Shown: one piece after another, positions 1-64,000 of the stretch
How positions within the stretch are numbered: position 1 is the first letter of the stretch
Layout of the letters: every line of letters begins with the position of its first letter
Assembly: GCF_900101335.1 (NCBI RefSeq)
Contig: NZ_FNKA01000003.1
Location: 248,001-312,000, forward strand
DNA: 64,000 nucleotides
Reading direction: 5' to 3'
Source of the DNA: Quadrisphaera sp. DSM 44207
Lineage (GTDB): Bacteria > Actinomycetota > Actinomycetes > Actinomycetales > Quadrisphaeraceae
Program-made: the position numbers and the translations under genes
Notes under the pieces: model-generated
Seen by the model: the letters and a program-made list of their open reading frames with translations, nothing else
Database searches by the model: none
What the model was told of the DNA's origin: nothing

Positions 1-168
1 GGTGTCGGGGGCGTGCTCCTCGCCGTAGGCGCGCACGAGGGTGCCGACCACCGCCTGGCCGGCCGGTGCCGCGGCGCTCGCGGGCACGGCGGAGCCGGCC
101 AGCGCGGTGGTGAGCAGTGCGGCGAGCCCCGCCAGCAGGGGGCGCCTGCCCGGGAGGGCGTTCGTCAT
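1..168 (-). CDS. Secreted protein of unknown function, N-terminal fragment
   Basis: The reverse strand reads from an ATG at 168 to the window edge with no stop (56 codons), so the gene is cut by the left boundary. The start [16 protein letters not shown] has a basic n-region, a hydrophobic Leu/Ala core and an AXA-type signal peptidase site (PASAAAP) near residue 31-33, a classical Sec signal peptide. About 23 residues of the mature part are visible and match no family I know. It is divergent from metG across 225 bp. Secretion is seen; function is unknown. Confidence 0.55.
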
Positions 169-380
169 GGCGTGTCCTGGGCCCAGCATGCGGTCGGGTC
201 GCCCGCTCTCGGCGGCGCCACGCCGGAGCGCCGTCGATCCCGGGCGCCCCGGAGCGCGGGAGCTGCGCAGCGACACGGGGCCTCCTCCGGACCGACCTGC
301 TCGACGCAGCGGGGATCGGCGGGTCCGCGCCCGGGCTGGAGCCGGATCGCCCGACCGGCCCTCGTCACAGGTCCCCGCTC

Positions 381-386
381 TAGGCT
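381..386 (+). promoter_or_regulatory. Probable -10 box (TAGGCT) of a leaderless metG promoter
   Basis: TAGGCT fits the TANNNT form of actinobacterial -10 boxes and ends exactly 7 bases before the metG ATG, so transcription would begin at or next to the start codon. No Shine-Dalgarno sequence lies before the ATG, which agrees. No clear -35 hexamer is seen. Confidence 0.5.
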
Positions 387-393
387 CCCCGGC

Positions 394-2190
394 ATGAGCC
401 GCGTCCTGTCCGCCGTCGCCTGGCCGTACGCCAACGGACCGCGCCACATCGGCCACGTGGCCGGCTTCGGCGTGCCGTCCGACGTGTTCAGCCGGTGGGC
501 GCGCATGGCCGGGCACGACGTGCTGATGGTCTCCGGGACCGACGAGCACGGGACGCCGATCCTCGTCCAGGCCGAGAAGGAGGGCGTCTCCCCGCGCGAG
601 CTCGTCGACCGCAACAACCGGCTCATCGTCGAGGACCTGGCCGCGCTCGGGCTGTCCTACGACCTGTTCACGCGCACGACGACGCGCAACCACTACGCGG
701 TGGTGCAGGAGGTGTTCCGCACCGTGCACCGCAACGGGTACATGGTCGAGCAGACGACGATGGGCGCGATCTCGCCGTCCACGGGGCGCACCCTGCCCGA
801 CCGCTACATCGAGGGCACCTGCCCGATCTGCGGCTACGACGGCGCGCGCGGGGACCAGTGCGACAACTGCGGCAACCAGCTGGACCCGATCGACCTGAAG
901 AACCCCCGCAGCCGGATCAACGGGGAGGTGCCGCGCTTCGTGGAGTCGCAGCACTTCTTCCTCGACCTGCCGGCGCTGGCCGAGGCGCTGGGGGAGTGGC
1001 TGCGCGGGCGCGAGGCGTCGGGGGCGTGGCGGCCCAACGTGCTGAAGTTCAGCCTGAACCTGCTGGACGACGTGCGCCCGCGGGCGATGACGCGCGACAT
1101 CGACTGGGGCATCCCGGTGCCGCTGCTCGGGTGGCAGGAGGACCCCACCAAGCGGCTGTACGTGTGGTTCGACGCCGTCGTCGGCTACCTGTCCGCCTCG
1201 GTCGAGTGGGCCCGGCGCGCCGGGCACCCGGAGGCCTGGCGCGCCTGGTGGAACGACCCGGCGGCGCGCTCGTGCTACTTCATGGGCAAGGACAACATCA
1301 CCTTCCACTCCCAGATCTGGCCCGCGGAGCTGCTCGGCTACGACGGCCGCGGCGCGCGCGGCGGCGAGCCGGGGGTCTACGACGCGCTGAACCTGCCCAC
1401 CGAGGTCGTCTCCAGCGAGTTCCTCACCATGGAGGGCGGCAAGTTCTCCTCCAGCCGCGGCGTCGTCATCTACGTCCGCGACGTCCTCTCGCGCTACCAG
1501 CCGGACGCGCTGCGCTACTTCATCGCGGTGGCCGGCCCGGAGAACCAGGACACCGACTTCACCTGGGAGCAGTTCCGCCGCCGCACCAACGACGAGCTGG
1601 TCTCCACGTGGGGCAACCTCGTCAACCGCACGGCGTCGCTGATCGCCAGGAACGTCGGCTCCGTCCCCGAGGCCGGGCAGCTGAGCGACGCCGACCACGA
1701 GGTGCTGCGCGTCGTGCGCGGCGCCTTCGCCACGGTGGGCGACCTGATCGGCTCCCACCGGCAGAAGCAGGGCGTGGCCGAGGCGATGCGCGCGGCGGGC
1801 GAGGCGAACCGTTACCTCTCGGAGCAGGCGCCGTGGAAGCTGAAGGAGAGCGACCCGCAGCGCATGCGCACGGTGCTGCACGTGGCGGCGCAGGCGGTGA
1901 CCGACCTGAACACCCTGCTCTCGCCCTTCCTGCCGCACAGCTCCCAGGCCGTGCACGAGGCCCTCGGCGGCACGGGGACCTTCCAGCCGATGCCGCAGGT
2001 GCGCGAGGTCGAGGACCTCGACGGCGGGCCGGGCTACCCCGTCATCACCGGCGACTACTCCGCGCCGCCGCCGTGGGCCTCGCGCCCGGTGCTGCCGGGC
2101 ACGCCCGTGCCGCCGCCGTCCCCGGTCTTCCGCAAGCTCGACGAGTCCGTCGTCGAGGAGGAGCTGGCCCGCCTGCGCGGCGAGGCCTGA
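394..2190 (+). CDS. metG: Methionyl-tRNA synthetase
   Basis: Class I aminoacyl-tRNA synthetase that charges tRNA-Met in the cytoplasm. The 598-residue product shows HIGH at residues 18-21, a zinc-knuckle insert CPICGY...CDNCGN starting at Cys143, and the KMSKS equivalent KFSSS at 350-354, followed by a helical anticodon-binding domain (TWGNLVNR near residue 405). Length fits the family form without the C-terminal EMAP-like dimerization domain. ATG at 394 is preferred because the family begins a few residues before the first beta strand ([10 protein letters not shown]); an in-frame extension to position 13 would be unrelated sequence. metG beside tatD and rpfB is a common actinobacterial order. 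Confidence 0.97.
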
Positions 2191-2216
2191 CCCCGGTGCC
2201 GGACCGTGCGCGCGGT

Positions 2217-2302
2217 GCACTGGGCGCCTGCGCACCCACCGCTGATGAGCACGGGGGCGCCCAGTGCCCGTCAGACGGGCACGGGGGCGCCCCGTGCCCG
2301 TC
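2217..2302. repeat. Two consecutive hairpins between metG and tatD
   Basis: Two perfect inverted repeats lie side by side. The first pairs GCACTGGGCGCC (2217-2228) with its complement at 2256-2267. The second pairs GACGGGCACGGGG (2274-2286) with 2290-2302, a 13-bp stem with a three-base loop. A diverged third copy of the GACGGGCA unit follows at 2307. No T-run follows, but actinobacterial terminators often lack one. They could end or attenuate metG transcription, or be a local tandem duplication of a palindromic unit. Confidence 0.55.
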
Positions 2303-2338
2303 GGGGACGGGCATGACGGCGCCCACGGGCGGGGTCCG

Positions 2339-4653
<2,315 letters not shown>

Positions 4654-4667
4654 GGTCCGGTGCCGAC

Positions 4668-4725
4668 AGGCCCGAGCGACGAGGCCCGAGCGACGAGGCC
4701 CGCGCTGAGAGGCCCGAGCTGAGCT
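4668..4725 (+). repeat. Short tandem repeat before rsmA
   Basis: The 14-mer AGGCCCGAGCGACG occurs twice in tandem (4668-4681, 4682-4695) and two decayed copies follow (AGGCCCGCGCTGAG, AGGCCCGAGCTGAG). It fills most of the gap between rpfB and rsmA and reaches into the possible CTG start of rsmA. Confidence 0.7.
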
Positions 4726-4768
4726 GAGCACGCCGGCAGCCCCCGACGGCCTGCTGGGTCCCGCCGAC

Positions 4769-5596
4769 GTGCGGGCCCTGGCGGGCCGTCTGGGCGTGCG
4801 CCCGACCAAGCAGCTGGGGCAGAACTTCGTCGTCGACCCCGGCACGGTGCGCCGGATCGCGGCCCGCGCCGGCGTCGGCCCCGACGACGTCGTCGTCGAG
4901 GTCGGGCCGGGCCTCGGCTCCCTCACGCTGGCCCTCCTGGCCACCGGCGCCCGGGTGGTCGCGGTGGAGGTGGACCCGGTGCTGGCCGCCCAGCTGCCGC
5001 TCACCGTCGCCGAGCGCCGTCCCGACCTCGCCGGGCACCTGCGGGTCGTGGCGGGCGACGCCCTGCGGGTGGGCGCCCTGCCCGGCCCGGACCCGACGGC
5101 GCTCGTGGCCAACCTGCCCTACAACGTGGCCGTGCCCGTGCTGCTGACGATGCTCCAGCGCTTCCCCACCCTGCGGGGGGCGCTGGTCATGGTGCAGGCG
5201 GAGGTGGCCGAGCGCCTGGCCGCCGCCCCCGGCTCGCGCACCTACGGCGTGCCGTCGGTCAAGGCCGCCTGGTACGCCGAGGTCAGCACGGCCGGCGCCG
5301 TCGGGCGCACGGTGTTCTGGCCCGTGCCCAACGTCGACTCCGGCCTGGTGCGCCTCGTGCGCCGCGACCCGCCGCCGACGCGCGCGAGCCGGGAGCAGGT
5401 CTTCGCGGTCGTCGACGCCGCCTTCGCGCAGCGGCGCAAGACCCTGCGCGCCGCCCTGGCGCCCTGGGCCGGCTCGGGCGCGGAGGCGGAGCGGGTGCTG
5501 CGCGCGGCGGGGGTGGACCCCTCGCTGCGCGGCGAGCGACTGTCCGTGGCGGACTTCGCCCGCATCGCCTCCGCACGCGGGGATGCCGTTTTGTGA
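4769..5596 (+). CDS. rsmA: 16S rRNA dimethyladenosine transferase (RsmA/KsgA)
   Basis: Dimethylates the two adjacent adenines in the 3' helix of 16S rRNA during 30S assembly, using S-adenosylmethionine. Seen: LGQNFVVD near the N-terminus, motif [15 protein letters not shown] (about residues 42-55), the catalytic motif NLPYN (115-119), and the C-terminal AFAQRRKT segment. The GTG at 4769 is the only canonical start in frame. Homologues usually begin earlier with LLGPADVR; the same residues are encoded here upstream of 4769, and the only possible start there is CTG at 4724, after an in-frame stop at 4706-4708. The true protein may therefore start at CTG 4724 (290 residues). Gene order rpfB-rsmA-ispE is usual, but a glycosyltransferase now separates the last two. 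Confidence 0.93.
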
Positions 5597-5619
5597 CTCA
5601 TAGTCACGTCTTGTATCGT
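5591..5619 (+). promoter_or_regulatory. Promoter with palindromic operator before the polymer-initiating transferase
   Basis: TTGTGA (5591-5596) and TATCGT (5614-5619) are spaced by 17 bp and resemble -35 and -10 boxes, in a local AT-rich patch. The spacer and -35 hold the inverted repeat GTGACTCATAGTCAC (5593-5607), which overlaps the rsmA stop codon. The 13 bases at 5594-5606 match eight of nine fixed positions of the published BldD-box consensus (TNACNCWGNGTNA). BldD is a cyclic-di-GMP-controlled repressor, so the match is suggestive for an exopolysaccharide gene but not proof. Confidence 0.5.
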
Positions 5620-5790
5620 TGAGCGACGGCTTGGCTCCTGCGGCATACGCGGGGCGCCGAGTCTGTTGCTGTGCCGGGGCGCGTGGTGGAAGGTGATCCG
5701 GTCACGGCGCGCCCCCCCCGACCGGGCCGGGTCCAGCAGGACCCCCCGAGCACCAGCACGCCAGGACCATCGAGCGAGGAGCACTCCAGC

Positions 5791-7281
5791 ATGCCGTTGC
5801 GCCACGACGCTCCTCGGACGGCCGCCCTGCGGATGCCCTCCCCGGTCCGCAAGCGGATCGCGACGGCGGGCGACTGGCGCTCCGACTACCTCGCGAAGAT
5901 CGTCCTGACCGACTTCCTCGCCATCACCCTCGCGACGGCGCTCGCCTACTTCGTCCGCTTCGAGGCGCCGTCGGACGGGCACCCGGACGTCCTCCTGTGG
6001 GTCCTGCCGGCCCTGCCCGTGCTGTGGCTGGGGGCGATGCTCACCTTCCGCGCCTACGAGGCCCGCTTCCTGGGGCTGGGCAGCGAGGAGTTCGACCGGG
6101 TCCTGCGCGCCGCCACCTTCGTGCTCGCCGCCGTCGCCACGACGTCCTGGGCCTTCAAGCTGGAGCTCGCCCGCGGGTTCGTCATCCTCGCCCTCCCGCT
6201 GGCCGCCGTGCTCACCCTCGTCAGCCGCTACGCGTGGCGGCGCTGGCTGCACGCGCGCCGCGCGCACGGCGAGTACACCCAGCGCGTCCTCGTCGCCGGC
6301 CACCGCGCCGGCGTCCTCGCCATGGTCCGGCAGATGAGCCGCGCCTCCTACCACGGCATGCGGGTGGCGGGGGCGTGCTTGCCCCCGGCCCTGCCCGGCG
6401 AGGAGGACGACGACGCGCTCGCCGCCCTCGACGTCCCGGTGCTCGGCACGCTGGACGAGGTCGCCGCGGTCGCCGCCCGCGAGGGCGTCGAGGCCGTCGC
6501 GGTGCTGCCCACGCCCGAGCTTGACGGGCCCACCCTGCGCCGCCTCGGCTGGGACCTCGAGGGAACCCGCGCCGAGCTGTTCGTGGCCCCCGCGGTCACC
6601 GAGGTGATCGGCCCGCGCGTGGCGATCCGGCCCGTGTGCGGCCTGCCGCTGCTGCACCTGCACCGCCCCGAGCTGACGGGCGTGCGCCGCCTGGCCAAGG
6701 GCGCCGTCGACCGCACGGCCTCGGCCGCGGGGCTGCTGGTGCTCCTGCCCCTCTTCCTCCTGATCGCCCTGGCGATCACGCTGGACAGCCGGGGCCCGGT
6801 GTTCTTCCGCCAGGCCCGCGTCGGCAAGGACGGCCAGGACTTCGGCATGCTGAAGTTCCGCAGCATGGTCACGGACGCCGAGCGCCGCCTGATGGACCTG
6901 CGCGAGCGCAGCGAGGGCAACGGCGTGCTGTTCAAGATGAAGGAGGACCCGCGCGTCACCCGCGTCGGGAAGGTCCTGCGCCGCTACTCCCTCGACGAGC
7001 TGCCGCAGCTGATCAACGTGCTCAAGGGCGAGATGTCGCTCGTCGGCCCGCGCCCGCCGCTGGCCAGCGAGGTGGCCCTGTACGGGGACGACGTGCGCCG
7101 CCGCCTGCTCGTCAAGCCCGGCCTGACCGGCCTGTGGCAGATCAACGGCCGCTCGGACCTCGACTGGGACGAGTCGGTGCGCCTGGACCTGCGCTACGTC
7201 GAGAACTGGTCCTTCGCGTTCGACTTCATGATCCTGTGGAAGACGGTCGGGGCGGTGCTGCGCAGCCGCGGGGCCTACTGA
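5791..7281 (+). CDS. Polyprenyl-phosphate sugar-1-phosphate transferase (WcaJ/exopolysaccharide initiator)
   Basis: Transfers the first sugar-1-phosphate onto undecaprenyl phosphate at the membrane, starting repeat-unit synthesis. The 496-residue protein shows four N-terminal membrane helices (about 36-55, 64-86, 105-125, 128-147), a CoA-binding-like Rossmann region (about 165-290), a fifth hydrophobic segment (311-331) and the bacterial sugar transferase domain with KFRSM (about 356), DELPQLINVLKGEMS and LVGPRP (about 417). Start ATG at 5791 has GAGGAG 9 bases upstream. It stands alone between rsmA and ispE, 8 kb from the polymer cluster, and has its own promoter with an operator-like palindrome. 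The sugar it uses cannot be told from sequence. Confidence 0.92.
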   Translation: MPLRHDAPRTAALRMPSPVRKRIATAGDWRSDYLAKIVLTDFLAITLATALAYFVRFEAPSDGHPDVLLWVLPALPVLWLGAMLTFRAYEARFLGLGSEEFDRVLRAATFVLAAVATTSWAFKLELARGFVILALPLAAVLTLVSRYAWRRWLHARRAHGEYTQRVLVAGHRAGVLAMVRQMSRASYHGMRVAGACLPPALPGEEDDDALAALDVPVLGTLDEVAAVAAREGVEAVAVLPTPELDGPTLRRLGWDLEGTRAELFVAPAVTEVIGPRVAIRPVCGLPLLHLHRPELTGVRRLAKGAVDRTASAAGLLVLLPLFLLIALAITLDSRGPVFFRQARVGKDGQDFGMLKFRSMVTDAERRLMDLRERSEGNGVLFKMKEDPRVTRVGKVLRRYSLDELPQLINVLKGEMSLVGPRPPLASEVALYGDDVRRRLLVKPGLTGLWQINGRSDLDWDESVRLDLRYVENWSFAFDFMILWKTVGAVLRSRGAY

Positions 7282-7358
7282 CCCGCTGCCGGCCCGCTGC
7301 CGGTGCCCTGCCGGTCAGGCGCCGTCCCGGGTCGCCCTCGGGCACCGCGCTCGTCACG

Positions 7359-7364
7359 TAGGGT
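7359..7364 (+). promoter_or_regulatory. Probable -10 box (TAGGGT) of a leaderless ispE promoter
   Basis: TAGGGT ends 7 bases before the GTG start of ispE, the same geometry as at metG. It would give ispE its own leaderless transcript although it follows the sugar transferase gene closely. Confidence 0.45.
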
Positions 7365-7371
7365 CCCCCGG

Positions 7372-8346
7372 GTGAGCCCGAGAGGGGACCGGGTCGTCGT
7401 CCGCGCGCCAGCCAAGATCAACCTGGCGCTGCGGGTGGGTCCGCTGCGCGAGGACGGCTACCACGAGCTGGTGTCCGTCTTCCAGGCCGTCTCGCTGTTC
7501 GAGGAGGTCTCCGCCCGCCTGCCCGAGGACGACGAGGGCGTCAGCGTCGTCGTGCGCGGCCCGGGCGCCGCGGAGGTCCCCACCGACGCCTCGAACCTCG
7601 CGGTCCGGGCCGCCCTCCTGCTCGCCGAGCGCACCGGCGCGGCGCCGCGGGCCCGCCTGGCCGTGCGCAAGACGGTGCCCGTCGGCGGCGGCATGGCCGG
7701 CGGGTCGGCGGACGCCGCCGCCGCGCTGCTGGCCTGCGACCTGCTGTGGGGCACCGGGCTGCACCGCGAGGAGCTGGCCGAGCTGGGCGCCGAGCTCGGC
7801 AGCGACGTGCCGTTCGCCCTCGTCGGCGGCACGGCGCTCGGCACCGGCCGCGGGGAGCGGCTCAGCCCCGTGCTGGGGCGCGGCGAGTACCACTGGGTGC
7901 TCGCCCTGAGCCCGGACGGGCTGTCCACGCCGCAGGTGTACGCCGAGCTGGACCGCCTGCGCGCGGCCGGCGAGGCGCCGGTGCCCGAGCTCGAGCCGGA
8001 CGTGCCGCAGGAGCTGGGCCAGGCCCTGCGCTCGGGCGACCCCGCGCGCGTGGGGGCGGCGCTGGTCAACGACCTGCAGGAGGCCGCCTGCTCGCTGCGG
8101 CCCGGCCTGCGCCGCGCGCTCGCGCTGGGGGAGGACCACGGGGCGCTCGGCGGGCTGGTCTCCGGCTCCGGGCCGACCGTCGCCTTCCTCGTCCCCGACA
8201 GCGACGCGGCGCTGGAGCTGGCCGTCGCCCTGACCGCCTCGGGCGTGGCCTCCGACGTGCGGCGCGTGACCGGGCCCGTGCCGGGCGCCCGCTCCGTCGA
8301 GCCGGTCGCCACCTCCCCGCACCACCCCTCCCACTCCTCGCGCTGA
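7372..8346 (+). CDS. ispE: 4-diphosphocytidyl-2-C-methyl-D-erythritol kinase
   Basis: GHMP-family kinase of the methylerythritol phosphate route; phosphorylates CDP-methylerythritol with ATP and so feeds isoprenoid and undecaprenyl-phosphate supply. The 324-residue protein has the substrate motif PAKINLALRV near residue 13, the glycine-rich ATP loop PVGGGMAGGSADAAAALLA (about 102-120) and the C-terminal SGSGPTVAFL. The GTG at 7372 puts the PAKINL motif at the usual distance from the N-terminus; upstream in-frame sequence is not family-like. The product also supplies the lipid carrier needed by the polymer genes in this window. Confidence 0.95.
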   Translation: MSPRGDRVVVRAPAKINLALRVGPLREDGYHELVSVFQAVSLFEEVSARLPEDDEGVSVVVRGPGAAEVPTDASNLAVRAALLLAERTGAAPRARLAVRKTVPVGGGMAGGSADAAAALLACDLLWGTGLHREELAELGAELGSDVPFALVGGTALGTGRGERLSPVLGRGEYHWVLALSPDGLSTPQVYAELDRLRAAGEAPVPELEPDVPQELGQALRSGDPARVGAALVNDLQEAACSLRPGLRRALALGEDHGALGGLVSGSGPTVAFLVPDSDAALELAVALTASGVASDVRRVTGPVPGARSVEPVATSPHHPSHSSR

Positions 8347-8379
8347 GGGCGCCGCCGCGCGGGTGGGATCCTGGGGCCG

Positions 8380-10206
8380 ATGGCCCACCTGCTCAACCTC
8401 GAGTCCGTCACCGTGGTCGCCGGCGCGCGCACGGTGCTCGACGGCGTCTCCCTCGGCCTGGACGACGGCGCGCGCGTCGGCGTCGTCGGCCGCAACGGCG
8501 ACGGCAAGTCCACCCTCCTGCGCGTGGTGGCGCGCCGCCAGGCCCCGGACGGCGGCCGCGTCACCCACAGCCGCGGCCTGCGCCTGGGGATGCTCAGCCA
8601 GGTCGACGACCTCGACCCCGCCGCGACCGTGCGCCGCGCGGTCGTCGGCGACGCGCCCGACCACGCCTGGGCCGCCGACGCCGCCGTGCGCGGCGTGCTC
8701 GACGGCCTGCTCGGCGACCTCGAGCTCACGGCGCCCGGCGGCGCCGACGCCCTCGTGGGGCAGCTGTCCGGCGGCCAGCGCCGCCGGGTCGCCCTCGCCC
8801 GCCTGCTCGTCGGCGACCACGACGTCGTCCTGCTCGACGAGCCGACCAACCACCTCGACGTCGAGGGCGTCGCCTGGCTCGCCGAGCACCTGCGCACCCG
8901 CTGGCCCGCCGGGCGCGGCGCGCTCGTCGTCGTCACCCACGACCGCTGGTTCCTCGACGCGGCCGTCGAGCGCACCTGGGAGGTGCACGACGGCGTCGTC
9001 GACGCCTACGACGGCGGGTACGCCGCCTACGTCCTCGCCCGCGCCGAGCGCGCCCGCGTCGCCGCCGCCACCGCCGAGCGGCGCGCGAACCTGCTGCGCA
9101 AGGAGCTCGCCTGGCTGCGCCGCGGCGCCCCGGCCCGCACGAGCAAGCCGCGGTTCCGCCTCGAGGCCGCCGCCGCCCTCGTCGCCGACGAGCCGCCCCC
9201 GCGCGACGGCGTCCAGCTGCAGCGCACCGCCAGCGCCCGCCTGGGCAGGGACGTCGTGGACCTCGAGGACGTCACGTGCGCCGTCGGGGAGGGCGAGCAG
9301 CGGCGCGTGCTCCTCGACCGCGTCACGTGGCGCCTCGGCCCCGGCGACCGGGTCGGGCTCGTCGGCGTCAACGGCTCGGGCAAGACCACCCTGCTGCGGC
9401 TCGTCACCGGCGAGCTGGCCCCCGCGTCCGGGCGCGTGCGCCGCGGCGCCACCGTGCGCCCGGCCGTGCTCTCGCAGTCCCTGCACGAGCTGGACCAGGT
9501 GGCCGGGCTGCGCGTGCTCGAGGCCGTCGAGCGCGAGGCCCGTACCGTGCAGGTGGACGGGAAGGAGGTCAGCGCCTCCACGCTCGTGGAGCGGCTCGGC
9601 TTCCCCGCCGAGCGCGCCTGGACGCCGGTGGCGGACCTCTCCGGCGGCGAGCGGCGCCGCCTGCAGCTCGCGCGCCTGCTCACCCGCGAGCCCAACCTGC
9701 TGCTGCTCGACGAGCCGACCAACGACCTCGACACCGACACCCTCACCGCCGTCGAGGACGTCCTCGACTCCTTCCCCGGCACCCTCGTCGTCGTCTCCCA
9801 CGACCGCTACCTGCTCGAGCGCACCACCGACGTCCAGCTCGCCCTGCTCGGCGACGGCGCGCTGCGCGACCTGCCCGGCGGCGCCGAGCAGTACCTGGCG
9901 CTGCGCCGCGCCGCCCAGGCCGCCCCCACCCCCGCCCGCGACCTCGCCCCCGCGCCCCCGCCGGCCGCGGGGGCGGGCCCGACGGCCTCGGCCGCCGACG
10001 TCCGCGGCGCCCGCAAGGAGATGGCCCGCCTCGAGCGGCAGCTGGCCCGCCTCGAGGAGCGCGAGGCCGCGCTGCACGCCGCGATGGCCGAGCGGGCCAC
10101 CGACCACGAGGCCGTGCTGCGCCTCGACGCCGACCTGCGCGGCGTCACCGCCCAGCGCGCCGCGCTGGAGGAGGAGTGGCTGCTCGCCGCCGACCTGGCC
10201 GGCTGA
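8380..10206 (+). CDS. ABC-F family ATPase (ribosome-associated type)
   Basis: Soluble tandem ATPase without membrane segments; ABC-F proteins act on the ribosome in translation or antibiotic protection. The 608 residues hold two ATP cassettes: Walker A GRNGDGKST (about 37), signature LSGGQRRR (about 129), Walker B LLDEPTNH (about 150); then GVNGSGKTT (about 329), LSGGERRR (about 421) and LLDEPTND (about 442). A charged linker (RKELAWLRRGAPARTSKPR) joins them and a coiled coil lies near 545-600. It follows ispE by 33 bp, as in many actinobacteria. Whether this member gives antibiotic resistance cannot be judged. Confidence 0.93.
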   Translation: MAHLLNLESVTVVAGARTVLDGVSLGLDDGARVGVVGRNGDGKSTLLRVVARRQAPDGGRVTHSRGLRLGMLSQVDDLDPAATVRRAVVGDAPDHAWAADAAVRGVLDGLLGDLELTAPGGADALVGQLSGGQRRRVALARLLVGDHDVVLLDEPTNHLDVEGVAWLAEHLRTRWPAGRGALVVVTHDRWFLDAAVERTWEVHDGVVDAYDGGYAAYVLARAERARVAAATAERRANLLRKELAWLRRGAPARTSKPRFRLEAAAALVADEPPPRDGVQLQRTASARLGRDVVDLEDVTCAVGEGEQRRVLLDRVTWRLGPGDRVGLVGVNGSGKTTLLRLVTGELAPASGRVRRGATVRPAVLSQSLHELDQVAGLRVLEAVEREARTVQVDGKEVSASTLVERLGFPAERAWTPVADLSGGERRRLQLARLLTREPNLLLLDEPTNDLDTDTLTAVEDVLDSFPGTLVVVSHDRYLLERTTDVQLALLGDGALRDLPGGAEQYLALRRAAQAAPTPARDLAPAPPPAAGAGPTASAADVRGARKEMARLERQLARLEEREAALHAAMAERATDHEAVLRLDADLRGVTAQRAALEEEWLLAADLAG

Positions 10207-10211
10207 GCGCG

Positions 10212-10796
10212 TCAGTCCTCGAACGGCGCCAGCAGCGCGCGCAGCTGCTCGGCCAGCACCTGCGCCGCCGCCGGCGCCAGCGGCGCCAGGGCGGCGCGCT
10301 CGCGCACCAGCAGGTCCGCCATGGCGGCGTCCACGCGCTGCGCGCCGGCGTCCGTCAGCCGCACCAGCACGCCGCGCCGGTCGGCCGGGTCGGGGTGGCG
10401 CTCGACCAGCTCACGGGCGGCGAGGCGGTCGATCCGGTTGGTCATCGTGCCGCTCGTCACGAGCGTCTGGGCCGACAGCGCGGACGGCGACAGCTCGTGC
10501 GGCGCCCCCGCGCGGCGCAGGGCCGCCAGCACGTCGAACTCCCACGTCTCCAGGCCGGACGCCGCGAAGGCCGCGCCGCGCGCGCGGTCCAGGTGGTGCG
10601 CCAGCCGGCTGATCCGCGAGAGCACGAGCAGCGGGCTGACGTCGAGGTCGGGGCGCTCGCGGTGCCAGGCGGCGACGATCCGGTCGACCTCGTCCCGCGC
10701 GCCGCCGTCAGCGCCGCCGTCAGCGCCGCCGTCAGCGCCGCCGTCGGGGCCGCCGTCGAGGCCACCGTCCGTGCCGCTGGCGACGGCGCCGCTCAC
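10212..10796 (-). CDS. MarR-family transcriptional regulator
   Basis: Winged-helix regulator of 194 residues. The MarR core starts near residue 40: a dimerization helix (SPLLVLSRISRLAHHLDRA), the DNA-binding part with LSPSALSAQTLVTSGTMTNRIDRL, and the wing RHPDPADRRGVLVRLT. Before it is a Gly/Asp repeat (GGADGGADGGADGG) from a 12-bp tandem repeat around 10697-10750. The GTG start at 10796 overlaps the stop of the upstream TetR gene in a GTGA, so the two regulators are made together. The ligand and target genes are unknown; there is no efflux gene on either side apart from the convergent ABC-F gene. Confidence 0.88.
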   Translation of the reverse strand: MSGAVASGTDGGLDGGPDGGADGGADGGADGGARDEVDRIVAAWHRERPDLDVSPLLVLSRISRLAHHLDRARGAAFAASGLETWEFDVLAALRRAGAPHELSPSALSAQTLVTSGTMTNRIDRLAARELVERHPDPADRRGVLVRLTDAGAQRVDAAMADLLVRERAALAPLAPAAAQVLAEQLRALLAPFED

Positions 10797-11407
10797 GGCC
10801 GCGACGTCAGGCGCGGGTCCGGCTCCAGCCCGCAGAGCCCGTTCCACGCCAGGTTCACCAGGTGCGCCGCGACCTGCGCCTTGGCCGGGGTGCGGCTGCC
10901 CAGCCACCACTGCCCGGTCAGCGCCACCATGCCGACGAGCATCTGCGCGTACATCGGCGCCGTGCCCGTCTCAAGGCCGCGGCGGGAGAACTGCTCCTCC
11001 AGCAGGTGCTCCACCTGCGTGGCGATGTCCCCGATGAGGCTGGCGAACGTGCCGGTCGCCTGCGCCACGGGGGAGTCGCGCACGAGGATCCGGAAGCCGT
11101 CGGTGGAGGTCTCGACGTAGGTCAGCAGCGCCATCGTGGCGCGCTCGAGCATCTGCCGCGGGTGGCCCGGGACGGCGAGCGCGCCCGTGATGGCGTCGAG
11201 CAGCGCCCGCACCTCCCGGTCGACGACGACCGCGTACAGGCCCTCCTTGCCGCCGAAGTGCTCGTAGACCACCGGCTTGGACACCTGTGCGCGGGCGGCG
11301 ATCTCCTCCACGCTCGCGCCCTCGAAGCCCTTGTCCGCGAACAGGGTGCGACCGACGTCGAGCAGCTGCTCGCGCCGCTGCGCCCCGGTCATCCGCGTCC
11401 TGCTCAC
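10793..11407 (-). CDS. TetR-family transcriptional regulator
   Basis: 204-residue one-component regulator. The N-terminal helix-turn-helix is clear (RREQLLDVGRTLFADKGFEG followed by SVEEIAARAQVSKPVVYEHF, about residues 10-50); the rest is a helical ligand domain with no assigned ligand. GTG at 11407 is chosen for AGGA 7 bases upstream; ATG at 11392 is an alternative. It is the first gene of a two-gene regulator operon with the MarR gene and is divergent from tRNA-Gln. Its pairing with an overlapping MarR gene is the main unusual point. Confidence 0.9.
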   Translation of the reverse strand: MSRTRMTGAQRREQLLDVGRTLFADKGFEGASVEEIAARAQVSKPVVYEHFGGKEGLYAVVVDREVRALLDAITGALAVPGHPRQMLERATMALLTYVETSTDGFRILVRDSPVAQATGTFASLIGDIATQVEHLLEEQFSRRGLETGTAPMYAQMLVGMVALTGQWWLGSRTPAKAQVAAHLVNLAWNGLCGLEPDPRLTSRP

Positions 11408-11526
11408 CGGCCCATCCTGCCCGAGCCGGGAGCCGGGGAGCCGCTCGCCGCCTCGTCCGGTCCTGGTGGGGCCGCTCGTGCCTCGCGGCCGTGGGAGGGT
11501 AGGAGCGCCGCAGCTGCAGCAGCCGG

Positions 11527-11597
11527 TCCCCCGTCGTCTAGTGGCAGGACGGCTCACTTTGGATGAGTTCACCGAGGTTCGAATCCTCGCGGGGGAG
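11527..11597 (+). tRNA. tRNA-Gln (anticodon TTG)
   Basis: A full cloverleaf can be folded by eye: acceptor TCCCCCG (11527-11533) with CGGGGGA (11590-11596), D stem GTCT/GGAC, anticodon stem GCTCA/TGAGT around loop CTTTGGA with TTG at 11559-11561, T stem CGAGG/CCTCG with loop TTCGAAT, discriminator G at 11597. CCA is not encoded. A tRNA-Gln just before glmU is common in actinobacteria. Confidence 0.95.
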
Positions 11598-11673
11598 CGC
11601 AGGGCCGGAGGGCGGTGGGCCGGCCGGTAGAGTCGGGCCCGCCCCGACCCCTCCTGCGAGGAGCGCCGAGCGC

Positions 11674-13173
11674 GTGAGCCCCGCCCGCCCCGTCGCCGTC
11701 GTCGTCCTCGCCGCCGGTGAGGGCACCCGGATGAGGTCGGCGACCCCCAAGGTCCTCCACGCGATCGGCGGCCGCACGCTGCTGGGGCACGCGGTGGCCG
11801 CGGCCCGCGCCGCCGGCCCCGAGCACCTCGTCATCGTCGTGCGCCACGAGCGCGAGCGCGTCGCCGCCCACGTCGCCGAGGTCGACCCCGGCGCCCTCGT
11901 GGCCGACCAGGACGACGTCCCGGGCACGGGCCGGGCGGTCGCCTGCGGCCTGGGCGCCCTGCCCGAGAGCGGGGACGGGTTGCGCGGCACGGTGCTCGTC
12001 ACCTGCGGCGACGTGCCGCTGCTCGCTCCGAGCACGCTGGGCGACCTCGTCGCCGCGCACGAGGCCGAGGGCAGCGCAGTGACGGTGCTGACCGCCGTCC
12101 TGCCCGACCCCACCGGCTACGGGCGGGTCGTGCGCGACGCGGACGGCGCCGTCACGGCGATCGTGGAGCAGAAGGACGCCACCGAGGAGCAGCGGGCGGT
12201 CCTGGAGGTCAACAGCGGCGTCTACGCCTTCGACGCGGCGGTCCTCGCCGACGCCCTGCCGCGCCTGGGCCGCGACAACGCCCAGGGCGAGGTGTACCTG
12301 ACCGACGTGCTCGCGCTGGCGCGCGCCGGCGGGCACCGCGTGAGCGCCCGCCCGGTGCAGGACCCGGTGCAGGTGGAGGGGGTCAACGACCGCGTGCAGC
12401 TGGCCCGGCTCGGCGCCGAGCTGAACCGGCGCACCGTCGAGGCGCACATGCGCGCCGGCGTCACCGTCGTCGACCCGGCGACCACGTGGGTGGACGTCGA
12501 CGTCGAGCTGGCGCGCGACGTGACCCTGCTGCCGGGCACGCAGCTGCACGGGGCCACCCGGGTGGGGGAGGGCGCGAGCATCGGCCCGGACACCACCCTC
12601 ACCGACGTCGTCGTCGGGGAGGGCGCCAGCGTGGTGCGCACCCACGGCAGCGGCGCGCAGGTCGGCCCGGGCGCGAGCGTGGGCCCGTTCTCGTTCCTGC
12701 GGCCGGGCACGCACCTGGGCGCGGACGCGCGGATCGGGGCGTTCGTGGAGGTCAAGGGCTCCACCATCGGGCGCGGCAGCAAGGTGCCGCACCTGTCCTA
12801 CGTCGGGGACGCGGAGATCGGCGAGGGCGCGAACGTCGGCGCGGCGACGGTCTTCGTCAACTACGACGGCGTGGCCAAGCACCGCACCCGGGTCGGCGAC
12901 CACGCGCGGGTGGGCAGCGACACGATGCTCGTGGCGCCCGTGGTCGTCGGGGACGGCGCCTACACGGCGGCGGGGTCGGTGATCACCGAGGACGTGCCGC
13001 CGGGCGCGATGGCCGTGGCCCGCGGCAGGCAGCGGGTCGTGCGGGGGTGGGTGGAGCGCCGCCGCGCCGGCAGCCCGGCCGCCGCGGCCGCCCGCCGCGC
13101 CCGCGAGGCCGCCGAAGCCGCCGCGGCCGCCGAGGCGGCGCAGGACGACGAGCAGTCAGGAGCACCAGCATGA
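11674..13173 (+). CDS. glmU: Bifunctional UDP-GlcNAc pyrophosphorylase / GlcN-1-P acetyltransferase
   Basis: Makes UDP-N-acetylglucosamine, precursor of peptidoglycan and other wall polymers. The 499-residue protein starts with the nucleotidyltransferase loop [11 protein letters not shown] and PKVLH, followed by GDVPLL and the left-handed beta-helix acetyltransferase half (hexapeptide repeats, about 260-460, with RPGTHLG, KVPHLSY and NYDG motifs). A 35-residue Ala/Glu-rich tail follows. GTG at 11674 has GAGGAG 10 bases upstream. Its stop overlaps the prs start (ATGA), so glmU and prs are coupled. UDP-GlcNAc could also feed the polymer genes nearby. Confidence 0.97.
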
Positions 13174-14150
13174 CCGGCATCACGACCACCGGGGAGAAGC
13201 GCCTCGTCCTCATCGGCGGGCGCGCGCACCCCGAGCTCGCCGAGGAGGTGTCCCGGGAGCTGGGCGTCACGATGGTGCCGACGTCCGCGTACGACTTCGC
13301 CAACGGCGAGATCTACGTGCGCTTCGAGGAGAGCGTGCGCGGCTGCGACGCGTTCGTCCTGCAGAGCCACAGCGCGCCGATCAACCAGTGGATCATGGAG
13401 CAGCTGATCATGGTGGACGCCCTCAAGCGGGCCTCCGCCAAGCGGATCTCCGTGGTCGCGCCGTTCTACGGCTACGCGCGCCAGGACAAGAAGCACCGCG
13501 GCCGCGAGCCGATCTCCGCGCGGCTGGTCGCCGACCTCTTCCGCACCGCCGGCGCCGACCGGCTGATGAGCGTGGACCTGCACACGGCGCAGATCCAGGG
13601 CTTCTTCGACGGGCCGGTGGACCACCTGTGGGCGCTGCCCCTGCTGTCGGACTACGTGCGCCGGCGCGTCGAGGACGCCTCGCGCCTGACCGTGGTCTCC
13701 CCGGACGCCGGCCGCGTGCGCCTGGCGGACGTGTGGTCGGACAGGCTCGGCGCCCCGCTGGCGATCATCCACAAGCGCCGCGACCCGGACCGCCCGAACC
13801 AGGTGCAGGTGCACGAGCTGGTCGGCGACGTCGCGGGGCGCACGTGCGTGCTCGTCGACGACATGATCGACACCGCGGGCACCATCGTGCAGGCCGCGCA
13901 CGCGCTGAAGGAGAACGGCGCCGCCGAGGTCGTCGTGGCGGCCACGCACGCGATCCTGTCCGGTCCGGCGGTGCAGCGGCTCCGGGAGAGCCCGATCTCC
14001 GAGGTCGTGGTCACCAACACCCTGCCGATCCCCGAGAAGGCGCACTTCCCCCAGCTGACGGTGCTGTCCATCGCGCCGCTGCTGGCGCGCGCCATCCGCG
14101 AGGTCTTCGACGACGGCTCGGTGACCAGCCTCTTCGACGGCAACAGCTGA
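13170..14150 (+). CDS. prs: Ribose-phosphate pyrophosphokinase (PRPP synthetase)
   Basis: Makes phosphoribosyl pyrophosphate from ribose-5-phosphate and ATP for nucleotide, His and Trp synthesis. The 326-residue protein has the class I features: [16 protein letters not shown] near the N-terminus, [28 protein letters not shown] (about 136-149) and the PRPP loop [12 protein letters not shown] (about 226-237). ATG at 13170 overlaps the glmU stop and has CAGGAG upstream. The glmU-prs-rplY order is standard for the phylum. Confidence 0.97.
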
Positions 14151-14158
14151 GAGCGGGC

Positions 14159-14347
14159 TAGACTCGCGCGGTTGCCTCGGCGAGGGACGCCGCACGGCGG
14201 GCGAGGGCCCGCCGTCCGTCCGGAATCGACGCGGTGGGCGCTCGCCGCGTCCGCGCTGGGGCGCGCCGACGGCACGAGACCACCGCACGAGACCACCGCA
14301 GGAGACCGCGCGCGACCCGCGCGGGCGAGGCACCGAGGAGCACGACC
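14159..14347 (+). promoter_or_regulatory. Promoter and leader region of rplY
   Basis: TAGACT at 14159-14164, just after the prs stop, fits a -10 box and would give a leader of about 175 bases. The leader contains a tandem 13-mer, GCACGAGACCACC at 14272-14284 and 14285-14297, followed by a GCAGGAGACC remnant and a GC-rich palindromic stretch (14306-14325). GAGGAG at 14335-14340 is the ribosome binding site. A structured leader of a ribosomal protein gene could be autoregulatory, but no known leader family is recognised. Confidence 0.4.
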
Positions 14348-15049
14348 GTGTCCCAGAACACCGACGCCGGCACCGTCACCGGCACGAGCCTGACCGCCGA
14401 GACGCGCACGCAGTTCGGCAAGGGCGCCGCGCGGCGGATCCGGCGCGCGCACAAGATCCCCGCCGTCCTGTACGGGCACGGCGAGGCGCCGCGCCACATC
14501 TCCCTGCCCGGGCACGAGACGATGCTCGCCGTCAAGCACGCCAACGCGCTGCTGTCCCTGCAGCTGGAGGGCGGCGAGAACGCGCTCGCCGTGGTCAAGG
14601 ACGTGCAGGTCGAGCCGATCCGCCGCGAGATCGAGCACCTCGACCTCGTCCTCGTGCGCCGCGGCGAGCGCATCGAGGTGCAGGTGCCGGTGCACCTGTC
14701 CGGCGAGGCGGACCCCGGGGCGGTGGTGGCGGTCGAGGCGAACACCCTGGGCGTGACGGCCGAGGCGACCCACCTGCCCGAGGTCATCACGGTGGACGTG
14801 GAGGGCGCGCAGGCCGGCACCCAGGTCACGGCCGGCCAGGTGCGCCTGCCCGCCGGGGTCGAGCTGTCCGGCGACCCGGAGGCCATCGTCGTCTCCGTCG
14901 TGGCCGCCCCGAGCGCCGCCGACGTCGAGGCCGACCTGGCCGCCTCCGAGGCCGAGCTCGGCATCGAGCACGACCCCAAGGACGAGCCGGCGGCCGAGGA
15001 CGCCGCCACGACGCGAGCGACCGACGCGGCCTCCGACGCGCAGTCCTGA
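14348..15049 (+). CDS. rplY: Ribosomal protein bL25 (general stress protein Ctc form)
   Basis: Binds 5S rRNA in the 50S subunit. The 233-residue product is the long TL5/Ctc type: an N-terminal L25 domain (RTQFGKGAARRIRRAHKIPA, then VLYGHG, about 18-110) and a beta-rich C-terminal domain, ending in an acidic Ala/Asp/Glu tail. GTG at 14348 lies 7 bases after GAGGAG. In most actinobacteria the next gene is pth; here about 36 kb of polymer genes separate them. Confidence 0.95.
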   Translation: MSQNTDAGTVTGTSLTAETRTQFGKGAARRIRRAHKIPAVLYGHGEAPRHISLPGHETMLAVKHANALLSLQLEGGENALAVVKDVQVEPIRREIEHLDLVLVRRGERIEVQVPVHLSGEADPGAVVAVEANTLGVTAEATHLPEVITVDVEGAQAGTQVTAGQVRLPAGVELSGDPEAIVVSVVAAPSAADVEADLAASEAELGIEHDPKDEPAAEDAATTRATDAASDAQS

Positions 15050-15075
15050 GCGGCGGTCCGGCAGGGCGCGCCCGC

Positions 15076-15666
15076 TCAGGTCCGGTCCACCGCCGGGAGG
15101 AGGCCGCCCGTGCGGGCCGCGGCGAGGGCGGGTGCCCGCTGGTCCTTGGCGGACAGGCGCCAGGTCAGCGCCTGGCCCTCGCGCCCGGTGCGGGGCCAGG
15201 CGATGCCGACGTCCGGGTCCAGCGGGTGGACGCCGCGCTCCACCGCCGGGTCGTACGCGGTCGAGCACAGGTACGTGACGGTGCTCCCGTCGGTGAGGGA
15301 GCAGAAGGCGTGACCCAGGCCCTCGGCGAGGTAGACGGCGCGCCGGTCGACGTCGTCCAGCAGGACGGCGTCCCACGCGCCGTGCGTGGGGGAGCCGACG
15401 CGGACGTCGACGACGACGTCGAGGACGGCGCCGACCGGGCACGTGACGTACTTGGCCTGGCCCGGTGGCACGTCGGCGAAGTGGACGCCGCGGATGACGC
15501 CGGCGGCGGAGACGGAGCAGTTGACCTGGGCCACCTCCAGCCGGCGCCCGACCGCCTCCGCCAGCGCGTCGGAGCGGAAGGCCTCGAGGAACGTGCCGCG
15601 GTCGTCGGTGAGCTGCCGGGGCGTGATCGACCAGGCGCCGTCGATGCTCAGCGGCTCGATCTGCAC
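15076..15666 (-). CDS. rmlC: dTDP-4-dehydrorhamnose 3,5-epimerase family protein (RmlC-like)
   Basis: Cupin-fold epimerase of the dTDP-L-rhamnose route. The 196-residue protein shows the family order: QLTDDRGTFLEAFR, QVNCSVSAAGVIRGVHF with the catalytic His of the RGVH motif, AKYVTCPVGAVLDVVVDVR, GLGHAFCSL and the C-terminal YDPAVERGVHPLDP with the proposed catalytic Tyr. The GTG at 15666 has no strong ribosome site; a GTG six bases upstream is equally possible. rmlA, rmlB and rmlD are not in the window, so rhamnose synthesis would depend on genes elsewhere. A related sugar (for example a 6-deoxy-talose path) is also possible. Confidence 0.88.
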   Translation of the reverse strand: MQIEPLSIDGAWSITPRQLTDDRGTFLEAFRSDALAEAVGRRLEVAQVNCSVSAAGVIRGVHFADVPPGQAKYVTCPVGAVLDVVVDVRVGSPTHGAWDAVLLDDVDRRAVYLAEGLGHAFCSLTDGSTVTYLCSTAYDPAVERGVHPLDPDVGIAWPRTGREGQALTWRLSAKDQRAPALAAARTGGLLPAVDRT

Positions 15667-15780
15667 ACCGCGCACCGTAGTCCCCGCGGGCTCGGCCGGT
15701 CCTCTCCCCGACCGGCGCGGTTCCCGGCCGGTCCACGGTCGCGTCACGGCCGGTTCACCTGCGGCCCCGACAGTGGGGGC

Positions 15781-15960
15781 ATGGTCATCCTGGCCCTGTC
15801 GGTGGGGTGGGTCTGCATCGCCTGCGCGCTCGCGCTGGTCCTCGGGGCGGTCCTGAGGGCGGCCGACCGGCACGAGCCCCTCGTCCGCGGCGCCGCTGCT
15901 CCGAACGGGGGCCCGGTCTTCCGCGCGGAGGCGGTGGCGGTCCACACTCCCTCCGACTGA
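15781..15960 (+). CDS. Small single-pass membrane protein, unknown function
   Basis: A 59-residue reading frame with one strong N-terminal membrane helix (ILALSVGWVCIACALALVLG, residues 3-22) and a short polar tail. Nearly every codon ends in G or C, as in the surrounding real genes, which supports coding. No Shine-Dalgarno sequence is obvious apart from GTGGGGG. It stands at the start of the plus-strand polymer block, divergent from rmlC. No family is recognised. Confidence 0.6.
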   Translation: MVILALSVGWVCIACALALVLGAVLRAADRHEPLVRGAAAPNGGPVFRAEAVAVHTPSD

Positions 15961-16051
15961 TCGCGAGGGGCCCCCTGCGACGGACGGGGGCCGACGCCCG
16001 GCCGGACGCCGCCTGCGGCTCGCGCGCGCCGCACCGCAGGAGGAGACCCGC

Positions 16052-16756
16052 ATGCCCCGCATCGCCGAGCGCGCCGCCGCCCCCGGGGCGGCCCTGGCCG
16101 CCGCGCTGCGAGAGGCGCACCGCACCCGCAGCCTGCACCTGCTGGTCCTCCTGCTGCTGCCGATCCCGTTCCTGCTCGTGGCGCACCAGCTGTACTTCTG
16201 GGACGTGGGGCCCTTCACCTCCCCGCGGTGGGCCGTGAACAGCGACCGCTCCTTCATCGAGGTCCTCGGCTACGCCCAGCTCGCCGCGGCGGCCGTGCTG
16301 CTGCTCCTCAGGGGGCTGCGGCAGCGCGGAGGCCTCGCGTACGTCGGGTGGGCGGTGGCGCTGACGGTCGTGGCCCTCGACGACGCCCTGCGCTGGCACG
16401 AGGCCGGCGGCGCCTGGCTGACGCGCCGCCAGCTCGTGCCCGAGGTGCTCTCCCTGCCGCAGCAGGCGCTGGGCGAGCTGGTGACGTGGGTGCTGCTGGG
16501 CGTCCCCGTCCTGCTCCTGCTGGCGGTGACCCACCTCGCCAGCTCCCCTTCGGTGCGGCGGGACTCCTGGCTGCTCGCCGCCCTGATGGGCGTGCTGATG
16601 CTCTTCGGCGCGGGGGTCGACATCCTGCACGAGGGCATCGAGGAGGTGACCGACAACAGCGTGGTCGACCTCCTGGTGACCTTCGTCGAGGCGGGCGGCG
16701 AGCTCGGCGCGATGACGGCGCTGCTGGCCTGCGCCGTGCACGTCTGGCGCCGCTGA
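16052..16756 (+). CDS. Multi-spanning membrane protein with DDxxxxHE motif, unknown function
   Basis: The 234-residue protein has about six hydrophobic helices (near residues 30-48, 70-88, 98-115, 145-165, 175-195, 210-228). Two acidic/His motifs lie at helix ends: LDDALRWHE (about 110-118) and GVDILHEGIEE (about 188-198). Such paired motifs inside a membrane bundle suggest metal binding and perhaps a hydrolase, but no family can be named. AGGAGGAG precedes the ATG at a good distance. It sits directly before the first two TagF-like genes, so a role in the envelope polymer is a fair guess only. Confidence 0.75.
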   Translation: MPRIAERAAAPGAALAAALREAHRTRSLHLLVLLLLPIPFLLVAHQLYFWDVGPFTSPRWAVNSDRSFIEVLGYAQLAAAAVLLLLRGLRQRGGLAYVGWAVALTVVALDDALRWHEAGGAWLTRRQLVPEVLSLPQQALGELVTWVLLGVPVLLLLAVTHLASSPSVRRDSWLLAALMGVLMLFGAGVDILHEGIEEVTDNSVVDLLVTFVEAGGELGAMTALLACAVHVWRR

Positions 16757-16793
16757 CCCGCTCGGTGGGGGCCGCCCGGGGAGCCGGCGCCCA

Positions 16794-16799
16794 TACTGT
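16794..16799 (+). promoter_or_regulatory. Probable -10 box (TACTGT) of the TagF-like gene pair
   Basis: TACTGT fits TANNNT and would give a leader of about 95 bases before the ATG at 16897. The same hexamer occurs on the minus strand at 35267-35272 before another TagF-family gene. No -35 match is clear. Confidence 0.35.
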
Positions 16800-16896
16800 C
16801 CTCCGGCTCCCCGCGCGGCCAGGGCGCCGCACCCGGCGGCCGGACCCGCCGCCGGCCGGCGCACCCGCGGCGCCTCGACTGCAGGAAGGGACGTGC

Positions 16897-18213
16897 ATGA
16901 CCACCAGCGGGCCGCCCGGAGAGGGGGTCGTGAACCGCCGCGCGCGCACCGCCGGCCGGCTGCAGCCGCTGCGGACCGCCGTGCGCACGGTGCTGACCGG
17001 TCTCGTGACGGCGCTGGACTACGCGGTGCCCAAGTCGCGCACCGTGCTGGCCCTCGGCGGCGACGACGGCGCGAAGTTCGGGGGCAGCTCGAAGCGGCTG
17101 TTCGAGGACGCCCTGCGCACCGGGGACTGGGACCCGTACTGGTTCACCACCTCGCGCGCCGTCCTGGAGGCCGTGCGGGCCGAGCACCCCGGCCGGGCGC
17201 TGATGGCCACGGGCCCGCGGGCCCTCCTGCTCGGGGTGCGGGCCCGGGCCGTCCTGGTCTCGCACTCGCGGCGCGACGTCGGCCTGCTCGGCTACTCCCG
17301 GCTGCGCCGCTTCACCCAGCTCACCCACGGGGTGGGCCCGAAGACCATGGGCTACGCCAAGCGCGACGTGGACCTGCCGTCCCTGGACCGGGAGACCAGC
17401 ACCTACGCCCACGTGGTGTGCGCCTCCGACTTCGAGGCGACCTTCTGGGAGCGCGCCTACCGCCTGCCCCTGGCCGACATCTGGACCACCGGCGTCCCGC
17501 GCACCGACGCGCTGCTGGAGCCCGCCGACCCGGGGCTCGTGGAGCGGCACCCCGTGCTGGCGGGCAGGACCGTGCTCTACGCCCCGACCTTCCGGGACTG
17601 GGCGCTGCTGGAGGACTACCTGCCCGTCCCGGGCACGGACGCGGCGGCCCTGGTCGCCCTCCTGGAGCGGCACGACGCGACGCTGCTCGTGCGGCCGCAC
17701 TACTACGAGGCGGACGCCGCGCGCGCCACGATCGAGCGGGTCGGCTCCCCGCGGGTGCAGGCGGCCGACGACACCGTCTTCCCCGACGCGAACGAGCTGC
17801 TCAAGCACGTGGACGTCCTCGTCACCGACTACTCCTCGATCTACACCGACTTCCTGCTGCTCGACCGCCCGGTCGTCTTCACGCCGGTCGACCTGCAGGA
17901 GTACGAGGGCGCGCGGGGCTTCTTCTTCCGCTACGAGGAGCTCACACCGGGCACCAGGGCGGTCACCCCGGAGCAGCTCCTCGCCGCCCTGGACGCCGAG
18001 CTGTCGGGCCAGGACCCGCACCGCGCCGAGCGCGCCCGGGTGCGCTCGGTCTTCCACAAGCACCCCGAGGGCGGGGCCAGCGCCCGGGTGCTGCAGCACC
18101 TGGCCGCCGAGCCGGTGCGCTGGCCCGCCCCGCCGCCCCGCGACCGCTCGCAGCGCTCCGCCTGGCCCGCCTGGCACGACCGCTCCTACCTGTCGCCGCA
18201 GCCCGCGCGATGA
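16897..18213 (+). CDS. CDP-glycerol glycerophosphotransferase family protein (TagF/TarL-like), first copy
   Basis: Peripheral membrane enzyme family that moves glycerol-phosphate or ribitol-phosphate units from CDP donors to growing teichoic-acid-like chains. The 438-residue protein shows the family landmarks: THGVGPKTMG with the catalytic His (about 144), APTFRDW, RPHYYEAD (about 267) and VTDYSSIYTDFLLLDRPVVF (about 309-328). AGGAAGGG lies before the ATG at 16897. Its stop overlaps the next gene, a second member, in an ATGA. Which polyol is used is not readable; the CDP-ribitol enzyme at 30232 makes ribitol-phosphate plausible. Confidence 0.9.
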   Translation: MTTSGPPGEGVVNRRARTAGRLQPLRTAVRTVLTGLVTALDYAVPKSRTVLALGGDDGAKFGGSSKRLFEDALRTGDWDPYWFTTSRAVLEAVRAEHPGRALMATGPRALLLGVRARAVLVSHSRRDVGLLGYSRLRRFTQLTHGVGPKTMGYAKRDVDLPSLDRETSTYAHVVCASDFEATFWERAYRLPLADIWTTGVPRTDALLEPADPGLVERHPVLAGRTVLYAPTFRDWALLEDYLPVPGTDAAALVALLERHDATLLVRPHYYEADAARATIERVGSPRVQAADDTVFPDANELLKHVDVLVTDYSSIYTDFLLLDRPVVFTPVDLQEYEGARGFFFRYEELTPGTRAVTPEQLLAALDAELSGQDPHRAERARVRSVFHKHPEGGASARVLQHLAAEPVRWPAPPPRDRSQRSAWPAWHDRSYLSPQPAR

Positions 18214-19460
18214 GCGTCCTGCTGGCGCTGCTGCAGCGCTGCGTGCTCTTCCCGCTGTCCCACCTGGTGCCCCGCCGGCCGGGGCTGTGGGCCTTCGGGG
18301 CGCCGCAGGACGGGTTCTCGGGCAACCCCAAGCACCTGTTCCTGTGGGTCAGCGAGCACCGGCCGGACGTGCGGGCGGTGTGGCTGACCGGCAGCCCCGC
18401 CACCCGCCGGCTGCTGCGCGAGCACGGCTACCGCTGCGAGCTGCGCTGGTCGCTCGCCGGCGTGGCCGTGGCCGCGCGGGCGCAGTGGCACGTGGTGGCC
18501 AACGACGCCAGCGACACCTCCCTGGCCCTCTCGGGCGGGGCGCGCCTGCTCAACACCTGGCACGGCGTCGGCATCAAGAACATCCTGCGCGGGGCGACCG
18601 TGGGCGCCAACGCCGGGCTGTACCGCCGCCTGTGGCGCCCCGACGTCTACCTGCGCTCCGCGCACCGCTTCCGCCGTCCGGCGCTGGTGCTGGCGACCTC
18701 CCCGACCATGGCCGCGCACTTCGCCCGCTCCTTCGACATCCCGATCGAGCGGTGCCCCCAGCTGGGCTACCCGCGCCTGGACGCGCTCGTGGACGAGGAC
18801 TTCCGCCGGCTGTGCCTGCGCTTCGGCGACTACGACGCCCTGCGGCGCCGGTGCGCCGGGCGCACGGTGTACCTGTACGCGCCGACCCTGCGCGACGACG
18901 ACGCGGACGTGCTCGCCGAGGCCGTGCCCGACCTGGCCGCGCTCTCGGAGGCGCTGCGGCCGACCGGCGGGCTCCTGCTGCTCAAGCTCCACCCCTTCAC
19001 GGCCGCCCGGGTGGGGGAGCAGCTGGACGCGTTCGACGACGTCGCGGTGTGGCCGGAGGGGCTGGACCTCTACCCGGTGCTCGATGAGGTCGACTGCCTC
19101 ATCACCGACTACTCGAGCCTGCTGTACGACTACATCGCCGTGAGGGACTCCGGGGTCGTCGTCTACGCCTACGACTACGAGCGCTACGTGGCGCAGGACC
19201 GCGACCTGGCCCTCCCGTTCGAGGAGAACGTCACCGGCCAGCGCGCCGACGCGTTCGAGCAGCTGTGCGAGGTGCTGCGCAGCGGCCGGGCCCTCGCGGC
19301 GCTGCCGCCGCAGGAGCTCGCGGCGCTGCGCACCCGCTTCTGGGGGGCCCCCGGGCCGGTGCGGCGGATGGCCGGCCCGGCCGTCACGGACTTCGCCCTG
19401 GCGTGGCCCGGCCCGCGCCGCTCGGCCCGCGCGGGCCGGTGGACCCGCCCCCGCCGGTGA
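18210..19460 (+). CDS. CDP-glycerol glycerophosphotransferase family protein, second copy
   Basis: 416 residues, same family as its neighbour but clearly diverged. Seen: TWHGVGIKNILRG with the conserved His (about 119), YAPTLRDDD, LLKLHPF (about 259) and LITDYSSLLYDYIAVRDSGV (about 297-316). The N-terminus begins with a short hydrophobic stretch (LLALLQRCVLFPLSHLVP) that could dip into the membrane. The ATG overlaps the previous stop by four bases. Tandem family members are known from teichoic acid loci, where one primes and one extends the chain; that division is inference here. Confidence 0.9.
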   Translation: MSVLLALLQRCVLFPLSHLVPRRPGLWAFGAPQDGFSGNPKHLFLWVSEHRPDVRAVWLTGSPATRRLLREHGYRCELRWSLAGVAVAARAQWHVVANDASDTSLALSGGARLLNTWHGVGIKNILRGATVGANAGLYRRLWRPDVYLRSAHRFRRPALVLATSPTMAAHFARSFDIPIERCPQLGYPRLDALVDEDFRRLCLRFGDYDALRRRCAGRTVYLYAPTLRDDDADVLAEAVPDLAALSEALRPTGGLLLLKLHPFTAARVGEQLDAFDDVAVWPEGLDLYPVLDEVDCLITDYSSLLYDYIAVRDSGVVVYAYDYERYVAQDRDLALPFEENVTGQRADAFEQLCEVLRSGRALAALPPQELAALRTRFWGAPGPVRRMAGPAVTDFALAWPGPRRSARAGRWTRPRR

Positions 19461-19514
19461 GCCCGTCCGGGTGCGCTCTCGGCGCGCTCACCGGCGCGTC
19501 AGGCACCGGGCACT

Positions 19515-19520
19515 TATGCT
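19515..19520 (+). promoter_or_regulatory. Probable -10 box (TATGCT) of the first polymerase gene
   Basis: TATGCT fits TANNNT in a relatively AT-rich spot; the start codon at 19596 follows with its own ribosome site GGAGGAGG. No convincing -35. Confidence 0.35.
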
Positions 19521-19595
19521 GTGCGGTTGGTGCAGCACCGGCTGGGAGCTCGCGGACGAGACCCCGGAGCACGGCACGATGATCGGAGGAGGCCA

Positions 19596-21023
19596 GTGAC
19601 CGCTCTCAGTGGGATGCCGCGCTCGTCGGCGCCCGCCCTCCTGCGGCGCGCGACCGCCGCCCTGGGGGCCGTGCTGGTGCTCCTCCTGTGCGTCGACGCG
19701 GGGGTCAGCGCCGGCACGGACGGCTTCGGCGTCGGCACCCTGCTGCGGATCGCGGTGCTGCTGGGCGGCCTGCTGGCGGTGGTGTGCCTGAGCCGCTTCG
19801 AGTACTTCGTCCTCGGCGTCCTCGTCGTGCGTCCCGCCCTCGACATCACCAAGACGGGCGGCGGGGGCTCGGTGCTCGCCAGCGCCGTGGCGGCCGCCAT
19901 CGTCCTGGGCGCGGTGCTGTGGCTCGCCGCGCAGGTCTACGCGGGCACGCTGCGGCGGGTCTCGCTGCTCAGCCGGGTCCTCATCGTCCTGCTCGCGGTC
20001 ATGACCCTGAGCGCGCTGCTCGCCAGCGACCCGGTGCGCAGCGCGCTGCAGGTGGCGAGGCTCGCGGCGGCGGTCGCCGTCCTGCTCGTCGTCGAGCAGC
20101 TGGCCGTCGACCGCGCGGCCCGCTGGCGCGTCCTGACCGCCTGCTACGCCTCCGCGGTGCTGCCCCTGCTGGTGGGCGTGCAGCAGCAGCTCACCGGCAG
20201 CTTCCTCAAGCAGTCCAGCGGGCTCGGGCGCATCACGGGCACCTTCGTCCACCCCAACGCCTTCGGCTTCTACCTCGTGCTGCTGCTGACGATGGGAGCG
20301 GCCGTCTTCCGCCACCTGGACGGCAGGACGAAGCTGCTGGTCGGCGCCGTGCTGGTCCTCGGCACGGTCGAGCTGGTGCTCTCCTACTCCCGCGGCAGCT
20401 GGATCTCGATCATCGTGGGCGTCCTCGTGGTCGGGGCCCTGCAGGCCCGCAAGCTGCTCGTGCTGCTGCCCGTCGCCCTGGGGGCGCTGGTGCTGGCCGT
20501 CCCGTCGGTGCTGCTGCGGCTGTCGGACCTGACGCAGGAGGAGACGGTCAACGGCACGCCCGGCAACTCCTTCATGTGGCGCATCACGCACTGGCAGGTC
20601 GTCCTCCGCGGCGCCCGCGGGCACGAGCTGCTGGGCCTGGGCCCGGGCTCGTCGGACTTCCTGGGCGACGAGGTGCTGCCCCCGCACAACGACTTCGTGC
20701 GGATGTACGTCGAGACCGGGGTCGTCGGCACCGCCCTCTACCTCGCCTTCATCCTCGCCGCGCTCGCCACGGCCTTCGGCATGATGCGCGCCGGGCACCG
20801 CCGCGGGCTCGAGCGCGGGATCGCCGTCGGCGCCATCGCCTGCACCGCCGCCTTCGTGGTCGGCAGCATCGGCGGCAACCTGATCAGCGAGGTGGTGGTG
20901 CTCCTCTACCTCTTCGCCTTCCTCGGGCTGGCCTCCGGCACCGCGCTGCAGTGCCCGGCGCCTCAGCCGCCGCGCACGCCCGGCCCGGCCCTGGCCCCGG
21001 CCGGGGCGGGCGGCCCGGCGTGA
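19596..21023 (+). CDS. O-antigen ligase/Wzy-type polymerase membrane protein, first copy
   Basis: Integral membrane protein of 475 residues with about 11 hydrophobic helices and a large loop near residues 315-375 (NGTPGNSFMWRITHW ... LGLGPGSSDF ... PHNDFVRMYVE). HPNAFGFYLVL, YSRGSWISI and the HN motif in the loop are typical of the Wzy_C/O-antigen ligase family, which joins lipid-linked repeat units on the outer face of the membrane. GTG at 19596 follows GGAGGAGG. It overlaps the next glycosyltransferase gene in a GTGA. A second member of the family lies at 47553-48911, so either two polymers are made or one enzyme is a ligase. Confidence 0.88.
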   Translation: MTALSGMPRSSAPALLRRATAALGAVLVLLLCVDAGVSAGTDGFGVGTLLRIAVLLGGLLAVVCLSRFEYFVLGVLVVRPALDITKTGGGGSVLASAVAAAIVLGAVLWLAAQVYAGTLRRVSLLSRVLIVLLAVMTLSALLASDPVRSALQVARLAAAVAVLLVVEQLAVDRAARWRVLTACYASAVLPLLVGVQQQLTGSFLKQSSGLGRITGTFVHPNAFGFYLVLLLTMGAAVFRHLDGRTKLLVGAVLVLGTVELVLSYSRGSWISIIVGVLVVGALQARKLLVLLPVALGALVLAVPSVLLRLSDLTQEETVNGTPGNSFMWRITHWQVVLRGARGHELLGLGPGSSDFLGDEVLPPHNDFVRMYVETGVVGTALYLAFILAALATAFGMMRAGHRRGLERGIAVGAIACTAAFVVGSIGGNLISEVVVLLYLFAFLGLASGTALQCPAPQPPRTPGPALAPAGAGGPA

Positions 21024-22165
21024 GGGTGGCGATGCTCGGCTGCCGCGGCCTGCCGGCCACCTACGGCGGCGTGGAGCGGCACGTCGAGGAGATCGGCGCC
21101 CGCCTGGTCGAGCGCGGCCACGAGGTCACCGTCTACTGCCGGCCCCACTACAGCGACGCCGACACCGGGCCCTGGTACCGCGGCATGCGCCGGGTGGTGC
21201 TGCCGGGGATCGCGAGCAAGCGCCTCGACGCGCTGTCCCACACGGCGGTCGCGGCGGCGCACGCGGCCACGCAGGACTTCGACGTCGTCCACTACCACGC
21301 GGTCGGCCCCGGCCTGGTCAGCCCGCTCTCGCGCGCCAGGCGGCGCAGCGCCGTGGTCCTGACGGTGCACGGGCTGGACTTCGCGCGCGAGAAGTGGGGC
21401 CCCGGCGCGCGCCTGGCGCTGCAGCTGAGCGCGCGGATGAGCGCCTACCTGCCGGACCGGACCATCGTCGTCGCCGAGGCGCTGCGCGAGCACTACCGCG
21501 CGGCCTACGGCGTCGAGACCTCCTACGTGCCCAACGGCGTCACGCCCGCGGAGGCCGAGGAGAGCCTGTTCGATCTCGCGGAGCTGGGCGTCAAGCGCGG
21601 GGACTACCTGCTCAGCGTGGGCCGGCTGGTGCCCGAGAAGGGCACCCACCTGCTGCTGGAGGCCTTCACCGCGCTCCCGCCGGGCGCGCGCCCGGGACTG
21701 CTCGCCGTCGGCGGCGCCAGCTACACCGGGGACTACGTGCAGCGCCTCGCCGCCCTGGCGCAGGGCGTGCCGGACGCGCACCTGCCGGGCTTCCTGTACG
21801 GCGAGCAGCTGCGGACCGCGTACGAGGGCGCGAGGATCTTCGTGCAGAGCTCGACGCTCGAGGGGATGCCGCTGACGGTCCTGGAGGCGGCCGCCCACGG
21901 CCTGCCCCTCGTCCTCAGCGACATCCCGGTGCACGTGCAGCTGCTCGGCTCCGACCGCCCCGGCGGCAGGCTGTTCACCAGCGGGGACAGCGCCTCGCTG
22001 CACCGCGCGCTCGAGCGGGCCCTGCAGGACCCGGAGGCGGAGGCCGCCGGTGGCCGTCTGGTGGGCCAGGAGCTGCTCGACCGCTTCAGCTGGGACCGCG
22101 CGGTGGACGGCACCCTCGACGCCTACGAGCAGGGGCTGGCCGCCCGGCGCCGCGCCAGGCGCTGA
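21020..22165 (+). CDS. Glycosyltransferase family 4 (DUF1972-type N-terminus), first copy
   Basis: GT-B fold enzyme of 381 residues. The N-terminus MLGCRGLPATYGGVERHVEE is typical of rhamnosyl/mannosyl-transferases with the DUF1972 lobe; the C-terminal lobe has GRLVPEKGTHLLLEAF, the acceptor-side GFLYGEQLRTAYEGA and the nucleotide-sugar motif SSTLEGMPLTVLEAAA with the E-x7-E pattern. Start GTG overlaps the polymerase stop. A homologue with the same N-terminal block lies at 39025. Sugar specificity is unknown; RmlC nearby makes a rhamnose donor possible. The gene ends convergent with another GT4 gene at 22233. Confidence 0.9.
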   Translation: MRVAMLGCRGLPATYGGVERHVEEIGARLVERGHEVTVYCRPHYSDADTGPWYRGMRRVVLPGIASKRLDALSHTAVAAAHAATQDFDVVHYHAVGPGLVSPLSRARRRSAVVLTVHGLDFAREKWGPGARLALQLSARMSAYLPDRTIVVAEALREHYRAAYGVETSYVPNGVTPAEAEESLFDLAELGVKRGDYLLSVGRLVPEKGTHLLLEAFTALPPGARPGLLAVGGASYTGDYVQRLAALAQGVPDAHLPGFLYGEQLRTAYEGARIFVQSSTLEGMPLTVLEAAAHGLPLVLSDIPVHVQLLGSDRPGGRLFTSGDSASLHRALERALQDPEAEAAGGRLVGQELLDRFSWDRAVDGTLDAYEQGLAARRRARR

Positions 22166-22232
22166 GCCGGCGCCCAGCCGGCACCGCGCCGGGCGCTGAG
22201 GACGCGCGGGGCGGCGCCGGGCGGGGAGGCGC

Positions 22233-23288
22233 TCAGGACGAGCGCCGGGCGGCGGCCGCGGCGAAGACGTCCCGGTGCGCGCGCGCGACGGCCTCGAAGC
22301 TCTGCACCCCGAGCGGGCGGGCGGGCACCGGGTCCAGCACCTGGGCCCGCAGCGCCCCGGCCAGCGCCTCCGCGTCGTCCGGGGGCACCAGCACGGCTCC
22401 GGCGGCGGCGCCCTCGATGCCCGGCGCCCGCGTCGAGACCACCGGCAGCCCGCAGGCGGCCGCCTCCAGCACGGCGTTCGGCAGGCCCTCCGAGCGCGAG
22501 GGGAGGACGAAGACGTCCAGGGTGCGCAGGAAGTCCGCGACCGCGGCCGGCTCGTGCAGCGGCCCGGGGAAGCTGACCGGCAGCCCGGCCGCCTGCTGCT
22601 CCAGCGCCGCCCGCTCCGGCCCCTGCCCGACCACGACGAACTCGGCGTCGAGCTCGGTGACCAGGCGCCGCGCCGCCCCGACCAGGACGTCGAAGCCCTT
22701 CACGGGGATCAGGCGCCCCACCGAGCCGATGCGCACCGGTCCGCTGCGGGCGCCGGGCCGGCGCGGGCCGGGGTGGAAGACGCCCGCGTCGATCCCGTTG
22801 CGGATCACGTGCACGCGCTCGGGCGGGGCGCCGTGCGCGCGCACCACGAAGTCCCCCACGTCCTCGGAGTTGCCGATCCACTGGTCCGTCAGCGGTCGCA
22901 GGGCGCGGTCCAGGGCCCTGGCCGGCCGGGAGCGCCAGTCCTCCACCCGCCGCTCGGAGACCACGACCGGAGGGCGGGAGGAGCCGAGCAGGCTCAGGCG
23001 GGTCAGCGCGTTGGCCCCGTGCAGGGAGGAGTGCACGACGTCGTAGCGGCCCGAGGTCAGCACCCGGCGCAGCGACGCGAGGCGGCGCGGGTCGGCGTCA
23101 CGACCGCTGAGCTCGACGAGCGGGATGCCGGCGGCGGCCATCTCCTGCGCGTACGGCTCCCCGGGCCGCAGGACGCACAGGGTCGGCTCCCACGCGCCCT
23201 CCCGCACCGCGGCGAGCATCGTGCCGGCGAGCTGGCGCTCCGTCCCGCTCGCGGCGAACCGGCCCATGACGTGCACGACCTTCAGCAA
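22233..23288 (-). CDS. Glycosyltransferase family 4
   Basis: 351 residues, retaining GT-B type. Seen: VVHVMGRFAASGTERQLAGT at the N-terminus (the GGxE-like donor/acceptor loop), IRNGIDAGVF, GRLIPVKGFDVLV and the C-terminal SRSEGLPNAVLEAAACGLPV. The start is a TTG at 23288 preceded by GAGGAG 7 bases upstream; the first in-frame ATG lies seven codons later, inside the first beta strand, so TTG is the better start. It is alone on the minus strand, divergent from the epimerase gene and convergent with the previous GT4. Confidence 0.88.
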   Translation of the reverse strand: MLKVVHVMGRFAASGTERQLAGTMLAAVREGAWEPTLCVLRPGEPYAQEMAAAGIPLVELSGRDADPRRLASLRRVLTSGRYDVVHSSLHGANALTRLSLLGSSRPPVVVSERRVEDWRSRPARALDRALRPLTDQWIGNSEDVGDFVVRAHGAPPERVHVIRNGIDAGVFHPGPRRPGARSGPVRIGSVGRLIPVKGFDVLVGAARRLVTELDAEFVVVGQGPERAALEQQAAGLPVSFPGPLHEPAAVADFLRTLDVFVLPSRSEGLPNAVLEAAACGLPVVSTRAPGIEGAAAGAVLVPPDDAEALAGALRAQVLDPVPARPLGVQSFEAVARAHRDVFAAAAARRSS

Positions 23289-23453
23289 CGCGGCGCTCCT
23301 CGTCCGTACGGGTGACCGGGACCCTCCGGCCCCTCGGTTGGAACCCGGACCGTATCCGAGCGGCTATCGTTCTCGGGGCGCCGTGCGGCGCACGCGCGGC
23401 CTCCGGCCCGCGACCGCGGCCCCTCCGGGCCGCTCGACTGGGAGAGACGTCCT

Positions 23454-24410
23454 GTGAAGGTCCTCATCACCGGCGCGGCCGGCTTCGTCGGCAGCCACAC
23501 GTGCGAGGCGCTGCTGCGCCTCGGGCACGAGGTGCTCGGCGTCGACGCGCTGACCGACTACTACGACCCCTCGCTGAAGAAGGCGAACCTGCAGCACCTG
23601 GAGGGCCTGCCCGGGTTCTCCCTGCGGCAGGCGGACCTCGGCGAGCTGTCGGACGCCGAGCTGTCGGGCCTCCTCGACGGCGTCGACGTGGTCTACCACC
23701 TCGCCGCGCAGCCGGGTGTGCGGTCCTCGTGGCAGTCGGGCTTCGCGCTGTACGCGCAGGCCAACGTGGTGGTCACCCAGCGGCTGCTCGAGGCGGCGCA
23801 CCGGTCCTCGGTCGGCCGCTTCGTCTACGCCTCCAGCTCCTCGGTGTACGGGCGGGCCGCGACCTACCCCACGGGCGAGGACGCGCCGACCCGCCCGTTC
23901 AGCCCCTACGGCGTCACGAAGCTCGCCGCCGAGCACCTGTGCGGCCTGTACGCCGACAACTGGGGCGTGCCGACGGTCAGCCTGCGCTACTTCACCGTCT
24001 ACGGCCCGCGGCAGCGGCCTGACATGGCGATGAACCGCTTCATCGCCGCGGCGCTGGCCGGCCGCGAGATCCGGGTGTACGGGGACGGCGAGCAGGTGCG
24101 CGACTTCACGTACGTGGAGGACGTCGTCGCCGCGAACCTGGCCGCCGGCCTGCGGGACGGCGTGCCGCCCGGTGCGGTCGTGAACGTCGCCGGCGGCGGG
24201 TCCATCACGGTCAACGGCCTGCTCGGGGTGCTGGAGGGCGCCGTGGGGCGCCCGGTGCGCGTCGTGCACGAGCCCCGCCAGCCCGGGGACGTGCAGCAGA
24301 CCGGCGGCAGCGTCGAGCTCGCCGCGCGCCTGCTCGGCTGGCGCCCGCGCGTCGAGGTGCCCGAGGGCCTGGCGCGGCAGGTCGCCTGGCAGCAGTCCCC
24401 GGCCGGCTGA
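23454..24410 (+). CDS. NAD-dependent epimerase, probably UDP-glucuronate 4-epimerase type
   Basis: Short-chain extended epimerase of 318 residues. Seen: NAD loop GAAGFVGSH (7-15), the insert LTDYYDPSLKKANL that is typical of UDP-glucuronate epimerases, the S-Y-K site with SSSSVYG and Tyr152-Lys156 (YGVTK), and RYFTVYGPRQRPDMA. It would turn UDP-glucuronate into UDP-galacturonate; UDP-glucose 4-epimerase is the alternative. The dehydrogenase at 60247 could supply the substrate. The GTG start has GGGAGAG upstream. A -10-like TATCGT at 23365-23370 precedes it. The Wzz-like gene follows by 36 bp. Confidence 0.87.
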   Translation: MKVLITGAAGFVGSHTCEALLRLGHEVLGVDALTDYYDPSLKKANLQHLEGLPGFSLRQADLGELSDAELSGLLDGVDVVYHLAAQPGVRSSWQSGFALYAQANVVVTQRLLEAAHRSSVGRFVYASSSSVYGRAATYPTGEDAPTRPFSPYGVTKLAAEHLCGLYADNWGVPTVSLRYFTVYGPRQRPDMAMNRFIAAALAGREIRVYGDGEQVRDFTYVEDVVAANLAAGLRDGVPPGAVVNVAGGGSITVNGLLGVLEGAVGRPVRVVHEPRQPGDVQQTGGSVELAARLLGWRPRVEVPEGLARQVAWQQSPAG

Positions 24411-24446
24411 GCAGTCCGCCCCGACGAGACGAACGGAGCACCCACC

Positions 24447-25412
24447 GTGGAGATCGGCACCTTCCTGCGCTCGCGCCCGCGCGCGACCCTGCTCGCGATG
24501 CTCTTCCCCGTCCTGGCGGCGCTGGGCGCCTACCTCATCCTCTCGCTGCAGCCGGCGCGCTACACGGCCACGGCCACCGTGTCGGTGCCCGGCAGCGCCG
24601 CGGACAGCGCCAGCCGGGTCGGCATCTTCGTGGCCGACTTCGGCGCGCTCGCCGTGTCCACCCCGGTCCTGGAGGAGATCTCCGGCAGCACCGGCGTCTC
24701 CGCGTCGGAGGTGAGGCAGGGCCTGGAGGTCGCCCGGGTCGGCCAGTCGAGCATCTTCACCGTCGCCTACACCGGCGACAGCGAGGACACCGTCGAGCCC
24801 GTGGTGCGCTCGGTCATCGACGCCACCTTCGAGCGCCTGCTGCCGGTGGCCGCCGCGGACGAGGCGCTGGAGCAGGCGACGCAGGCCGCCCAGGACGCCG
24901 AGGCCGAGCGGGCGCAGTTCGAGGACGAGATCGGCACCATCCAGCCCGACCGCGCCTACGCCGACGTCTCCAACCGGATCCGCGACCTGCAGGCCGCGCG
25001 TCCGCTGACCCCCGCCCAGGCGTCGGAGCTGAGCACGCTGCAGGCCCGCCAGGACGAGCTGGTGGCGCAGATCCGGCAGCTGGAGGAGCTCGACGAGGCC
25101 GTCGACACCGCCAACCGCGTGCGCGCCGACGCCCAGCAGGCGGCCGACGCGGCCCACCGGGACGCCGACGCCTCGCAGAACCCCGACACCATCCGCGACA
25201 TGGTCGTGGAGGAGGCGCCGCGCTCGACGAGCGTGGTGCCGGGCGTGGCCGTGGCCGCCGTCGCCGGGCTGCTGGTGGGCATCGCCCTGCTGGCCCTGCC
25301 CGAGCTGCTCCGCCGTCGCCGCTCCCCGGCCGCGCCGTACGCGCGCCGGCACCGCGCTCCCGCGCAGGCGCCGGCCCAGGAGTCGCTCGACCCGGCCGGG
25401 CACGCCCGCTGA
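24447..25412 (+). CDS. Wzz-like chain-length determinant (no kinase domain)
   Basis: 321 residues with two membrane helices (about 14-34 and 255-280) flanking an extracytoplasmic part: a short alpha/beta Wzz domain (TATATVSVPGSAADSASRVG) and a long coiled coil (about 133-235, rich in Ala, Gln, Glu). The cytoplasmic tail is short and Pro/Arg-rich, with no Walker motifs, so a separate kinase must serve it; one lies at 54840-56237 as part of another Wzz protein. GGAG precedes the GTG start by 8 bases. Its stop lies 1 base into a possible CTG start of the next gene. Confidence 0.8.
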   Translation: MEIGTFLRSRPRATLLAMLFPVLAALGAYLILSLQPARYTATATVSVPGSAADSASRVGIFVADFGALAVSTPVLEEISGSTGVSASEVRQGLEVARVGQSSIFTVAYTGDSEDTVEPVVRSVIDATFERLLPVAAADEALEQATQAAQDAEAERAQFEDEIGTIQPDRAYADVSNRIRDLQAARPLTPAQASELSTLQARQDELVAQIRQLEELDEAVDTANRVRADAQQAADAAHRDADASQNPDTIRDMVVEEAPRSTSVVPGVAVAAVAGLLVGIALLALPELLRRRRSPAAPYARRHRAPAQAPAQESLDPAGHAR

Positions 25413-25465
25413 GCGCGCCGCGCCGCCCCGGCGGGGCAGACCGCTCCCGCCTCCTGCTCGGGCTG

Positions 25466-26716
25466 GTGGCCCTCGCCGGGCTCGTGCTCGCCGGGCTCGC
25501 GGTCGCCGGTGTGCTCGCGCTGCGCGGCGGTGGCGCGCCGGACCCCGGCGACCCCGGCGGCACGGCCTCGGACCGGGTCCGCCACATCGCCCCCAGCGCC
25601 ACCGGCGCCGGGGACGGCAGCAGCTGGGACGACGCCGGCTCCCTGGAGGACCTGCCCCGCTTCGTCGCCGAGGTCGCCGACGGCGGCGAGGTGCTCCTGC
25701 GGGCCGATGCCGGTCCCTACGACGTCGGTGGGGCGCTGGTCCTGGACTCGGGCGGCACCGCGCAGGAGCCGGTCGTCGTGCGGGGAGCGGACGCCGACGG
25801 CCGCGCCGCCGCCGCCGTCCTGCGCGGGGACCGCGCGTCGCCGTACTCCCCCGACGGGGAGAGCGGACCGGACGTGTTCGTGCTGCGCAGCGGCGCCTCC
25901 GGGCTCTCCTTCGAGGACGTCGACTTCCAGGACGTCGGGAACGCCTTCCTCGCCGCCGGGGACGTCGGCGACCTCCTCGTCACCCGCAGCACCGCCACCA
26001 ACGTCCGCCGCTTCTTCGAGAACGCGCGCGCCGACGAGGAGGACAGCGCCGACGTGACCGGCCTGGTCCTGCGCGACGTCACCGTGGAGGGCTTCTCCAA
26101 GCGCGTCCTGAGGCTGCGCTACGCCTCCTCCGACGTCCTCCTCGAGGACGTCGTCGGCGACTCCCGGGCCCAGGACGGCGACGACTTCGCGATCGGGGTG
26201 CACCTGGAGGGCGAGGTCCACGACGTCGTCCTGCGCCGGGTCACGATGCGCAACACCGTGGACACGCTGCACGAGTACTGGAACGGCGACGGGTTCGCCA
26301 CCGAGGACGACGTCTCCGACGTGCGGTTCGAGGACACCACCGCCAGCGGCAACACCGACGCGGGCTACGACCTGAAGTCCTCGCGCACGACGCTGGTCGG
26401 CGCGGTCGCCAGCGACAACAAGCGCAACTTCCGGTTCTGGGGGCAGGACGTCACCGCGCAGGACTGCGAGGGCCGCGACCCGCACAAGCGCGGCGGGTCC
26501 GGCTCGCAGGTGCAGGTCTGGCTCGGCGAGGGCGCGCAGGTGCGCGTGCAGGACTGCACCCTCACCGACGACGACCCCGACACCGTCGTCGTCGACACCG
26601 AGACCGACGCCGAGCTCGTCGTGGAGGGCGGCTCCGTCGAGCACGCCGGCGAGCTGCAGCGCGTCTCCGACGGCGCCTCGGTCGACCTGCGCGACGTCAG
26701 CGTCGCCGAGGGCTGA
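25466..26716 (+). CDS. Membrane-anchored right-handed beta-helix protein
   Basis: 416 residues. An N-terminal hydrophobic segment (LAGLVLAGLAVAGVLAL) is followed by a parallel beta-helix of Pel/NosD type: repeating VxxxDVxxxD turns such as LSFEDVDFQDVGNAF, LVLRDVTVEGFSKR, VVLRRVTMRNTVDT and VRFEDTTASGNTD. Such folds bind or cut polysaccharides; no catalytic residues can be assigned. The GTG start gives a membrane segment without a basic flank. Reading upstream in frame to a CTG at 25409, which overlaps the preceding stop, would add SAPRRPGGADRSRLLLGLV, a good basic n-region, so CTG may be the real start. It is the last gene of the epimerase block. Confidence 0.8.
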   Translation: MALAGLVLAGLAVAGVLALRGGGAPDPGDPGGTASDRVRHIAPSATGAGDGSSWDDAGSLEDLPRFVAEVADGGEVLLRADAGPYDVGGALVLDSGGTAQEPVVVRGADADGRAAAAVLRGDRASPYSPDGESGPDVFVLRSGASGLSFEDVDFQDVGNAFLAAGDVGDLLVTRSTATNVRRFFENARADEEDSADVTGLVLRDVTVEGFSKRVLRLRYASSDVLLEDVVGDSRAQDGDDFAIGVHLEGEVHDVVLRRVTMRNTVDTLHEYWNGDGFATEDDVSDVRFEDTTASGNTDAGYDLKSSRTTLVGAVASDNKRNFRFWGQDVTAQDCEGRDPHKRGGSGSQVQVWLGEGAQVRVQDCTLTDDDPDTVVVDTETDAELVVEGGSVEHAGELQRVSDGASVDLRDVSVAEG

Positions 26717-26746
26717 GCGGCATCGAGGAGCGGCCGGCGCCGCTCA
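26714..26746. terminator. Bidirectional hairpin containing both stop codons of a convergent pair
   Basis: TGAGCGGC (26714-26721) pairs with GCCGCTCA (26739-26746). The two 8-bp arms contain the stop codon of the beta-helix gene and that of the minus-strand TagF-like gene. No T-run is present. Confidence 0.45.
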
Positions 26747-28072
26747 CCGGGGCGGGGCGGGGATGCCGAGCCCGTCGAGCAGCCGGGCGGCGCTGCGGTC
26801 GTCGTGGTGCTCGTGGAAGCGCCTGCGCGCGCGAGCGCGCTCCTCGGCCATCGGGTCGCGTCCGTCGACGACGTCCTGCAGGGCGGCGACGAGCTGGTCG
26901 ACGTCCGTGGTGAACGGCCCCGGCACCCAGTCCTCGTACGGCTCGAGGTTCAGCCCGCGCCCGGCCCGGTAGTCGCCGACGTCCGGGAAGGCGTAGACGA
27001 TCGGCTTGTCCAGCAGCAGGTAGTCCACCCAGATCGAGGACATGTCGGTGATCAGCGCGTCGAAGGCCGGCGCCGCGGTGTAGACGGTCAGCCCGTGGCG
27101 CTCCAGCTCCCCGGGCGGCAGGACCCTGATGGCCCGGTAGGACCCGGCGAAGGTGGCGGCGTCGCGCGGGTGGACCTTCAGCACGACCCGGGCCCCGACC
27201 CGCTCCAGGTGGGCGTCGAGGCGGCGCAGGTCCCGATCGGGGAAGGGCCCCTCCTGCTCGCCCGCGGCGGTGTCGAGGCGCCGCTGCGCGCCGTAGCGAC
27301 CCACCCGGTAGCTCGGCATCCACAGGAACGTGGTGCGGTGCGCGTCCTCGCCCAGCAGCGCCGCGCGCGCGCCCGCGGCATCGGCCCGCAGCATCCGGTC
27401 GTTGCGGGGCGCCCCCACGACCGGCACCTGCAGCGGGGAGATGCCGAACTCCGCGGCCCGGTAGGCGCGGCCCACCGTCGAGCACACCGGCGCGTACGTG
27501 CACCGCAGCCCTCCGCGGCCCTCGAAGCGCCCGGTCGCCTTGGTCGGCGGCTCCCCGTGCCAGAGCGCCACCACCACCTGGGACGGCGGCGGCGTGCGGC
27601 TGCCGTAGAGCCGCCCCGTCGTCATGACGCAGGCGGCGGTGAGGAAGGCGAGCCGGCCCCGCAGGGAGTGGCGCGGGAGGGTGCGCACGGGCGCCGACGC
27701 GAACCGGCGCACCAGCTCCGCCCGCCGCGGGTCCTCCAGGAGCACCGTCACGCGCTGCCCGCGGGCCGAGGCCTCCTCCAGCACCGCCAGCACGCCGTCC
27801 TCGACGTCGACGCTGCTGTGCAGCACCATCGTGCCCGGGGTCTTCGGGACCACCCGGTTGACCAGGTCCAGACCCCGGAGCACCAGGCGCCGCGGCACGG
27901 AGGCCGCCGAGGGCGGGCTGCCTCCGCCGCCGGTGCGCGGGAACCGCCCCGCCGCCGGCTCCGCGGAGGCGCGGGGCGCCCGGTCCTCGCCGCGGTCCTC
28001 GCCGCGGGCGTCGCTGCGGTCCTGGGGCGACGCCTGGGACGGCTCCTGGGGGAACGCCTGGGGTGAGGACAT
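26744..28072 (-). CDS. CDP-glycerol glycerophosphotransferase family protein, third copy
   Basis: 442 residues. After a charged, Pro/Gln/Arg-rich N-terminal arm (about 60 residues, no membrane helix) come the family landmarks: ALWHGEPPTKATG with the conserved His, FLWMPSYRVG, VVLKVHPRD and LITDMSSIWVDYLLLDKPIV. The start ATG at 28072 has AGGCAGG upstream. It is on its own on the minus strand between two beta-helix genes, with a TACAGT -10-like box at 28137-28142 (minus). Divergence from the other three copies suggests a distinct acceptor or linkage step. Confidence 0.88.
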   Translation of the reverse strand: MSSPQAFPQEPSQASPQDRSDARGEDRGEDRAPRASAEPAAGRFPRTGGGGSPPSAASVPRRLVLRGLDLVNRVVPKTPGTMVLHSSVDVEDGVLAVLEEASARGQRVTVLLEDPRRAELVRRFASAPVRTLPRHSLRGRLAFLTAACVMTTGRLYGSRTPPPSQVVVALWHGEPPTKATGRFEGRGGLRCTYAPVCSTVGRAYRAAEFGISPLQVPVVGAPRNDRMLRADAAGARAALLGEDAHRTTFLWMPSYRVGRYGAQRRLDTAAGEQEGPFPDRDLRRLDAHLERVGARVVLKVHPRDAATFAGSYRAIRVLPPGELERHGLTVYTAAPAFDALITDMSSIWVDYLLLDKPIVYAFPDVGDYRAGRGLNLEPYEDWVPGPFTTDVDQLVAALQDVVDGRDPMAEERARARRRFHEHHDDRSAARLLDGLGIPAPPR

Positions 28073-28402
28073 CTGCCTGCCTGTTCGCGGTCCGGTGCTG
28101 GCTGCTCGGGCGGTCCTGGCCGCTCGGGCGGTGCCGACTGTAGGGCGGCCCGCCGCGCCGGCGCAGCGGGCCGCCGAGGAGCACCTGTCCGGGTGAACGG
28201 CGTCCCGGGCCGCTGCAGGTCCGCGCCCGTCCCGACGATGGGGACGTTCATGTGCAGAGAGTGGCGAAACCGGCACGCAGGGCGTCTGGACTCGACTAGC
28301 GTCGCGGGCCAGCGCCTCATGCTGCTCCCGCTCCGGGCACCGCAGCCCCAGCGCTCCCGCTGGCCCTCTCGCCAGCGCAGCCGCGCGTCCTGGAGGTCGT
28401 TC
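28073..28402. other. Divergent intergenic region of 330 bp
   Basis: It holds a minus-strand -10-like TACAGT (28137-28142) for the TagF-like gene, the bipartite plus-strand element at 28266-28303, and GGAGG at 28392-28396 before the GTG of the beta-helix gene. The stretch 28319-28402 is open in frame with the downstream gene and could add 28 residues from ATG 28319. Nothing else is recognised. Confidence 0.6.
28266..28303 (+). promoter_or_regulatory. Bipartite promoter element shared with 36841
   Basis: GAAACCGG, 22 bases, CTAGCGTC. The same two blocks with the same 22-base gap occur at 36841-36878 (GGAACCGG there). TAGCGT inside the second block fits a -10 box; the first block would lie just upstream of the -35 position. 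Both sites precede genes for secreted polysaccharide-active proteins. Confidence 0.45.
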
Positions 28403-30115
28403 GTGAGGGTCCGCTCCACCGTGCTGGTCGCCGTCCTGGCGCTCCTGGGGATGGTCGCGTCCACCCTGGCCGGAGCGGTGCCGGCGAGCGCCGCCCCCGC
28501 CGCGCCGAAGCTCGTGCCGACCTTCTCCTCGGTCGGCGTGTACTGGAGCCCGGAGGGCGGGAAGCAGGGCGTCGCCGCGCAGGTGCGGTACCGGCCGGTC
28601 GGGTCGAGCTCGTGGCGGCGCGGCGCGGACCTGTGGTTCGACGGGCGGGCGCTGGGCGGGCGACCGGCCGAGTACCGCGGCAGCATCGTCGGCCTGGACG
28701 ACGGGACCACCTACGAGGTCGAGCTGGCGCTGGGCGGGACGTCGACCACGACCACGCAGCGGGTGAGGACCTGGTCGGACCGGTTCCCCGTCGGCCAGGT
28801 CGTGGAGCTGCCGGCCACGTCGACCGCGCCCGTGACGATCCGGCGCACCGGCTCGCCCGACGGCTACGTCCTGGTCACCGGCCCCGGCGGCGGGCCCGCG
28901 ACCATCGACGTGCGCCAGGACTCCGCCTACGGGCTGCTGCTGACGAAGTCCGCCTACGTCATCGTGCGGGGCGTGACGGTCAAGGGCCGCACCCACCACG
29001 GCATCCAGCTGGGCACCGGCAGGGACGACGACGTCCACGACGTCGTCCTGGAGGACAACACCATCACCGGCTGGGGCCTGCCGGACGCCAGCGGCTTCGG
29101 CACCCCGATGGACTCGGCGATCTACTCCGACAGCGAGAAGCTGACCCGGCTCGTCGTGCAGGGCAACCGCATGACCAGCCCGCGGACCACCTCCAACAGC
29201 TGGAGCCAGACCCACAACGGCAGCAAGCACCCCGCCGGCCCGCAGGGCATCTCGCTGCGGCGCAGCGCCGGCAACAACGTGATCCGCTACAACGACGTCG
29301 TCGGGGACGCCACCCACCACTTCAACGACGGCATGGGCGCGACGGCCAACTTCAGCCACCGGGGCTTCCCCGGCCAGGACAGCGACATCCACGGCAACTA
29401 CGTCGCCTACGCCTGGGACGACGGCATCGAGGCCGAGGGCAGCGGCATGAACGTGCGCGTGCACGGCAACTACCTCACCGAGGTGTACCACGCCTTCGGC
29501 CTGGCGCCGGTCTCCCTCGGCCCGCTGTACGCCTACCGCAACGTGCAGGACGTCGCCCGCAGCGACGCCACGGCCACCTACGGACAGGCGATGTTCAAGA
29601 TGGGCGGCAACACCTCGGGCTCGACCTTCTACGGCGACGGCCGGGTCCTGCTGTTCCACAACACGGCCCTCAAGCCCCTGGCGGGACCGCAGAACCGCAA
29701 GGCGGTCGAGGCCGGGGACGGGCGGGTGCTGCGCAACGCCCTCTCCCGCAACAACATCTGGCGCACCGGGGCCCCCTCGAGCACCAACAGCATCTCGGAC
29801 GACGGCAGGTCCACCACGAACGACTTCGACCGGGACCTGTACAACGGCCTGGTCAAGGCCGCTCCGGGAGCGGAGGCGAACGGCGTCCGCGCCGAGCCCG
29901 TCCACGTCGCCGGCTGGGGCATGGACCCGGTGACGCGCGCCGGCCTGTTCTCCCTGGCCGCCGGCTCGTCGGGCGTGGACCGCGGCGTCCCGCTGCCGGG
30001 CTTCAACGACGGCTGGAGCGGCAGCGCCCCCGACGCGGGAGCCCAGGAGGTCGGCTCTCGGCCCGTCGTCTACGGCGCCCGGGGCTTCACCACGCCGAGC
30101 GCCCCGCGCGGCTGA
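28403..30115 (+). CDS. Secreted right-handed beta-helix protein with fibronectin-III-like N-terminus
   Basis: 570 residues. A Sec signal peptide (VRVRSTVLVAVLALLGMVAS ... PASAAPA) is followed by an FN3-like domain (about 35-115, ending GTTYEVELALGG) and a long parallel beta-helix (about 140-480) with repeats such as YVIVRGVTVKGRTHHGIQLG and VVLEDNTITGWGL. This resembles pectate-lyase-like depolymerases; conserved Lys/Arg or Asp sites could not be assigned. GTG at 28403 is chosen for GGAGG 6 bases upstream. It is followed, after a strong hairpin region, by the CDP-ribitol gene. A role in trimming or remodelling the surface polymer is inference. Confidence 0.82.
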   Translation: MRVRSTVLVAVLALLGMVASTLAGAVPASAAPAAPKLVPTFSSVGVYWSPEGGKQGVAAQVRYRPVGSSSWRRGADLWFDGRALGGRPAEYRGSIVGLDDGTTYEVELALGGTSTTTTQRVRTWSDRFPVGQVVELPATSTAPVTIRRTGSPDGYVLVTGPGGGPATIDVRQDSAYGLLLTKSAYVIVRGVTVKGRTHHGIQLGTGRDDDVHDVVLEDNTITGWGLPDASGFGTPMDSAIYSDSEKLTRLVVQGNRMTSPRTTSNSWSQTHNGSKHPAGPQGISLRRSAGNNVIRYNDVVGDATHHFNDGMGATANFSHRGFPGQDSDIHGNYVAYAWDDGIEAEGSGMNVRVHGNYLTEVYHAFGLAPVSLGPLYAYRNVQDVARSDATATYGQAMFKMGGNTSGSTFYGDGRVLLFHNTALKPLAGPQNRKAVEAGDGRVLRNALSRNNIWRTGAPSSTNSISDDGRSTTNDFDRDLYNGLVKAAPGAEANGVRAEPVHVAGWGMDPVTRAGLFSLAAGSSGVDRGVPLPGFNDGWSGSAPDAGAQEVGSRPVVYGARGFTTPSAPRG

Positions 30116-30186
30116 GCGAGCGCGGGGCGCTGGGCCGGGCGGGTGCCCCCCGCCACCGCGGTGGCGAGGTGCCACCCGCCCGGCCC
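30099..30186. terminator. Two strong hairpins after the beta-helix gene
   Basis: GCGCCCCGCG (30099-30108) pairs with 30121-30130 around the stop codon. Then GGGCCGGGCGGGTG (30132-30145) pairs with 30173-30186, a perfect 14-bp stem whose loop contains a second perfect palindrome, CGCCACCGCGGTGGCG (30151-30166). Together they should isolate the CDP-ribitol gene from upstream transcription. Confidence 0.65.
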
Positions 30187-30218
30187 ACTCCACGTCGTCG
30201 GTGCAGGTGGCGGTGCGG

Positions 30219-30224
30219 TTAACT
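30219..30224 (+). promoter_or_regulatory. Possible -10 box of the CDP-ribitol gene
   Basis: TTAACT lies 7 bases before the GTG at 30232, in one of the few AT-rich spots. It departs from TANNNT at the second base. The spacing would give a leaderless transcript, and no Shine-Dalgarno sequence is seen. Confidence 0.35.
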
Positions 30225-30231
30225 GGCGTTC

Positions 30232-31725
30232 GTGACGACTCGCCGCAACATCGCCGTGGTGCTCGCGGGGGGCACGGGCTCCCGCGTGGGGCTCGCCCTC
30301 CCCAAGCAGCTCATCAAGATCGCCGGTAAGCCGATCATCGAGCACACCATCGCGGCCCTCGGGGCCTCCCCGCACGTCGACGAGATCGTCGTGATGATGA
30401 CCCCGGGGTACCTGGACGCCGTCCGCGCGCTCGTGCGGGACGGCCGCCACCCCAAGGTCACCCGGATCCTCGAGGGGGCGGACACCCGCAACGGCACCAC
30501 GCGCCTGGCGCTCGACGCCGTGGGCGAGCAGGAGTGCAACCTCGTCTTCCACGACGCGGTGCGGCCCCTGGTCAGCCAGCGGATCATCGCGGACTGCGTC
30601 GCCGCCCTCGAGGAGTACGGCGCCGTCGACACCGCCATCCCCTCCGCCGACACCGTCGTGCGGGTCGACCGCGCCAGCGGGACGACGCTGGAGGAGGTGC
30701 TGCCGCGCCACCTGCTGCGCCGCGGGCAGACGCCGCAGGCCTTCCGCTCCGAGGTGATCCGGCGCGCCTACGACCTCGCCGCGCAGGACCCCCGCTTCGA
30801 GGCGACCGACGACTGCACCGTCGTCCTGCGCTACACGCCCGAGGTCCCCATCGCCGTGGTGCGAGGCGAGGACCGCAACATGAAGGTCACCGAGCCGATC
30901 GACGTCTACATCGCCGACAAGCTCTTCCAGCTCGAGAGCCACAGCGTCCCGGACGCCGGGACCGAGGCCGAGCAGCGCGCCGCCCTCGAGGGCAGGAGCG
31001 TCGTGGTCTTCGGCGGCTCCTACGGCATCGGCGCCGACATCGCCCGCCTGGCCGAGCAGCGCGGGGCCCGCGCGTGGCGCTTCAGCCGCTCCGAGACCGG
31101 CACGCACGTCGAGCGGCGCTCGGACATCGTCGCGGCCTGCGAGCGGGTCATCGAGGAGTCCGGGCGCATCGACCTCGTCGTCAACACCGCCGGCGTCCTG
31201 CCGCGCGCGGAGCTGGCCGAGACCAGCGAGGAGACGATCTACCTGGCCACCGACGTCAACTACCTGGCGCCGGTCAACATCGCCCAGGTCTGCTTCCCCC
31301 ACCTGCAGCGCACGGGCGGCTCGCTGCTGCTGTTCACCTCCAGCTCGTACACGCGCGGGCGCAGCGGGTACAGCCTGTACTCCTCCGCCAAGGCGGCCGT
31401 GGTCAACCTCACGCAGGCGCTGGGCGACGAGTGGGCGCCGGACGGCGTGCGGATCAACTGCCTGAACCCCGAGCGCACGCAGACCCCGATGCGCACCCGC
31501 GCGTTCGGGGCCGAGCCGGAGGGGACCCTGCTGTCCTCGGCCGCCGTGGCGGAGGCGGCGCTGAGGGTGCTGACGTCCGACATGACCGGCCACGTCGTGG
31601 ACGTGCGCCGCGAGGACGCGCTCGCCAGCCACCTGGCCGCCGCGTCGGCGGCCGACGCCGTGCACGAGGAGGAGCCGGGCGACGTGCTGCCGGAGGGCGT
31701 CAGCGCGACGGCGGCGTCCTCCTGA
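30232..31725 (+). CDS. Bifunctional cytidylyltransferase / SDR reductase, probable CDP-ribitol synthase
   Basis: 497 residues in two enzyme domains. Residues 1-235 are an IspD-like cytidylyltransferase (VVLAGGTGSRVGLALPKQLI, then FHDAVRPLV and the Asp/Lys-rich MKVTEPID). Residues about 248-460 are a short-chain reductase: dinucleotide loop GGSYGIG, NTAG, and the catalytic Tyr383-x3-Lys387 (YSSAK). This layout is that of Haemophilus Acs1/Bcs1, which reduces ribulose-5-phosphate and activates the product to CDP-ribitol for capsule. I infer the same here, giving the donor for the TagF-like transferases. A role in isoprenoid synthesis is unlikely because of the fusion and context. Confidence 0.88.
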   Translation: MTTRRNIAVVLAGGTGSRVGLALPKQLIKIAGKPIIEHTIAALGASPHVDEIVVMMTPGYLDAVRALVRDGRHPKVTRILEGADTRNGTTRLALDAVGEQECNLVFHDAVRPLVSQRIIADCVAALEEYGAVDTAIPSADTVVRVDRASGTTLEEVLPRHLLRRGQTPQAFRSEVIRRAYDLAAQDPRFEATDDCTVVLRYTPEVPIAVVRGEDRNMKVTEPIDVYIADKLFQLESHSVPDAGTEAEQRAALEGRSVVVFGGSYGIGADIARLAEQRGARAWRFSRSETGTHVERRSDIVAACERVIEESGRIDLVVNTAGVLPRAELAETSEETIYLATDVNYLAPVNIAQVCFPHLQRTGGSLLLFTSSSYTRGRSGYSLYSSAKAAVVNLTQALGDEWAPDGVRINCLNPERTQTPMRTRAFGAEPEGTLLSSAAVAEAALRVLTSDMTGHVVDVRREDALASHLAAASAADAVHEEEPGDVLPEGVSATAASS

Positions 31726-31744
31726 CCACCGGCTGACGCGCCGC

Positions 31745-33334
31745 TCAGCCGCCTGCCGGGCCGCTGGTCGCGGTGCCCCTCGAGCGCCGTCCGCGGACGG
31801 CGCCGAGGACCTCGGCCGCCTGGCGCAGCGCACCGCGGTCGACCAGGGCGAGGACGCCGACGTAGGCGACGCCCGCCGCGCCGACCTGCGCCAGCAGCTC
31901 CTCCCACGGCGCGAGGTGGCCACCGGCCCAGACCCGCACGGCCAGGCCGGCGGCGGCGAGCGCGCCGGTGGCGAGCCAGACGCCGCTCATCGCCCGGGCG
32001 AGGTCGGACCACCCCAGCGCCGCCTCCTTCAGGCACGGTCGCAGCGACACCAGGACCTCGAGGTAGAACTTCGCCGCCAGCGCCACGGCGACCCCGACGG
32101 CGCCCCAGGGCAGCCCGGCGCCGATGGCGACCAGGCTCATGGCCGTGGTGACGAGGCTGAGGCGGAAGAGGGTGTCGGACTTGCCGACGGCGCGCAGGAA
32201 GCCGGAGACGGTCGTCGTGAGCGTCTGGGGCAGGGCGGCGACCGCCAGCAGCTGCAGCACGGGGACCATGCCCAGCCACCGCGGGCCGAAGAGCACCTCG
32301 ATCATGGCCGGTGCCGCGACGGCCATGCCGATCGCGATGGGCGCCGTCACCACGTTCGCGGTGGACAGGGCGCGCAGCCACGCGCGTCCGAGGCGGGGGC
32401 GGTCGTCGCGCAACCGGGTCAGCGCCGGGAAGAGGACGCGGCCCATCATGGTGTTCATCTGCGAGACCGGCAGCTTCATCAGCGCGTAGGCCCGGTTGTA
32501 GTTGCCCAGCTCGGCGAGCGGCACGAACTTGCCCAGCAGCAGGTTGTCCGCGTTGCGGGACCAGAAGTTGAGGAACTGGGAGCCGGTGATGCCGCGCGAC
32601 ATCGTCCAGAACTGGCGGACGCTGGCCCGGTCGGGCAGGGCCCGCGGCCGCCACCGGACCACCGCCCACTTGATCGACGAGTCGGTCACCTGGTGCACCA
32701 GGGGACCGATGACGAGGCTGTAGGCACCGGCCCCGAGGACGGCGGCGACGATCGTGGTGGCCGTGCCGAGCACCAGGGAGACCACCTCGACCACCGCCAG
32801 CTGCTTGAAGCGCAGCGTGCGCTCCAGGAGCGAGTTCGGCACGAGGCTGATGTTGATGGTGAACAGCAGGCTGGCGAGGCACAGCAGCGGCACGAGCTGG
32901 GGGATGTCGTAGAAGCGGGAGAGCGGCACCGACAGGGCCGCGACGACGCCCGTGAGGACGACCCCGACGACGCCGTTGATCCAGAAGGCCGTCGAGAGCA
33001 TCTTCTCGGTGACGCGGCGGGAGTGGATGATCGTGGTGCCCAGGCCGAGGCTGGTGAGGATGTTCGCGAAGGCGATGACCGGGAAGACGATCGCCGTCAC
33101 CCCGTAGTCGCTCGGCACGAGCAGCCTGGCCGTGACCACCGTGCCGACGAACTGCAGGACCTGCGAGCCGACCTTGGTGCCCACGGCCCACACCGCACCC
33201 GACCGGGCGCCCGCGCCGATGCTCTGCCCCTGCACCTGCAGCCGGCGCAGGACGGGGTGCTGCTGGGCGAGGTCGTCCTCGGCGAGCGTGGTCCCCGGAA
33301 CCCCGCCGCCGAGGTCGGTGGACGGCTGCGTCAT
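31745..33334 (-). CDS. Polysaccharide flippase (Wzx/MATE-like, oligosaccharidyl-lipid transporter)
   Basis: Integral membrane protein of 529 residues with about 12 to 14 hydrophobic helices beginning near residue 45 (GAVWAVGTKVGSQVLQFVGT). The pattern LLVPSDYGVTAIV, SRNADNLLLGKFVPLAELGNY and the helix arrangement are typical of the polysaccharide synthase/Wzx family, which turns lipid-linked repeat units to the outer face. The N-terminal 40 residues are polar. The ATG overlaps the stop of the upstream fused TagF gene (ATGA), so flippase and transferase are co-translated. It is the only flippase in the window. Confidence 0.9.
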   Translation of the reverse strand: MTQPSTDLGGGVPGTTLAEDDLAQQHPVLRRLQVQGQSIGAGARSGAVWAVGTKVGSQVLQFVGTVVTARLLVPSDYGVTAIVFPVIAFANILTSLGLGTTIIHSRRVTEKMLSTAFWINGVVGVVLTGVVAALSVPLSRFYDIPQLVPLLCLASLLFTINISLVPNSLLERTLRFKQLAVVEVVSLVLGTATTIVAAVLGAGAYSLVIGPLVHQVTDSSIKWAVVRWRPRALPDRASVRQFWTMSRGITGSQFLNFWSRNADNLLLGKFVPLAELGNYNRAYALMKLPVSQMNTMMGRVLFPALTRLRDDRPRLGRAWLRALSTANVVTAPIAIGMAVAAPAMIEVLFGPRWLGMVPVLQLLAVAALPQTLTTTVSGFLRAVGKSDTLFRLSLVTTAMSLVAIGAGLPWGAVGVAVALAAKFYLEVLVSLRPCLKEAALGWSDLARAMSGVWLATGALAAAGLAVRVWAGGHLAPWEELLAQVGAAGVAYVGVLALVDRGALRQAAEVLGAVRGRRSRGTATSGPAGG

Positions 33335-35202
33335 GCCGCTCGCCCGGGCGGCGGGACGACCGCGGCGCGCGGATCAGCCCGAGGAGCGGCCTGCGGACGG
33401 CGGGCGAGCGTGCTGCCCAGCGCGTCGATGGCGGCGGAGAACACCCCGACCGGGTCCTCCGCGGGCGGCCCGATCAGGTGGACCCGCAGCGCCTCGCGCG
33501 CCGGGCGCATGCTGTCGGCGCCGCGCGCGTCCGCGAGCGCGGCCTCCAGCCCCTCGCCGCCGCGGCCCACGAGCTGGGCGCCCGCGGAGGAGGGGTACCG
33601 GTCGCGGAAGGCGGCGTCGTCCAGGTCGGAGCCGTTGACGACCAGGTACGGCTTGCCGGAGGCGAGGAAGTCGGTGATCACCGAGGTGATGTCCGTGACG
33701 AGGACGTCGGCCGCGTTGAGCGCGGTGTAGACGTCCGTCGCCGGCGCCTCCACCACGGCGTGCGGAGCACCCGCCCGGGCCAGGGCGGCCCGGATCCTCT
33801 GCGACTCGCGGGCCACCCGGGGGTCGCGGGAGCCGGTGTTCGGATGGGGGCGGTAGAGCACCCGGACGTCCCCGAGGGCGAGCAGCCGCTCGACGACGGC
33901 GAGCCCGGAGTGCAGCAGGGAGCACTCGGCGGGGTCCCCGGACCCCCCCTCCCACGTCGGGGCGTACAGGACCGTGACCGGCGCGCCGGTCCGCGCAGCG
34001 GTCCTGCGCTGGACGCGGCGCACCTGGGGGCGGCCGACGACCCGCACCGCGTCGGCGCGGACGCCGACGTCCGCGCGCAGCAGGCGGGCGCGGGCGCCCT
34101 CGCCGGCGACCCACACCTCGTCGTACGCCTTCATCACCGGGTTCGTGCTGGAGCTCTTGTCGCTGTCCCCGTGGCCGATGAAGGCGCTGCGCAGCCCCGG
34201 GTCGCGCAGCAGCCGCACGTTGTCGGCGGAGTTGGAGACGTACAGCGCCACGCGGGTGTCCGGCAGGGCGAGCGCGCGCACGTCGCGGTGGCCGGGCAGG
34301 CAGACCACCGGGGTCCTCGCCGGTGGCAGGGCGTCGAACAGACCGGGGTCGCGCACCACCACGAGGGCCGGCCGGTCGAGGTCGTCCAGCACGTCCAGCC
34401 AGGGCGTGACCCAGTGCGCGTCCCGGGGGCCGCCGTCGGCGGCGTAGAGGACGACGTCGGGCCGGTGGCGCACCACGGCCTCGTGCACCGCGGTGAACAG
34501 CCGCGCGCCGCGCGGGCGCCGCACGAGCGCCAGCACGTCGACCCCGCCGCGCGCGACGACGGCGGCGGCGGCGAGCGCCATGAGCACCGCCGCGGGCGCG
34601 AGGAGGACGTGCGAACCGGTCGCCAGGGCCCACACCAGCGCGATCCCCGGCAGGGCGGAGGCGGCGACGAGCAGCTCCTGCCCCTGGTCGGCCAGCAGGG
34701 GCGACAGGCGGGTGCGCAGCACCGGGGCACCCGCGATCCCGCGGACCTGGGCGCGGGGGACGGCGAGCCGCTCGACGGCGTGGCCCTGCGCGGCGTGAGC
34801 CATCCGGAGCAGCTGGTAGACGGCCACGGCCACCACGACCGCAGCGCGCGTCGCGGCGCTCAGCTGGTCGAGCTGCACCACGAAGACGAGGAGCAGGGCC
34901 TGCTCGAGCGCGATCCGCGCGTCCAGGGCGCCGAGGACGGCGCCGATCTGGCGGGGCAGCGCGGCCGTCAGGAGGCGGAGCAGGAGCAGCTCGGCGACGG
35001 CGAGCCCGAGGCTGGCCACGGCGACCAGCGGGAGCCAGCGGCCCACGGCGCCGACGAGCAGCGCGACCAGCAGGAGCAGCAGACCCGCCGCGACCGGGGC
35101 ACCGGTGCGCACGGCGCGGCCGCGTGCCGCACCGCGGGCCGCTCCGGTGCCTCGGGAGCGGCCGCCGTGCGCCACCGACCGCACGCGCCCCTCGAGCGCC
35201 AT
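33331..35202 (-). CDS. Membrane protein with C-terminal TagF-like transferase domain, fourth copy
   Basis: 623 residues. The N-terminal third has six or so membrane helices (VAAGLLLLLVALLVGAVGRW, LLLVFVVQL, VLLAPAAVLMALAAAAVVA); the rest is a CDP-glycerol glycerophosphotransferase-type domain with AFIGHGDSDKSSS (conserved His), LYAPTWEGG, VLYRPHPNTG and VTDITSVITDFLASGKPY. Cytosolic family members lack such a membrane part, so this is an unusual fusion, perhaps tethering the transferase to the flippase encoded next. ATG at 35202 follows AGGAG by 7 bases; a minus-strand TACTGT at 35267-35272 may be its -10 box. Confidence 0.85.
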   Translation of the reverse strand: MALEGRVRSVAHGGRSRGTGAARGAARGRAVRTGAPVAAGLLLLLVALLVGAVGRWLPLVAVASLGLAVAELLLLRLLTAALPRQIGAVLGALDARIALEQALLLVFVVQLDQLSAATRAAVVVAVAVYQLLRMAHAAQGHAVERLAVPRAQVRGIAGAPVLRTRLSPLLADQGQELLVAASALPGIALVWALATGSHVLLAPAAVLMALAAAAVVARGGVDVLALVRRPRGARLFTAVHEAVVRHRPDVVLYAADGGPRDAHWVTPWLDVLDDLDRPALVVVRDPGLFDALPPARTPVVCLPGHRDVRALALPDTRVALYVSNSADNVRLLRDPGLRSAFIGHGDSDKSSSTNPVMKAYDEVWVAGEGARARLLRADVGVRADAVRVVGRPQVRRVQRRTAARTGAPVTVLYAPTWEGGSGDPAECSLLHSGLAVVERLLALGDVRVLYRPHPNTGSRDPRVARESQRIRAALARAGAPHAVVEAPATDVYTALNAADVLVTDITSVITDFLASGKPYLVVNGSDLDDAAFRDRYPSSAGAQLVGRGGEGLEAALADARGADSMRPAREALRVHLIGPPAEDPVGVFSAAIDALGSTLARRPQAAPRADPRAAVVPPPGRAA

Positions 35203-35387
35203 CCACCGACTCCTCTCGTCCTCCCCGCGCGAGCAGCGCTCTCGGGTGTGCAGGGCGGAGGACGGCACAGTAGGCGGTCCTGGCTCTCCGCGAGGCACCC
35301 GCGGTGCTGCCCGCCGCGCCCGGACACGGTACTGCACCCGTTCGGGGCACGGGCCTCCTGCGGACGCTCCCGAGGCGCTCCTGGCGC

Positions 35388-35413
35388 CCGCGGCCGGGCC
35401 CGGACGGCCGCGG
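35388..35413. terminator. Hairpin after the STTAP-repeat protein gene
   Basis: CCGCGGCCG (35388-35396) pairs with CGGCCGCGG (35405-35413), a 9-bp perfect stem with an 8-base loop, 22 bases beyond the stop of the minus-strand gene at 35435. Confidence 0.45.
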
Positions 35414-35434
35414 CGCCGGCGCCCTCAGCCGCCC

Positions 35435-36709
35435 TCAGCCGGAGGTGCCGCGCCGCCTCGCCCGGACCCGGTCGGCCGCCTCGAGGCGGACCACGGCGGC
35501 CGCCAGCAGCGTCAGGCCCGCGCCGAGCAGCACCCACTGGGCCAGCGAGCTGTGCTCCGGCGCGGGGACGACGGGCCGGAGCAGGTCCGTGCTGCCCGCG
35601 ACCGGTTCGGTGAGCGCCGTGGTCAGGGACCGGGGCGTCCCCGCGTTCGCGGACCCGGCCGCGACCGGCGTGGTGAGCTGCTCCACCGGGCCGGCTGCGA
35701 GCACGCCCCCGCCCCCCGCGGCGGTCGCGGGCTGGCTGAGCAGCTGCAGGAGCTCCGCACCCGCCGAGGCCCGGTCCGGGGAGGAGGACGGTGCCGCGGT
35801 GGCGCGCTGCAGCGACAGGAGGCGCTGCAGGGGAGTGGGGGCCGCGGTGCTCGACGCGGGGACCCCGGCGCCCGCGGACCCCGTCGCGGAGGTGCTCGGC
35901 GACGCCGCGGGCGGGCTGGACGCCCCGCCGCCGGCGGCGGACGGTCCGCTGCTGGTGGCCGAGGCCCCACCGGTCGAGGTCGACGATCCGCCGCTGCTGG
36001 TGGACGACCCACCGGTCGAGGTGGAGGTCCCGCTGCTGCTGGTGGACGACCCGCCGGTGGTCGACGGCGGTGCGGTGGTCGACGGTGCGGTGGTCGACGG
36101 TGCGGTGGTCGACGGTGCGGTGCTCGACGGCGCGGTGCTCGACGGCGGTGCGGTGGTCGGCGGTGCGGTGGTCGACGGTGCGGTGGTCGACGGTGCGGTG
36201 GTCGACGGTGCGGTGGTCGACGGTGCGGTGGTCGACGGCGGTGCGGTGGTCGACGGCGCGGTGGTCGACGGCGCGGTGGTCGACGGCGCGGTGGTCGCGG
36301 GTGCGGTCTTGGCCGGCGGAGCGGTGGTCGACGGCGGGGCGGTCGTCGCCGGAGCGGTGGTCGACGGCGTGTTCGCCGGTGCGGTCGTCGCCGGGGTGGT
36401 CACCGGCGCGGCCTCCTCCGCCGCCTCCTCCGCGACCTCCTCGGTCGCCTCCTCGCCGGCCGCCGGCGTGGTCTTCTCGGCGACCTTCTCCGCGGCCTCG
36501 TCCGCCTTCTCGCTCGCCTTCTCCGCGGCCTTCTGGCTCGCCTCGGTCGCCTGGTCGGCAGCCGGCGCCGCGGGGACCTGGTCCGCCGCGGCGGCCGGTG
36601 CGAGGAGCAGGGAGGCGCTGAGGACGCCCGACCCGACGACCGCGCGCTGCACTGCCCGCAGCGAGGCGTGGGGCGCGCGACGGGCGCTGGGTCCGATCGG
36701 GCTGGGCAT
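35435..36709 (-). CDS. Secreted wall-spanning protein with STTAP repeats and C-terminal membrane anchor
   Basis: 424 residues from ATG 36709 (GAGG six bases upstream; ATG 36775 is an alternative). Order: Sec signal peptide (VVGSGVLSASLLLAPAAAADQ), a charged Lys/Glu/Ala helix likely to be a coiled coil (about 45-95), about 20 STTAP-type repeats (about 110-215), a Ser/Gly/Thr-rich stretch, a more complex region (about 290-385), then a membrane helix (AQWVLLGAGLTLLAAAVV) and a basic tail. Pro/Thr repeats are typical of stalks that cross the wall and may be glycosylated. No enzyme domain is seen. It is divergent from the lyase-like gene at 36885. Confidence 0.75.
   Translation of the reverse strand: MPSPIGPSARRAPHASLRAVQRAVVGSGVLSASLLLAPAAAADQVPAAPAADQATEASQKAAEKASEKADEAAEKVAEKTTPAAGEEATEEVAEEAAEEAAPVTTPATTAPANTPSTTAPATTAPPSTTAPPAKTAPATTAPSTTAPSTTAPSTTAPPSTTAPSTTAPSTTAPSTTAPSTTAPPTTAPPSSTAPSSTAPSTTAPSTTAPSTTAPPSTTGGSSTSSSGTSTSTGGSSTSSGGSSTSTGGASATSSGPSAAGGGASSPPAASPSTSATGSAGAGVPASSTAAPTPLQRLLSLQRATAAPSSSPDRASAGAELLQLLSQPATAAGGGGVLAAGPVEQLTTPVAAGSANAGTPRSLTTALTEPVAGSTDLLRPVVPAPEHSSLAQWVLLGAGLTLLAAAVVRLEAADRVRARRRGTSG
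36053..36375 (-). repeat. 15-bp coding tandem repeat (STTAP)
   Basis: Units of GTCGACGGTGCGGTG (plus-strand reading) and close variants, some of 18 bp, occur about 20 times in a row. They encode the STTAP/PSTTAP repeats of the minus-strand protein; unit lengths are multiples of three, so copy-number change would alter stalk length without breaking the frame. Confidence 0.85.
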
Positions 36710-36840
36710 CTGGGTCCTCGTGTCGTCCTCGTCCCCCGTCCGGAGGAGCGCCGGTGGCGGTGGCGCGGGATTCATGGTGCATGCCCGAGAGCGGAAGCGG
36801 TAGTCGGGTGGCGCGGAGCGGAACCCCTGACGAGTTGGGG

Positions 36841-36878
36841 GGAACCGGCCACCTTCGGCGCCTCGTCCTCCTAGCGTC
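36841..36878 (+). promoter_or_regulatory. Bipartite promoter element, leaderless for the lyase-like gene
   Basis: GGAACCGG, 22 bases, CTAGCGTC, matching 28266-28303 in both blocks and in spacing. TAGCGT (36872-36877) is 7 bases before the ATG at 36885, so the transcript is probably leaderless. A second GGAAC lies at 36822-36826. Confidence 0.5.
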
Positions 36879-36884
36879 CTGCGC

Positions 36885-38801
36885 ATGGTCCCCGCACCCC
36901 CCGGAACGCCGGTGACGCGTCGAGCGTCGCGGGCCCGCCGACAGCGATCCCGAGCCCTCCTGCGCTGGAGCTCGACGGTCGCCGCCTGCGCCGTGGCGGG
37001 GGTCGTCGCTCCGCTCGCCGTCCAGGCCGCGTCGGAGCCCGACGCCGAGCTGGTGGTCCTCGACGCGGCGCAGGCCTCCCGGAGCGTCGCCCTCGCGTCG
37101 CAGCAGAGCTCGGGCGGCGCGGGCGCGCAGGAGCACCAGGCCGGCGGCGCCTCCCGGACCTGGGCGTCCGAGGGCACCGACGTCGAGGTCGAGGGCGGCC
37201 GCTTCTCCGTGTCGGGACTCGCCCCCCGGGGCTCCTACGGGATCGCGCTGGCGCAGGACCTCGGCGCCGACGTCGAGGTGGCCCACGAGCTGTCCGTCGC
37301 CGACCCCGATGACCTCGTCGGCGGCCTGTACGAGTCCACCCAGCTGCGCCTGCAGCAGGACGGCGACCACTACCGCGCCCTCGTCGTGGTCCGTCCCGGT
37401 GGCGACGTCCGGCTGCGCCTCGACCGCGTCCGGGACGGCAGGACCACCGTCCTCGCCCGCAGCCCGCAGGTCGCCGAGGTCGAGCCGGGCGAGCCGCTCC
37501 AGGTCGAGGCGCGCGTGGTGGGGACCGACCCGCCCGTGCTGCGGGCCCGCGCGTGGCGCGAGGGCGAGGAGCGCCCGGACTGGCAGCTGACCGCGGCGGA
37601 CGCCTCCCCGGACGCCGTCGACGACCGCGGCCGGGTGGTCCTGTCCGGCTACCTGTCGCGCAGGGCCGAGCCGACGTCGCTGCAGCTGGCGGACCTGCAG
37701 GGCCGGTCGCTCGCCTTCGCGGACGCCACCCGCCGCGAGGCGCCGTCCGCGCGGGCCACGTGGGCGTCGGTGGTCACCCCGGTGGCGGCGACCACCGCAC
37801 CGACGGCGTCACCGACGGCGTCACCGACGGCGTCACCGACGGCGTCACCGACGGCGTCACCGACGGCGTCACCGACGGCGTCGGCGACCGCGTCGTCCAC
37901 GGCGTCGGCGACCGCGTCTCCCACGGCGTCGGCCACGGCGTCGTCCACCGCGTCCCCGACGGCGTCTCCCACGGCGTCCCCCACGGCGTCCCCCACGGCG
38001 TCCCCGTCCTCGTCGAGCCCGGCGACCACGCTCGTCTCCAGCGACTTCGACGACTTCGACGCCGCGGCCCCGGTGCCGATCGCCGACTTCCGGTCCGCGA
38101 TGGGCGACCCGGTCGTCGCGGGCCAGACGGCCCTGAAGCGGACGTCGCTGGTGGAGGTCGCCGGCCGCGGGCGGGTCCTGCGCCAGACCCTGGAGGCGAA
38201 CACCTACGGCGGCGCGTCCGGCATCACCGCCGTCCCGCGGCTGGCCGAGGACGTGGACGAGGCCTCGATCCAGTACGACGTGCGGTTCGGCGCCGGGTTC
38301 GACTGGTCCCTGGGAGGGAAGCTGCCCGGCCTGGGCGGCGTGCTGCCCGGTGTCAAGCCCTCCGTCGCCTCCGGGTGCAGCAGCGCGACGGGCGACGCCT
38401 GGTCGGGCCGCGGCATGTGGATCACCCCCGAGTCGTACTCGTCCGTGACGGGCTCGAACGAGTGGATCGGCTACCTGTACGACCACGACAAGCGCGAGGC
38501 CTGCGGGGACAACGTGCGCACCGGCGAGGCGCTCACCGCGGGCACCTGGCACACGGTGAGGCAGTACTACAAGCTCAACACGTTCTCCTCGTCCGGGACC
38601 CCGAACGCCGACGGCGTCCACAGGATGTGGATCGACGGCGAGCTCGTGGTCGACAACACCCGGGCCACGTACCGCGACGACCCGGACCTGCACATCAACC
38701 GCGTCTTCTGGCACGTCTTCCGGGGCGGCGGCACCGCCAGCTGGGCCAGCCCCACGACGGGCACGGTCGACGTCGACGACCTCGTGGTCACGAGCCCGTG
38801 A
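36885..38801 (+). CDS. Secreted protein with polysaccharide-lyase-14-like domain
   Basis: 638 residues. Order: N-terminal signal or anchor (about 28-50), a beta-rich module (about 85-300) with RARAWREGEERPDWQLTAAD, a (PTAS)n linker (about 305-375), and a C-terminal beta-jelly-roll (about 385-638) with QYDVRFGAGFDWSLGGKLPG, GMWITPESY, WHTVRQYYKLN and VDVDDLVV. The C-terminal pattern resembles PL14-type alginate/glucuronan lyases, which cut uronic acid chains. The window encodes enzymes for UDP-uronates, which fits. The N-terminal module is shared with the C-terminus of the protein at 40386. Activity is inferred, not shown. Confidence 0.8.
   Translation: MVPAPPGTPVTRRASRARRQRSRALLRWSSTVAACAVAGVVAPLAVQAASEPDAELVVLDAAQASRSVALASQQSSGGAGAQEHQAGGASRTWASEGTDVEVEGGRFSVSGLAPRGSYGIALAQDLGADVEVAHELSVADPDDLVGGLYESTQLRLQQDGDHYRALVVVRPGGDVRLRLDRVRDGRTTVLARSPQVAEVEPGEPLQVEARVVGTDPPVLRARAWREGEERPDWQLTAADASPDAVDDRGRVVLSGYLSRRAEPTSLQLADLQGRSLAFADATRREAPSARATWASVVTPVAATTAPTASPTASPTASPTASPTASPTASPTASATASSTASATASPTASATASSTASPTASPTASPTASPTASPSSSSPATTLVSSDFDDFDAAAPVPIADFRSAMGDPVVAGQTALKRTSLVEVAGRGRVLRQTLEANTYGGASGITAVPRLAEDVDEASIQYDVRFGAGFDWSLGGKLPGLGGVLPGVKPSVASGCSSATGDAWSGRGMWITPESYSSVTGSNEWIGYLYDHDKREACGDNVRTGEALTAGTWHTVRQYYKLNTFSSSGTPNADGVHRMWIDGELVVDNTRATYRDDPDLHINRVFWHVFRGGGTASWASPTTGTVDVDDLVVTSP
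37799..38009 (+). repeat. 12-bp coding tandem repeat (PTAS linker)
   Basis: ACGGCGTCACCG and variants (ACGGCGTCCCCC, ACGGCGTCGGCG) recur about 17 times and encode the (PTAS/ATAS)n linker of the lyase-like protein. All units are 12 bp, so length changes stay in frame. Antisense reading gives DAVG repeats, which are a shadow. Confidence 0.85.
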
Positions 38802-39024
38802 GGTCCGGCAGCCGCGCTCCCGCACGCCGCCCCGACCTGCGGTGAACCCTGGCGGGGGACGGCGCGTACTACGGTGGCCGGACGCGGTGGACCGTCGACC
38901 GGGTGCGCCACCCGCACCGATCGGGTGAGCGCGGGCGCTGGTCGGCTGTCACGGAGCGCTGCAGGATGTGTACTGGGCGCCACGGCGTCGAGGTCCGGCG
39001 CGGGGGCGAGGGGGAGGCACCGGA

Positions 39025-40215
39025 GTGGCTGTGCTGGACGGGCGCGCCCCGGGTGGCGCGCACGGCCGCCTCAGCGTCGCCATGGTGGGCACGCGCGGCG
39101 TGCCGGCCCGCTACGGGGGCTTCGAGACGTGCGTCGAGGAGGTCGGCGCCCGTCTCGCCGAGCGCGGTCACGACGTCGTCGTCTACTGCCGCAGCTCCGG
39201 CGGCGGCAGCAGCGAGCGGCCGGCGACCCACCGCGGCATGCGCCTGGTGCACCTGCCCGCCGTGCGCGCGCGCACCCTCGAGACCCTCAGCCACACGGGC
39301 GCCTCCGTGGCCCACCTGCTGGCGCACCCCGTGGACGCCGTCCTCGTCTTCAACGCCGCCAACGCGCCCTACCTGCCCCTCCTGCGAGCGCGCGGCCTGC
39401 CCGTGGCCACGCACGTCGACGGCCTGGAGTGGAAGCGCGCCAAGTGGGGACCGCAGGGCCGGCGCTACTACCGCCACGCGGAGGCGCTCGCCGTGCGCCA
39501 CTCCGACGCGCTCATCGCCGACGCCGCGGGGATCCAGGACTACTACGCGGAGCGCTTCGGCGCCGAGACCACCCTCCTGACCTACGGCGCGCCCGTCATC
39601 GAGGGCGGCGGCGACCCGCAGCGCCTCGCGGAGGTCGGTCTGGTGCCCGGCGGCTACCACCTCGTGGTCGCGCGCTTCGAGCCGGAGAACCACGTCGACG
39701 TCATCGTCGAGGGCTACCGCGCCAGCCGCGCCGGCCTGCCCCTGGTCGTGGTCGGTTCCGCGCCCTACTCCGACGCCTACACCGCCCGGGTGCGCTCGCT
39801 CGCCGACGGCCGGGTCCGCTTCCTCGGCGGCGTCTGGGACCAGGAGCTCCTCGACCAGCTGTACGCGGGCGCCCGCACGTACCTGCACGGGCACTCGGTC
39901 GGCGGCACCAACCCGTCGCTGCTCAGGGCGGTCGGCGCCCGGGCCGCCGTCAGCGCCTTCGACGTCAGCTTCAACCGGGAGGTGCTCGCCGACGCCGGTC
40001 TGTACTGGACCACGCCCGCGGACGTGCGCGTCCTCGTCGAGCTCGGCGAGGCCGACGTCGAGGGCACGCGGCTGCGCGGCGAGGCGGCCGGGGAGCGCGC
40101 CCGCAGGTACGACTGGGACGTCGTCGCGGCCGGGTACGAGGACCTGTGCCGGCGCCTGGCGCGGGGGACCGCGGCGTCCTCGCCCGTCCGGTCGTCGGGA
40201 GTCGCTCTCTCCTGA
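39025..40215 (+). CDS. Glycosyltransferase family 4 (DUF1972-type), second copy
   Basis: 396 residues. MVGTRGVPARYGGFETCVEE and RLAERGHDVVVYCR define the DUF1972 lobe; the C-terminal lobe has VARFEPENHVDVIVEGYRAS, LGGVWDQELLDQLYAGA and HGHSVGGTNPSLLRAVG, typical of the rhamnosyltransferase-like subgroup. It shares the N-terminal block with the GT4 at 21020 but the C-terminal lobes differ, so the donors may differ. GTG at 39025 has GGAGG 7 bases upstream. A TACGGT -10-like box lies at 38870-38875. It begins a plus-strand run that goes to 46529. Confidence 0.88.
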   Translation: MAVLDGRAPGGAHGRLSVAMVGTRGVPARYGGFETCVEEVGARLAERGHDVVVYCRSSGGGSSERPATHRGMRLVHLPAVRARTLETLSHTGASVAHLLAHPVDAVLVFNAANAPYLPLLRARGLPVATHVDGLEWKRAKWGPQGRRYYRHAEALAVRHSDALIADAAGIQDYYAERFGAETTLLTYGAPVIEGGGDPQRLAEVGLVPGGYHLVVARFEPENHVDVIVEGYRASRAGLPLVVVGSAPYSDAYTARVRSLADGRVRFLGGVWDQELLDQLYAGARTYLHGHSVGGTNPSLLRAVGARAAVSAFDVSFNREVLADAGLYWTTPADVRVLVELGEADVEGTRLRGEAAGERARRYDWDVVAAGYEDLCRRLARGTAASSPVRSSGVALS

Positions 40216-40298
40216 CGCGGAGTGAGGATCCTGCGGTGCCGCTGGGCCGAGCGGGCGGCATGAGATCACCACGGGTGACCGGTGCCCGGTTCGCGGCA

Positions 40299-40304
40299 TA
40301 TCCT
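40299..40304 (+). promoter_or_regulatory. Probable -10 box (TATCCT)
   Basis: TATCCT fits TANNNT and lies 81 bases before the GTG of the large secreted protein at 40386, in the 170-bp gap after the GT4 gene. No -35 is evident. Confidence 0.35.
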
Positions 40305-40385
40305 CCCGCGCAAGAGGCTGCTGGGCGTGTCGGCCAGCGGTCCAGAGTGCCGGTGCGGTCAGCGCCGGCGACGACGGGGAGACAC

Positions 40386-43300
40386 GTGATCAGACGTCCG
40401 CGCCAGCGCCTCCGCACCCTGCTGGGCGCGGGTCTCGCAGCCACCGTGGCCAGCGCCCTGGCGCTGCCGGTCTCGCCGCAGCCGGCGTCCGCGGCGCCGG
40501 CGGTCGTCCCCTCGCAGCCCACCGTGAGCGCGGACGCGCTGCCCACGGTGCAGGTCGACGGCGTGGTGTGGGCGCAGGTCGTGGTGGGCGACCGGGTCTA
40601 CGCCACGGGCCAGTTCACCTCGGCCCGCCCGGCCGGTGCCGCGGCCGGCACCGGTGAGGTCGCCCGGTCCAACGTCCTCGCCTACGACATCACCACGGGG
40701 AAGCTGGTCACCTCCTGGGCGCCGAAGCTCAACGGCACCGGGCTGGCCATCACGGCGTCCCCGGACGGCTCGCGCGTGTACGTCGGCGGCTCCTTCACCA
40801 GCGTCGACGGAGCCAGCGCCTCGCGCGTCGTGGCCCTGGACGCCGCCTCCGGTGCCGTGGTCACGGCGTTCAAGGCGTCCGCCAACAACACCGTGCGGTC
40901 CCTGGCCGCGGCGGGCGGCACGGTCTACGCGGGCGGGTCCTTCACCGCGGCCGGGGGGCAGGCGCGCTCCTACCTCGCCGCCTTCCGCGCCTCCGACGGC
41001 GCGGTGACGCCGTGGGCGCCGCCCGCCGACGCCGCCGTGATGGCGATGACCGCGCCGGCGGGCACGAACGAGCTCGTCGTCGGCGGCCGCTTCACCACCC
41101 TCAACGGGCAGGCCCAGGCCGGGATGGGCGCGGTGGACCTGACCTCGGGCGCGACGCTGCCGTGGGCGGCGAACGCGACGGTGAAGAACTACGGGCCGGA
41201 CTCGGCGATCTACAGCCTCTCCAGCGCCGACGGGGCGGTCTACGGGACCGGGTACAACTTCTACGGGCCGGGCAACCTCGAGAACGCCTTCGCCGCCGAC
41301 GCGGCGGGAGGGGCCCTGCGGTGGGTCAACGGCTGCCGGGGCGACACCTACTCCAGCTACCCGGTGGGCGGCGTCCTGTACGCGGTCGGCCACGCGCACG
41401 ACTGCTCGTCCATCGGCGTCCAGCCGGAGACGAGCCCGCAGACGTTCCAGCGGGCGCAGGCCTTCACCACGGCCTGGACCGGGAACACCAACACCTCCGG
41501 CAAGTTCCAGGGCAAGCGCGCCAGCGAGGTCCTCCCGTGGCTGCCCACCCTGGCCGCCGGCACCTACACCGGCCAGTCCCAGGCCGCCTGGTCGGTCGCC
41601 GGCAACGGCACCTACGTCGTCCTGGGCGGGGAGTTCCCGAAGGTCAACGGCCGCGCCCAGCAGGGCCTGGTCCGGTTCGCCGTGCGCTCCGCCGCCCCCC
41701 GCAAGGAGGGGCCGCAGGCCATCAGCGACATGGCGCTCGCCGCGGACGGGCTCGCCGACGGCGGCCTGAGGATCTCCTTCGCGGCCGCGTGGGACCGCGA
41801 CGACCGCAACCTGCGCTACGAACTCCTGCGCGGCCCCTCCTCGTCGCCCGCGGTGGTGGCCCGCACGACCGCCGACTCCGCGTGGTGGAGCCGCCCCCGG
41901 CTCGGCCTGGTCGACCCCTCGCCCGTGGTCGGGACCGCGACGGCGTACCGGGTGCGGGTCACCGACCCCGACGGCAACACCGCCACCAGCGCCCCCCTCA
42001 CGGCGACGGCGGCCGCGGCCAGCGCCCCCAGCGCCTACCGCGACGCGGTGCTCGCGGACGGCGCGGAGTCCTACTGGCGCCTCGACGAGGCGAGCGGCAC
42101 CGTCGCGCTCGACCGGGCGGGCGCCGGCGACCTGACCCTGGACCCCTCGGCGAGCCGCGGCGCGAAGGGCGCGACGCGGGACGGCGACGCCGCGACCGCC
42201 TTCGCGGGGTCGGCGGCCGTGCCGGCGACGACGACCGCCCCGCGCCCGGGACCCCAGACCTTCTCGGTGGAGGCCTGGTTCCAGACCACCACCACGACGG
42301 GCGGCAAGATCGTCGGCTTCGGCGACTCGGCCACCGCGGCGAGCAGGAGCCACGACCGCCAGGTCTACCTGACCAGCAGCGGCCAGCTGGTCTTCGGGGT
42401 CTACCCCGGCGCGTTCAAGACCATCACCAGCCCCGGCCGGTACAACGACGGGGCGTGGCACCACGTGGTGGCCACGCTGGGCCCGGCCGGCACGGCCCTG
42501 TTCGTCGACGGCGCCCAGGTGGCCGCCGACGCGAGCGTCAAGGGGGCGCAGGCCTTCACCGGCTACTGGCGCGTCGGCGGGGACACCGTCAACGCCAAGT
42601 GGTCCGGCGCCCCCGCGACCGCAGCGCTCGCGGGCACGATCGACGACGTCGCGGTGTACCCGACGCAGCTGGCGGCCGCGAGGGTCGCCGAGCACCACCG
42701 CCTCGGCGCGACCGCCGGTGCCACCCCGACGCCCACCCCGACGCCCACCCCGACGTTCACCCCGACGCCCACGCCGACCCCGACGCCTGCTCCCAACGCC
42801 GCTCCGACCGCGTCGTTCACGGCGACCACCGACGGCCTCACCGCCGCCGTCGACGCCTCGGCGTCCGAGGACGGCGACGGCACCATCGCCGCGGTGGCCT
42901 GGGACTTCGGGGACGGCGCCACGGGCAGCGGCACCACGGCGAGGCACACCTACGCCGCCGCGGGGACGTACTCCGTGACCGTGACGGTCACCGACGACCG
43001 CGGCGCCACGGGGACCACCCGGCAGCCGGTGACGGTCACGGCTCCTCCGCCGCCCCCGGCGCCGGCGCCCGGCCAGGTGCTGGCGGCGGACGCCTTCGCC
43101 CGCACCACCACCAGCGGCTGGGGCCCCGCCGAGACCGGTGGGGCCTGGACCACGAGCGGGGGCACCACCGCGGTCACCGGCGGAGCGGGACGGGCGACCG
43201 TCAGCGCGGGCAGGACGTCGGCGTCGACGCTGGACGCGGTGTCCGCCACGGCGAGCGACGTGCGGGCCGCGGTCTCCGTCGACGCCGCGCCCACCGGGGG

Positions 43301-43703
43301 TGGCGTCTACGCCTCGGTGATCGCCCGCCGCGTCGGCACGGGCGGGTACCACGCCCGTGCCCGGGTCACGGCCACCGGCGCGGTCACCCTGGCCCTGTCG
43401 TCGGTGGCCTCGGGCACCGAGACGGTCCTGAAGTCCGTGTCGCTGACGGGCCCCGCGCTGGCGCCCGGCCAGCGGCTGCTGGTGCGGGTGCAGGCGGTCG
43501 GCACCGCGCCGACGACCCTGCGGGCGCGGGCGTGGGTCGAGGGCACCCCCGAGCCCGCGGACTGGCAGCTGACCGCCACCGACAGCACGGCCGCGCTGCA
43601 GGCCGCGGGCGGTGTCGGGCTCTCCACCTACCTCTCCGCCAGCGCGACCGCTCCGCTGACCGTCGCGTGGGACGACCTCGCCGCGACGACGACCGCTCCG
43701 TGA
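40386..43703 (+). CDS. Large secreted multidomain protein (beta-propeller-like, LamG, PKD)
   Basis: 1105 residues. Order: Sec signal peptide (LRTLLGAGLAATVASALALP ... ASAAPA); a propeller-like region of blades with VYVGGSFTSVDG, VYAGGSFTAAGG and LVVGGRFTTLNG (about 45-435); an FN3-like segment (440-540); a LamG/concanavalin-like domain (about 546-777, with AWHHVVATLG and DDVAVYPTQL); a Thr-Pro linker; a PKD domain (about 803-885, VAWDFGDGATG); and a C-terminal beta module (899-1105) homologous to part of the protein at 36885. Such parts bind carbohydrate or mediate contact. GTG at 40386 follows GGGGAGA. No catalytic site is recognised. Confidence 0.85.
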   Translation: MIRRPRQRLRTLLGAGLAATVASALALPVSPQPASAAPAVVPSQPTVSADALPTVQVDGVVWAQVVVGDRVYATGQFTSARPAGAAAGTGEVARSNVLAYDITTGKLVTSWAPKLNGTGLAITASPDGSRVYVGGSFTSVDGASASRVVALDAASGAVVTAFKASANNTVRSLAAAGGTVYAGGSFTAAGGQARSYLAAFRASDGAVTPWAPPADAAVMAMTAPAGTNELVVGGRFTTLNGQAQAGMGAVDLTSGATLPWAANATVKNYGPDSAIYSLSSADGAVYGTGYNFYGPGNLENAFAADAAGGALRWVNGCRGDTYSSYPVGGVLYAVGHAHDCSSIGVQPETSPQTFQRAQAFTTAWTGNTNTSGKFQGKRASEVLPWLPTLAAGTYTGQSQAAWSVAGNGTYVVLGGEFPKVNGRAQQGLVRFAVRSAAPRKEGPQAISDMALAADGLADGGLRISFAAAWDRDDRNLRYELLRGPSSSPAVVARTTADSAWWSRPRLGLVDPSPVVGTATAYRVRVTDPDGNTATSAPLTATAAAASAPSAYRDAVLADGAESYWRLDEASGTVALDRAGAGDLTLDPSASRGAKGATRDGDAATAFAGSAAVPATTTAPRPGPQTFSVEAWFQTTTTTGGKIVGFGDSATAASRSHDRQVYLTSSGQLVFGVYPGAFKTITSPGRYNDGAWHHVVATLGPAGTALFVDGAQVAADASVKGAQAFTGYWRVGGDTVNAKWSGAPATAALAGTIDDVAVYPTQLAAARVAEHHRLGATAGATPTPTPTPTPTFTPTPTPTPTPAPNAAPTASFTATTDGLTAAVDASASEDGDGTIAAVAWDFGDGATGSGTTARHTYAAAGTYSVTVTVTDDRGATGTTRQPVTVTAPPPPPAPAPGQVLAADAFARTTTSGWGPAETGGAWTTSGGTTAVTGGAGRATVSAGRTSASTLDAVSATASDVRAAVSVDAAPTGGGVYASVIARRVGTGGYHARARVTATGAVTLALSSVASGTETVLKSVSLTGPALAPGQRLLVRVQAVGTAPTTLRARAWVEGTPEPADWQLTATDSTAALQAAGGVGLSTYLSASATAPLTVAWDDLAATTTAP

Positions 43704-43726
43704 GGTCGGTGAGCGCGGTGAGGTCG

Positions 43727-44437
43727 ATGAGGTCGGCCCGCTCCGCGCCGCGCGCCGCCGTCCTGGTGGCGTCCGCGCTCGTCCTCCTCACCGGCTGCGC
43801 CGGCGGCGAGGACGACGCTCCGGGCGGCGGCCCGGGCACCTCCACCTCGTCGGCACCGGCTGCGACGACGACCGCGACCGCGTCACCGACCGGGTCACCG
43901 ACGACGTCGCCGACCGGGTCGCCGACGTCGTCCGGGGCCCCGGCACCGGACGCGCCGTCGACCAGCGGCTCGCCGTCCGGCGCGCCACCGGCGGCGGGCC
44001 CGAGCACCGACGGCGGGCCGCCGCCGTCGACGGCCCCTGTGGTGGGGGCCACCACGCTCCCGCCCGTCGCGGCGGGGGACGCCGCCGCCTTCGGGGACGG
44101 CCTGGTGGCGACCGTGACCGACACGCAGGCGGTGCAGCTCGGCGCGTCCGGTCCCGGGGAGGTCGCCGGCCCCGGCATCGCGGTCACCCTCGTGCTGCGC
44201 AACGACACCTCCGCCCCCGTCGACCTCGGCGGCCTGGCCGTCACCGCCTCCACCGCGGACGGCGTGCCCGTCGACCCCAGCGACTCCCCGCCCGCGAGCC
44301 CGGCGCAGGGCGTCCTGGAGCCCGGCGGCAGCGCGACGGGCACCTGGGCCTTCTCCGACCCCGCCACGGGGGACGGGCCGCTGCAGGTGCAGGTGAGCTC
44401 GACCAGCTCGGTCTCCGTCGTCGTCGTGCAGCTGTGA
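43727..44437 (+). CDS. Lipoprotein with DUF4352-like domain
   Basis: 236 residues with a lipobox LLTGC (Cys24) after a basic n-region and short hydrophobic core, so it should be lipid-anchored outside the membrane. A Thr/Ser/Pro/Gly-rich spacer (about 30-100, with TSPTGSPT) is followed by a beta-sandwich-like domain (FGDGLVATVTDTQAV, VTLVLRNDTSAPVDLGGLAV, GTWAFSDP) resembling DUF4352. ATG at 43727 gives the neatest signal; a GTG at 43700, overlapping the previous stop as GTGA, is the other candidate. Its own stop overlaps the next GT4 gene in the same way, so it belongs to one operon with 40386 and 44434. Confidence 0.78.
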   Translation: MRSARSAPRAAVLVASALVLLTGCAGGEDDAPGGGPGTSTSSAPAATTTATASPTGSPTTSPTGSPTSSGAPAPDAPSTSGSPSGAPPAAGPSTDGGPPPSTAPVVGATTLPPVAAGDAAAFGDGLVATVTDTQAVQLGASGPGEVAGPGIAVTLVLRNDTSAPVDLGGLAVTASTADGVPVDPSDSPPASPAQGVLEPGGSATGTWAFSDPATGDGPLQVQVSSTSSVSVVVVQL

Positions 44438-45618
44438 CGCGCGCTCCCGTCCCGTCGCCCGCTCCCCGCGGCCGCTCCGGCGGCACCGTCCTGGTCGCCC
44501 ACCCCAGCCCCGACCTCTACGGCTCCGACCGCGTCCTGCTGGAGTCGGTCGACGCCCTGCTGGCCGCGGGGCACCGGGTGGTGGTCACCGTGCCGGCCGC
44601 GGGGCCGCTGGTGCCGCTGCTGGTCGAGCGCGGCGCGCAGGTCGTCCTGTGCGCCGCGCCCGTGCTGCGCAAGGACGTCCTGCGCCCGCGGGGGCTCGGG
44701 CGCTTCCTCGCCGGCGCGGTGCGGGGCGCGGTGCAGGGGCTGGGGCTCCTGCACCGCACCCGGCCCGACGCGGTGCTGGTCAACACGGTGACCATCCCCC
44801 TGTGGACCCTGCTGGCGCGGGTGGCGCGCCGGCCGTGCCTGGTGCACGTGCACGAGGCGGAGGCGTCCGCCGCGCCCCTGGTGCGGGTGCTCCTCGGCGC
44901 GCCCCTGCTGCTGGCGGACAGGGTGCTCGTCAACAGCCGCTTCAGCCTCGGGGTGCTGCTGGCCAGCGCGCCGCGGCTGCGCGGACGCTCGTCGGTCCTG
45001 GACAACGCCGTGCCCGGCCCGCCGGCCGTCGTGCCGGCGCGCGAGGAGCTGGCCGCGCCGGTGCGCCTGCTCTACGTGGGGCGCCTGTCGCCGCGCAAGG
45101 GTCCCGACGCGGCGGTCGAGGCCGTCCACCTGCTGCTCGCCGAGGGCGTCGACGTGCGGCTCGACGTCGTCGGCAGCGCCTACCCCGGGTACGAGTGGTT
45201 CGCGCAGCGCCTCGCCGAGCGCGCGGCCGCGGCCGGTCCGGAGCGGGTGGTGCTGCACGGCTTCGACGCCGACGTCTGGCCCCACCTGGAGCGCGCCGAC
45301 CTCGTCGTGGTGCCCTCCCGGACGGACGAGCCCTTCGGCAACACGGCCGTGGAGGCCGTGCTGGCCGCCCGTCCCGTCGTCGTCAGCGACACCAGCGGGC
45401 TGCGCGAGGCCGTCGAGGGCTACGGGTGCGCCCGCCTCGTGGAGCCGGGCAGCGCCGAGGCGCTCGCCGCCGCCGTGCGGCAGGTGCTGGCCGACTGGCG
45501 GGCGCACCGGGACGGCGCGCTCCAGGACGCCGCCCGGGCGGCGCGGCGGCACAGCCCCTCCGCGTACCGCTCCGCGGTGGCAGGTGCCGTCCAGGCCCTC
45601 CTGGAGGGCGCCCCGTGA
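44434..45618 (+). CDS. Glycosyltransferase family 4
   Basis: 394-residue GT-B enzyme. Seen: VLVAHPSPDLYGSDRVLLES at the N-terminus, VHVHEAEASAAPLVR, then the donor lobe VRLLYVGRLSPRKGPDAAVE and VVPSRTDEPFGNTAVEAVLA with the E-x7-E pattern. The DLYGSDRVLLE start is common among actinobacterial surface-polymer transferases. GTG at 44434 overlaps the lipoprotein stop; its own stop overlaps the GT2 gene. Acceptor and sugar are unknown. Confidence 0.9.
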   Translation: MTRAPVPSPAPRGRSGGTVLVAHPSPDLYGSDRVLLESVDALLAAGHRVVVTVPAAGPLVPLLVERGAQVVLCAAPVLRKDVLRPRGLGRFLAGAVRGAVQGLGLLHRTRPDAVLVNTVTIPLWTLLARVARRPCLVHVHEAEASAAPLVRVLLGAPLLLADRVLVNSRFSLGVLLASAPRLRGRSSVLDNAVPGPPAVVPAREELAAPVRLLYVGRLSPRKGPDAAVEAVHLLLAEGVDVRLDVVGSAYPGYEWFAQRLAERAAAAGPERVVLHGFDADVWPHLERADLVVVPSRTDEPFGNTAVEAVLAARPVVVSDTSGLREAVEGYGCARLVEPGSAEALAAAVRQVLADWRAHRDGALQDAARAARRHSPSAYRSAVAGAVQALLEGAP

Positions 45619-46529
45619 CCTCGGTGGTGGTGGCCGTGCTCACCTACCGGCGCCCGGACGACCTCGCGGAGCTGCTGCCCCTGCTCGAGGAGCAGGCGCG
45701 CGCCCTGCACCCGGCGGCCCGGGTGCTGGTCGTCGACAACGACCCCGCGGGCAGCGCCCGGTCGGTGGTGGCGGCCTCCGGCGTCGCGGCGACGTACGCG
45801 CACGAGCCGCGGCCCGGCATCGCCGCCGCCCGCAACCGGGCCCTGGACGAGGCGGGGGACGCCGAGGCGCTCGTGTTCATCGACGACGACGAGCGCCCCG
45901 GCGACGCCTGGCTGCAGCACCTCGTCGCCACCTGGCAGGAGACCGGCAGCGCCGGCGTCGTCGGTCCGGTGGTCTCCCGCGTCGACGCGCCGCACGGCCC
46001 GTGGGTGGCGGCGGGGGACTTCTTCCGCCGGCGGCGCCTGCCCACCGGGTCGCCGGTGGCGGTCGCGGCGACCAACAACCTGCTGCTGGACCTGCGCCGG
46101 GTGCGGCCGACCGGGATCTCCTTCGACGAGCGGTTCGGGATCAGCGGCGGCTCGGACACCCTCTTCACGCGCCAGCTCGTCGCGGCCGGCCTGCAGCTGG
46201 TCTGGTGCGACGAGGCCGTGGTCACGGACGTCGTCCCCGCTCACCGCGCCACGCGGGGCTGGGTGCTGCGGCGGGCGCTGCGCAGCGGCAACGGGTGGAG
46301 CCGGACCTCGCTCGTGCTGGCCACGGGTCGTGGCCGGCGCGCGCGCACGCGGGCGGTGCTCACCGCGCGCGGCGGGGTGCGCGCCCTCGGCGGCGCGGGG
46401 CGCTTCGCCTGGGGCGTGCTGTCCCGCTCCGCGCACCACCGGGCCCGCGGTGCCCGCACGGCGGCCCGCGGCCTGGGCATGCTCACCGGCGCCTTCGGCT
46501 CCACCTACGCGGAGTACCGCCGCGGCTGA
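45615..46529 (+). CDS. Glycosyltransferase family 2, first of a convergent paralogue pair
   Basis: 304-residue GT-A enzyme. Seen: VVVAVLTYRRPDDLAELLPL, VLVVDNDPAGSA, GIAAARNRALDEAGD, the metal-binding FIDDDERP (DxD) and the C-terminal GGSDTLFTRQLVAAG with WCDEAVV. Basic C-terminal region (GRGRRARTRAVLTARGG) may sit on the membrane. It is the last gene of the plus block, with a GTGA overlap to the GT4. A paralogue of about half-identical sequence lies head-on at 46579-47556, only 49 bp away. Confidence 0.9.
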   Translation: MTSVVVAVLTYRRPDDLAELLPLLEEQARALHPAARVLVVDNDPAGSARSVVAASGVAATYAHEPRPGIAAARNRALDEAGDAEALVFIDDDERPGDAWLQHLVATWQETGSAGVVGPVVSRVDAPHGPWVAAGDFFRRRRLPTGSPVAVAATNNLLLDLRRVRPTGISFDERFGISGGSDTLFTRQLVAAGLQLVWCDEAVVTDVVPAHRATRGWVLRRALRSGNGWSRTSLVLATGRGRRARTRAVLTARGGVRALGGAGRFAWGVLSRSAHHRARGARTAARGLGMLTGAFGSTYAEYRRG

Positions 46530-46532
46530 AGC

Positions 46533-46592
46533 CGGGCGCCGGCACCGGGGAGCGGCACCGGGGAGCGGGGGAGGGCGGTCAGCCGGCGCCCG
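46533..46592. terminator. Inverted repeat between the convergent GT2 genes
   Basis: CGGGCGCCGG (46533-46542) pairs with CCGGCGCCCG (46583-46592), 10 bp, around a purine-rich loop holding two copies of GGCACCGGGGAGC. The right arm lies inside the end of the minus-strand gene. It may stop transcription from both sides. Confidence 0.4.
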
Positions 46593-47556
46593 AGGCGCCG
46601 GACCCGGCCCCGCGCGGGCGGGCGTACTCGACGTACCCGTAGCCCAGGGCGCCGAGCACCATGCCGACCCCGCTGGCGACGTCGCACTCGCCCCGGGCCC
46701 GGTGCCCGAGCGAGCGGCCCAGCCGTCCCCGCACCGCCGCGGCGAGCCCCCTCGCCACCCGCAGCACGCCGCGGGCGACCAGCTCGGCTCTGCGCAGGAC
46801 CCGGACCGGGCCGCGCGCGAGCTTCACCTCCACCCGGCTCCACGTGGTGCCCGTGCGCAGGTTGCGCCGCAGGACGTAGCGCCGCGTCGCCCGCACCGCC
46901 GGGACGGAGGCGACCACCTGGGCCTCGTCGCACCAGCGCAGCGGCTCGCCCCTGGCCACCAGGTCGTGGGTCAGCATCGTGTCCGACCCTCCCGTGAGCC
47001 CGAAGGCGTCGTCGAAGCGGACGCCGAGCGCCCGCAGCCGCCGCAGGTCCAGCAGCAGGTTGTTGGTCGCCGCCCCGCGCAGGGCGGTGCCCGTCGGCCG
47101 CCGCCGGCGCTCGAACATCCGGCTCTCACGGACCCAGGGGTCCAGGGGGAGCTCCGGCGCCGAGACCGCCGGGCCCGCCACGGCCGTGCACCCCCACGCG
47201 CGCCACGCGCGCACCAGCCGCGCCAGCCAGTCCTCCCGGGGCACCTCGTCGTCGTCGATGAACACGATCGCCTCGGCATCGCCCGCCTCGTCCAGGGCCC
47301 GGTTGCGGGCGGCGGCGATGCCGGGCCGCGGCTCGTGCGCGTAGGCCAGGCCGGCGCCGACCCACCGCTCCACCACCGGCCGGGCGCTGCCCGCGGGGTC
47401 GTTGTCGACGACGAGGACGCGAGCCGGCTCCGGCGAGGCCGCCGCCTGCTCGAGCAGCACCGGGACGGCGCGCGCGAGCAGCTCCGGGCGCCGGTAGGTG
47501 AGCACGGCGACGACCACCGTGCTGGAGGGGCGGTGCACGTCGGCGTCGGTGCTCAC
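46579..47556 (-). CDS. Glycosyltransferase family 2, second of the convergent paralogue pair
   Basis: 325 residues, same layout as 45615: VVVAVLTYRRPELLARAVPV, VLVVDNDPAGSA, GIAAARNRALDEAGD, DxD in FIDDDEVP, ATNNLLLDLRRLRALG, GGSDTMLTHDL and WCDEAQVV. The identical blocks point to a gene duplication with inversion. The GTG start at 47556 overlaps the stop of the upstream polymerase gene (GTGA). It is the last gene of the minus-strand operon that starts at 50106. The different neighbours (a GT4 for one, a Wzy-like protein for the other) suggest different acceptors. Confidence 0.9.
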   Translation of the reverse strand: MSTDADVHRPSSTVVVAVLTYRRPELLARAVPVLLEQAAASPEPARVLVVDNDPAGSARPVVERWVGAGLAYAHEPRPGIAAARNRALDEAGDAEAIVFIDDDEVPREDWLARLVRAWRAWGCTAVAGPAVSAPELPLDPWVRESRMFERRRRPTGTALRGAATNNLLLDLRRLRALGVRFDDAFGLTGGSDTMLTHDLVARGEPLRWCDEAQVVASVPAVRATRRYVLRRNLRTGTTWSRVEVKLARGPVRVLRRAELVARGVLRVARGLAAAVRGRLGRSLGHRARGECDVASGVGMVLGALGYGYVEYARPRGAGSGASGAG

Positions 47557-48911
47557 GAGGCTCCTCCGAGGGCGGGTCGCCCGGGTCGCGGGACGTCGGC
47601 GAAGAGCAGCACCGCCAGGGGCAGCACGGTCACCGGCAGCAGGAAGTCGCGGTCCACGACGCCGAAGGAGACCTCGAGCGAGCAGGAGACCAGCAGGCTG
47701 ACCAGCGCGAGCGTCGGCCACGCCGACCCCGCGCGGGCGGAGGCGACGGCGCGGCGGCACAGCAGCACCAGCAGCAGCCCGGTCAGGCACAGGTGCACGA
47801 GCCCACCGGTGACCAGGACCTGGACCACCTGGTTGTGGCCGTGGAACGCCGTGCCGACCAGGGGGTTGGCGAAGCGGGCCACCGCGGCGTAGTGGTCCGG
47901 GCCGTGGCCGACGAGGAGGTGCTCGCGCCACGCGGCCAGGCTGAGCCGCCAGATGTAGCCGCGGTTGGAGAACGCCGCGTCATCCCGCGTGAGGAACGGC
48001 AGCAGCAGGGTCAGGGCGGTGGCGACGGCCAGCGCGCCGGAGCTCACGCAGGCGCGCAGGGCGGGTGAGCGACCCGACAGGGCCAGCGCGAGCAGCGTGG
48101 CGGCGGCCGCCGCGAACGCGGCGAGCGACGAGCGCGACGCGCTCCAGACCAGGGCGGCGGCGACCAGCACGACCAGCAGCAGGCGCCACCGCCGGCGCGC
48201 GACCAGGACGACGGCGGGCAGCCCCAGCACCAGGAACTGGCCGAGGTTGTTGCCCTGGGTGAACACGCCCACGAGCACGCCGCCGGGGAGCAGCTGCTTG
48301 TCCGGCTGGATGAACTCCCCTCTCACGGAGCGGAACAGGCCCTGCTCCGGGGCGACCAGCGCGACCGCCGTGCTGACCGCCGCCGTCAGCCCCGTCAGCC
48401 AGGCGAGGACGGCCAGGTCCCGCAGCGCGGGGCGCAGCACCCACACCGCGAGCACCAGCAGCGGGAAGAGCACGCTGGCCCGGTCGGGGACGTGGCCCGC
48501 GTAGAGGTCGCGGAAGACCAGGAACCCCCACAGCCCGAGCGCCGCGGCGAGGCTGCCCCAGCGGTCCGCCCGCGCGCGCGGCAGGCGGGTGAGCAGCACC
48601 CACAGGCACACGGCCGCCACCGCCCCGAGCAGCGCCAGCTGGCTGGCGGCGGCCAGGGCCGTCGGCGCGGCGCCCTCCTCGCCGACGGACACGCGGAACT
48701 TCGGCGCGGTGAGCGTCTGGAGGAGGCGGGGCACGACGACCAGGGCCCAGGTGGCGAGCACCAGCGCGAGCAGCGGGCGGCGGGAGCCGGCGCGCGGTGC
48801 CGCCGTCCCGCGGCCGGCGGCACGGTCCGCGGCGGGCCCGGGGTGCGCGGGGGCGCGCCGGGGCGCGCGCCTCGGCAGGAGCACGCGGTCACCGACCCCG
48901 CCGATGCTCAC
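47553..48911 (-). CDS. O-antigen ligase/Wzy-type membrane protein, second copy
   Basis: 452 residues, about 10 to 11 membrane helices, a polar N-terminal arm of 45 residues and a periplasmic loop with VGHGPDHYAAVARFANPLVG and AFHGHNQVVQV, the HN motif typical of the O-antigen ligase family. FTQGNNLGQFLVLGLP and SASRSSLAAFA are also family-like. It would polymerise or ligate lipid-linked glycans outside the membrane. The start GTG overlaps the stop of the cytidylyltransferase gene and its stop overlaps the GT2 start. Confidence 0.87.
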   Translation of the reverse strand: MSIGGVGDRVLLPRRAPRRAPAHPGPAADRAAGRGTAAPRAGSRRPLLALVLATWALVVVPRLLQTLTAPKFRVSVGEEGAAPTALAAASQLALLGAVAAVCLWVLLTRLPRARADRWGSLAAALGLWGFLVFRDLYAGHVPDRASVLFPLLVLAVWVLRPALRDLAVLAWLTGLTAAVSTAVALVAPEQGLFRSVRGEFIQPDKQLLPGGVLVGVFTQGNNLGQFLVLGLPAVVLVARRRWRLLLVVLVAAALVWSASRSSLAAFAAAAATLLALALSGRSPALRACVSSGALAVATALTLLLPFLTRDDAAFSNRGYIWRLSLAAWREHLLVGHGPDHYAAVARFANPLVGTAFHGHNQVVQVLVTGGLVHLCLTGLLLVLLCRRAVASARAGSAWPTLALVSLLVSCSLEVSFGVVDRDFLLPVTVLPLAVLLFADVPRPGRPALGGAS

Positions 48912-49327
48912 CCGTGGGCGGTGATCAGGTCGCGCAGCAGCGTGCTGGACGTGGTGTGCGTGTAGGGGAAGTACACGACGCGCACCCCCACCGCGGCCAT
49001 GCCCGCCTCCAGCTGGTCACCCTTGGGGGTGCCGCGCCAGTCGTCGCCCTTGAACAGGACGTCGAAGCGCAGGCGCTCCCACATCGGCAGCTTGTCGCTG
49101 CCGCAGTCGTCGGCCACGACGCGGTCGACGAGGCGCAGGCTGGCCAGGATCTCCGCGCGCTCCTCCAGCGGCACCACCGGGCGCCTGCCCTTGGTGCGCT
49201 CCACGACCTCGTCGGTCACCGCTCCGACGACGAGCTCGTCGCAGCCCTCCCGCGCCCGCCGCAGGATGTTCAGGTGCCCGATGTGGAACATGTCGAAGAC
49301 CCCGGGCACGTACCCCGTCACGCTCAC
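48908..49327 (-). CDS. TagD-like cytidylyltransferase (glycerol-3-phosphate or similar)
   Basis: Small nucleotidyltransferase of 139 residues. Seen: GVFDMFHIGHLNILRRA with the HxGH site, RPVVPLEERAEILASLRLVD, LFKGDDWRGTP and the terminal TTSSTLLRDL (the ISSTxIR-type motif). Family members make CDP-glycerol, CDP-ethanolamine or related CDP-alcohols. The start GTG overlaps the stop of the CDP-alcohol phosphotransferase gene, so this pair probably makes and uses one CDP-alcohol. It could also supply CDP-glycerol to the TagF-like enzymes; the two ideas are not exclusive. Confidence 0.88.
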   Translation of the reverse strand: MSVTGYVPGVFDMFHIGHLNILRRAREGCDELVVGAVTDEVVERTKGRRPVVPLEERAEILASLRLVDRVVADDCGSDKLPMWERLRFDVLFKGDDWRGTPKGDQLEAGMAAVGVRVVYFPYTHTTSSTLLRDLITAHG

Positions 49328-50106
49328 GCGCTGCTCCCGTCCTGCGCCCGCTCGAGGGATCCGACCTGCCGGTACCACACCACCATCGACGCCGCCGCCA
49401 GGAGCGCGAAGCCGAGGGCGAGGAGGCCGTAGGCCCACCGGAAGAGCACCGGCGCACCGAGGGTGACGAACAGCAGGCACAGCACGCCGTAGTCGGTGGG
49501 CACCGAGGCCGCCGAGCGCAGCGCGGAGTGCCGGCGCGCCTCGCCGGAGGCCACCGCCGCCTGCCCGTCGCGGGCGCCGGCCAGGCGGCGCAGGTGGTCG
49601 TTGAGGATGATCGTGAAGAACCAGGTGCTGGCCACCACGGCGAAGGCGAGCGGCACCAGCAGCCACGCGTCCGAGGGCGGGGTGGGGCTGCGGTGGGCGC
49701 CGACGGCGACGGCGAGGTGCAGCGCCGGGATCTTGGCGGCGTCGACGACGTGGTCGAGCCACTCGCCCGCCAGCGACCCGCCGCCGCGCAGCCGCGCCAG
49801 CTGGCCGTCGGCGGCGTCCAGGGCGTAGCCCAGGACCAGCAGCGCCGCCACGAGCAGGCCCGTCCACCACGCCGAGGGCCCCAGCGCCACGGTCGCGATG
49901 CCGGCCGCCGTGCACAGGGCCGAGGCGGCGGTGACCTGGTCCGGCGTCAGGCCGAGCACGTGGGCGCCGGCGGCCAGCCGGCGCCCGAGCGGGCGGTTGA
50001 CGAACCGCGAGTACGCCGGAGCCCCCTTGGCGCTCTTCTGCGCGCTCGACAGGCCGTCCAGGGACTGCCGGTACGAGGGCCGCGACGTCAGGACGGCGCT
50101 CCTCAT
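49324..50106 (-). CDS. CDP-alcohol phosphatidyltransferase family membrane enzyme
   Basis: 260 residues with about six membrane helices and a polar N-terminal arm of 45 residues. The full CDP-OH-P signature is present: DGQLAR, 8 residues, G, 3 residues, D, 3 residues, D (within DAADGQLARLRGG and GEWLDHVVD). Enzymes of this family transfer a phospho-alcohol from a CDP-alcohol or move phosphatidyl groups. ATG at 50106 follows GGGAGG. It is the first gene of a four-gene operon, all with 4-bp overlaps (transferase, cytidylyltransferase, Wzy-like, GT2). The context favours decoration of a polymer over bulk phospholipid synthesis; this is inference. Confidence 0.88.
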   Translation of the reverse strand: MRSAVLTSRPSYRQSLDGLSSAQKSAKGAPAYSRFVNRPLGRRLAAGAHVLGLTPDQVTAASALCTAAGIATVALGPSAWWTGLLVAALLVLGYALDAADGQLARLRGGGSLAGEWLDHVVDAAKIPALHLAVAVGAHRSPTPPSDAWLLVPLAFAVVASTWFFTIILNDHLRRLAGARDGQAAVASGEARRHSALRSAASVPTDYGVLCLLFVTLGAPVLFRWAYGLLALGFALLAAASMVVWYRQVGSLERAQDGSSA

Positions 50107-50206
50107 GGTCCTCCCAGCTCGTGCGGCCCCGGGCGGGCGACCGCTCCTGCGAGGGTACGGGGCCCCGGCAGCTGGTGGCAGGCGCCGATCGGGTGGTGCG
50201 GACGGC

Positions 50207-50212
50207 TACCTT
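50207..50212 (+). promoter_or_regulatory. Probable -10 box (TACCTT) of a leaderless phosphatase promoter
   Basis: TACCTT ends 6 bases before the GTG at 50219, and there is no Shine-Dalgarno sequence. It lies in the 112-bp divergent gap to the CDP-alcohol operon. Confidence 0.45.
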
Positions 50213-50218
50213 CCCAGA

Positions 50219-50788
50219 GTGAGCCCCGAGGCGCCCCAGGTGCTGGTCGTCTGCACCGGCAACGTGTGCCGGTCCCCGCTGGTCGAGCGCCTGCTCGCCC
50301 GCTCCCTGGCCGGGGCGGGGGTGCGGGTGGGCAGCGCCGGCACGCGGGCCCTGGTGGGCGAGCCGATGACGGCGCAGACCGCGGCCCTGCTCGAGCGCGC
50401 CGGCGGCGACCCGCGCGGCCACGCCGCCCGCCAGCTGGTGGAACCGCTCCTCGACGGCGTCGACCTCGTCCTCACCGCCACGCGCGCGCACCGCTCCGAG
50501 GTGGTGCAGCTGCGCCCGGCGCTGCTGCGGCGCACCTTCACGGTCCGCGAGGCCGGCCGCCTGGCCGCCCGGGTGGGCGCCGAGGTGCAGGGGAGCGGGC
50601 CGCGCGAGCGCCTGCTCGACCTCGTCGCGCGGCTGCCGCAGGCCCGCGGGCGCTGGCCGGTCACCGACGCCGGGCTGGACGACGTCGTGGACCCCTACGG
50701 TCGCGACGACGAGACCTACGCCCGCGCCGCCGCCCAGGCGGGGTCGGCCGTCTCCGCGCTGCTGGCGGTGGTCGCCCCGCAGGGCTGA
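50219..50788 (+). CDS. Low-molecular-weight protein tyrosine phosphatase
   Basis: Cytosolic phosphatase of 189 residues. The active loop VCTGNVCRSP (about 10-19, CX5R with the nucleophilic Cys) and the acid loop with Asp in DVVDPYGRDD near residue 159 are present. Family members reverse the tyrosine phosphorylation of BY-kinases and so control exopolysaccharide chain length; a BY-kinase lies at 54840-56237. A low-molecular-weight arsenate reductase is unlikely in this context. The insert of about 30 residues between the two motifs makes it slightly longer than the usual 150-160. Confidence 0.88.
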   Translation: MSPEAPQVLVVCTGNVCRSPLVERLLARSLAGAGVRVGSAGTRALVGEPMTAQTAALLERAGGDPRGHAARQLVEPLLDGVDLVLTATRAHRSEVVQLRPALLRRTFTVREAGRLAARVGAEVQGSGPRERLLDLVARLPQARGRWPVTDAGLDDVVDPYGRDDETYARAAAQAGSAVSALLAVVAPQG

Positions 50789-50904
50789 CGCGCTCGCGGG
50801 GCCCGGACCGGCGCCGCGCGGTGCCCGCCCACCGCCGGCGGCCGCTACGATGATCGGCCCGCTTCCCCTCCCGGGCAGGACGACGACCAGTCAGGAGCAC
50901 GAGC

Positions 50905-51162
50905 ATGGCGAGCGCGACCGCGGGGGAGGGTCCGGCCCTGGTCCGGTGGTTGTGCGCCGGCTGCGTCGCCGCCGTGCTCACCGCCCTGGCGCTGCTGGGG
51001 GTCGCCGGCCGGTACCCCGGGGAGGGGCCCGTCCTGTTCGACGTCTCCCACGACCACGGCGTCCACGCCGGTGACCTGGTCGTCGCCGCGGCCTGGCTGG
51101 GCTCCGTCGTCCTCCTCGGCCTCCTGGCGCGCCGGCCCCGCGTGCCGGCCACCCGTGGCTGA
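50905..51162 (+). CDS. Small two-helix membrane protein, unknown function
   Basis: 85 residues with two hydrophobic helices (about 14-34 and 58-76) and a short loop with His/Asp ([11 protein letters not shown]). A good ribosome site, CAGGAGC, precedes the ATG, and TACGAT at 50846-50851 may be the -10 box. Its end overlaps the pth start by 8 bases, so it is co-translated with pth. No family is recognised; the His-rich loop could bind a metal. Confidence 0.72.
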
Positions 51163-51754
51163 CGGCGCCTGGCTCGTGGTCGGGCTGGGCAACCCCGGAC
51201 CCCAGCACGCCCAGGACCGCCACAACGCCGGGGCGATGGTCGTCGACGAGCTCGCGACCCGCTCGGGCGCGGGCTTCAGGCCGCACCGGGCGCGGGCCCT
51301 CGTCGCGGAGGCCCGCCTCGGCGTCCTGCCCGGGGGGCGCCCCGGGCCGCGGGTGGTGCTGGCCAGGCCCACGTCCTGGATGAACGAGGCCGGCGGACCG
51401 GTCGCCGGCCTCGTCCGCTTCTACGGCGTCGACGTCGAGCGGGTGCTCGTCGTCCACGACGAGCTCGACCTCCCCTTCGGCGCCGTGCGGCTCAAGCGCG
51501 GCGGCGGCGAGGGCGGCCACAACGGCCTGCGGGACATCACCAAGGCGCTCTCGACCAAGGACTACGCGCGGCTGCGCGTCGGCATCGGCCGGCCCCCCGG
51601 TCGCACGGACCCGGCGGACTTCGTCCTGCGCGGCTTCTCCTCGACCGAGCGCAAGGAGCTGCCCTTCCTGCTCGGGGACGCCGCCGACGCGGTCGAGCTC
51701 GTGGTCACCGCCGGCCTGGACGCGGCGCAGCAGCGCTACCACGGCCCCCGCTGA
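51155..51754 (+). CDS. pth: Peptidyl-tRNA hydrolase
   Basis: Cleaves peptidyl-tRNA released from stalled ribosomes. 199 residues with the family signatures: [19 protein letters not shown] holding the catalytic His, [23 protein letters not shown] and [18 protein letters not shown] at 51155 overlaps the preceding small gene. Its usual neighbour rplY is 36 kb away on the other side of the polymer cluster. A strong hairpin follows. Confidence 0.96.
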
Positions 51755-51797
51755 GGCTCCCGGCGCCCAGGACGGCGCCCAGCACGGCGCCCAGCAC

Positions 51798-51837
51798 GGC
51801 GCGGGCCCCGCCACCGCGTGGTGACGGGGCCCGCGCC
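51798..51837. terminator. Bidirectional terminator after pth
   Basis: GGCGCGGGCCCCG (51798-51810) pairs perfectly with 51825-51837; the 14-base loop itself holds a CCAC/GTGG mini-stem. It lies between convergent pth and the small LAHTG protein gene. Three copies of ACGGCGCCCAG(C) precede it (51771-51800). Confidence 0.65.
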
Positions 51838-51850
51838 GCGGTCGGTCGGG

Positions 51851-52177
51851 TCAGGCCGCCGACGCGGAGCTGCGGCGTCCGCCGCGCACGAGCAGGGCGC
51901 CGGCCACCACGAGCGCGGCCCCGCCGAGGGCCAGCCCACCGGCCTCGACGCCGGTGTGGGCCAGCGCGCTCGAGCCGGGAGCCGTCGAGGGCCGGGCGGC
52001 GGCGACGTCGGTCGCCGGCGCGGCCGTGGGCACCGTGGTGGTCGTCGCCGGCGGGGCGACCTCGCTGTACCCGTGGGCCAGCGCGCTCGGGGCCCAGGCG
52101 GCGGCCGCCAGGCCGAGCGCGGCGACCGTTGCGGCGACGCGGCGGGACCGTGCGGCGAGGGTGCGGGGGGCGGTCAT
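51851..52177 (-). CDS. Small LAHTG-anchored surface protein, first copy
   Basis: 108 residues: Sec signal peptide (VAATVAALGLAAAAWAPSALA), a short Thr/Pro/Ala-rich stem, then a sortase sorting signal LAHTG followed by a hydrophobic helix and a basic tail (GGRRSSASAA). LAXTG is the motif used by class E sortases in high-GC actinobacteria. AGGAGG precedes the ATG at 52177. No sortase gene is in the window. The mature part is only about 40 residues, so it may act as a wall-linked peptide or stalk. Confidence 0.8.
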   Translation of the reverse strand: MTAPRTLAARSRRVAATVAALGLAAAAWAPSALAHGYSEVAPPATTTTVPTAAPATDVAAARPSTAPGSSALAHTGVEAGGLALGGAALVVAGALLVRGGRRSSASAA

Positions 52178-52352
52178 GGCTGTGCCTCCTGGCATCGCGT
52201 GGATGATCATCGCCATGGTGGCAGAGCGTGACCCTCCAGGCAGCATCCGGAGGCCCTGAGGTGGCCGGTCGTGACGCGCAGCCATCCGTTCGGGGCAGCG
52301 GCCCGCCCTTCCCGCAGCGGGTGGTCACTTGCTGTGACTAACCGCTCTCATG

Positions 52353-52391
52353 CCGGAGGGGTGGCAGCCCACCGGGCTGCCACCCCTCCGG
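52353..52391. terminator. Strong 18-bp hairpin terminator
   Basis: CCGGAGGGGTGGCAGCCC (52353-52370) pairs perfectly with 52374-52391 around a three-base loop. It lies 18 bases past the stop of the minus-strand LAHTG gene at 52410, with no T-run. It separates that gene from the second LAHTG gene. Confidence 0.7.
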
Positions 52392-52409
52392 GCGGTCTCC
52401 GGCTGCGGC

Positions 52410-53006
52410 TCAGGCGCCGACGGCGCTGCGACGCCGGCCGCTGCGCACAAGGAGGGCGCCGACGCCCACCAGCGCGATCCCGGCGGCGGCCACGCCGCCC
52501 ACCTCGGCGCCCGTGTGCGCGAGGCTGGCGGCGCTCGACCCGCTCCCGGCGGCCGCCGTCGTGCTCTTCCCGGCGGCGGCCGCGCCGGCCGCCGCGGCGG
52601 TGGAGCCGGTGCCCGACGTCGTCGACGCCGCGGTGGCGGCGGTGGTGGCGTGCCCGGCGGCCGGCGCGAGCGCCGCCGCGGCCAGCGGCGCGGCAGCGGC
52701 CTTCCCCCCGGGCGCCTCCTCGGGCCCAGGGCCGCTCTGCGGCCGGATCGCCGTGTCCGTCGGGGGCCGGACGATGCCCCGGACGTAGTCCGGCCTCGCC
52801 CTCTCGCCCGCGGCGTGCTCCGGCCCCGCCCAGGCGCCGCCCGCGGCGCGCTCCGGGCCGGCCCAGCCGCCCGCGGCGTGCTCCGGCTTCGTCCAGCCGC
52901 CCTCGGCGGCGGAGGCGGCGGGCGCGGCGCACAGGGCGGCCAGACCGATGCCGGCGGTCGCCAGGACGGTGCGGCGGACGCGCCCGGACGGGCGGGGGGG
53001 AGTCAT
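52410..53006 (-). CDS. LAHTG-anchored surface protein with short internal repeats, second copy
   Basis: 198 residues: signal peptide (VLATAGIGLAALCAAPAASA), three degenerate repeats of the type GPEHAAGGWA (about residues 35-70), a Thr/Ala/Ser-rich stem, and the sorting signal LAHTG with hydrophobic helix and Arg-rich tail (SGRRRSAVGA). The C-terminal 35 residues resemble the neighbour at 51851 closely, so the two derive from a common ancestor. GGAGG precedes the ATG at 53006. Sortase E anchoring is inferred from the motif only. Confidence 0.8.
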   Translation of the reverse strand: MTPPRPSGRVRRTVLATAGIGLAALCAAPAASAAEGGWTKPEHAAGGWAGPERAAGGAWAGPEHAAGERARPDYVRGIVRPPTDTAIRPQSGPGPEEAPGGKAAAAPLAAAALAPAAGHATTAATAASTTSGTGSTAAAAGAAAAGKSTTAAAGSGSSAASLAHTGAEVGGVAAAGIALVGVGALLVRSGRRRSAVGA

Positions 53007-53091
53007 GGACGTGGCCTCCGGGACTGGGCTGGACGGGTGAGTTCCGGCTGCATCGTGGCAGACGGCGCCCGGAGAGGAAAACCGGCTGCGC

Positions 53092-54843
53092 TCAGGAGCC
53101 GCAGGAGGCGGTGGAGACCTCCGCGTCGTCCACGAGCGGCTGGGTCAGCACGCGCTCGAGGGGGGAGGCGGCGCCGGAGAGGTCCACGTCGACGACGGTC
53201 TCGGCGTCGCGGGGGACCTGCACCTCGAACCGGGCGAGGGACCAGCCGCGCTCGGTGCCGGCGCTGAAGGCGACCGGCTGGCCGCCGACCCGCACCTGCG
53301 AGATGCCGCGCTGCGGCGGCACGTACAGCGCCACGAGGAGGGACTCCGTGGTCGCGGGCAGGCCGTCGACCTTGCTCGCGACGTACTCGGGCACGCGGGC
53401 GGGGGCGTCGTTGTGCAGGACCACCTGCATCGTCACCGGGCTCCCGGCGCAGCCGCCGGCGGTGCGGACCGCCTCGGTGAGGTAGTAGTCCAGCTTCGAG
53501 GCCGAGACGTTCGTCAGGTAGACCCCGGCGGTGTCCGGCGCGGGCTCGGGCAGGGCCCCGGACAGGCCGGCCCGCACGAGCGCGGCCTGCTCGTCCTCCC
53601 GGGCGCTCCAGGCCACCAGGTGCCCGTCGTCCGCGGCCTCCAGCAGCCCGCTCAGGCCCGCCGCGTCGAAGGCGCCGCCCCCCAGGGCCTCGGCGAAGGC
53701 CGTGCCGACCACCGCGGACAGGTACTCCTGGCGGGCGTCGTTGTCGGCGGCGAAGTCCTCGTACGCCTGGCGCAGCAGCACGTCGACGACGGTCTCGGCG
53801 CTGATGCTCGGGCCGCCCGGCACCACCACCTCGCCCTCCCCGGCCAGGAGGGGCGCGAGGCCGGAGGGGTCCACCGCCACGACGCCGTCCGGGGCGGGGC
53901 GCCCCTGGGCCTCCCACAGGTCGCTGAGCAGCAGGCCGGCGGAGGGGAAGTGGGGGCTGAGGTTGACGTTCTGGCTGTGGGCCACCTGCTCGGGCGGGTA
54001 CAGCGCCGCGTGCTCGGGCCCGAGGTCCCGCACGGGGCCCTCCAGGTCCTCCAGGTCGTCGTTGGACCCGGTCTGCTGCAGGGAGGTGCGCCCGTCCTCG
54101 ACGCCGACCAGCGCCCAGGCGCCGATGATGCCGCCGGTGGGGCGCAGCTCGGCGGTGTTCTGGAAGGCCACGAGGTAGGAGCGGGGCCCCTCGGCGCCCA
54201 GCGCCGCCGGCAGCACGGTCAGGGCGGACTCCGCCGCCTGCGCGGTGGTGGCCAGGTCGGTGACGGCTCCGCTGGCGGAGGAGACCGGGCCGGCGAGGGG
54301 GCCGGGCAGCCCCGCCGCGTCGACGCCCGCCATGCGCCGGCGCGCCTGCGCCAGGGCCGCCGCGGCCGGTCGCACCCGGTCCGCGACGTCCGCGAGGGCG
54401 GCGACGTCGACGCTGCCGTCCTCGCGCAGCAGGGCGCGGCCGTCGTCGGTGTCGATCACCACCCCGAGCAGGGGGAGCGCGCCCTCGCCGACGGCCTGGT
54501 CCGCGGAGGACACCGTCGTGCGCAGGGAGGCGACCACGCGCCCGGCGGAGCCGGGGGCGTGGGAGGCGAGGACGAGGGGCAGGGCCGACGCGGCGCGCTG
54601 CGCCCCGTCCAGCTCGGCGGCGGCCGCCTGCAGCGCCTCCCGCGCGGCGGGCAGGTCCTCCTGCTCGACGGCGGAGCGGACCTCCTCGACCCGGGTCTGG
54701 GCCGCCTGGGCGCGGGCGGCGGCGAGCGCCCCCGCGGCGGCGCCCCACCCGAGCAGGACGACGGCCAGCGCGCCGAGCCCCAGCAGCGCCCAGCCGAGCC
54801 GCCGGCGCGCGCGGCTGCCGGCCCGCGGCAGCCCGGCCGTCAC
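53092..54843 (-). CDS. DUF4012 family membrane-anchored protein
   Basis: 583 residues with one N-terminal membrane helix (LLGLGALAVVLLGWGAAAGA, about 20-40) and a large extracytoplasmic part. YLVAFQNTAELRPTGGIIGA, LSPHFPSAGLLLSDLW, VVAVDPSGLAPLL and YLTNVSASKLDYYL are hallmarks of DUF4012, common beside exopolysaccharide genes in Gram-positive bacteria. Its fold and role are undefined; a link with LytR-CpsA-Psr-like wall ligation has been guessed for the context but is not shown by sequence. The GTG start overlaps the stop of the kinase gene (GTGA), so the two are made together. Confidence 0.87.
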   Translation of the reverse strand: MTAGLPRAGSRARRRLGWALLGLGALAVVLLGWGAAAGALAAARAQAAQTRVEEVRSAVEQEDLPAAREALQAAAAELDGAQRAASALPLVLASHAPGSAGRVVASLRTTVSSADQAVGEGALPLLGVVIDTDDGRALLREDGSVDVAALADVADRVRPAAAALAQARRRMAGVDAAGLPGPLAGPVSSASGAVTDLATTAQAAESALTVLPAALGAEGPRSYLVAFQNTAELRPTGGIIGAWALVGVEDGRTSLQQTGSNDDLEDLEGPVRDLGPEHAALYPPEQVAHSQNVNLSPHFPSAGLLLSDLWEAQGRPAPDGVVAVDPSGLAPLLAGEGEVVVPGGPSISAETVVDVLLRQAYEDFAADNDARQEYLSAVVGTAFAEALGGGAFDAAGLSGLLEAADDGHLVAWSAREDEQAALVRAGLSGALPEPAPDTAGVYLTNVSASKLDYYLTEAVRTAGGCAGSPVTMQVVLHNDAPARVPEYVASKVDGLPATTESLLVALYVPPQRGISQVRVGGQPVAFSAGTERGWSLARFEVQVPRDAETVVDVDLSGAASPLERVLTQPLVDDAEVSTASCGS

Positions 54844-56237
54844 CAGGCGCTCCCCTCCTGCGGCAGGTCGCGACCGCCCGGCTGCGGCTGGGAGGTGTAC
54901 GAGTAGGTCCGGTACCCGTCGGCTCCCCGGGTGGGCAGCATCGTGAGGACCACACCGAGGACCGTCGCGTCCACCGCCGCCAGGGCCGCCAGGGCGCGCT
55001 CCAGCAGCGGTCGCCTCGTGCTGCCGCTGCGCACCGCGACCAGCACCCCGCCGACCACCTCGGCGAGCACCGCGGAGTCGGTGACCGGCACCAGGGGGGC
55101 GCCGTCGACGAGGACGACGTCGAAGCGCCCCTCCAGCTCCCGCACGAGCTTGGCCATCTGCTCCGAGGCCAGCAGCTCGCTGGGGTTCGGCGGCACCTGG
55201 CCGGCGGGCAGGACCGACAGCCTCGTCCGGTCGCCCCAGGGCTGCAGGACGTCGTCGAGCTGGGCGCGGCCGACCAGCACGGTGGTCAGGCCCACGCCCC
55301 CCTCCAGGCCGAGGTAGCGGGCCACCGACGGGCGGCGCAGGTCGCCGTCGACGAGCACGACGCGCGCGCCGGCGTCGGCGAGGCTGAGCGCCAGGTTCAC
55401 CGCCGTCGTGCTCTTGCCCTCCCCCTCGAGGGAGGAGGTGACGACCACGGACTTCGCGCCGTTGGTCGCCGTCGCGAACTGCAGGTTGGTGCGCAGCCGG
55501 CGGAAGGACTCCGCGAGCGGGCCCTGCGGGTCGTCGACGACCACGAGGGGGTGCCTGCGCGCGGACGCGTCCTGCGGGACGGCGGCCAGCAGCGGGACGG
55601 ACAGGGCGCTCACGTCCTCCTCGCCGCGCACCCGCGTGTCGAGGACCTCGCGCAGCAGCACGACGGCGACGGCGGCGCCGAGGCCGAGCACCAGCCCCAG
55701 CGCCAGGTTCAGCTCCTCGCGCGGCCACGCGGGGCTGCTGGGCACGACCGCGCCCTGGGTGCTCGTGATGCGCACCGGCGCCGCCGTCGCGGCGTCGGAC
55801 GGCTGCTCGAGAGTCCTGACCACCTCGATGAGGGACGCGGTGACGGCCTCGGCGATGGTCGCCGCCTGCTCGGGGGAGGGGTCGGTGGCGGTGATGTCGA
55901 TGAGGACGGTGCCGGCCGGCGCCACCGCCTCCACCCGCTGCGCCAGGGCCGCGGGCGTGGTCTCCAGGCCGAGGTCGGCGATGACGGGGCCGAGCACGCT
56001 CTGGCTGGTGGCGATGTCGGCGTAGGACTGCACCCGCGCCTCGGCGAAGTTGCCGCCCTGCAGCAGGTCCGAGCCGGAGTCGCCGGTCTGGGCGGAGACG
56101 AACAGCTGGGTCGTCGCCCGGTACTGCGGCGTGGCGAGGAGGGTGGCGGCGGCGGCGGCGGCCACGCCGAGCACGGTGATGACCAGGACCGAGAGCCACC
56201 GCTTGCGCAGGATGCGCATGTAGTCGCCGAGCTCCAC
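54840..56237 (-). CDS. Wzz/BY-kinase: polysaccharide co-polymerase with tyrosine kinase domain
   Basis: 465 residues in one chain. N-terminal Wzz part: DYMRILRKRW, membrane helix (about 16-38), extracytoplasmic domain, second helix (about 210-230). Cytoplasmic BY-kinase part: Walker A LEGEGKSTT (about 265-275), Walker A' VVLVDGDLRRP, Walker B VVLVDGAPL, and a C-terminal tail with three tyrosines (YRTYSY). It should set chain length and be switched by autophosphorylation, with the phosphatase at 50219 as a natural partner. GTG at 56237 follows GGAGGG by 7 bases; a minus-strand -10-like TACCAT lies at 56328-56333. Confidence 0.92.
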   Translation of the reverse strand: MELGDYMRILRKRWLSVLVITVLGVAAAAAATLLATPQYRATTQLFVSAQTGDSGSDLLQGGNFAEARVQSYADIATSQSVLGPVIADLGLETTPAALAQRVEAVAPAGTVLIDITATDPSPEQAATIAEAVTASLIEVVRTLEQPSDAATAAPVRITSTQGAVVPSSPAWPREELNLALGLVLGLGAAVAVVLLREVLDTRVRGEEDVSALSVPLLAAVPQDASARRHPLVVVDDPQGPLAESFRRLRTNLQFATATNGAKSVVVTSSLEGEGKSTTAVNLALSLADAGARVVLVDGDLRRPSVARYLGLEGGVGLTTVLVGRAQLDDVLQPWGDRTRLSVLPAGQVPPNPSELLASEQMAKLVRELEGRFDVVLVDGAPLVPVTDSAVLAEVVGGVLVAVRSGSTRRPLLERALAALAAVDATVLGVVLTMLPTRGADGYRTYSYTSQPQPGGRDLPQEGSAW

Positions 56238-56422
56238 GCCCGCTCCCTCCACCTGGCTGCGCGAGCGCTGCGCGCTGCGTCCTCGACAGGACGGCCCCGT
56301 CCCGCGGCGTCCCCGTGTGCACCCGCGATGGTAGGGGCGCCCGCCGCGGGTGCCCGCCGTGCAGCGCCGCCGCGCCGCAGCGTGCACCCGCCCGGCGCAG
56401 CGGCGCCGTCCCCCGGGCGGCC

Positions 56423-56428
56423 TACCCT
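56423..56428 (+). promoter_or_regulatory. Probable -10 box (TACCCT) of a leaderless mfd promoter
   Basis: TACCCT ends 8 bases before the GTG start of mfd, with no Shine-Dalgarno sequence between. It lies in the 199-bp divergent gap to the kinase gene. Confidence 0.45.
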
Positions 56429-56436
56429 TGGACACC

Positions 56437-59400
56437 GTGCTGCTGACCGGAGTCCTCACCGCCCTGTCCGAGGACGCCGCCCTGCGCCGCGCCGTGGAGG
56501 CCGCCCGCGCCGGCGACGTCGCGCTGCTCGACCTCGCCGCGCCGCCCGGGGCGCGCCCCGCCGCGCTGGCCGCGCTGGCGGGCCCGGGGGAGACCGACCG
56601 GCCCGGCGCCGAGCGGCCCGTCCTGGCCGTCACCGCCACCGGCCGCCAGGCGGAGGACCTCGCCGCGGCGCTGCGCTGCTACCTCGACCCGGCGTCCGTG
56701 GTCGAGTTCCCCTCCTGGGAGACGCTGCCGCACGAGCGGCTCTCGCCGCGCTCGGACACCGTCGGCCGCCGCCTGGCCGTGCTGCGCCGCCTGGCGCACC
56801 CGGGGGCGCTGGGCGCCGAGGACGGCCCGGTGCGGGTCGTCGTCGCCCCCGTGCGGGCCGTGCTGCAGCCGCTCGTGAGGGGCCTGGGCGACCTGGAGCC
56901 GGTGGCGCTGCGCGCGGGGGACCGGGTGGACCTCGAGGACGTCGTCGACCGGCTCGCGGCGGCCGCCTACACGCGCACCGACATGGTCGAGCGGCGCGGG
57001 GACTTCGCCGTGCGCGGCGGCATCCTCGACGTCTTCACCCCCACGTCCGACCACCCGCTGCGGATCGAGCTCTTCGGCGACGAGGTCGAGGAGGTGCGCG
57101 CCTTCGCCGTCGCCGACCAGCGCTCCCTGCACGTGGTGCCCGAGGGGCTGTGGGCGCCGCCGTGCCGCGAGCTGCTGCTCACCGACGCCGTGCGCGAGCG
57201 CGCCGCGGGCCTGAAGGCGTCGCTGCCCGGCGCGGCGGAGATGCTCGACAAGCTGGCCGCCGGCATCGCGGTGGAGGGCATGGAGTCCCTCGCGCCGGCC
57301 CTCGTCGACGGCATGGAGCCGCTGCTCGACGTCCTGCCCGAGGGCACCCACGTCGTCCTGCTCGACCCCGAGCGCGTCCGCAGCCGCGCGCACGACCTCG
57401 TGGCCACGAGCGAGGAGTTCCTCGCCGCGGCGTGGTCGTCCGCCGCCGTCGGCGGCCAGGTGCCCGTCGACCTCGGCCTGGACCGGGCCAGCTACGCCAC
57501 GCTCGCCGCCACCCGCGCGCACGCCCTGGCCACCGGCACCCCGTGGTGGTCGCTCACCTCCTTCGCCGCCGACGCCGACCTGGAGGACTCCCGCGCGGAC
57601 GGCGCCGAGGTGCTCGCGCTCGGCGCCCGCGAGGTCGAGGGCTACGGCGGGGACGTGCCCCGGGCGCTGGAGGACCTGCGGGCCCTGGCCCGCGACGGCT
57701 GGCGCGTGGTGGCCACCACCGAGGGCCACGGCTCCGCGGACCGGCTCACCGAGGTCCTCGCCGGCGCCGACGTCCCGGCCCGCGCGGTGGCCTCCGTCGA
57801 CGCCCCGCCGCCGCCGGCGGTGGTGGAGGTCACCACCGCCTCCGCCGGGCACGGGTTCGTCGCCCCGTCCCTGCGGCTGGCGCTGCTGACCGAGGCGGAC
57901 ATCCTCGGCAAGGCGGGCCCGGCGTCCACGAAGGACATGCGGCGCCTGCCGAGCCGGCGCAAGAACGCCGTCGACCCCCTGCAGCTGCGGCCCGGGGACT
58001 TCGTCGTCCACGAGCAGCACGGCGTGGGCCGGTACGTGGAGATGGTCCAGCGCACCCTCGGCGGGGCCACGCGGGAGTACCTGGTGATCGAGTACGCGCC
58101 GTCCAAGCGCGGCCAGCCGGGCGACCGCCTCTTCGTGCCGACCGACACCCTCGACCAGGTCACCCGCTACGTGGGCGGGGAGGCGCCGGCGCTGAACAGG
58201 ATGGGCGGCGCGGACTGGGCGAAGACCAAGGGCCGCGCCCGCAAGGCCGTGCGCCAGATCGCCGGCGAGCTGATCAAGCTGTACTCCGCGCGGATGGCGA
58301 CGCAGGGCTACGCGTTCGGCCCGGACACCCCCTGGCAGCGGGAGCTGGAGGACGCCTTCCCCTACGTCGAGACCCCCGACCAGCTGGTGACGATCGACGA
58401 GGTCAAGGCCGACATGGAGCGCACCGTGCCCATGGACCGCCTGGTCTGCGGGGACGTCGGCTACGGCAAGACCGAGATCGCCGTGCGGGCCGCCTTCAAG
58501 GCCGTGCAGGACGGCAAGCAGGTCGCCGTCCTCGTGCCCACGACGCTGCTGGTGCAGCAGCACCTGGAGACCTTCTCCGAGCGCTTCGCGCCCTTCCCCG
58601 TCACCGTGCGCGCCCTCTCGCGCTTCACCTCGGAGCGGGAGGCGCGGGCGACGAAGGAGGGCGTCGCCGACGGCGGCGTGGACGTCGTCATCGGCACCCA
58701 CCGCCTGCTCTCGGGGGAGGTGCGCTTCAAGGACCTCGGCCTGGTCGTCGTCGACGAGGAGCAGCGCTTCGGCGTGGAGCACAAGGAGCTGCTCAAGCAG
58801 ATGCGCACCAACGTGGACGTGCTCGCGATGAGCGCGACCCCGATCCCGCGCACCCTGGAGATGGCCGTCACCGGGATCCGGGAGATGTCGACGCTGGCGA
58901 CCCCGCCGGAGGAGCGCCACCCGGTGCTCACCTACGTCGGCGCCTACGACGAGAAGCAGGTCGCCGCCGCGGTGCGGCGCGAGCTGCTGCGCGAGGGCCA
59001 GGTCTTCTACGTGCACAACAAGGTCGAGTCCATCGACCGGACGGCGGCGCGCCTGGCCGAGCTCGTGCCCGAGGCCCGCATCGCCACCGCGCACGGGAAG
59101 ATGCCCGAGCACCGCCTCGAGGAGGTCATCGTCGACTTCTGGGAGAAGCGCTTCGACGTCCTCGTCTGCACCACCATCGTCGAGACCGGCCTGGACATCT
59201 CCAACGCCAACACGCTGATCCTCGAGCGCGCCGACCTGCTGGGCCTGAGCCAGCTGCACCAGCTGCGCGGGCGGGTCGGCCGCGGCCGCGAGCGGGCGTA
59301 CGCGTACTTCATGTACCCGCCGGAGCGGCCGATGACCGAGACCGCCCACGACCGCCTCGCCACCATCGCCCAGCACACCGACCTCGGCTCGGGCATGCAG

Positions 59401-60045
59401 GTGGCGATGAAGGACCTGGAGATCCGCGGCGCGGGCAACCTGCTCGGCGGGGAGCAGTCCGGCCACATCGCCGGCGTCGGCTTCGACCTGTACGTGCGCC
59501 TCGTGGGGGAAGCCGTCGCCGAGTTCCGCGGCGACGGCCCGACCCCGACCGAGGAGGTCAAGGTCGAGCTGCCGGTGGACGCGCTGCTGCCCCACGACTA
59601 CGTCCCGCACGAGCGTCTGCGGCTGGAGGCCTACCGCAAGCTCGCCGCCGCGGCCAGCGAGGAGGACGTCGACGCCGTGCGCGCGGAGCTGGTGGACCGG
59701 TACGGCGAGCCGGGGGAGCAGGTGGAGAACCTGCTCGCCGTCGCCCGCTTCCGGGTGCACGCGCGCCGCGCCGGCGTCACGGAGGTCAGCGTGCAGGGCA
59801 ACCACGTCCGGTTCGCGCCGGTCGAGCTGCGCGAGTCCCAGCAGCTGCGCCTCAAGCGCCTGCACCCCGGCACCCTCGTCAAGCCGGCGGTGCGCTCGAT
59901 CCTGGTGCCGCGGCCGACGACGGCCCGCGTCGGAGGGCGCCCGCTGCGCGACGCGGAGGTCCTGGAGTGGGCGCGCGGGCTGCTGGACGCCGTCGTGCTC
60001 GACGGCGCGGACGTCGCGACGCGCGTCGCCACGGCAGCCGGGTGA
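56437..60045 (+). CDS. mfd: Transcription-repair coupling factor
   Basis: Superfamily 2 translocase that removes stalled RNA polymerase at DNA lesions and recruits UvrA. 1202 residues: UvrB-like domains (FPSWETLPHERLSP, VVVAPVRAVLQP), the RNA polymerase-binding CarD-like domain (about 518-575, RPGDFVVHEQHGVGRY), the helicase core with Walker A GDVGYGKT (about 672-679) and DEEQ at 773-776, SATPIPRTLEMA, the TRG region (LLGLSQLHQLRGRVGRGRE) and the C-terminal regulatory domain. GTG 56437 is taken as the start; TTG 56428 is a possible alternative. pth-mfd-mazG-eno is a normal actinobacterial order, here with polymer genes between. Confidence 0.97.
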   Translation: MLLTGVLTALSEDAALRRAVEAARAGDVALLDLAAPPGARPAALAALAGPGETDRPGAERPVLAVTATGRQAEDLAAALRCYLDPASVVEFPSWETLPHERLSPRSDTVGRRLAVLRRLAHPGALGAEDGPVRVVVAPVRAVLQPLVRGLGDLEPVALRAGDRVDLEDVVDRLAAAAYTRTDMVERRGDFAVRGGILDVFTPTSDHPLRIELFGDEVEEVRAFAVADQRSLHVVPEGLWAPPCRELLLTDAVRERAAGLKASLPGAAEMLDKLAAGIAVEGMESLAPALVDGMEPLLDVLPEGTHVVLLDPERVRSRAHDLVATSEEFLAAAWSSAAVGGQVPVDLGLDRASYATLAATRAHALATGTPWWSLTSFAADADLEDSRADGAEVLALGAREVEGYGGDVPRALEDLRALARDGWRVVATTEGHGSADRLTEVLAGADVPARAVASVDAPPPPAVVEVTTASAGHGFVAPSLRLALLTEADILGKAGPASTKDMRRLPSRRKNAVDPLQLRPGDFVVHEQHGVGRYVEMVQRTLGGATREYLVIEYAPSKRGQPGDRLFVPTDTLDQVTRYVGGEAPALNRMGGADWAKTKGRARKAVRQIAGELIKLYSARMATQGYAFGPDTPWQRELEDAFPYVETPDQLVTIDEVKADMERTVPMDRLVCGDVGYGKTEIAVRAAFKAVQDGKQVAVLVPTTLLVQQHLETFSERFAPFPVTVRALSRFTSEREARATKEGVADGGVDVVIGTHRLLSGEVRFKDLGLVVVDEEQRFGVEHKELLKQMRTNVDVLAMSATPIPRTLEMAVTGIREMSTLATPPEERHPVLTYVGAYDEKQVAAAVRRELLREGQVFYVHNKVESIDRTAARLAELVPEARIATAHGKMPEHRLEEVIVDFWEKRFDVLVCTTIVETGLDISNANTLILERADLLGLSQLHQLRGRVGRGRERAYAYFMYPPERPMTETAHDRLATIAQHTDLGSGMQVAMKDLEIRGAGNLLGGEQSGHIAGVGFDLYVRLVGEAVAEFRGDGPTPTEEVKVELPVDALLPHDYVPHERLRLEAYRKLAAAASEEDVDAVRAELVDRYGEPGEQVENLLAVARFRVHARRAGVTEVSVQGNHVRFAPVELRESQQLRLKRLHPGTLVKPAVRSILVPRPTTARVGGRPLRDAEVLEWARGLLDAVVLDGADVATRVATAAG

Positions 60046-60246
60046 GCGCCGCTCCCGCCCGCCGCGCCCACGGTCCGTGCAGCACTGCTCGCATCGGGTG
60101 AAGCCGGCGGGACGGGCCCGCGCGCCCCTGGTGCCCGGCCGGCGGGTGGCTACGCTGGCCGGGGCCGACGGGGGCCGGAGGAAGGCCGAGCCGCAGCCCG
60201 CGCGCCCGGCGTCTGATCGACAGCCGGACCAGAGGAGACAGCAGTG

Positions 60247-61599
60247 ATGGACTCGACCGACGTGAGCGCGCCGTCCGGAGGCGGTGGGTCGCAGCTCACG
60301 GTGGGCGTCGTGGGGCTGGGGTACCTGGGCGCCGTCCACGCCGCGTGCATGGCCGACCTGGGTCACCGCGTCGTCGGGTTCGACGTCGACGAGCGCAAGG
60401 TCTCGGCGCTGCGCGAGTCCCGCGCGCCCTTCTTCGAGCCCGGGCTGGAGGACCTGCTCGCCCGCACCGCCGGGGAGTCCCTGCTGTTCACCACCGAGCC
60501 GGCCGAGCTCAAGGGCGCCGACGTCGTCTTCGTCTGCGTGGGCACCCCGCAGCGCAAGGGGGAGCTCGCCGCGGACACCAGCTACGTGGTCTCGGCCGTG
60601 CAGACCCTCGCGCAGGTCCTCGACGCCCCGGCGCTCGTGGTCGGCAAGTCCACCGTGCCCGTGGGCACCGCCGCACGGCTGGCCGACCTGCTGGCCGAGA
60701 GCGCCCCGCACCTGGAGCTGGCGTGGAACCCCGAGTTCCTCCGCGAGGGGCACGCGGTCCAGGACACCCTGTCCCCGGACCGCCTCGTCCTGGGCGTCGC
60801 CTCCGCGCGGGCGGAGGCCCTCCTGCGCCGCGTGTACGCGAGGCCGATCGCGGCCGGGACGCCGGTCCTGACCGCGGACTACGCGACCGCGGAGCTGGTG
60901 AAGGTGGCCGCCAACGCCTTCCTCGCCACGAAGATCTCGTTCATCAACGCGATGGCGGAGGTCTGCGAGGCGGCCGGCGCGGACGTGTCCGTGCTGGCGG
61001 ACGCGATCGGCTACGACGACCGGATCGGGCGCAAGTTCCTCTCCGCCGGCGTCGGCTTCGGCGGCGGCTGCCTGCCCAAGGACATCCGCGCCTTCATGGC
61101 CCGGGCCGGCGAGCTGGGCGCGGACCAGGCCCTGACCTTCCTGCGCGAGGTCGACGCCATCAACCTGCGGCGGCGCTCGAAGATGGTCGACCTCGCCCGC
61201 CAGGCGTGCGGCGGCTCCTTCGTGGGGCGCAAGGTGGCGGTGCTCGGCGCGGCGTTCAAGCCGCACAGCGACGACATCCGCGACTCGCCGGCGCTCAACG
61301 TCGCCGCCCAGGCGCGCCTGCAGGGCGCCGACGTCGTGGTCACCGACCCGGCCGCCGTGGACAACGCCCGGCGGCTGTGGCCGGACCTGTCCTTCGCCGC
61401 GACGCCGGAGGAGGCGTGCTCCGGTGCGGACGTCGTCCTGCTGCTCACGGAGTGGCCCGAGTACGTGGCCCTGGACCCCGCGGCCATCGGCTCCCTGGTG
61501 CGCGAGCGCGTGGTCATCGACGGCCGCAACGCCCTGGACCCGGCCGCGTGGCGCGCCGCCGGGTGGTCCTACGCGGGCCTCGGCCGCCCGCGCGCCTGA
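60247..61599 (+). CDS. UDP-glucose/GDP-mannose dehydrogenase family (probably UDP-glucose 6-dehydrogenase)
   Basis: NAD-dependent four-electron dehydrogenase of 450 residues that makes a UDP-uronic acid. Seen: N-terminal NAD loop GVVGLGYLGAVHA, FVCVGTP, KSTVPVGT, NPEFLREG, the catalytic Cys275 in GFGGGCLPKDIRAF, and the C-terminal GAAFKPHSDDIRDSP. The wording of these motifs favours UDP-glucose as substrate. AGAGGAG serves either GTG 60244 or ATG 60247; TACGCT at 60151-60156 may be the -10 box. It lies between mfd and mazG, away from the main cluster but close in role to the epimerase at 23454. Confidence 0.92.
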   Translation: MDSTDVSAPSGGGGSQLTVGVVGLGYLGAVHAACMADLGHRVVGFDVDERKVSALRESRAPFFEPGLEDLLARTAGESLLFTTEPAELKGADVVFVCVGTPQRKGELAADTSYVVSAVQTLAQVLDAPALVVGKSTVPVGTAARLADLLAESAPHLELAWNPEFLREGHAVQDTLSPDRLVLGVASARAEALLRRVYARPIAAGTPVLTADYATAELVKVAANAFLATKISFINAMAEVCEAAGADVSVLADAIGYDDRIGRKFLSAGVGFGGGCLPKDIRAFMARAGELGADQALTFLREVDAINLRRRSKMVDLARQACGGSFVGRKVAVLGAAFKPHSDDIRDSPALNVAAQARLQGADVVVTDPAAVDNARRLWPDLSFAATPEEACSGADVVLLLTEWPEYVALDPAAIGSLVRERVVIDGRNALDPAAWRAAGWSYAGLGRPRA

Positions 61600-61633
61600 G
61601 GAGCACGGGCGGCCGAGGCGCGCGGGCGGCGCC

Positions 61634-62014
61634 TCAGCGGCTGTAGTCGTCGTCGAGGCGCTCGATGTCGCTCTCGTCGAACGCGCCGAAGGCGATCTCG
61701 AGGACCCGCCCGGCGCGCGTGCCCGGGTTGCCGAGGCGGTGCAGGCAGCCGCCGGGCACGAAGACGCGCTCGCCGACCTGCGCGGTCCAGGTGCGGTCGC
61801 CGACCTGCACGTCCATCGGCACGTCGAGCACCTGCCACAGCTCGTCGCGGTGCCCGTGCCGCTGCAGGCTCAGCCGGTGCCCGGCCTCGACGGTGATGAG
61901 CTTGACCGTCACCGGCTCGTTGCGGCAGAACTGCTGGAACCGCCCCCACGGGCGCTCGTCGAGGAGGACCTCGTCCTCCCGGGAGGCGGCGGTGCGGGCC
62001 GTGTCGGTGCTCAC
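61634..62014 (-). CDS. Cupin of the type II mannose-6-phosphate isomerase family
   Basis: 126-residue single-domain beta-barrel. DERPWGRFQQF, KLITVEAGHRLSLQRHGHRDE and VFVPGGCLHRLGN with the metal-binding His residues are those of the isomerase half of bifunctional GDP-mannose pyrophosphorylase/isomerases; here it stands alone. It may convert fructose-6-phosphate and mannose-6-phosphate for GDP-mannose supply. The GTG at 62014 follows GGGGAG. It is convergent with the dehydrogenase gene and divergent from mazG. A stand-alone cupin of other function cannot be excluded. Confidence 0.82.
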   Translation of the reverse strand: MSTDTARTAASREDEVLLDERPWGRFQQFCRNEPVTVKLITVEAGHRLSLQRHGHRDELWQVLDVPMDVQVGDRTWTAQVGERVFVPGGCLHRLGNPGTRAGRVLEIAFGAFDESDIERLDDDYSR

Positions 62015-62095
62015 GTGCGCTCCCCGGGGTCGGCGTCCGTGCCAGTGTGCCGGACGCCGGCGCCCCGGGGAACGACCGCGGAGGAGGAGCACCTG

Positions 62096-62857
62096 GTGAG
62101 CGGAGGAGCGGGCGCGCACGCGCAGCCGCCGGGCGGCGAGCGCCCCGTCGACGCGGACGCGCTGGGCGCGGTGGCGGACCTGGTCGCCGTGGTCGACCGG
62201 CTGCGCTCGCCGGGCGGCTCGCCCTGGTACGCCGCGCAGACGCACGCCAGCCTGCTGCGCTACGTCCTGGAGGAGGCGCACGAGGTCGCCGAGGCCGTTG
62301 GCGCCGGCGAGCGCACGGGGGAGTGGGACGACCTGCGCGAGGAGCTCGGCGACCTGCTGCTGCAGGTCGTCCTGCACGCGCGCCTGGCCGCCGAGCACGA
62401 CGGCGCGCCGTTCGGGCTGCGGCAGGTCGCCGAGGGGGTGGCCGCCAAGCTGCGCCGGCGCCACCCCCACGTCTTCCCCGGCGCGGGCGCGGGCGCGGCG
62501 GGCGCGGCGGCGGGACGCGCGCCGCGGACGGCCGCCGAGGAGGAGGCCGCGTGGGAGCCGCGCAAGGCGGCCGAGAAGAGCGCGCGGGCGTCCGCGCTGG
62601 ACGGCGTCCCCGCGGCCCTGCCCGCCCTGCAGCGCGCGCAGCAGGTGCTCGAGCGCGCGCAGGCCGCCGGCCTGGTGCCCGCGCCCGAGCCCGCCGCGGA
62701 CCTGCGCACCCCCGCGCAGGTCGGGGAGCACCTGCTGCGGGTCGCCGCCGCCGCGCGGGCGGCCGGCGTCGACGCCGAGGGCGCGCTGCGCTCGGCGCTG
62801 CAGGCGCAGGAGGCCGCGCTGCGCGAGCGCGAGGGCGCCCGGGCCCGCGCGCGTCGC

Positions 62858-62860
<3 letters not shown>
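62096..62860 (+). CDS. mazG: MazG-family nucleoside triphosphate pyrophosphohydrolase
   Basis: Hydrolyses NTPs/dNTPs to NMPs and pyrophosphate, a house-cleaning enzyme. 254 residues with the all-alpha MazG core: LRSPGGSPWYAAQTHASL, the metal ligands in VLEEAHEVAEAV (EExxE) and REELGDLLLQVVLHARLA (ExxxD), KLRRRHPHVF. After a Gly/Ala-rich linker comes a second half (AAWEPRKAAEKSARAS ...) that is only partly conserved. GTG at 62096 lies after GAGGAGGAG. Its usual place next to eno is kept. Confidence 0.92.

Positions 62861-64000
<1,140 letters not shown>

Follow-up and report, generated by a model that had tools for sequence, protein, structure and literature searches.

A CDP-alcohol phosphotransferase and a TagD-fold nucleotidyltransferase form a conserved pair in actinomycete polysaccharide loci and may place a phospho-alcohol on exopolysaccharide

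Two adjacent genes, coding for a CDP-alcohol phosphotransferase (CDPOH) and a nucleotidyltransferase (NTT), probably constitute a dedicated two-enzyme pathway, driven by CTP, in which a lipid-linked exopolysaccharide unit receives a small phospho-alcohol. The data show directly that the two genes form a pair, that they are coupled in genomes, that their motifs are intact and that they lie in a glycan context; the chemistry, meaning which alcohol is transferred and to which acceptor, we infer. The two genes lie in the window, the whole 64,000-nucleotide stretch of Quadrisphaera sp. DSM 44207 analysed here, and head a run of four genes on the minus strand (50106 to 46579):

49324..50106, minus strand: CDPOH, CDP-alcohol phosphotransferase (260 aa, ATG start, GGAGG upstream; Pfam PF01066)
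48908..49327, minus strand: NTT, TagD/RfaE-II-like nucleotidyltransferase (139 aa, GTG start; Pfam PF01467)
47553..48911, minus strand: Wzy_C polymerase/ligase-like membrane protein (452 aa, GTG start; Pfam PF04932)
46579..47556, minus strand: GT2 glycosyltransferase (325 aa, GTG start; Pfam PF00535)

All four products pass their Pfam cut-offs (CDP-OH_P_transf, 30.7 bits versus 22; CTP_transf_like, 61.1 versus 21; Wzy_C, 46.9 versus 31.7; Glycos_transf_2, 54.2 versus 23.3), and the tandem arrangement and codon bias of the run are real. The exact 4-base overlaps described in the initial annotation were read directly at all three junctions, each of which is GTGA. A 4-base overlap is the usual coupling in this window: among its 35 pairs of neighbouring genes on the same strand, 12 overlap, and in 10 the overlap is exactly 4 bases. 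Overlap length was therefore rejected as evidence of special coupling.

Conservation was examined in a sample of 395 Actinomycetes genomes over 12 families, in which a clean gap in score separates CDPOH and NTT from other proteins (CDPOH, at least 199 bits with the next match at 71; NTT, at least 178 with the next at 105). CDPOH was found in 50 genomes, every one of which also carries NTT (Fisher p ~4e-57). Within genus g58, 19 genomes have both genes and 20 have neither. The two genes are within 20 kb of each other in 44 of the 50 genomes and within 400 bases in 28, and their 4-base overlap recurs in 14 of the 87 CDPOH loci compared for neighbourhood. In one relative (G057) a fusion protein joins CDPOH to a degenerate NTT domain; in another (G263) the same degenerate domain is a separate gene upstream. 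In two genomes the pair is ~2 Mb apart, which counts against the dedicated-pair reading. A scattering of the pair among relatives was looked for and did not occur, and the view of CDPOH and NTT as a true functional pair held. A mirror-tree comparison of CDPOH and NTT distance matrices (r=0.64) was uninformative because two housekeeping genes, rplY and pth, give a higher correlation with CDPOH than NTT does. One scan gave at least 565 CDPOH relatives; Streptomyces, relatives of Geodermatophilus, Clavibacter, Arthrobacter and oral Actinomyces are among the genomes concerned.

The run as a whole did not fare as well. The annotation had treated the four genes as one pathway, and none of the 87 CDPOH loci repeats the contiguous block, so the four genes were rejected as a conserved system. 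The window-type Wzy family is present in only 5 of these loci; the family of the GT2 gene at 46579 is common (26 of 87) but not adjacent. Since the Wzy-like and GT2 genes do not belong to a conserved four-gene set, proposing a pathway of four genes reads too much into the operon order at this one locus. What is conserved is the unit of the first two genes, and the other two are not fixed members.

Where the genes are linked, the pair nearly always sits in a Wzx/Wzy-type polysaccharide locus, and glycan-assembly families occur in 83 of the 87 CDPOH loci. The window itself has the components of a Wzx/Wzy-dependent locus (PGT, Wzx, Wzy_C, Wzz/BY-kinase and glycosyltransferases). Relevant neighbours, with their frequency among the 87 loci where compared, are:

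5833..7281, plus strand: WbaP-type sugar-1-phosphate transferase (PGT), recurrent partner (Pfam PF02397, 233 bits; 45/87)
39031..40215, plus strand: DUF1972 GT4 glycosyltransferase (GT4a), recurrent partner (Pfam PF09314; 50/87)
40386..43703, plus strand: secreted beta-propeller/LamG/PKD protein (PROP), recurrent partner (Pfam LamG, PKD, Rax2; 57/87)
44039..44437, plus strand: DUF4232-like protein, recurrent partner (Pfam score at cut-off; 33/87)
44434..45618, plus strand: GT4 glycosyltransferase (GT4b), recurrent partner (Pfam; 37/87)
45615..46529, plus strand: paralogous GT2, convergent with the operon (Pfam PF00535; same cluster as the 46579 gene)
54840..56237, minus strand: Wzz/BY-kinase (Wzc-like) chain-length regulator (Pfam Wzz and AAA; 20/87)

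In relatives, GT4a often overlaps CDPOH by 4 bases. Enzymes that make a phospho-alcohol are not among the conserved neighbours of the pair, and the neighbourhood thus gives no genomic clue to the alcohol.

CDPOH belongs to the PF01066 superfamily by score and by its intact signature, DG-x2-AR-x8-G-x3-D-x3-D, which is invariant in 60 of 60 sequences; numbered, the motif is D97xxDGxxARx8Gx3D118xxxD122. Glu115 and His119 (GExxDHxxxD) are likewise invariant in all 60. This Glu-His pair has been proposed to be catalytic in CHPT1/CEPT1 (PMC10182977; PMC10156783) and is reported missing from most bacterial family members. The AF2 model (pLDDT 91.8) has one juxtamembrane and six further helices and ends with the sixth. 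It lacks the 3–4 extra C-terminal transmembrane helices that are typical of lipid-acceptor enzymes (PMC4634129). CDPOH was rejected as a plain PG, CL or PI synthase, as dedicated genes are present elsewhere in the genome (PgsA for PG, ClsA for cardiolipin, PIPS for PI-phosphate, and a Pcs-like gene) and all curated cut-offs are missed: CDPOH scores 34.5 against 170 and 42.4 against 180 on the phosphatidylinositol and archaetidylinositol phosphate synthase models, whereas the genome's own PIPS scores 244. A profile alignment to PIP synthase, made for the acceptor site, covers only the N-terminal half, and the interpretation of residues stops at TM3.

A Kennedy-type phospholipid route, in which NTT makes CDP-ethanolamine or similar, CDPOH transfers the phospho-alcohol to diacylglycerol and the polysaccharide neighbourhood is incidental, would explain the Glu-His pair and also the best sequence match of NTT among solved proteins, human phosphoethanolamine cytidylyltransferase. 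We consider it unlikely, given the missing helices, the predominance of glycan loci and a patchy spread within genera unlike that of a core lipid pathway. The closest structures to the CDPOH model in Foldseek (AF2299, IPCT-DIPPS and PIP synthases) raise another reading, that the pair works as in the synthesis of di-myo-inositol-phosphate, yielding a small phosphodiester that is soluble, and decorates no glycan. AF2299 and IPCT-DIPPS carry cytidylyltransferase-like domains and act on soluble substrates, and the six-helix architecture fits. This reading appears most improbable, since neither the glycan context nor the LicD-like replacement described below would be expected from it; in addition, inositol-1-phosphate synthase is absent from 8 of the 50 pair genomes, which also disfavours inositol-1-phosphate as the universal substrate.

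NTT is a member of PF01467 by score, by its HxGH motif and by its fold, and carries KGDDWxGT and PYTxxxSST as well. Its nearest solved proteins are PCYT2, TagD and the Fom1 CyTase, with TM scores of 0.81/0.88 to TagD (1coz, 0.88) and 0.86 to Fom1. Its top NCBIfam match is TIGR02199 rfaE_dom_II (80 bits versus a cut-off of 181.5), slightly above the TagD model TIGR01518 (73.6 versus 165.4), both far below cut-off. NTT is probably a CTP:phospho-alcohol cytidylyltransferase; ATP in place of CTP, or a sugar phosphate in place of the phospho-alcohol, is conceivable. That top match would suit an NTT of RfaE-II type, an adenylyl- or other nucleotidyltransferase that acts on sugar phosphates and provides an NDP-sugar, with CDPOH drawing on another donor. 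Such a role is very unlikely in view of the exact pairing with CDPOH, of the KGDDW and PYTxxSST motifs, which fit TagD and Fom1 but not the LPS-core-type protein 3glv, and of the replacement partner, likewise a CDP-alcohol user.

This partner comes from genomes that carry NTT alone, six in number; in four of these, NTT and a LicD-like gene share a 4-base overlap. Since LicD enzymes take phospho-alcohols from CDP-alcohols and place them on glycans, the arrangement favours the glycan-decoration reading. Against it stand the shortness of the LicD match, ~30 residues, and the position of these NTT-LicD units outside polysaccharide loci.

Each known system resembles the pair in part. AF2299 of Archaeoglobus fulgidus (PDB 4o6m/4o6n/4q7c), the protein closest to CDPOH in both fold and sequence (identity ~20%), likewise joins a cytidylyltransferase-like part to a six-helix CDP-AP, as does the G057 relative with its fused degenerate domain. 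It binds CDP-glycerol (PMC4634129) but lacks the Glu and His of GExxDH, and no polysaccharide locus is described for it in that paper. PCYT2 with CEPT1/CHPT1 also combines a cytidylyltransferase with a Glu-His CDP-AP, but uses a diacylglycerol acceptor and has extra helices, whereas CDPOH is compact and in a glycan locus. In Lic/Pnt tailoring (LicC-LicD, PntC), CTP activates a phospho-alcohol or phosphonate that is then transferred to a surface glycan (PMC6697681). The logic is the same, but LicC and PntC are MobA-like whereas NTT has the TagD fold, CDPOH is an integral-membrane CDP-AP, and no LicD match was found in the source genome. The Fom1 CyTase shares GDDW and PYTxxxSST with NTT, which however lacks the PEP mutase fusion; the Ppm motif EDKx5NS was not found in the source genome's PF13714 matches, and a phosphonate substrate is disfavoured. 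Despite the TagD fold of NTT, CDPOH is not a TagF-type Glyphos_transf protein, and the window's TagF genes lie at other positions of the cluster and are not among the conserved families, in agreement with the proposed separateness from the TagF route. A literature search of open-licence papers found no description of the CDPOH–NTT pair.

The dedicated phospho-alcohol glycan pathway of the initial annotation thus remains probable for the pair in glycan loci and is not supported for the Wzy-like and GT2 genes. In the pathway that we propose, cytosolic NTT would convert CTP and a small, commonly available phospho-alcohol into a CDP-alcohol. Glycerol 3-phosphate is a tentative first choice; phosphoethanolamine is possible but more doubtful, and some other small phospho-alcohol equally so. 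In the membrane, four Asp residues of CDPOH would hold two metals, and His119 and Glu115 would activate the acceptor hydroxyl. The acceptor would be a sugar in the repeat carried on undecaprenyl diphosphate, and CDPOH would load it with the phospho-alcohol at the cytosolic face. Wzx would then flip the decorated repeat, and polymerisation by Wzy, whose gene shares the operon here, would precede export.

Phospho-alcohols on surface glycans affect charge, adhesion, and phage and immune recognition. The known bacterial routes by which they reach glycans use LicD- or TagF-type transferases, and the CDP-AP family is known for phospholipids and soluble phosphodiesters. We lean towards a pathway, widespread in actinomycetes, that combines a TagD-fold cytidylyltransferase with a bacterial CDP-AP bearing the eukaryote-like Glu-His pair and puts a phospho-alcohol on lipid-linked exopolysaccharide, the membrane CDP-AP taking the role that LicD/TagF have on glycans. 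If this is true, a glycan-acting CDP-AP would carry its family into polysaccharide chemistry, and the CDPOH–NTT pair would be a marker of phosphorylated exopolysaccharides in hundreds of genomes.

The initial annotation described a tightly coupled operon of four genes, each overlapping the next by four bases. The run is present on the minus strand, its three GTGA junctions can be read in the sequence, and the family assignments of all four genes pass curated Pfam cut-offs:

49324-50106, minus strand, CDP-alcohol phosphotransferase (CDPOH), 260 aa
48908-49327, minus strand, TagD/RfaE-II-like nucleotidyltransferase (NTT), 139 aa
47553-48911, minus strand, Wzy-like protein
46579-47556, minus strand, GT2 enzyme

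Such an overlap is unremarkable in itself: of the 35 pairs of adjacent same-strand genes in the window, 12 overlap, and in 10 of these the overlap is exactly four bases. Gene calls in 87 non-duplicate CDPOH loci revealed no other contiguous CDPOH-NTT-Wzy-GT2 set, and just five loci contain a Wzy of the window's family. The 4-base CDPOH/NTT overlap recurs in 14 loci.

Profiles of CDPOH and NTT were searched against 395 Actinomycetes genomes. CDPOH gave ≥199 bits in 50 genomes (next match 71 bits) and NTT ≥178 bits in 56 (next match 105 bits). NTT was present in 50/50 CDPOH genomes (Fisher p = 3.7e-57), spread over 12 families. In the best-sampled genus, 19 of 39 listed genomes carry both genes, 20 neither and none only one, a pattern with a chance of 1.5e-11 under independence. 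This split, together with the 12 families, argues that co-occurrence does not merely reflect shared ancestry. The two genes lie within 20 kb in 44 of the 50 genomes and within 400 bases in 28; in the remaining six they are on separate draft contigs (four) or 2 Mb apart (two). Matches in a phylum sample of 198 genomes were restricted to the class Actinomycetes, and the GTDB genome collection holds at least 565 CDPOH relatives. The module is thus real and conserved, but it comprises two enzymes, CDPOH and NTT; the four-gene outline, with the Wzy-like and GT2 genes, is wrong.

The nearest solved sequences to NTT are PCYT2, TagD and the Fom1 CyTase. Its AF2 model (pLDDT 92) gave TM-scores of 0.81/0.88 against TagD and 0.79/0.86 against the Fom1 CyTase. 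NTT shares KGDDWxGT with both and PYTxxxSST with Fom1, and falls short of all the curated NCBIfam equivalogs. The CDPOH model (pLDDT 92) best matches AF2299, IPCT-DIPPS and PIP synthases, and has a juxtamembrane helix plus six others; it lacks the extra C-terminal helices of lipid-acceptor family members (PMC4634129). E115 and H119, invariant in 60 sequences, align with CHPT1 E129/H133, residues proposed to act as a catalytic pair by activating the acceptor hydroxyl and described as absent from most bacterial CDP-alcohol phosphotransferases (PMC10182977); the CEPT1 counterpart is E151/H155 (PMC10156783). The His position is P, P and S in this genome's PgsA, ClsA and PIPS. We rejected CDPOH as a plain phospholipid synthase, since the genome has these three enzymes of its own, above NCBIfam cut-offs, and CDPOH scores far under the cut-offs of the inositol-type NCBIfam models it matches. 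A Pcs-like protein is also encoded.

The 3.2-Mb genome carries the pair in a large polysaccharide region (~15 to 56 kb of the window, whose overall G+C content is 76.4%), between glmU-prs-rplY and mfd, which also encodes several GT4 and GT2 enzymes. Features in and near it are:

5833, WbaP-type sugar-1-phosphate transferase, upstream of the region
16897-19460, 26744-28072, 33331-35202 and 30232-31725, TagF-type (Glyphos_transf, CDP-glycerol-glycerophosphotransferase) genes, three strong and one weak, together with an IspD-SDR fusion resembling a ribitol-phosphate cytidylyltransferase/reductase
19614 and 47553, two Wzy_C proteins
31745, Wzx
36993-38801, protein resembling polysaccharide lyase family 14 and containing a disordered repeat
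40386-43703, secreted beta-propeller/LamG/PKD protein
54840, Wzz/BY-kinase chain-length regulator

The TagF-type genes and the IspD-SDR fusion make up another route in this cluster, one resembling teichoic-acid synthesis; in terms of gene content, the initial annotation was right to set the four genes apart from a TagF route.

In 83 of the 87 CDPOH loci, one or more glycan-assembly families lie within 10 kb. The commonest neighbour is the beta-propeller/LamG/PKD family (57 loci, often in two or more copies), which may anchor or bind polysaccharide. It is followed by a DUF1972 GT4 (50), NTT itself (48, counted inside the stretch taken around each CDPOH), the sugar-1-phosphate transferase (45), a second GT4 (37), a DUF4232-like protein (33), GT2 (26) and BY-kinase (20). 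In Actinomyces oris (NZ_CP116225.1), the CDPOH/NTT/sugar-1-phosphate transferase/DUF1972/LamG set sits on a replicon of 415 kb that carries a plasmid annotation; because it also bears prs, thrC and trxAB, this replicon could be a piece of chromosome, either misassembled or secondary. Three CDPOH/NTT-type loci (L134:11802-13801, L143:7332-9376, L042:15336-17299) contain a GFO/IDH/MocA oxidoreductase followed by a gene for a ~300-aa protein; two of these proteins were run against Pfam and neither gave a match.

Two genomes carry a second, degenerate NTT domain without the HxGH residues. In G057 it forms the N-terminus of CDPOH (L043:9617-10777), and an intact NTT gene follows with a 4-base overlap; in G263 it is a separate gene just upstream of CDPOH (L143:9534-9923), in the order degenerate NTT-CDPOH-NTT. 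Both arrangements mirror AF2299, in which a CDP-alcohol phosphotransferase is fused to a cytosolic domain of cytidylyltransferase type (PMC4634129). The degenerate domain is likely a pseudoenzyme partner, like that cytosolic domain.

Six genomes have NTT without CDPOH. In four of them NTT has a 4-base overlap with a gene whose product carries a LicD-type motif (GALLGAIRDGxMIAHDSDTD) and, fused to it, a methyltransferase-like domain. LicD enzymes use CDP-alcohols as donors to place phospho-alcohols on glycans or glycolipids. The LicD-like gene passes the Pfam LicD cut-off over just ~30 residues, and its match to the LicD-like cholinephosphotransferase Mf1 model is weak. These NTT-LicD-like/methyltransferase-small gene units belong to one genus (L132:2841-5088, L133, L135, L136), the small gene being DUF6752 in the one scanned. 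Their location outside polysaccharide loci weakens, but does not remove, the suggestion that a LicD-like protein replaces CDPOH.

As to the alcohol, the synthase of inositol-1-phosphate is missing in 8 of the 50 pair genomes (no match reported for G048, G219, G238, G247, G382, G390 and G427; G263 not among the matches listed), which rules this compound out as a general substrate, barring import. No PEP-mutase motif was found in the PF13714 matches of the Quadrisphaera genome. No alcohol-phosphate-making enzyme is conserved in CDPOH loci, as would be expected if the substrate were a universal metabolite, for instance glycerol 3-phosphate, or phosphoethanolamine. We found no description of the CDPOH and NTT combination in the literature searched, which consisted largely of openly available papers, so one may exist elsewhere. 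Altogether, the best-supported mechanism is that the pair probably drives decoration of a lipid-linked exopolysaccharide unit from a CDP-alcohol, which would follow the chemical logic of the Lic (PMC6697681), Pnt and Kennedy systems with a combination of enzymes for which those papers gave no precedent.
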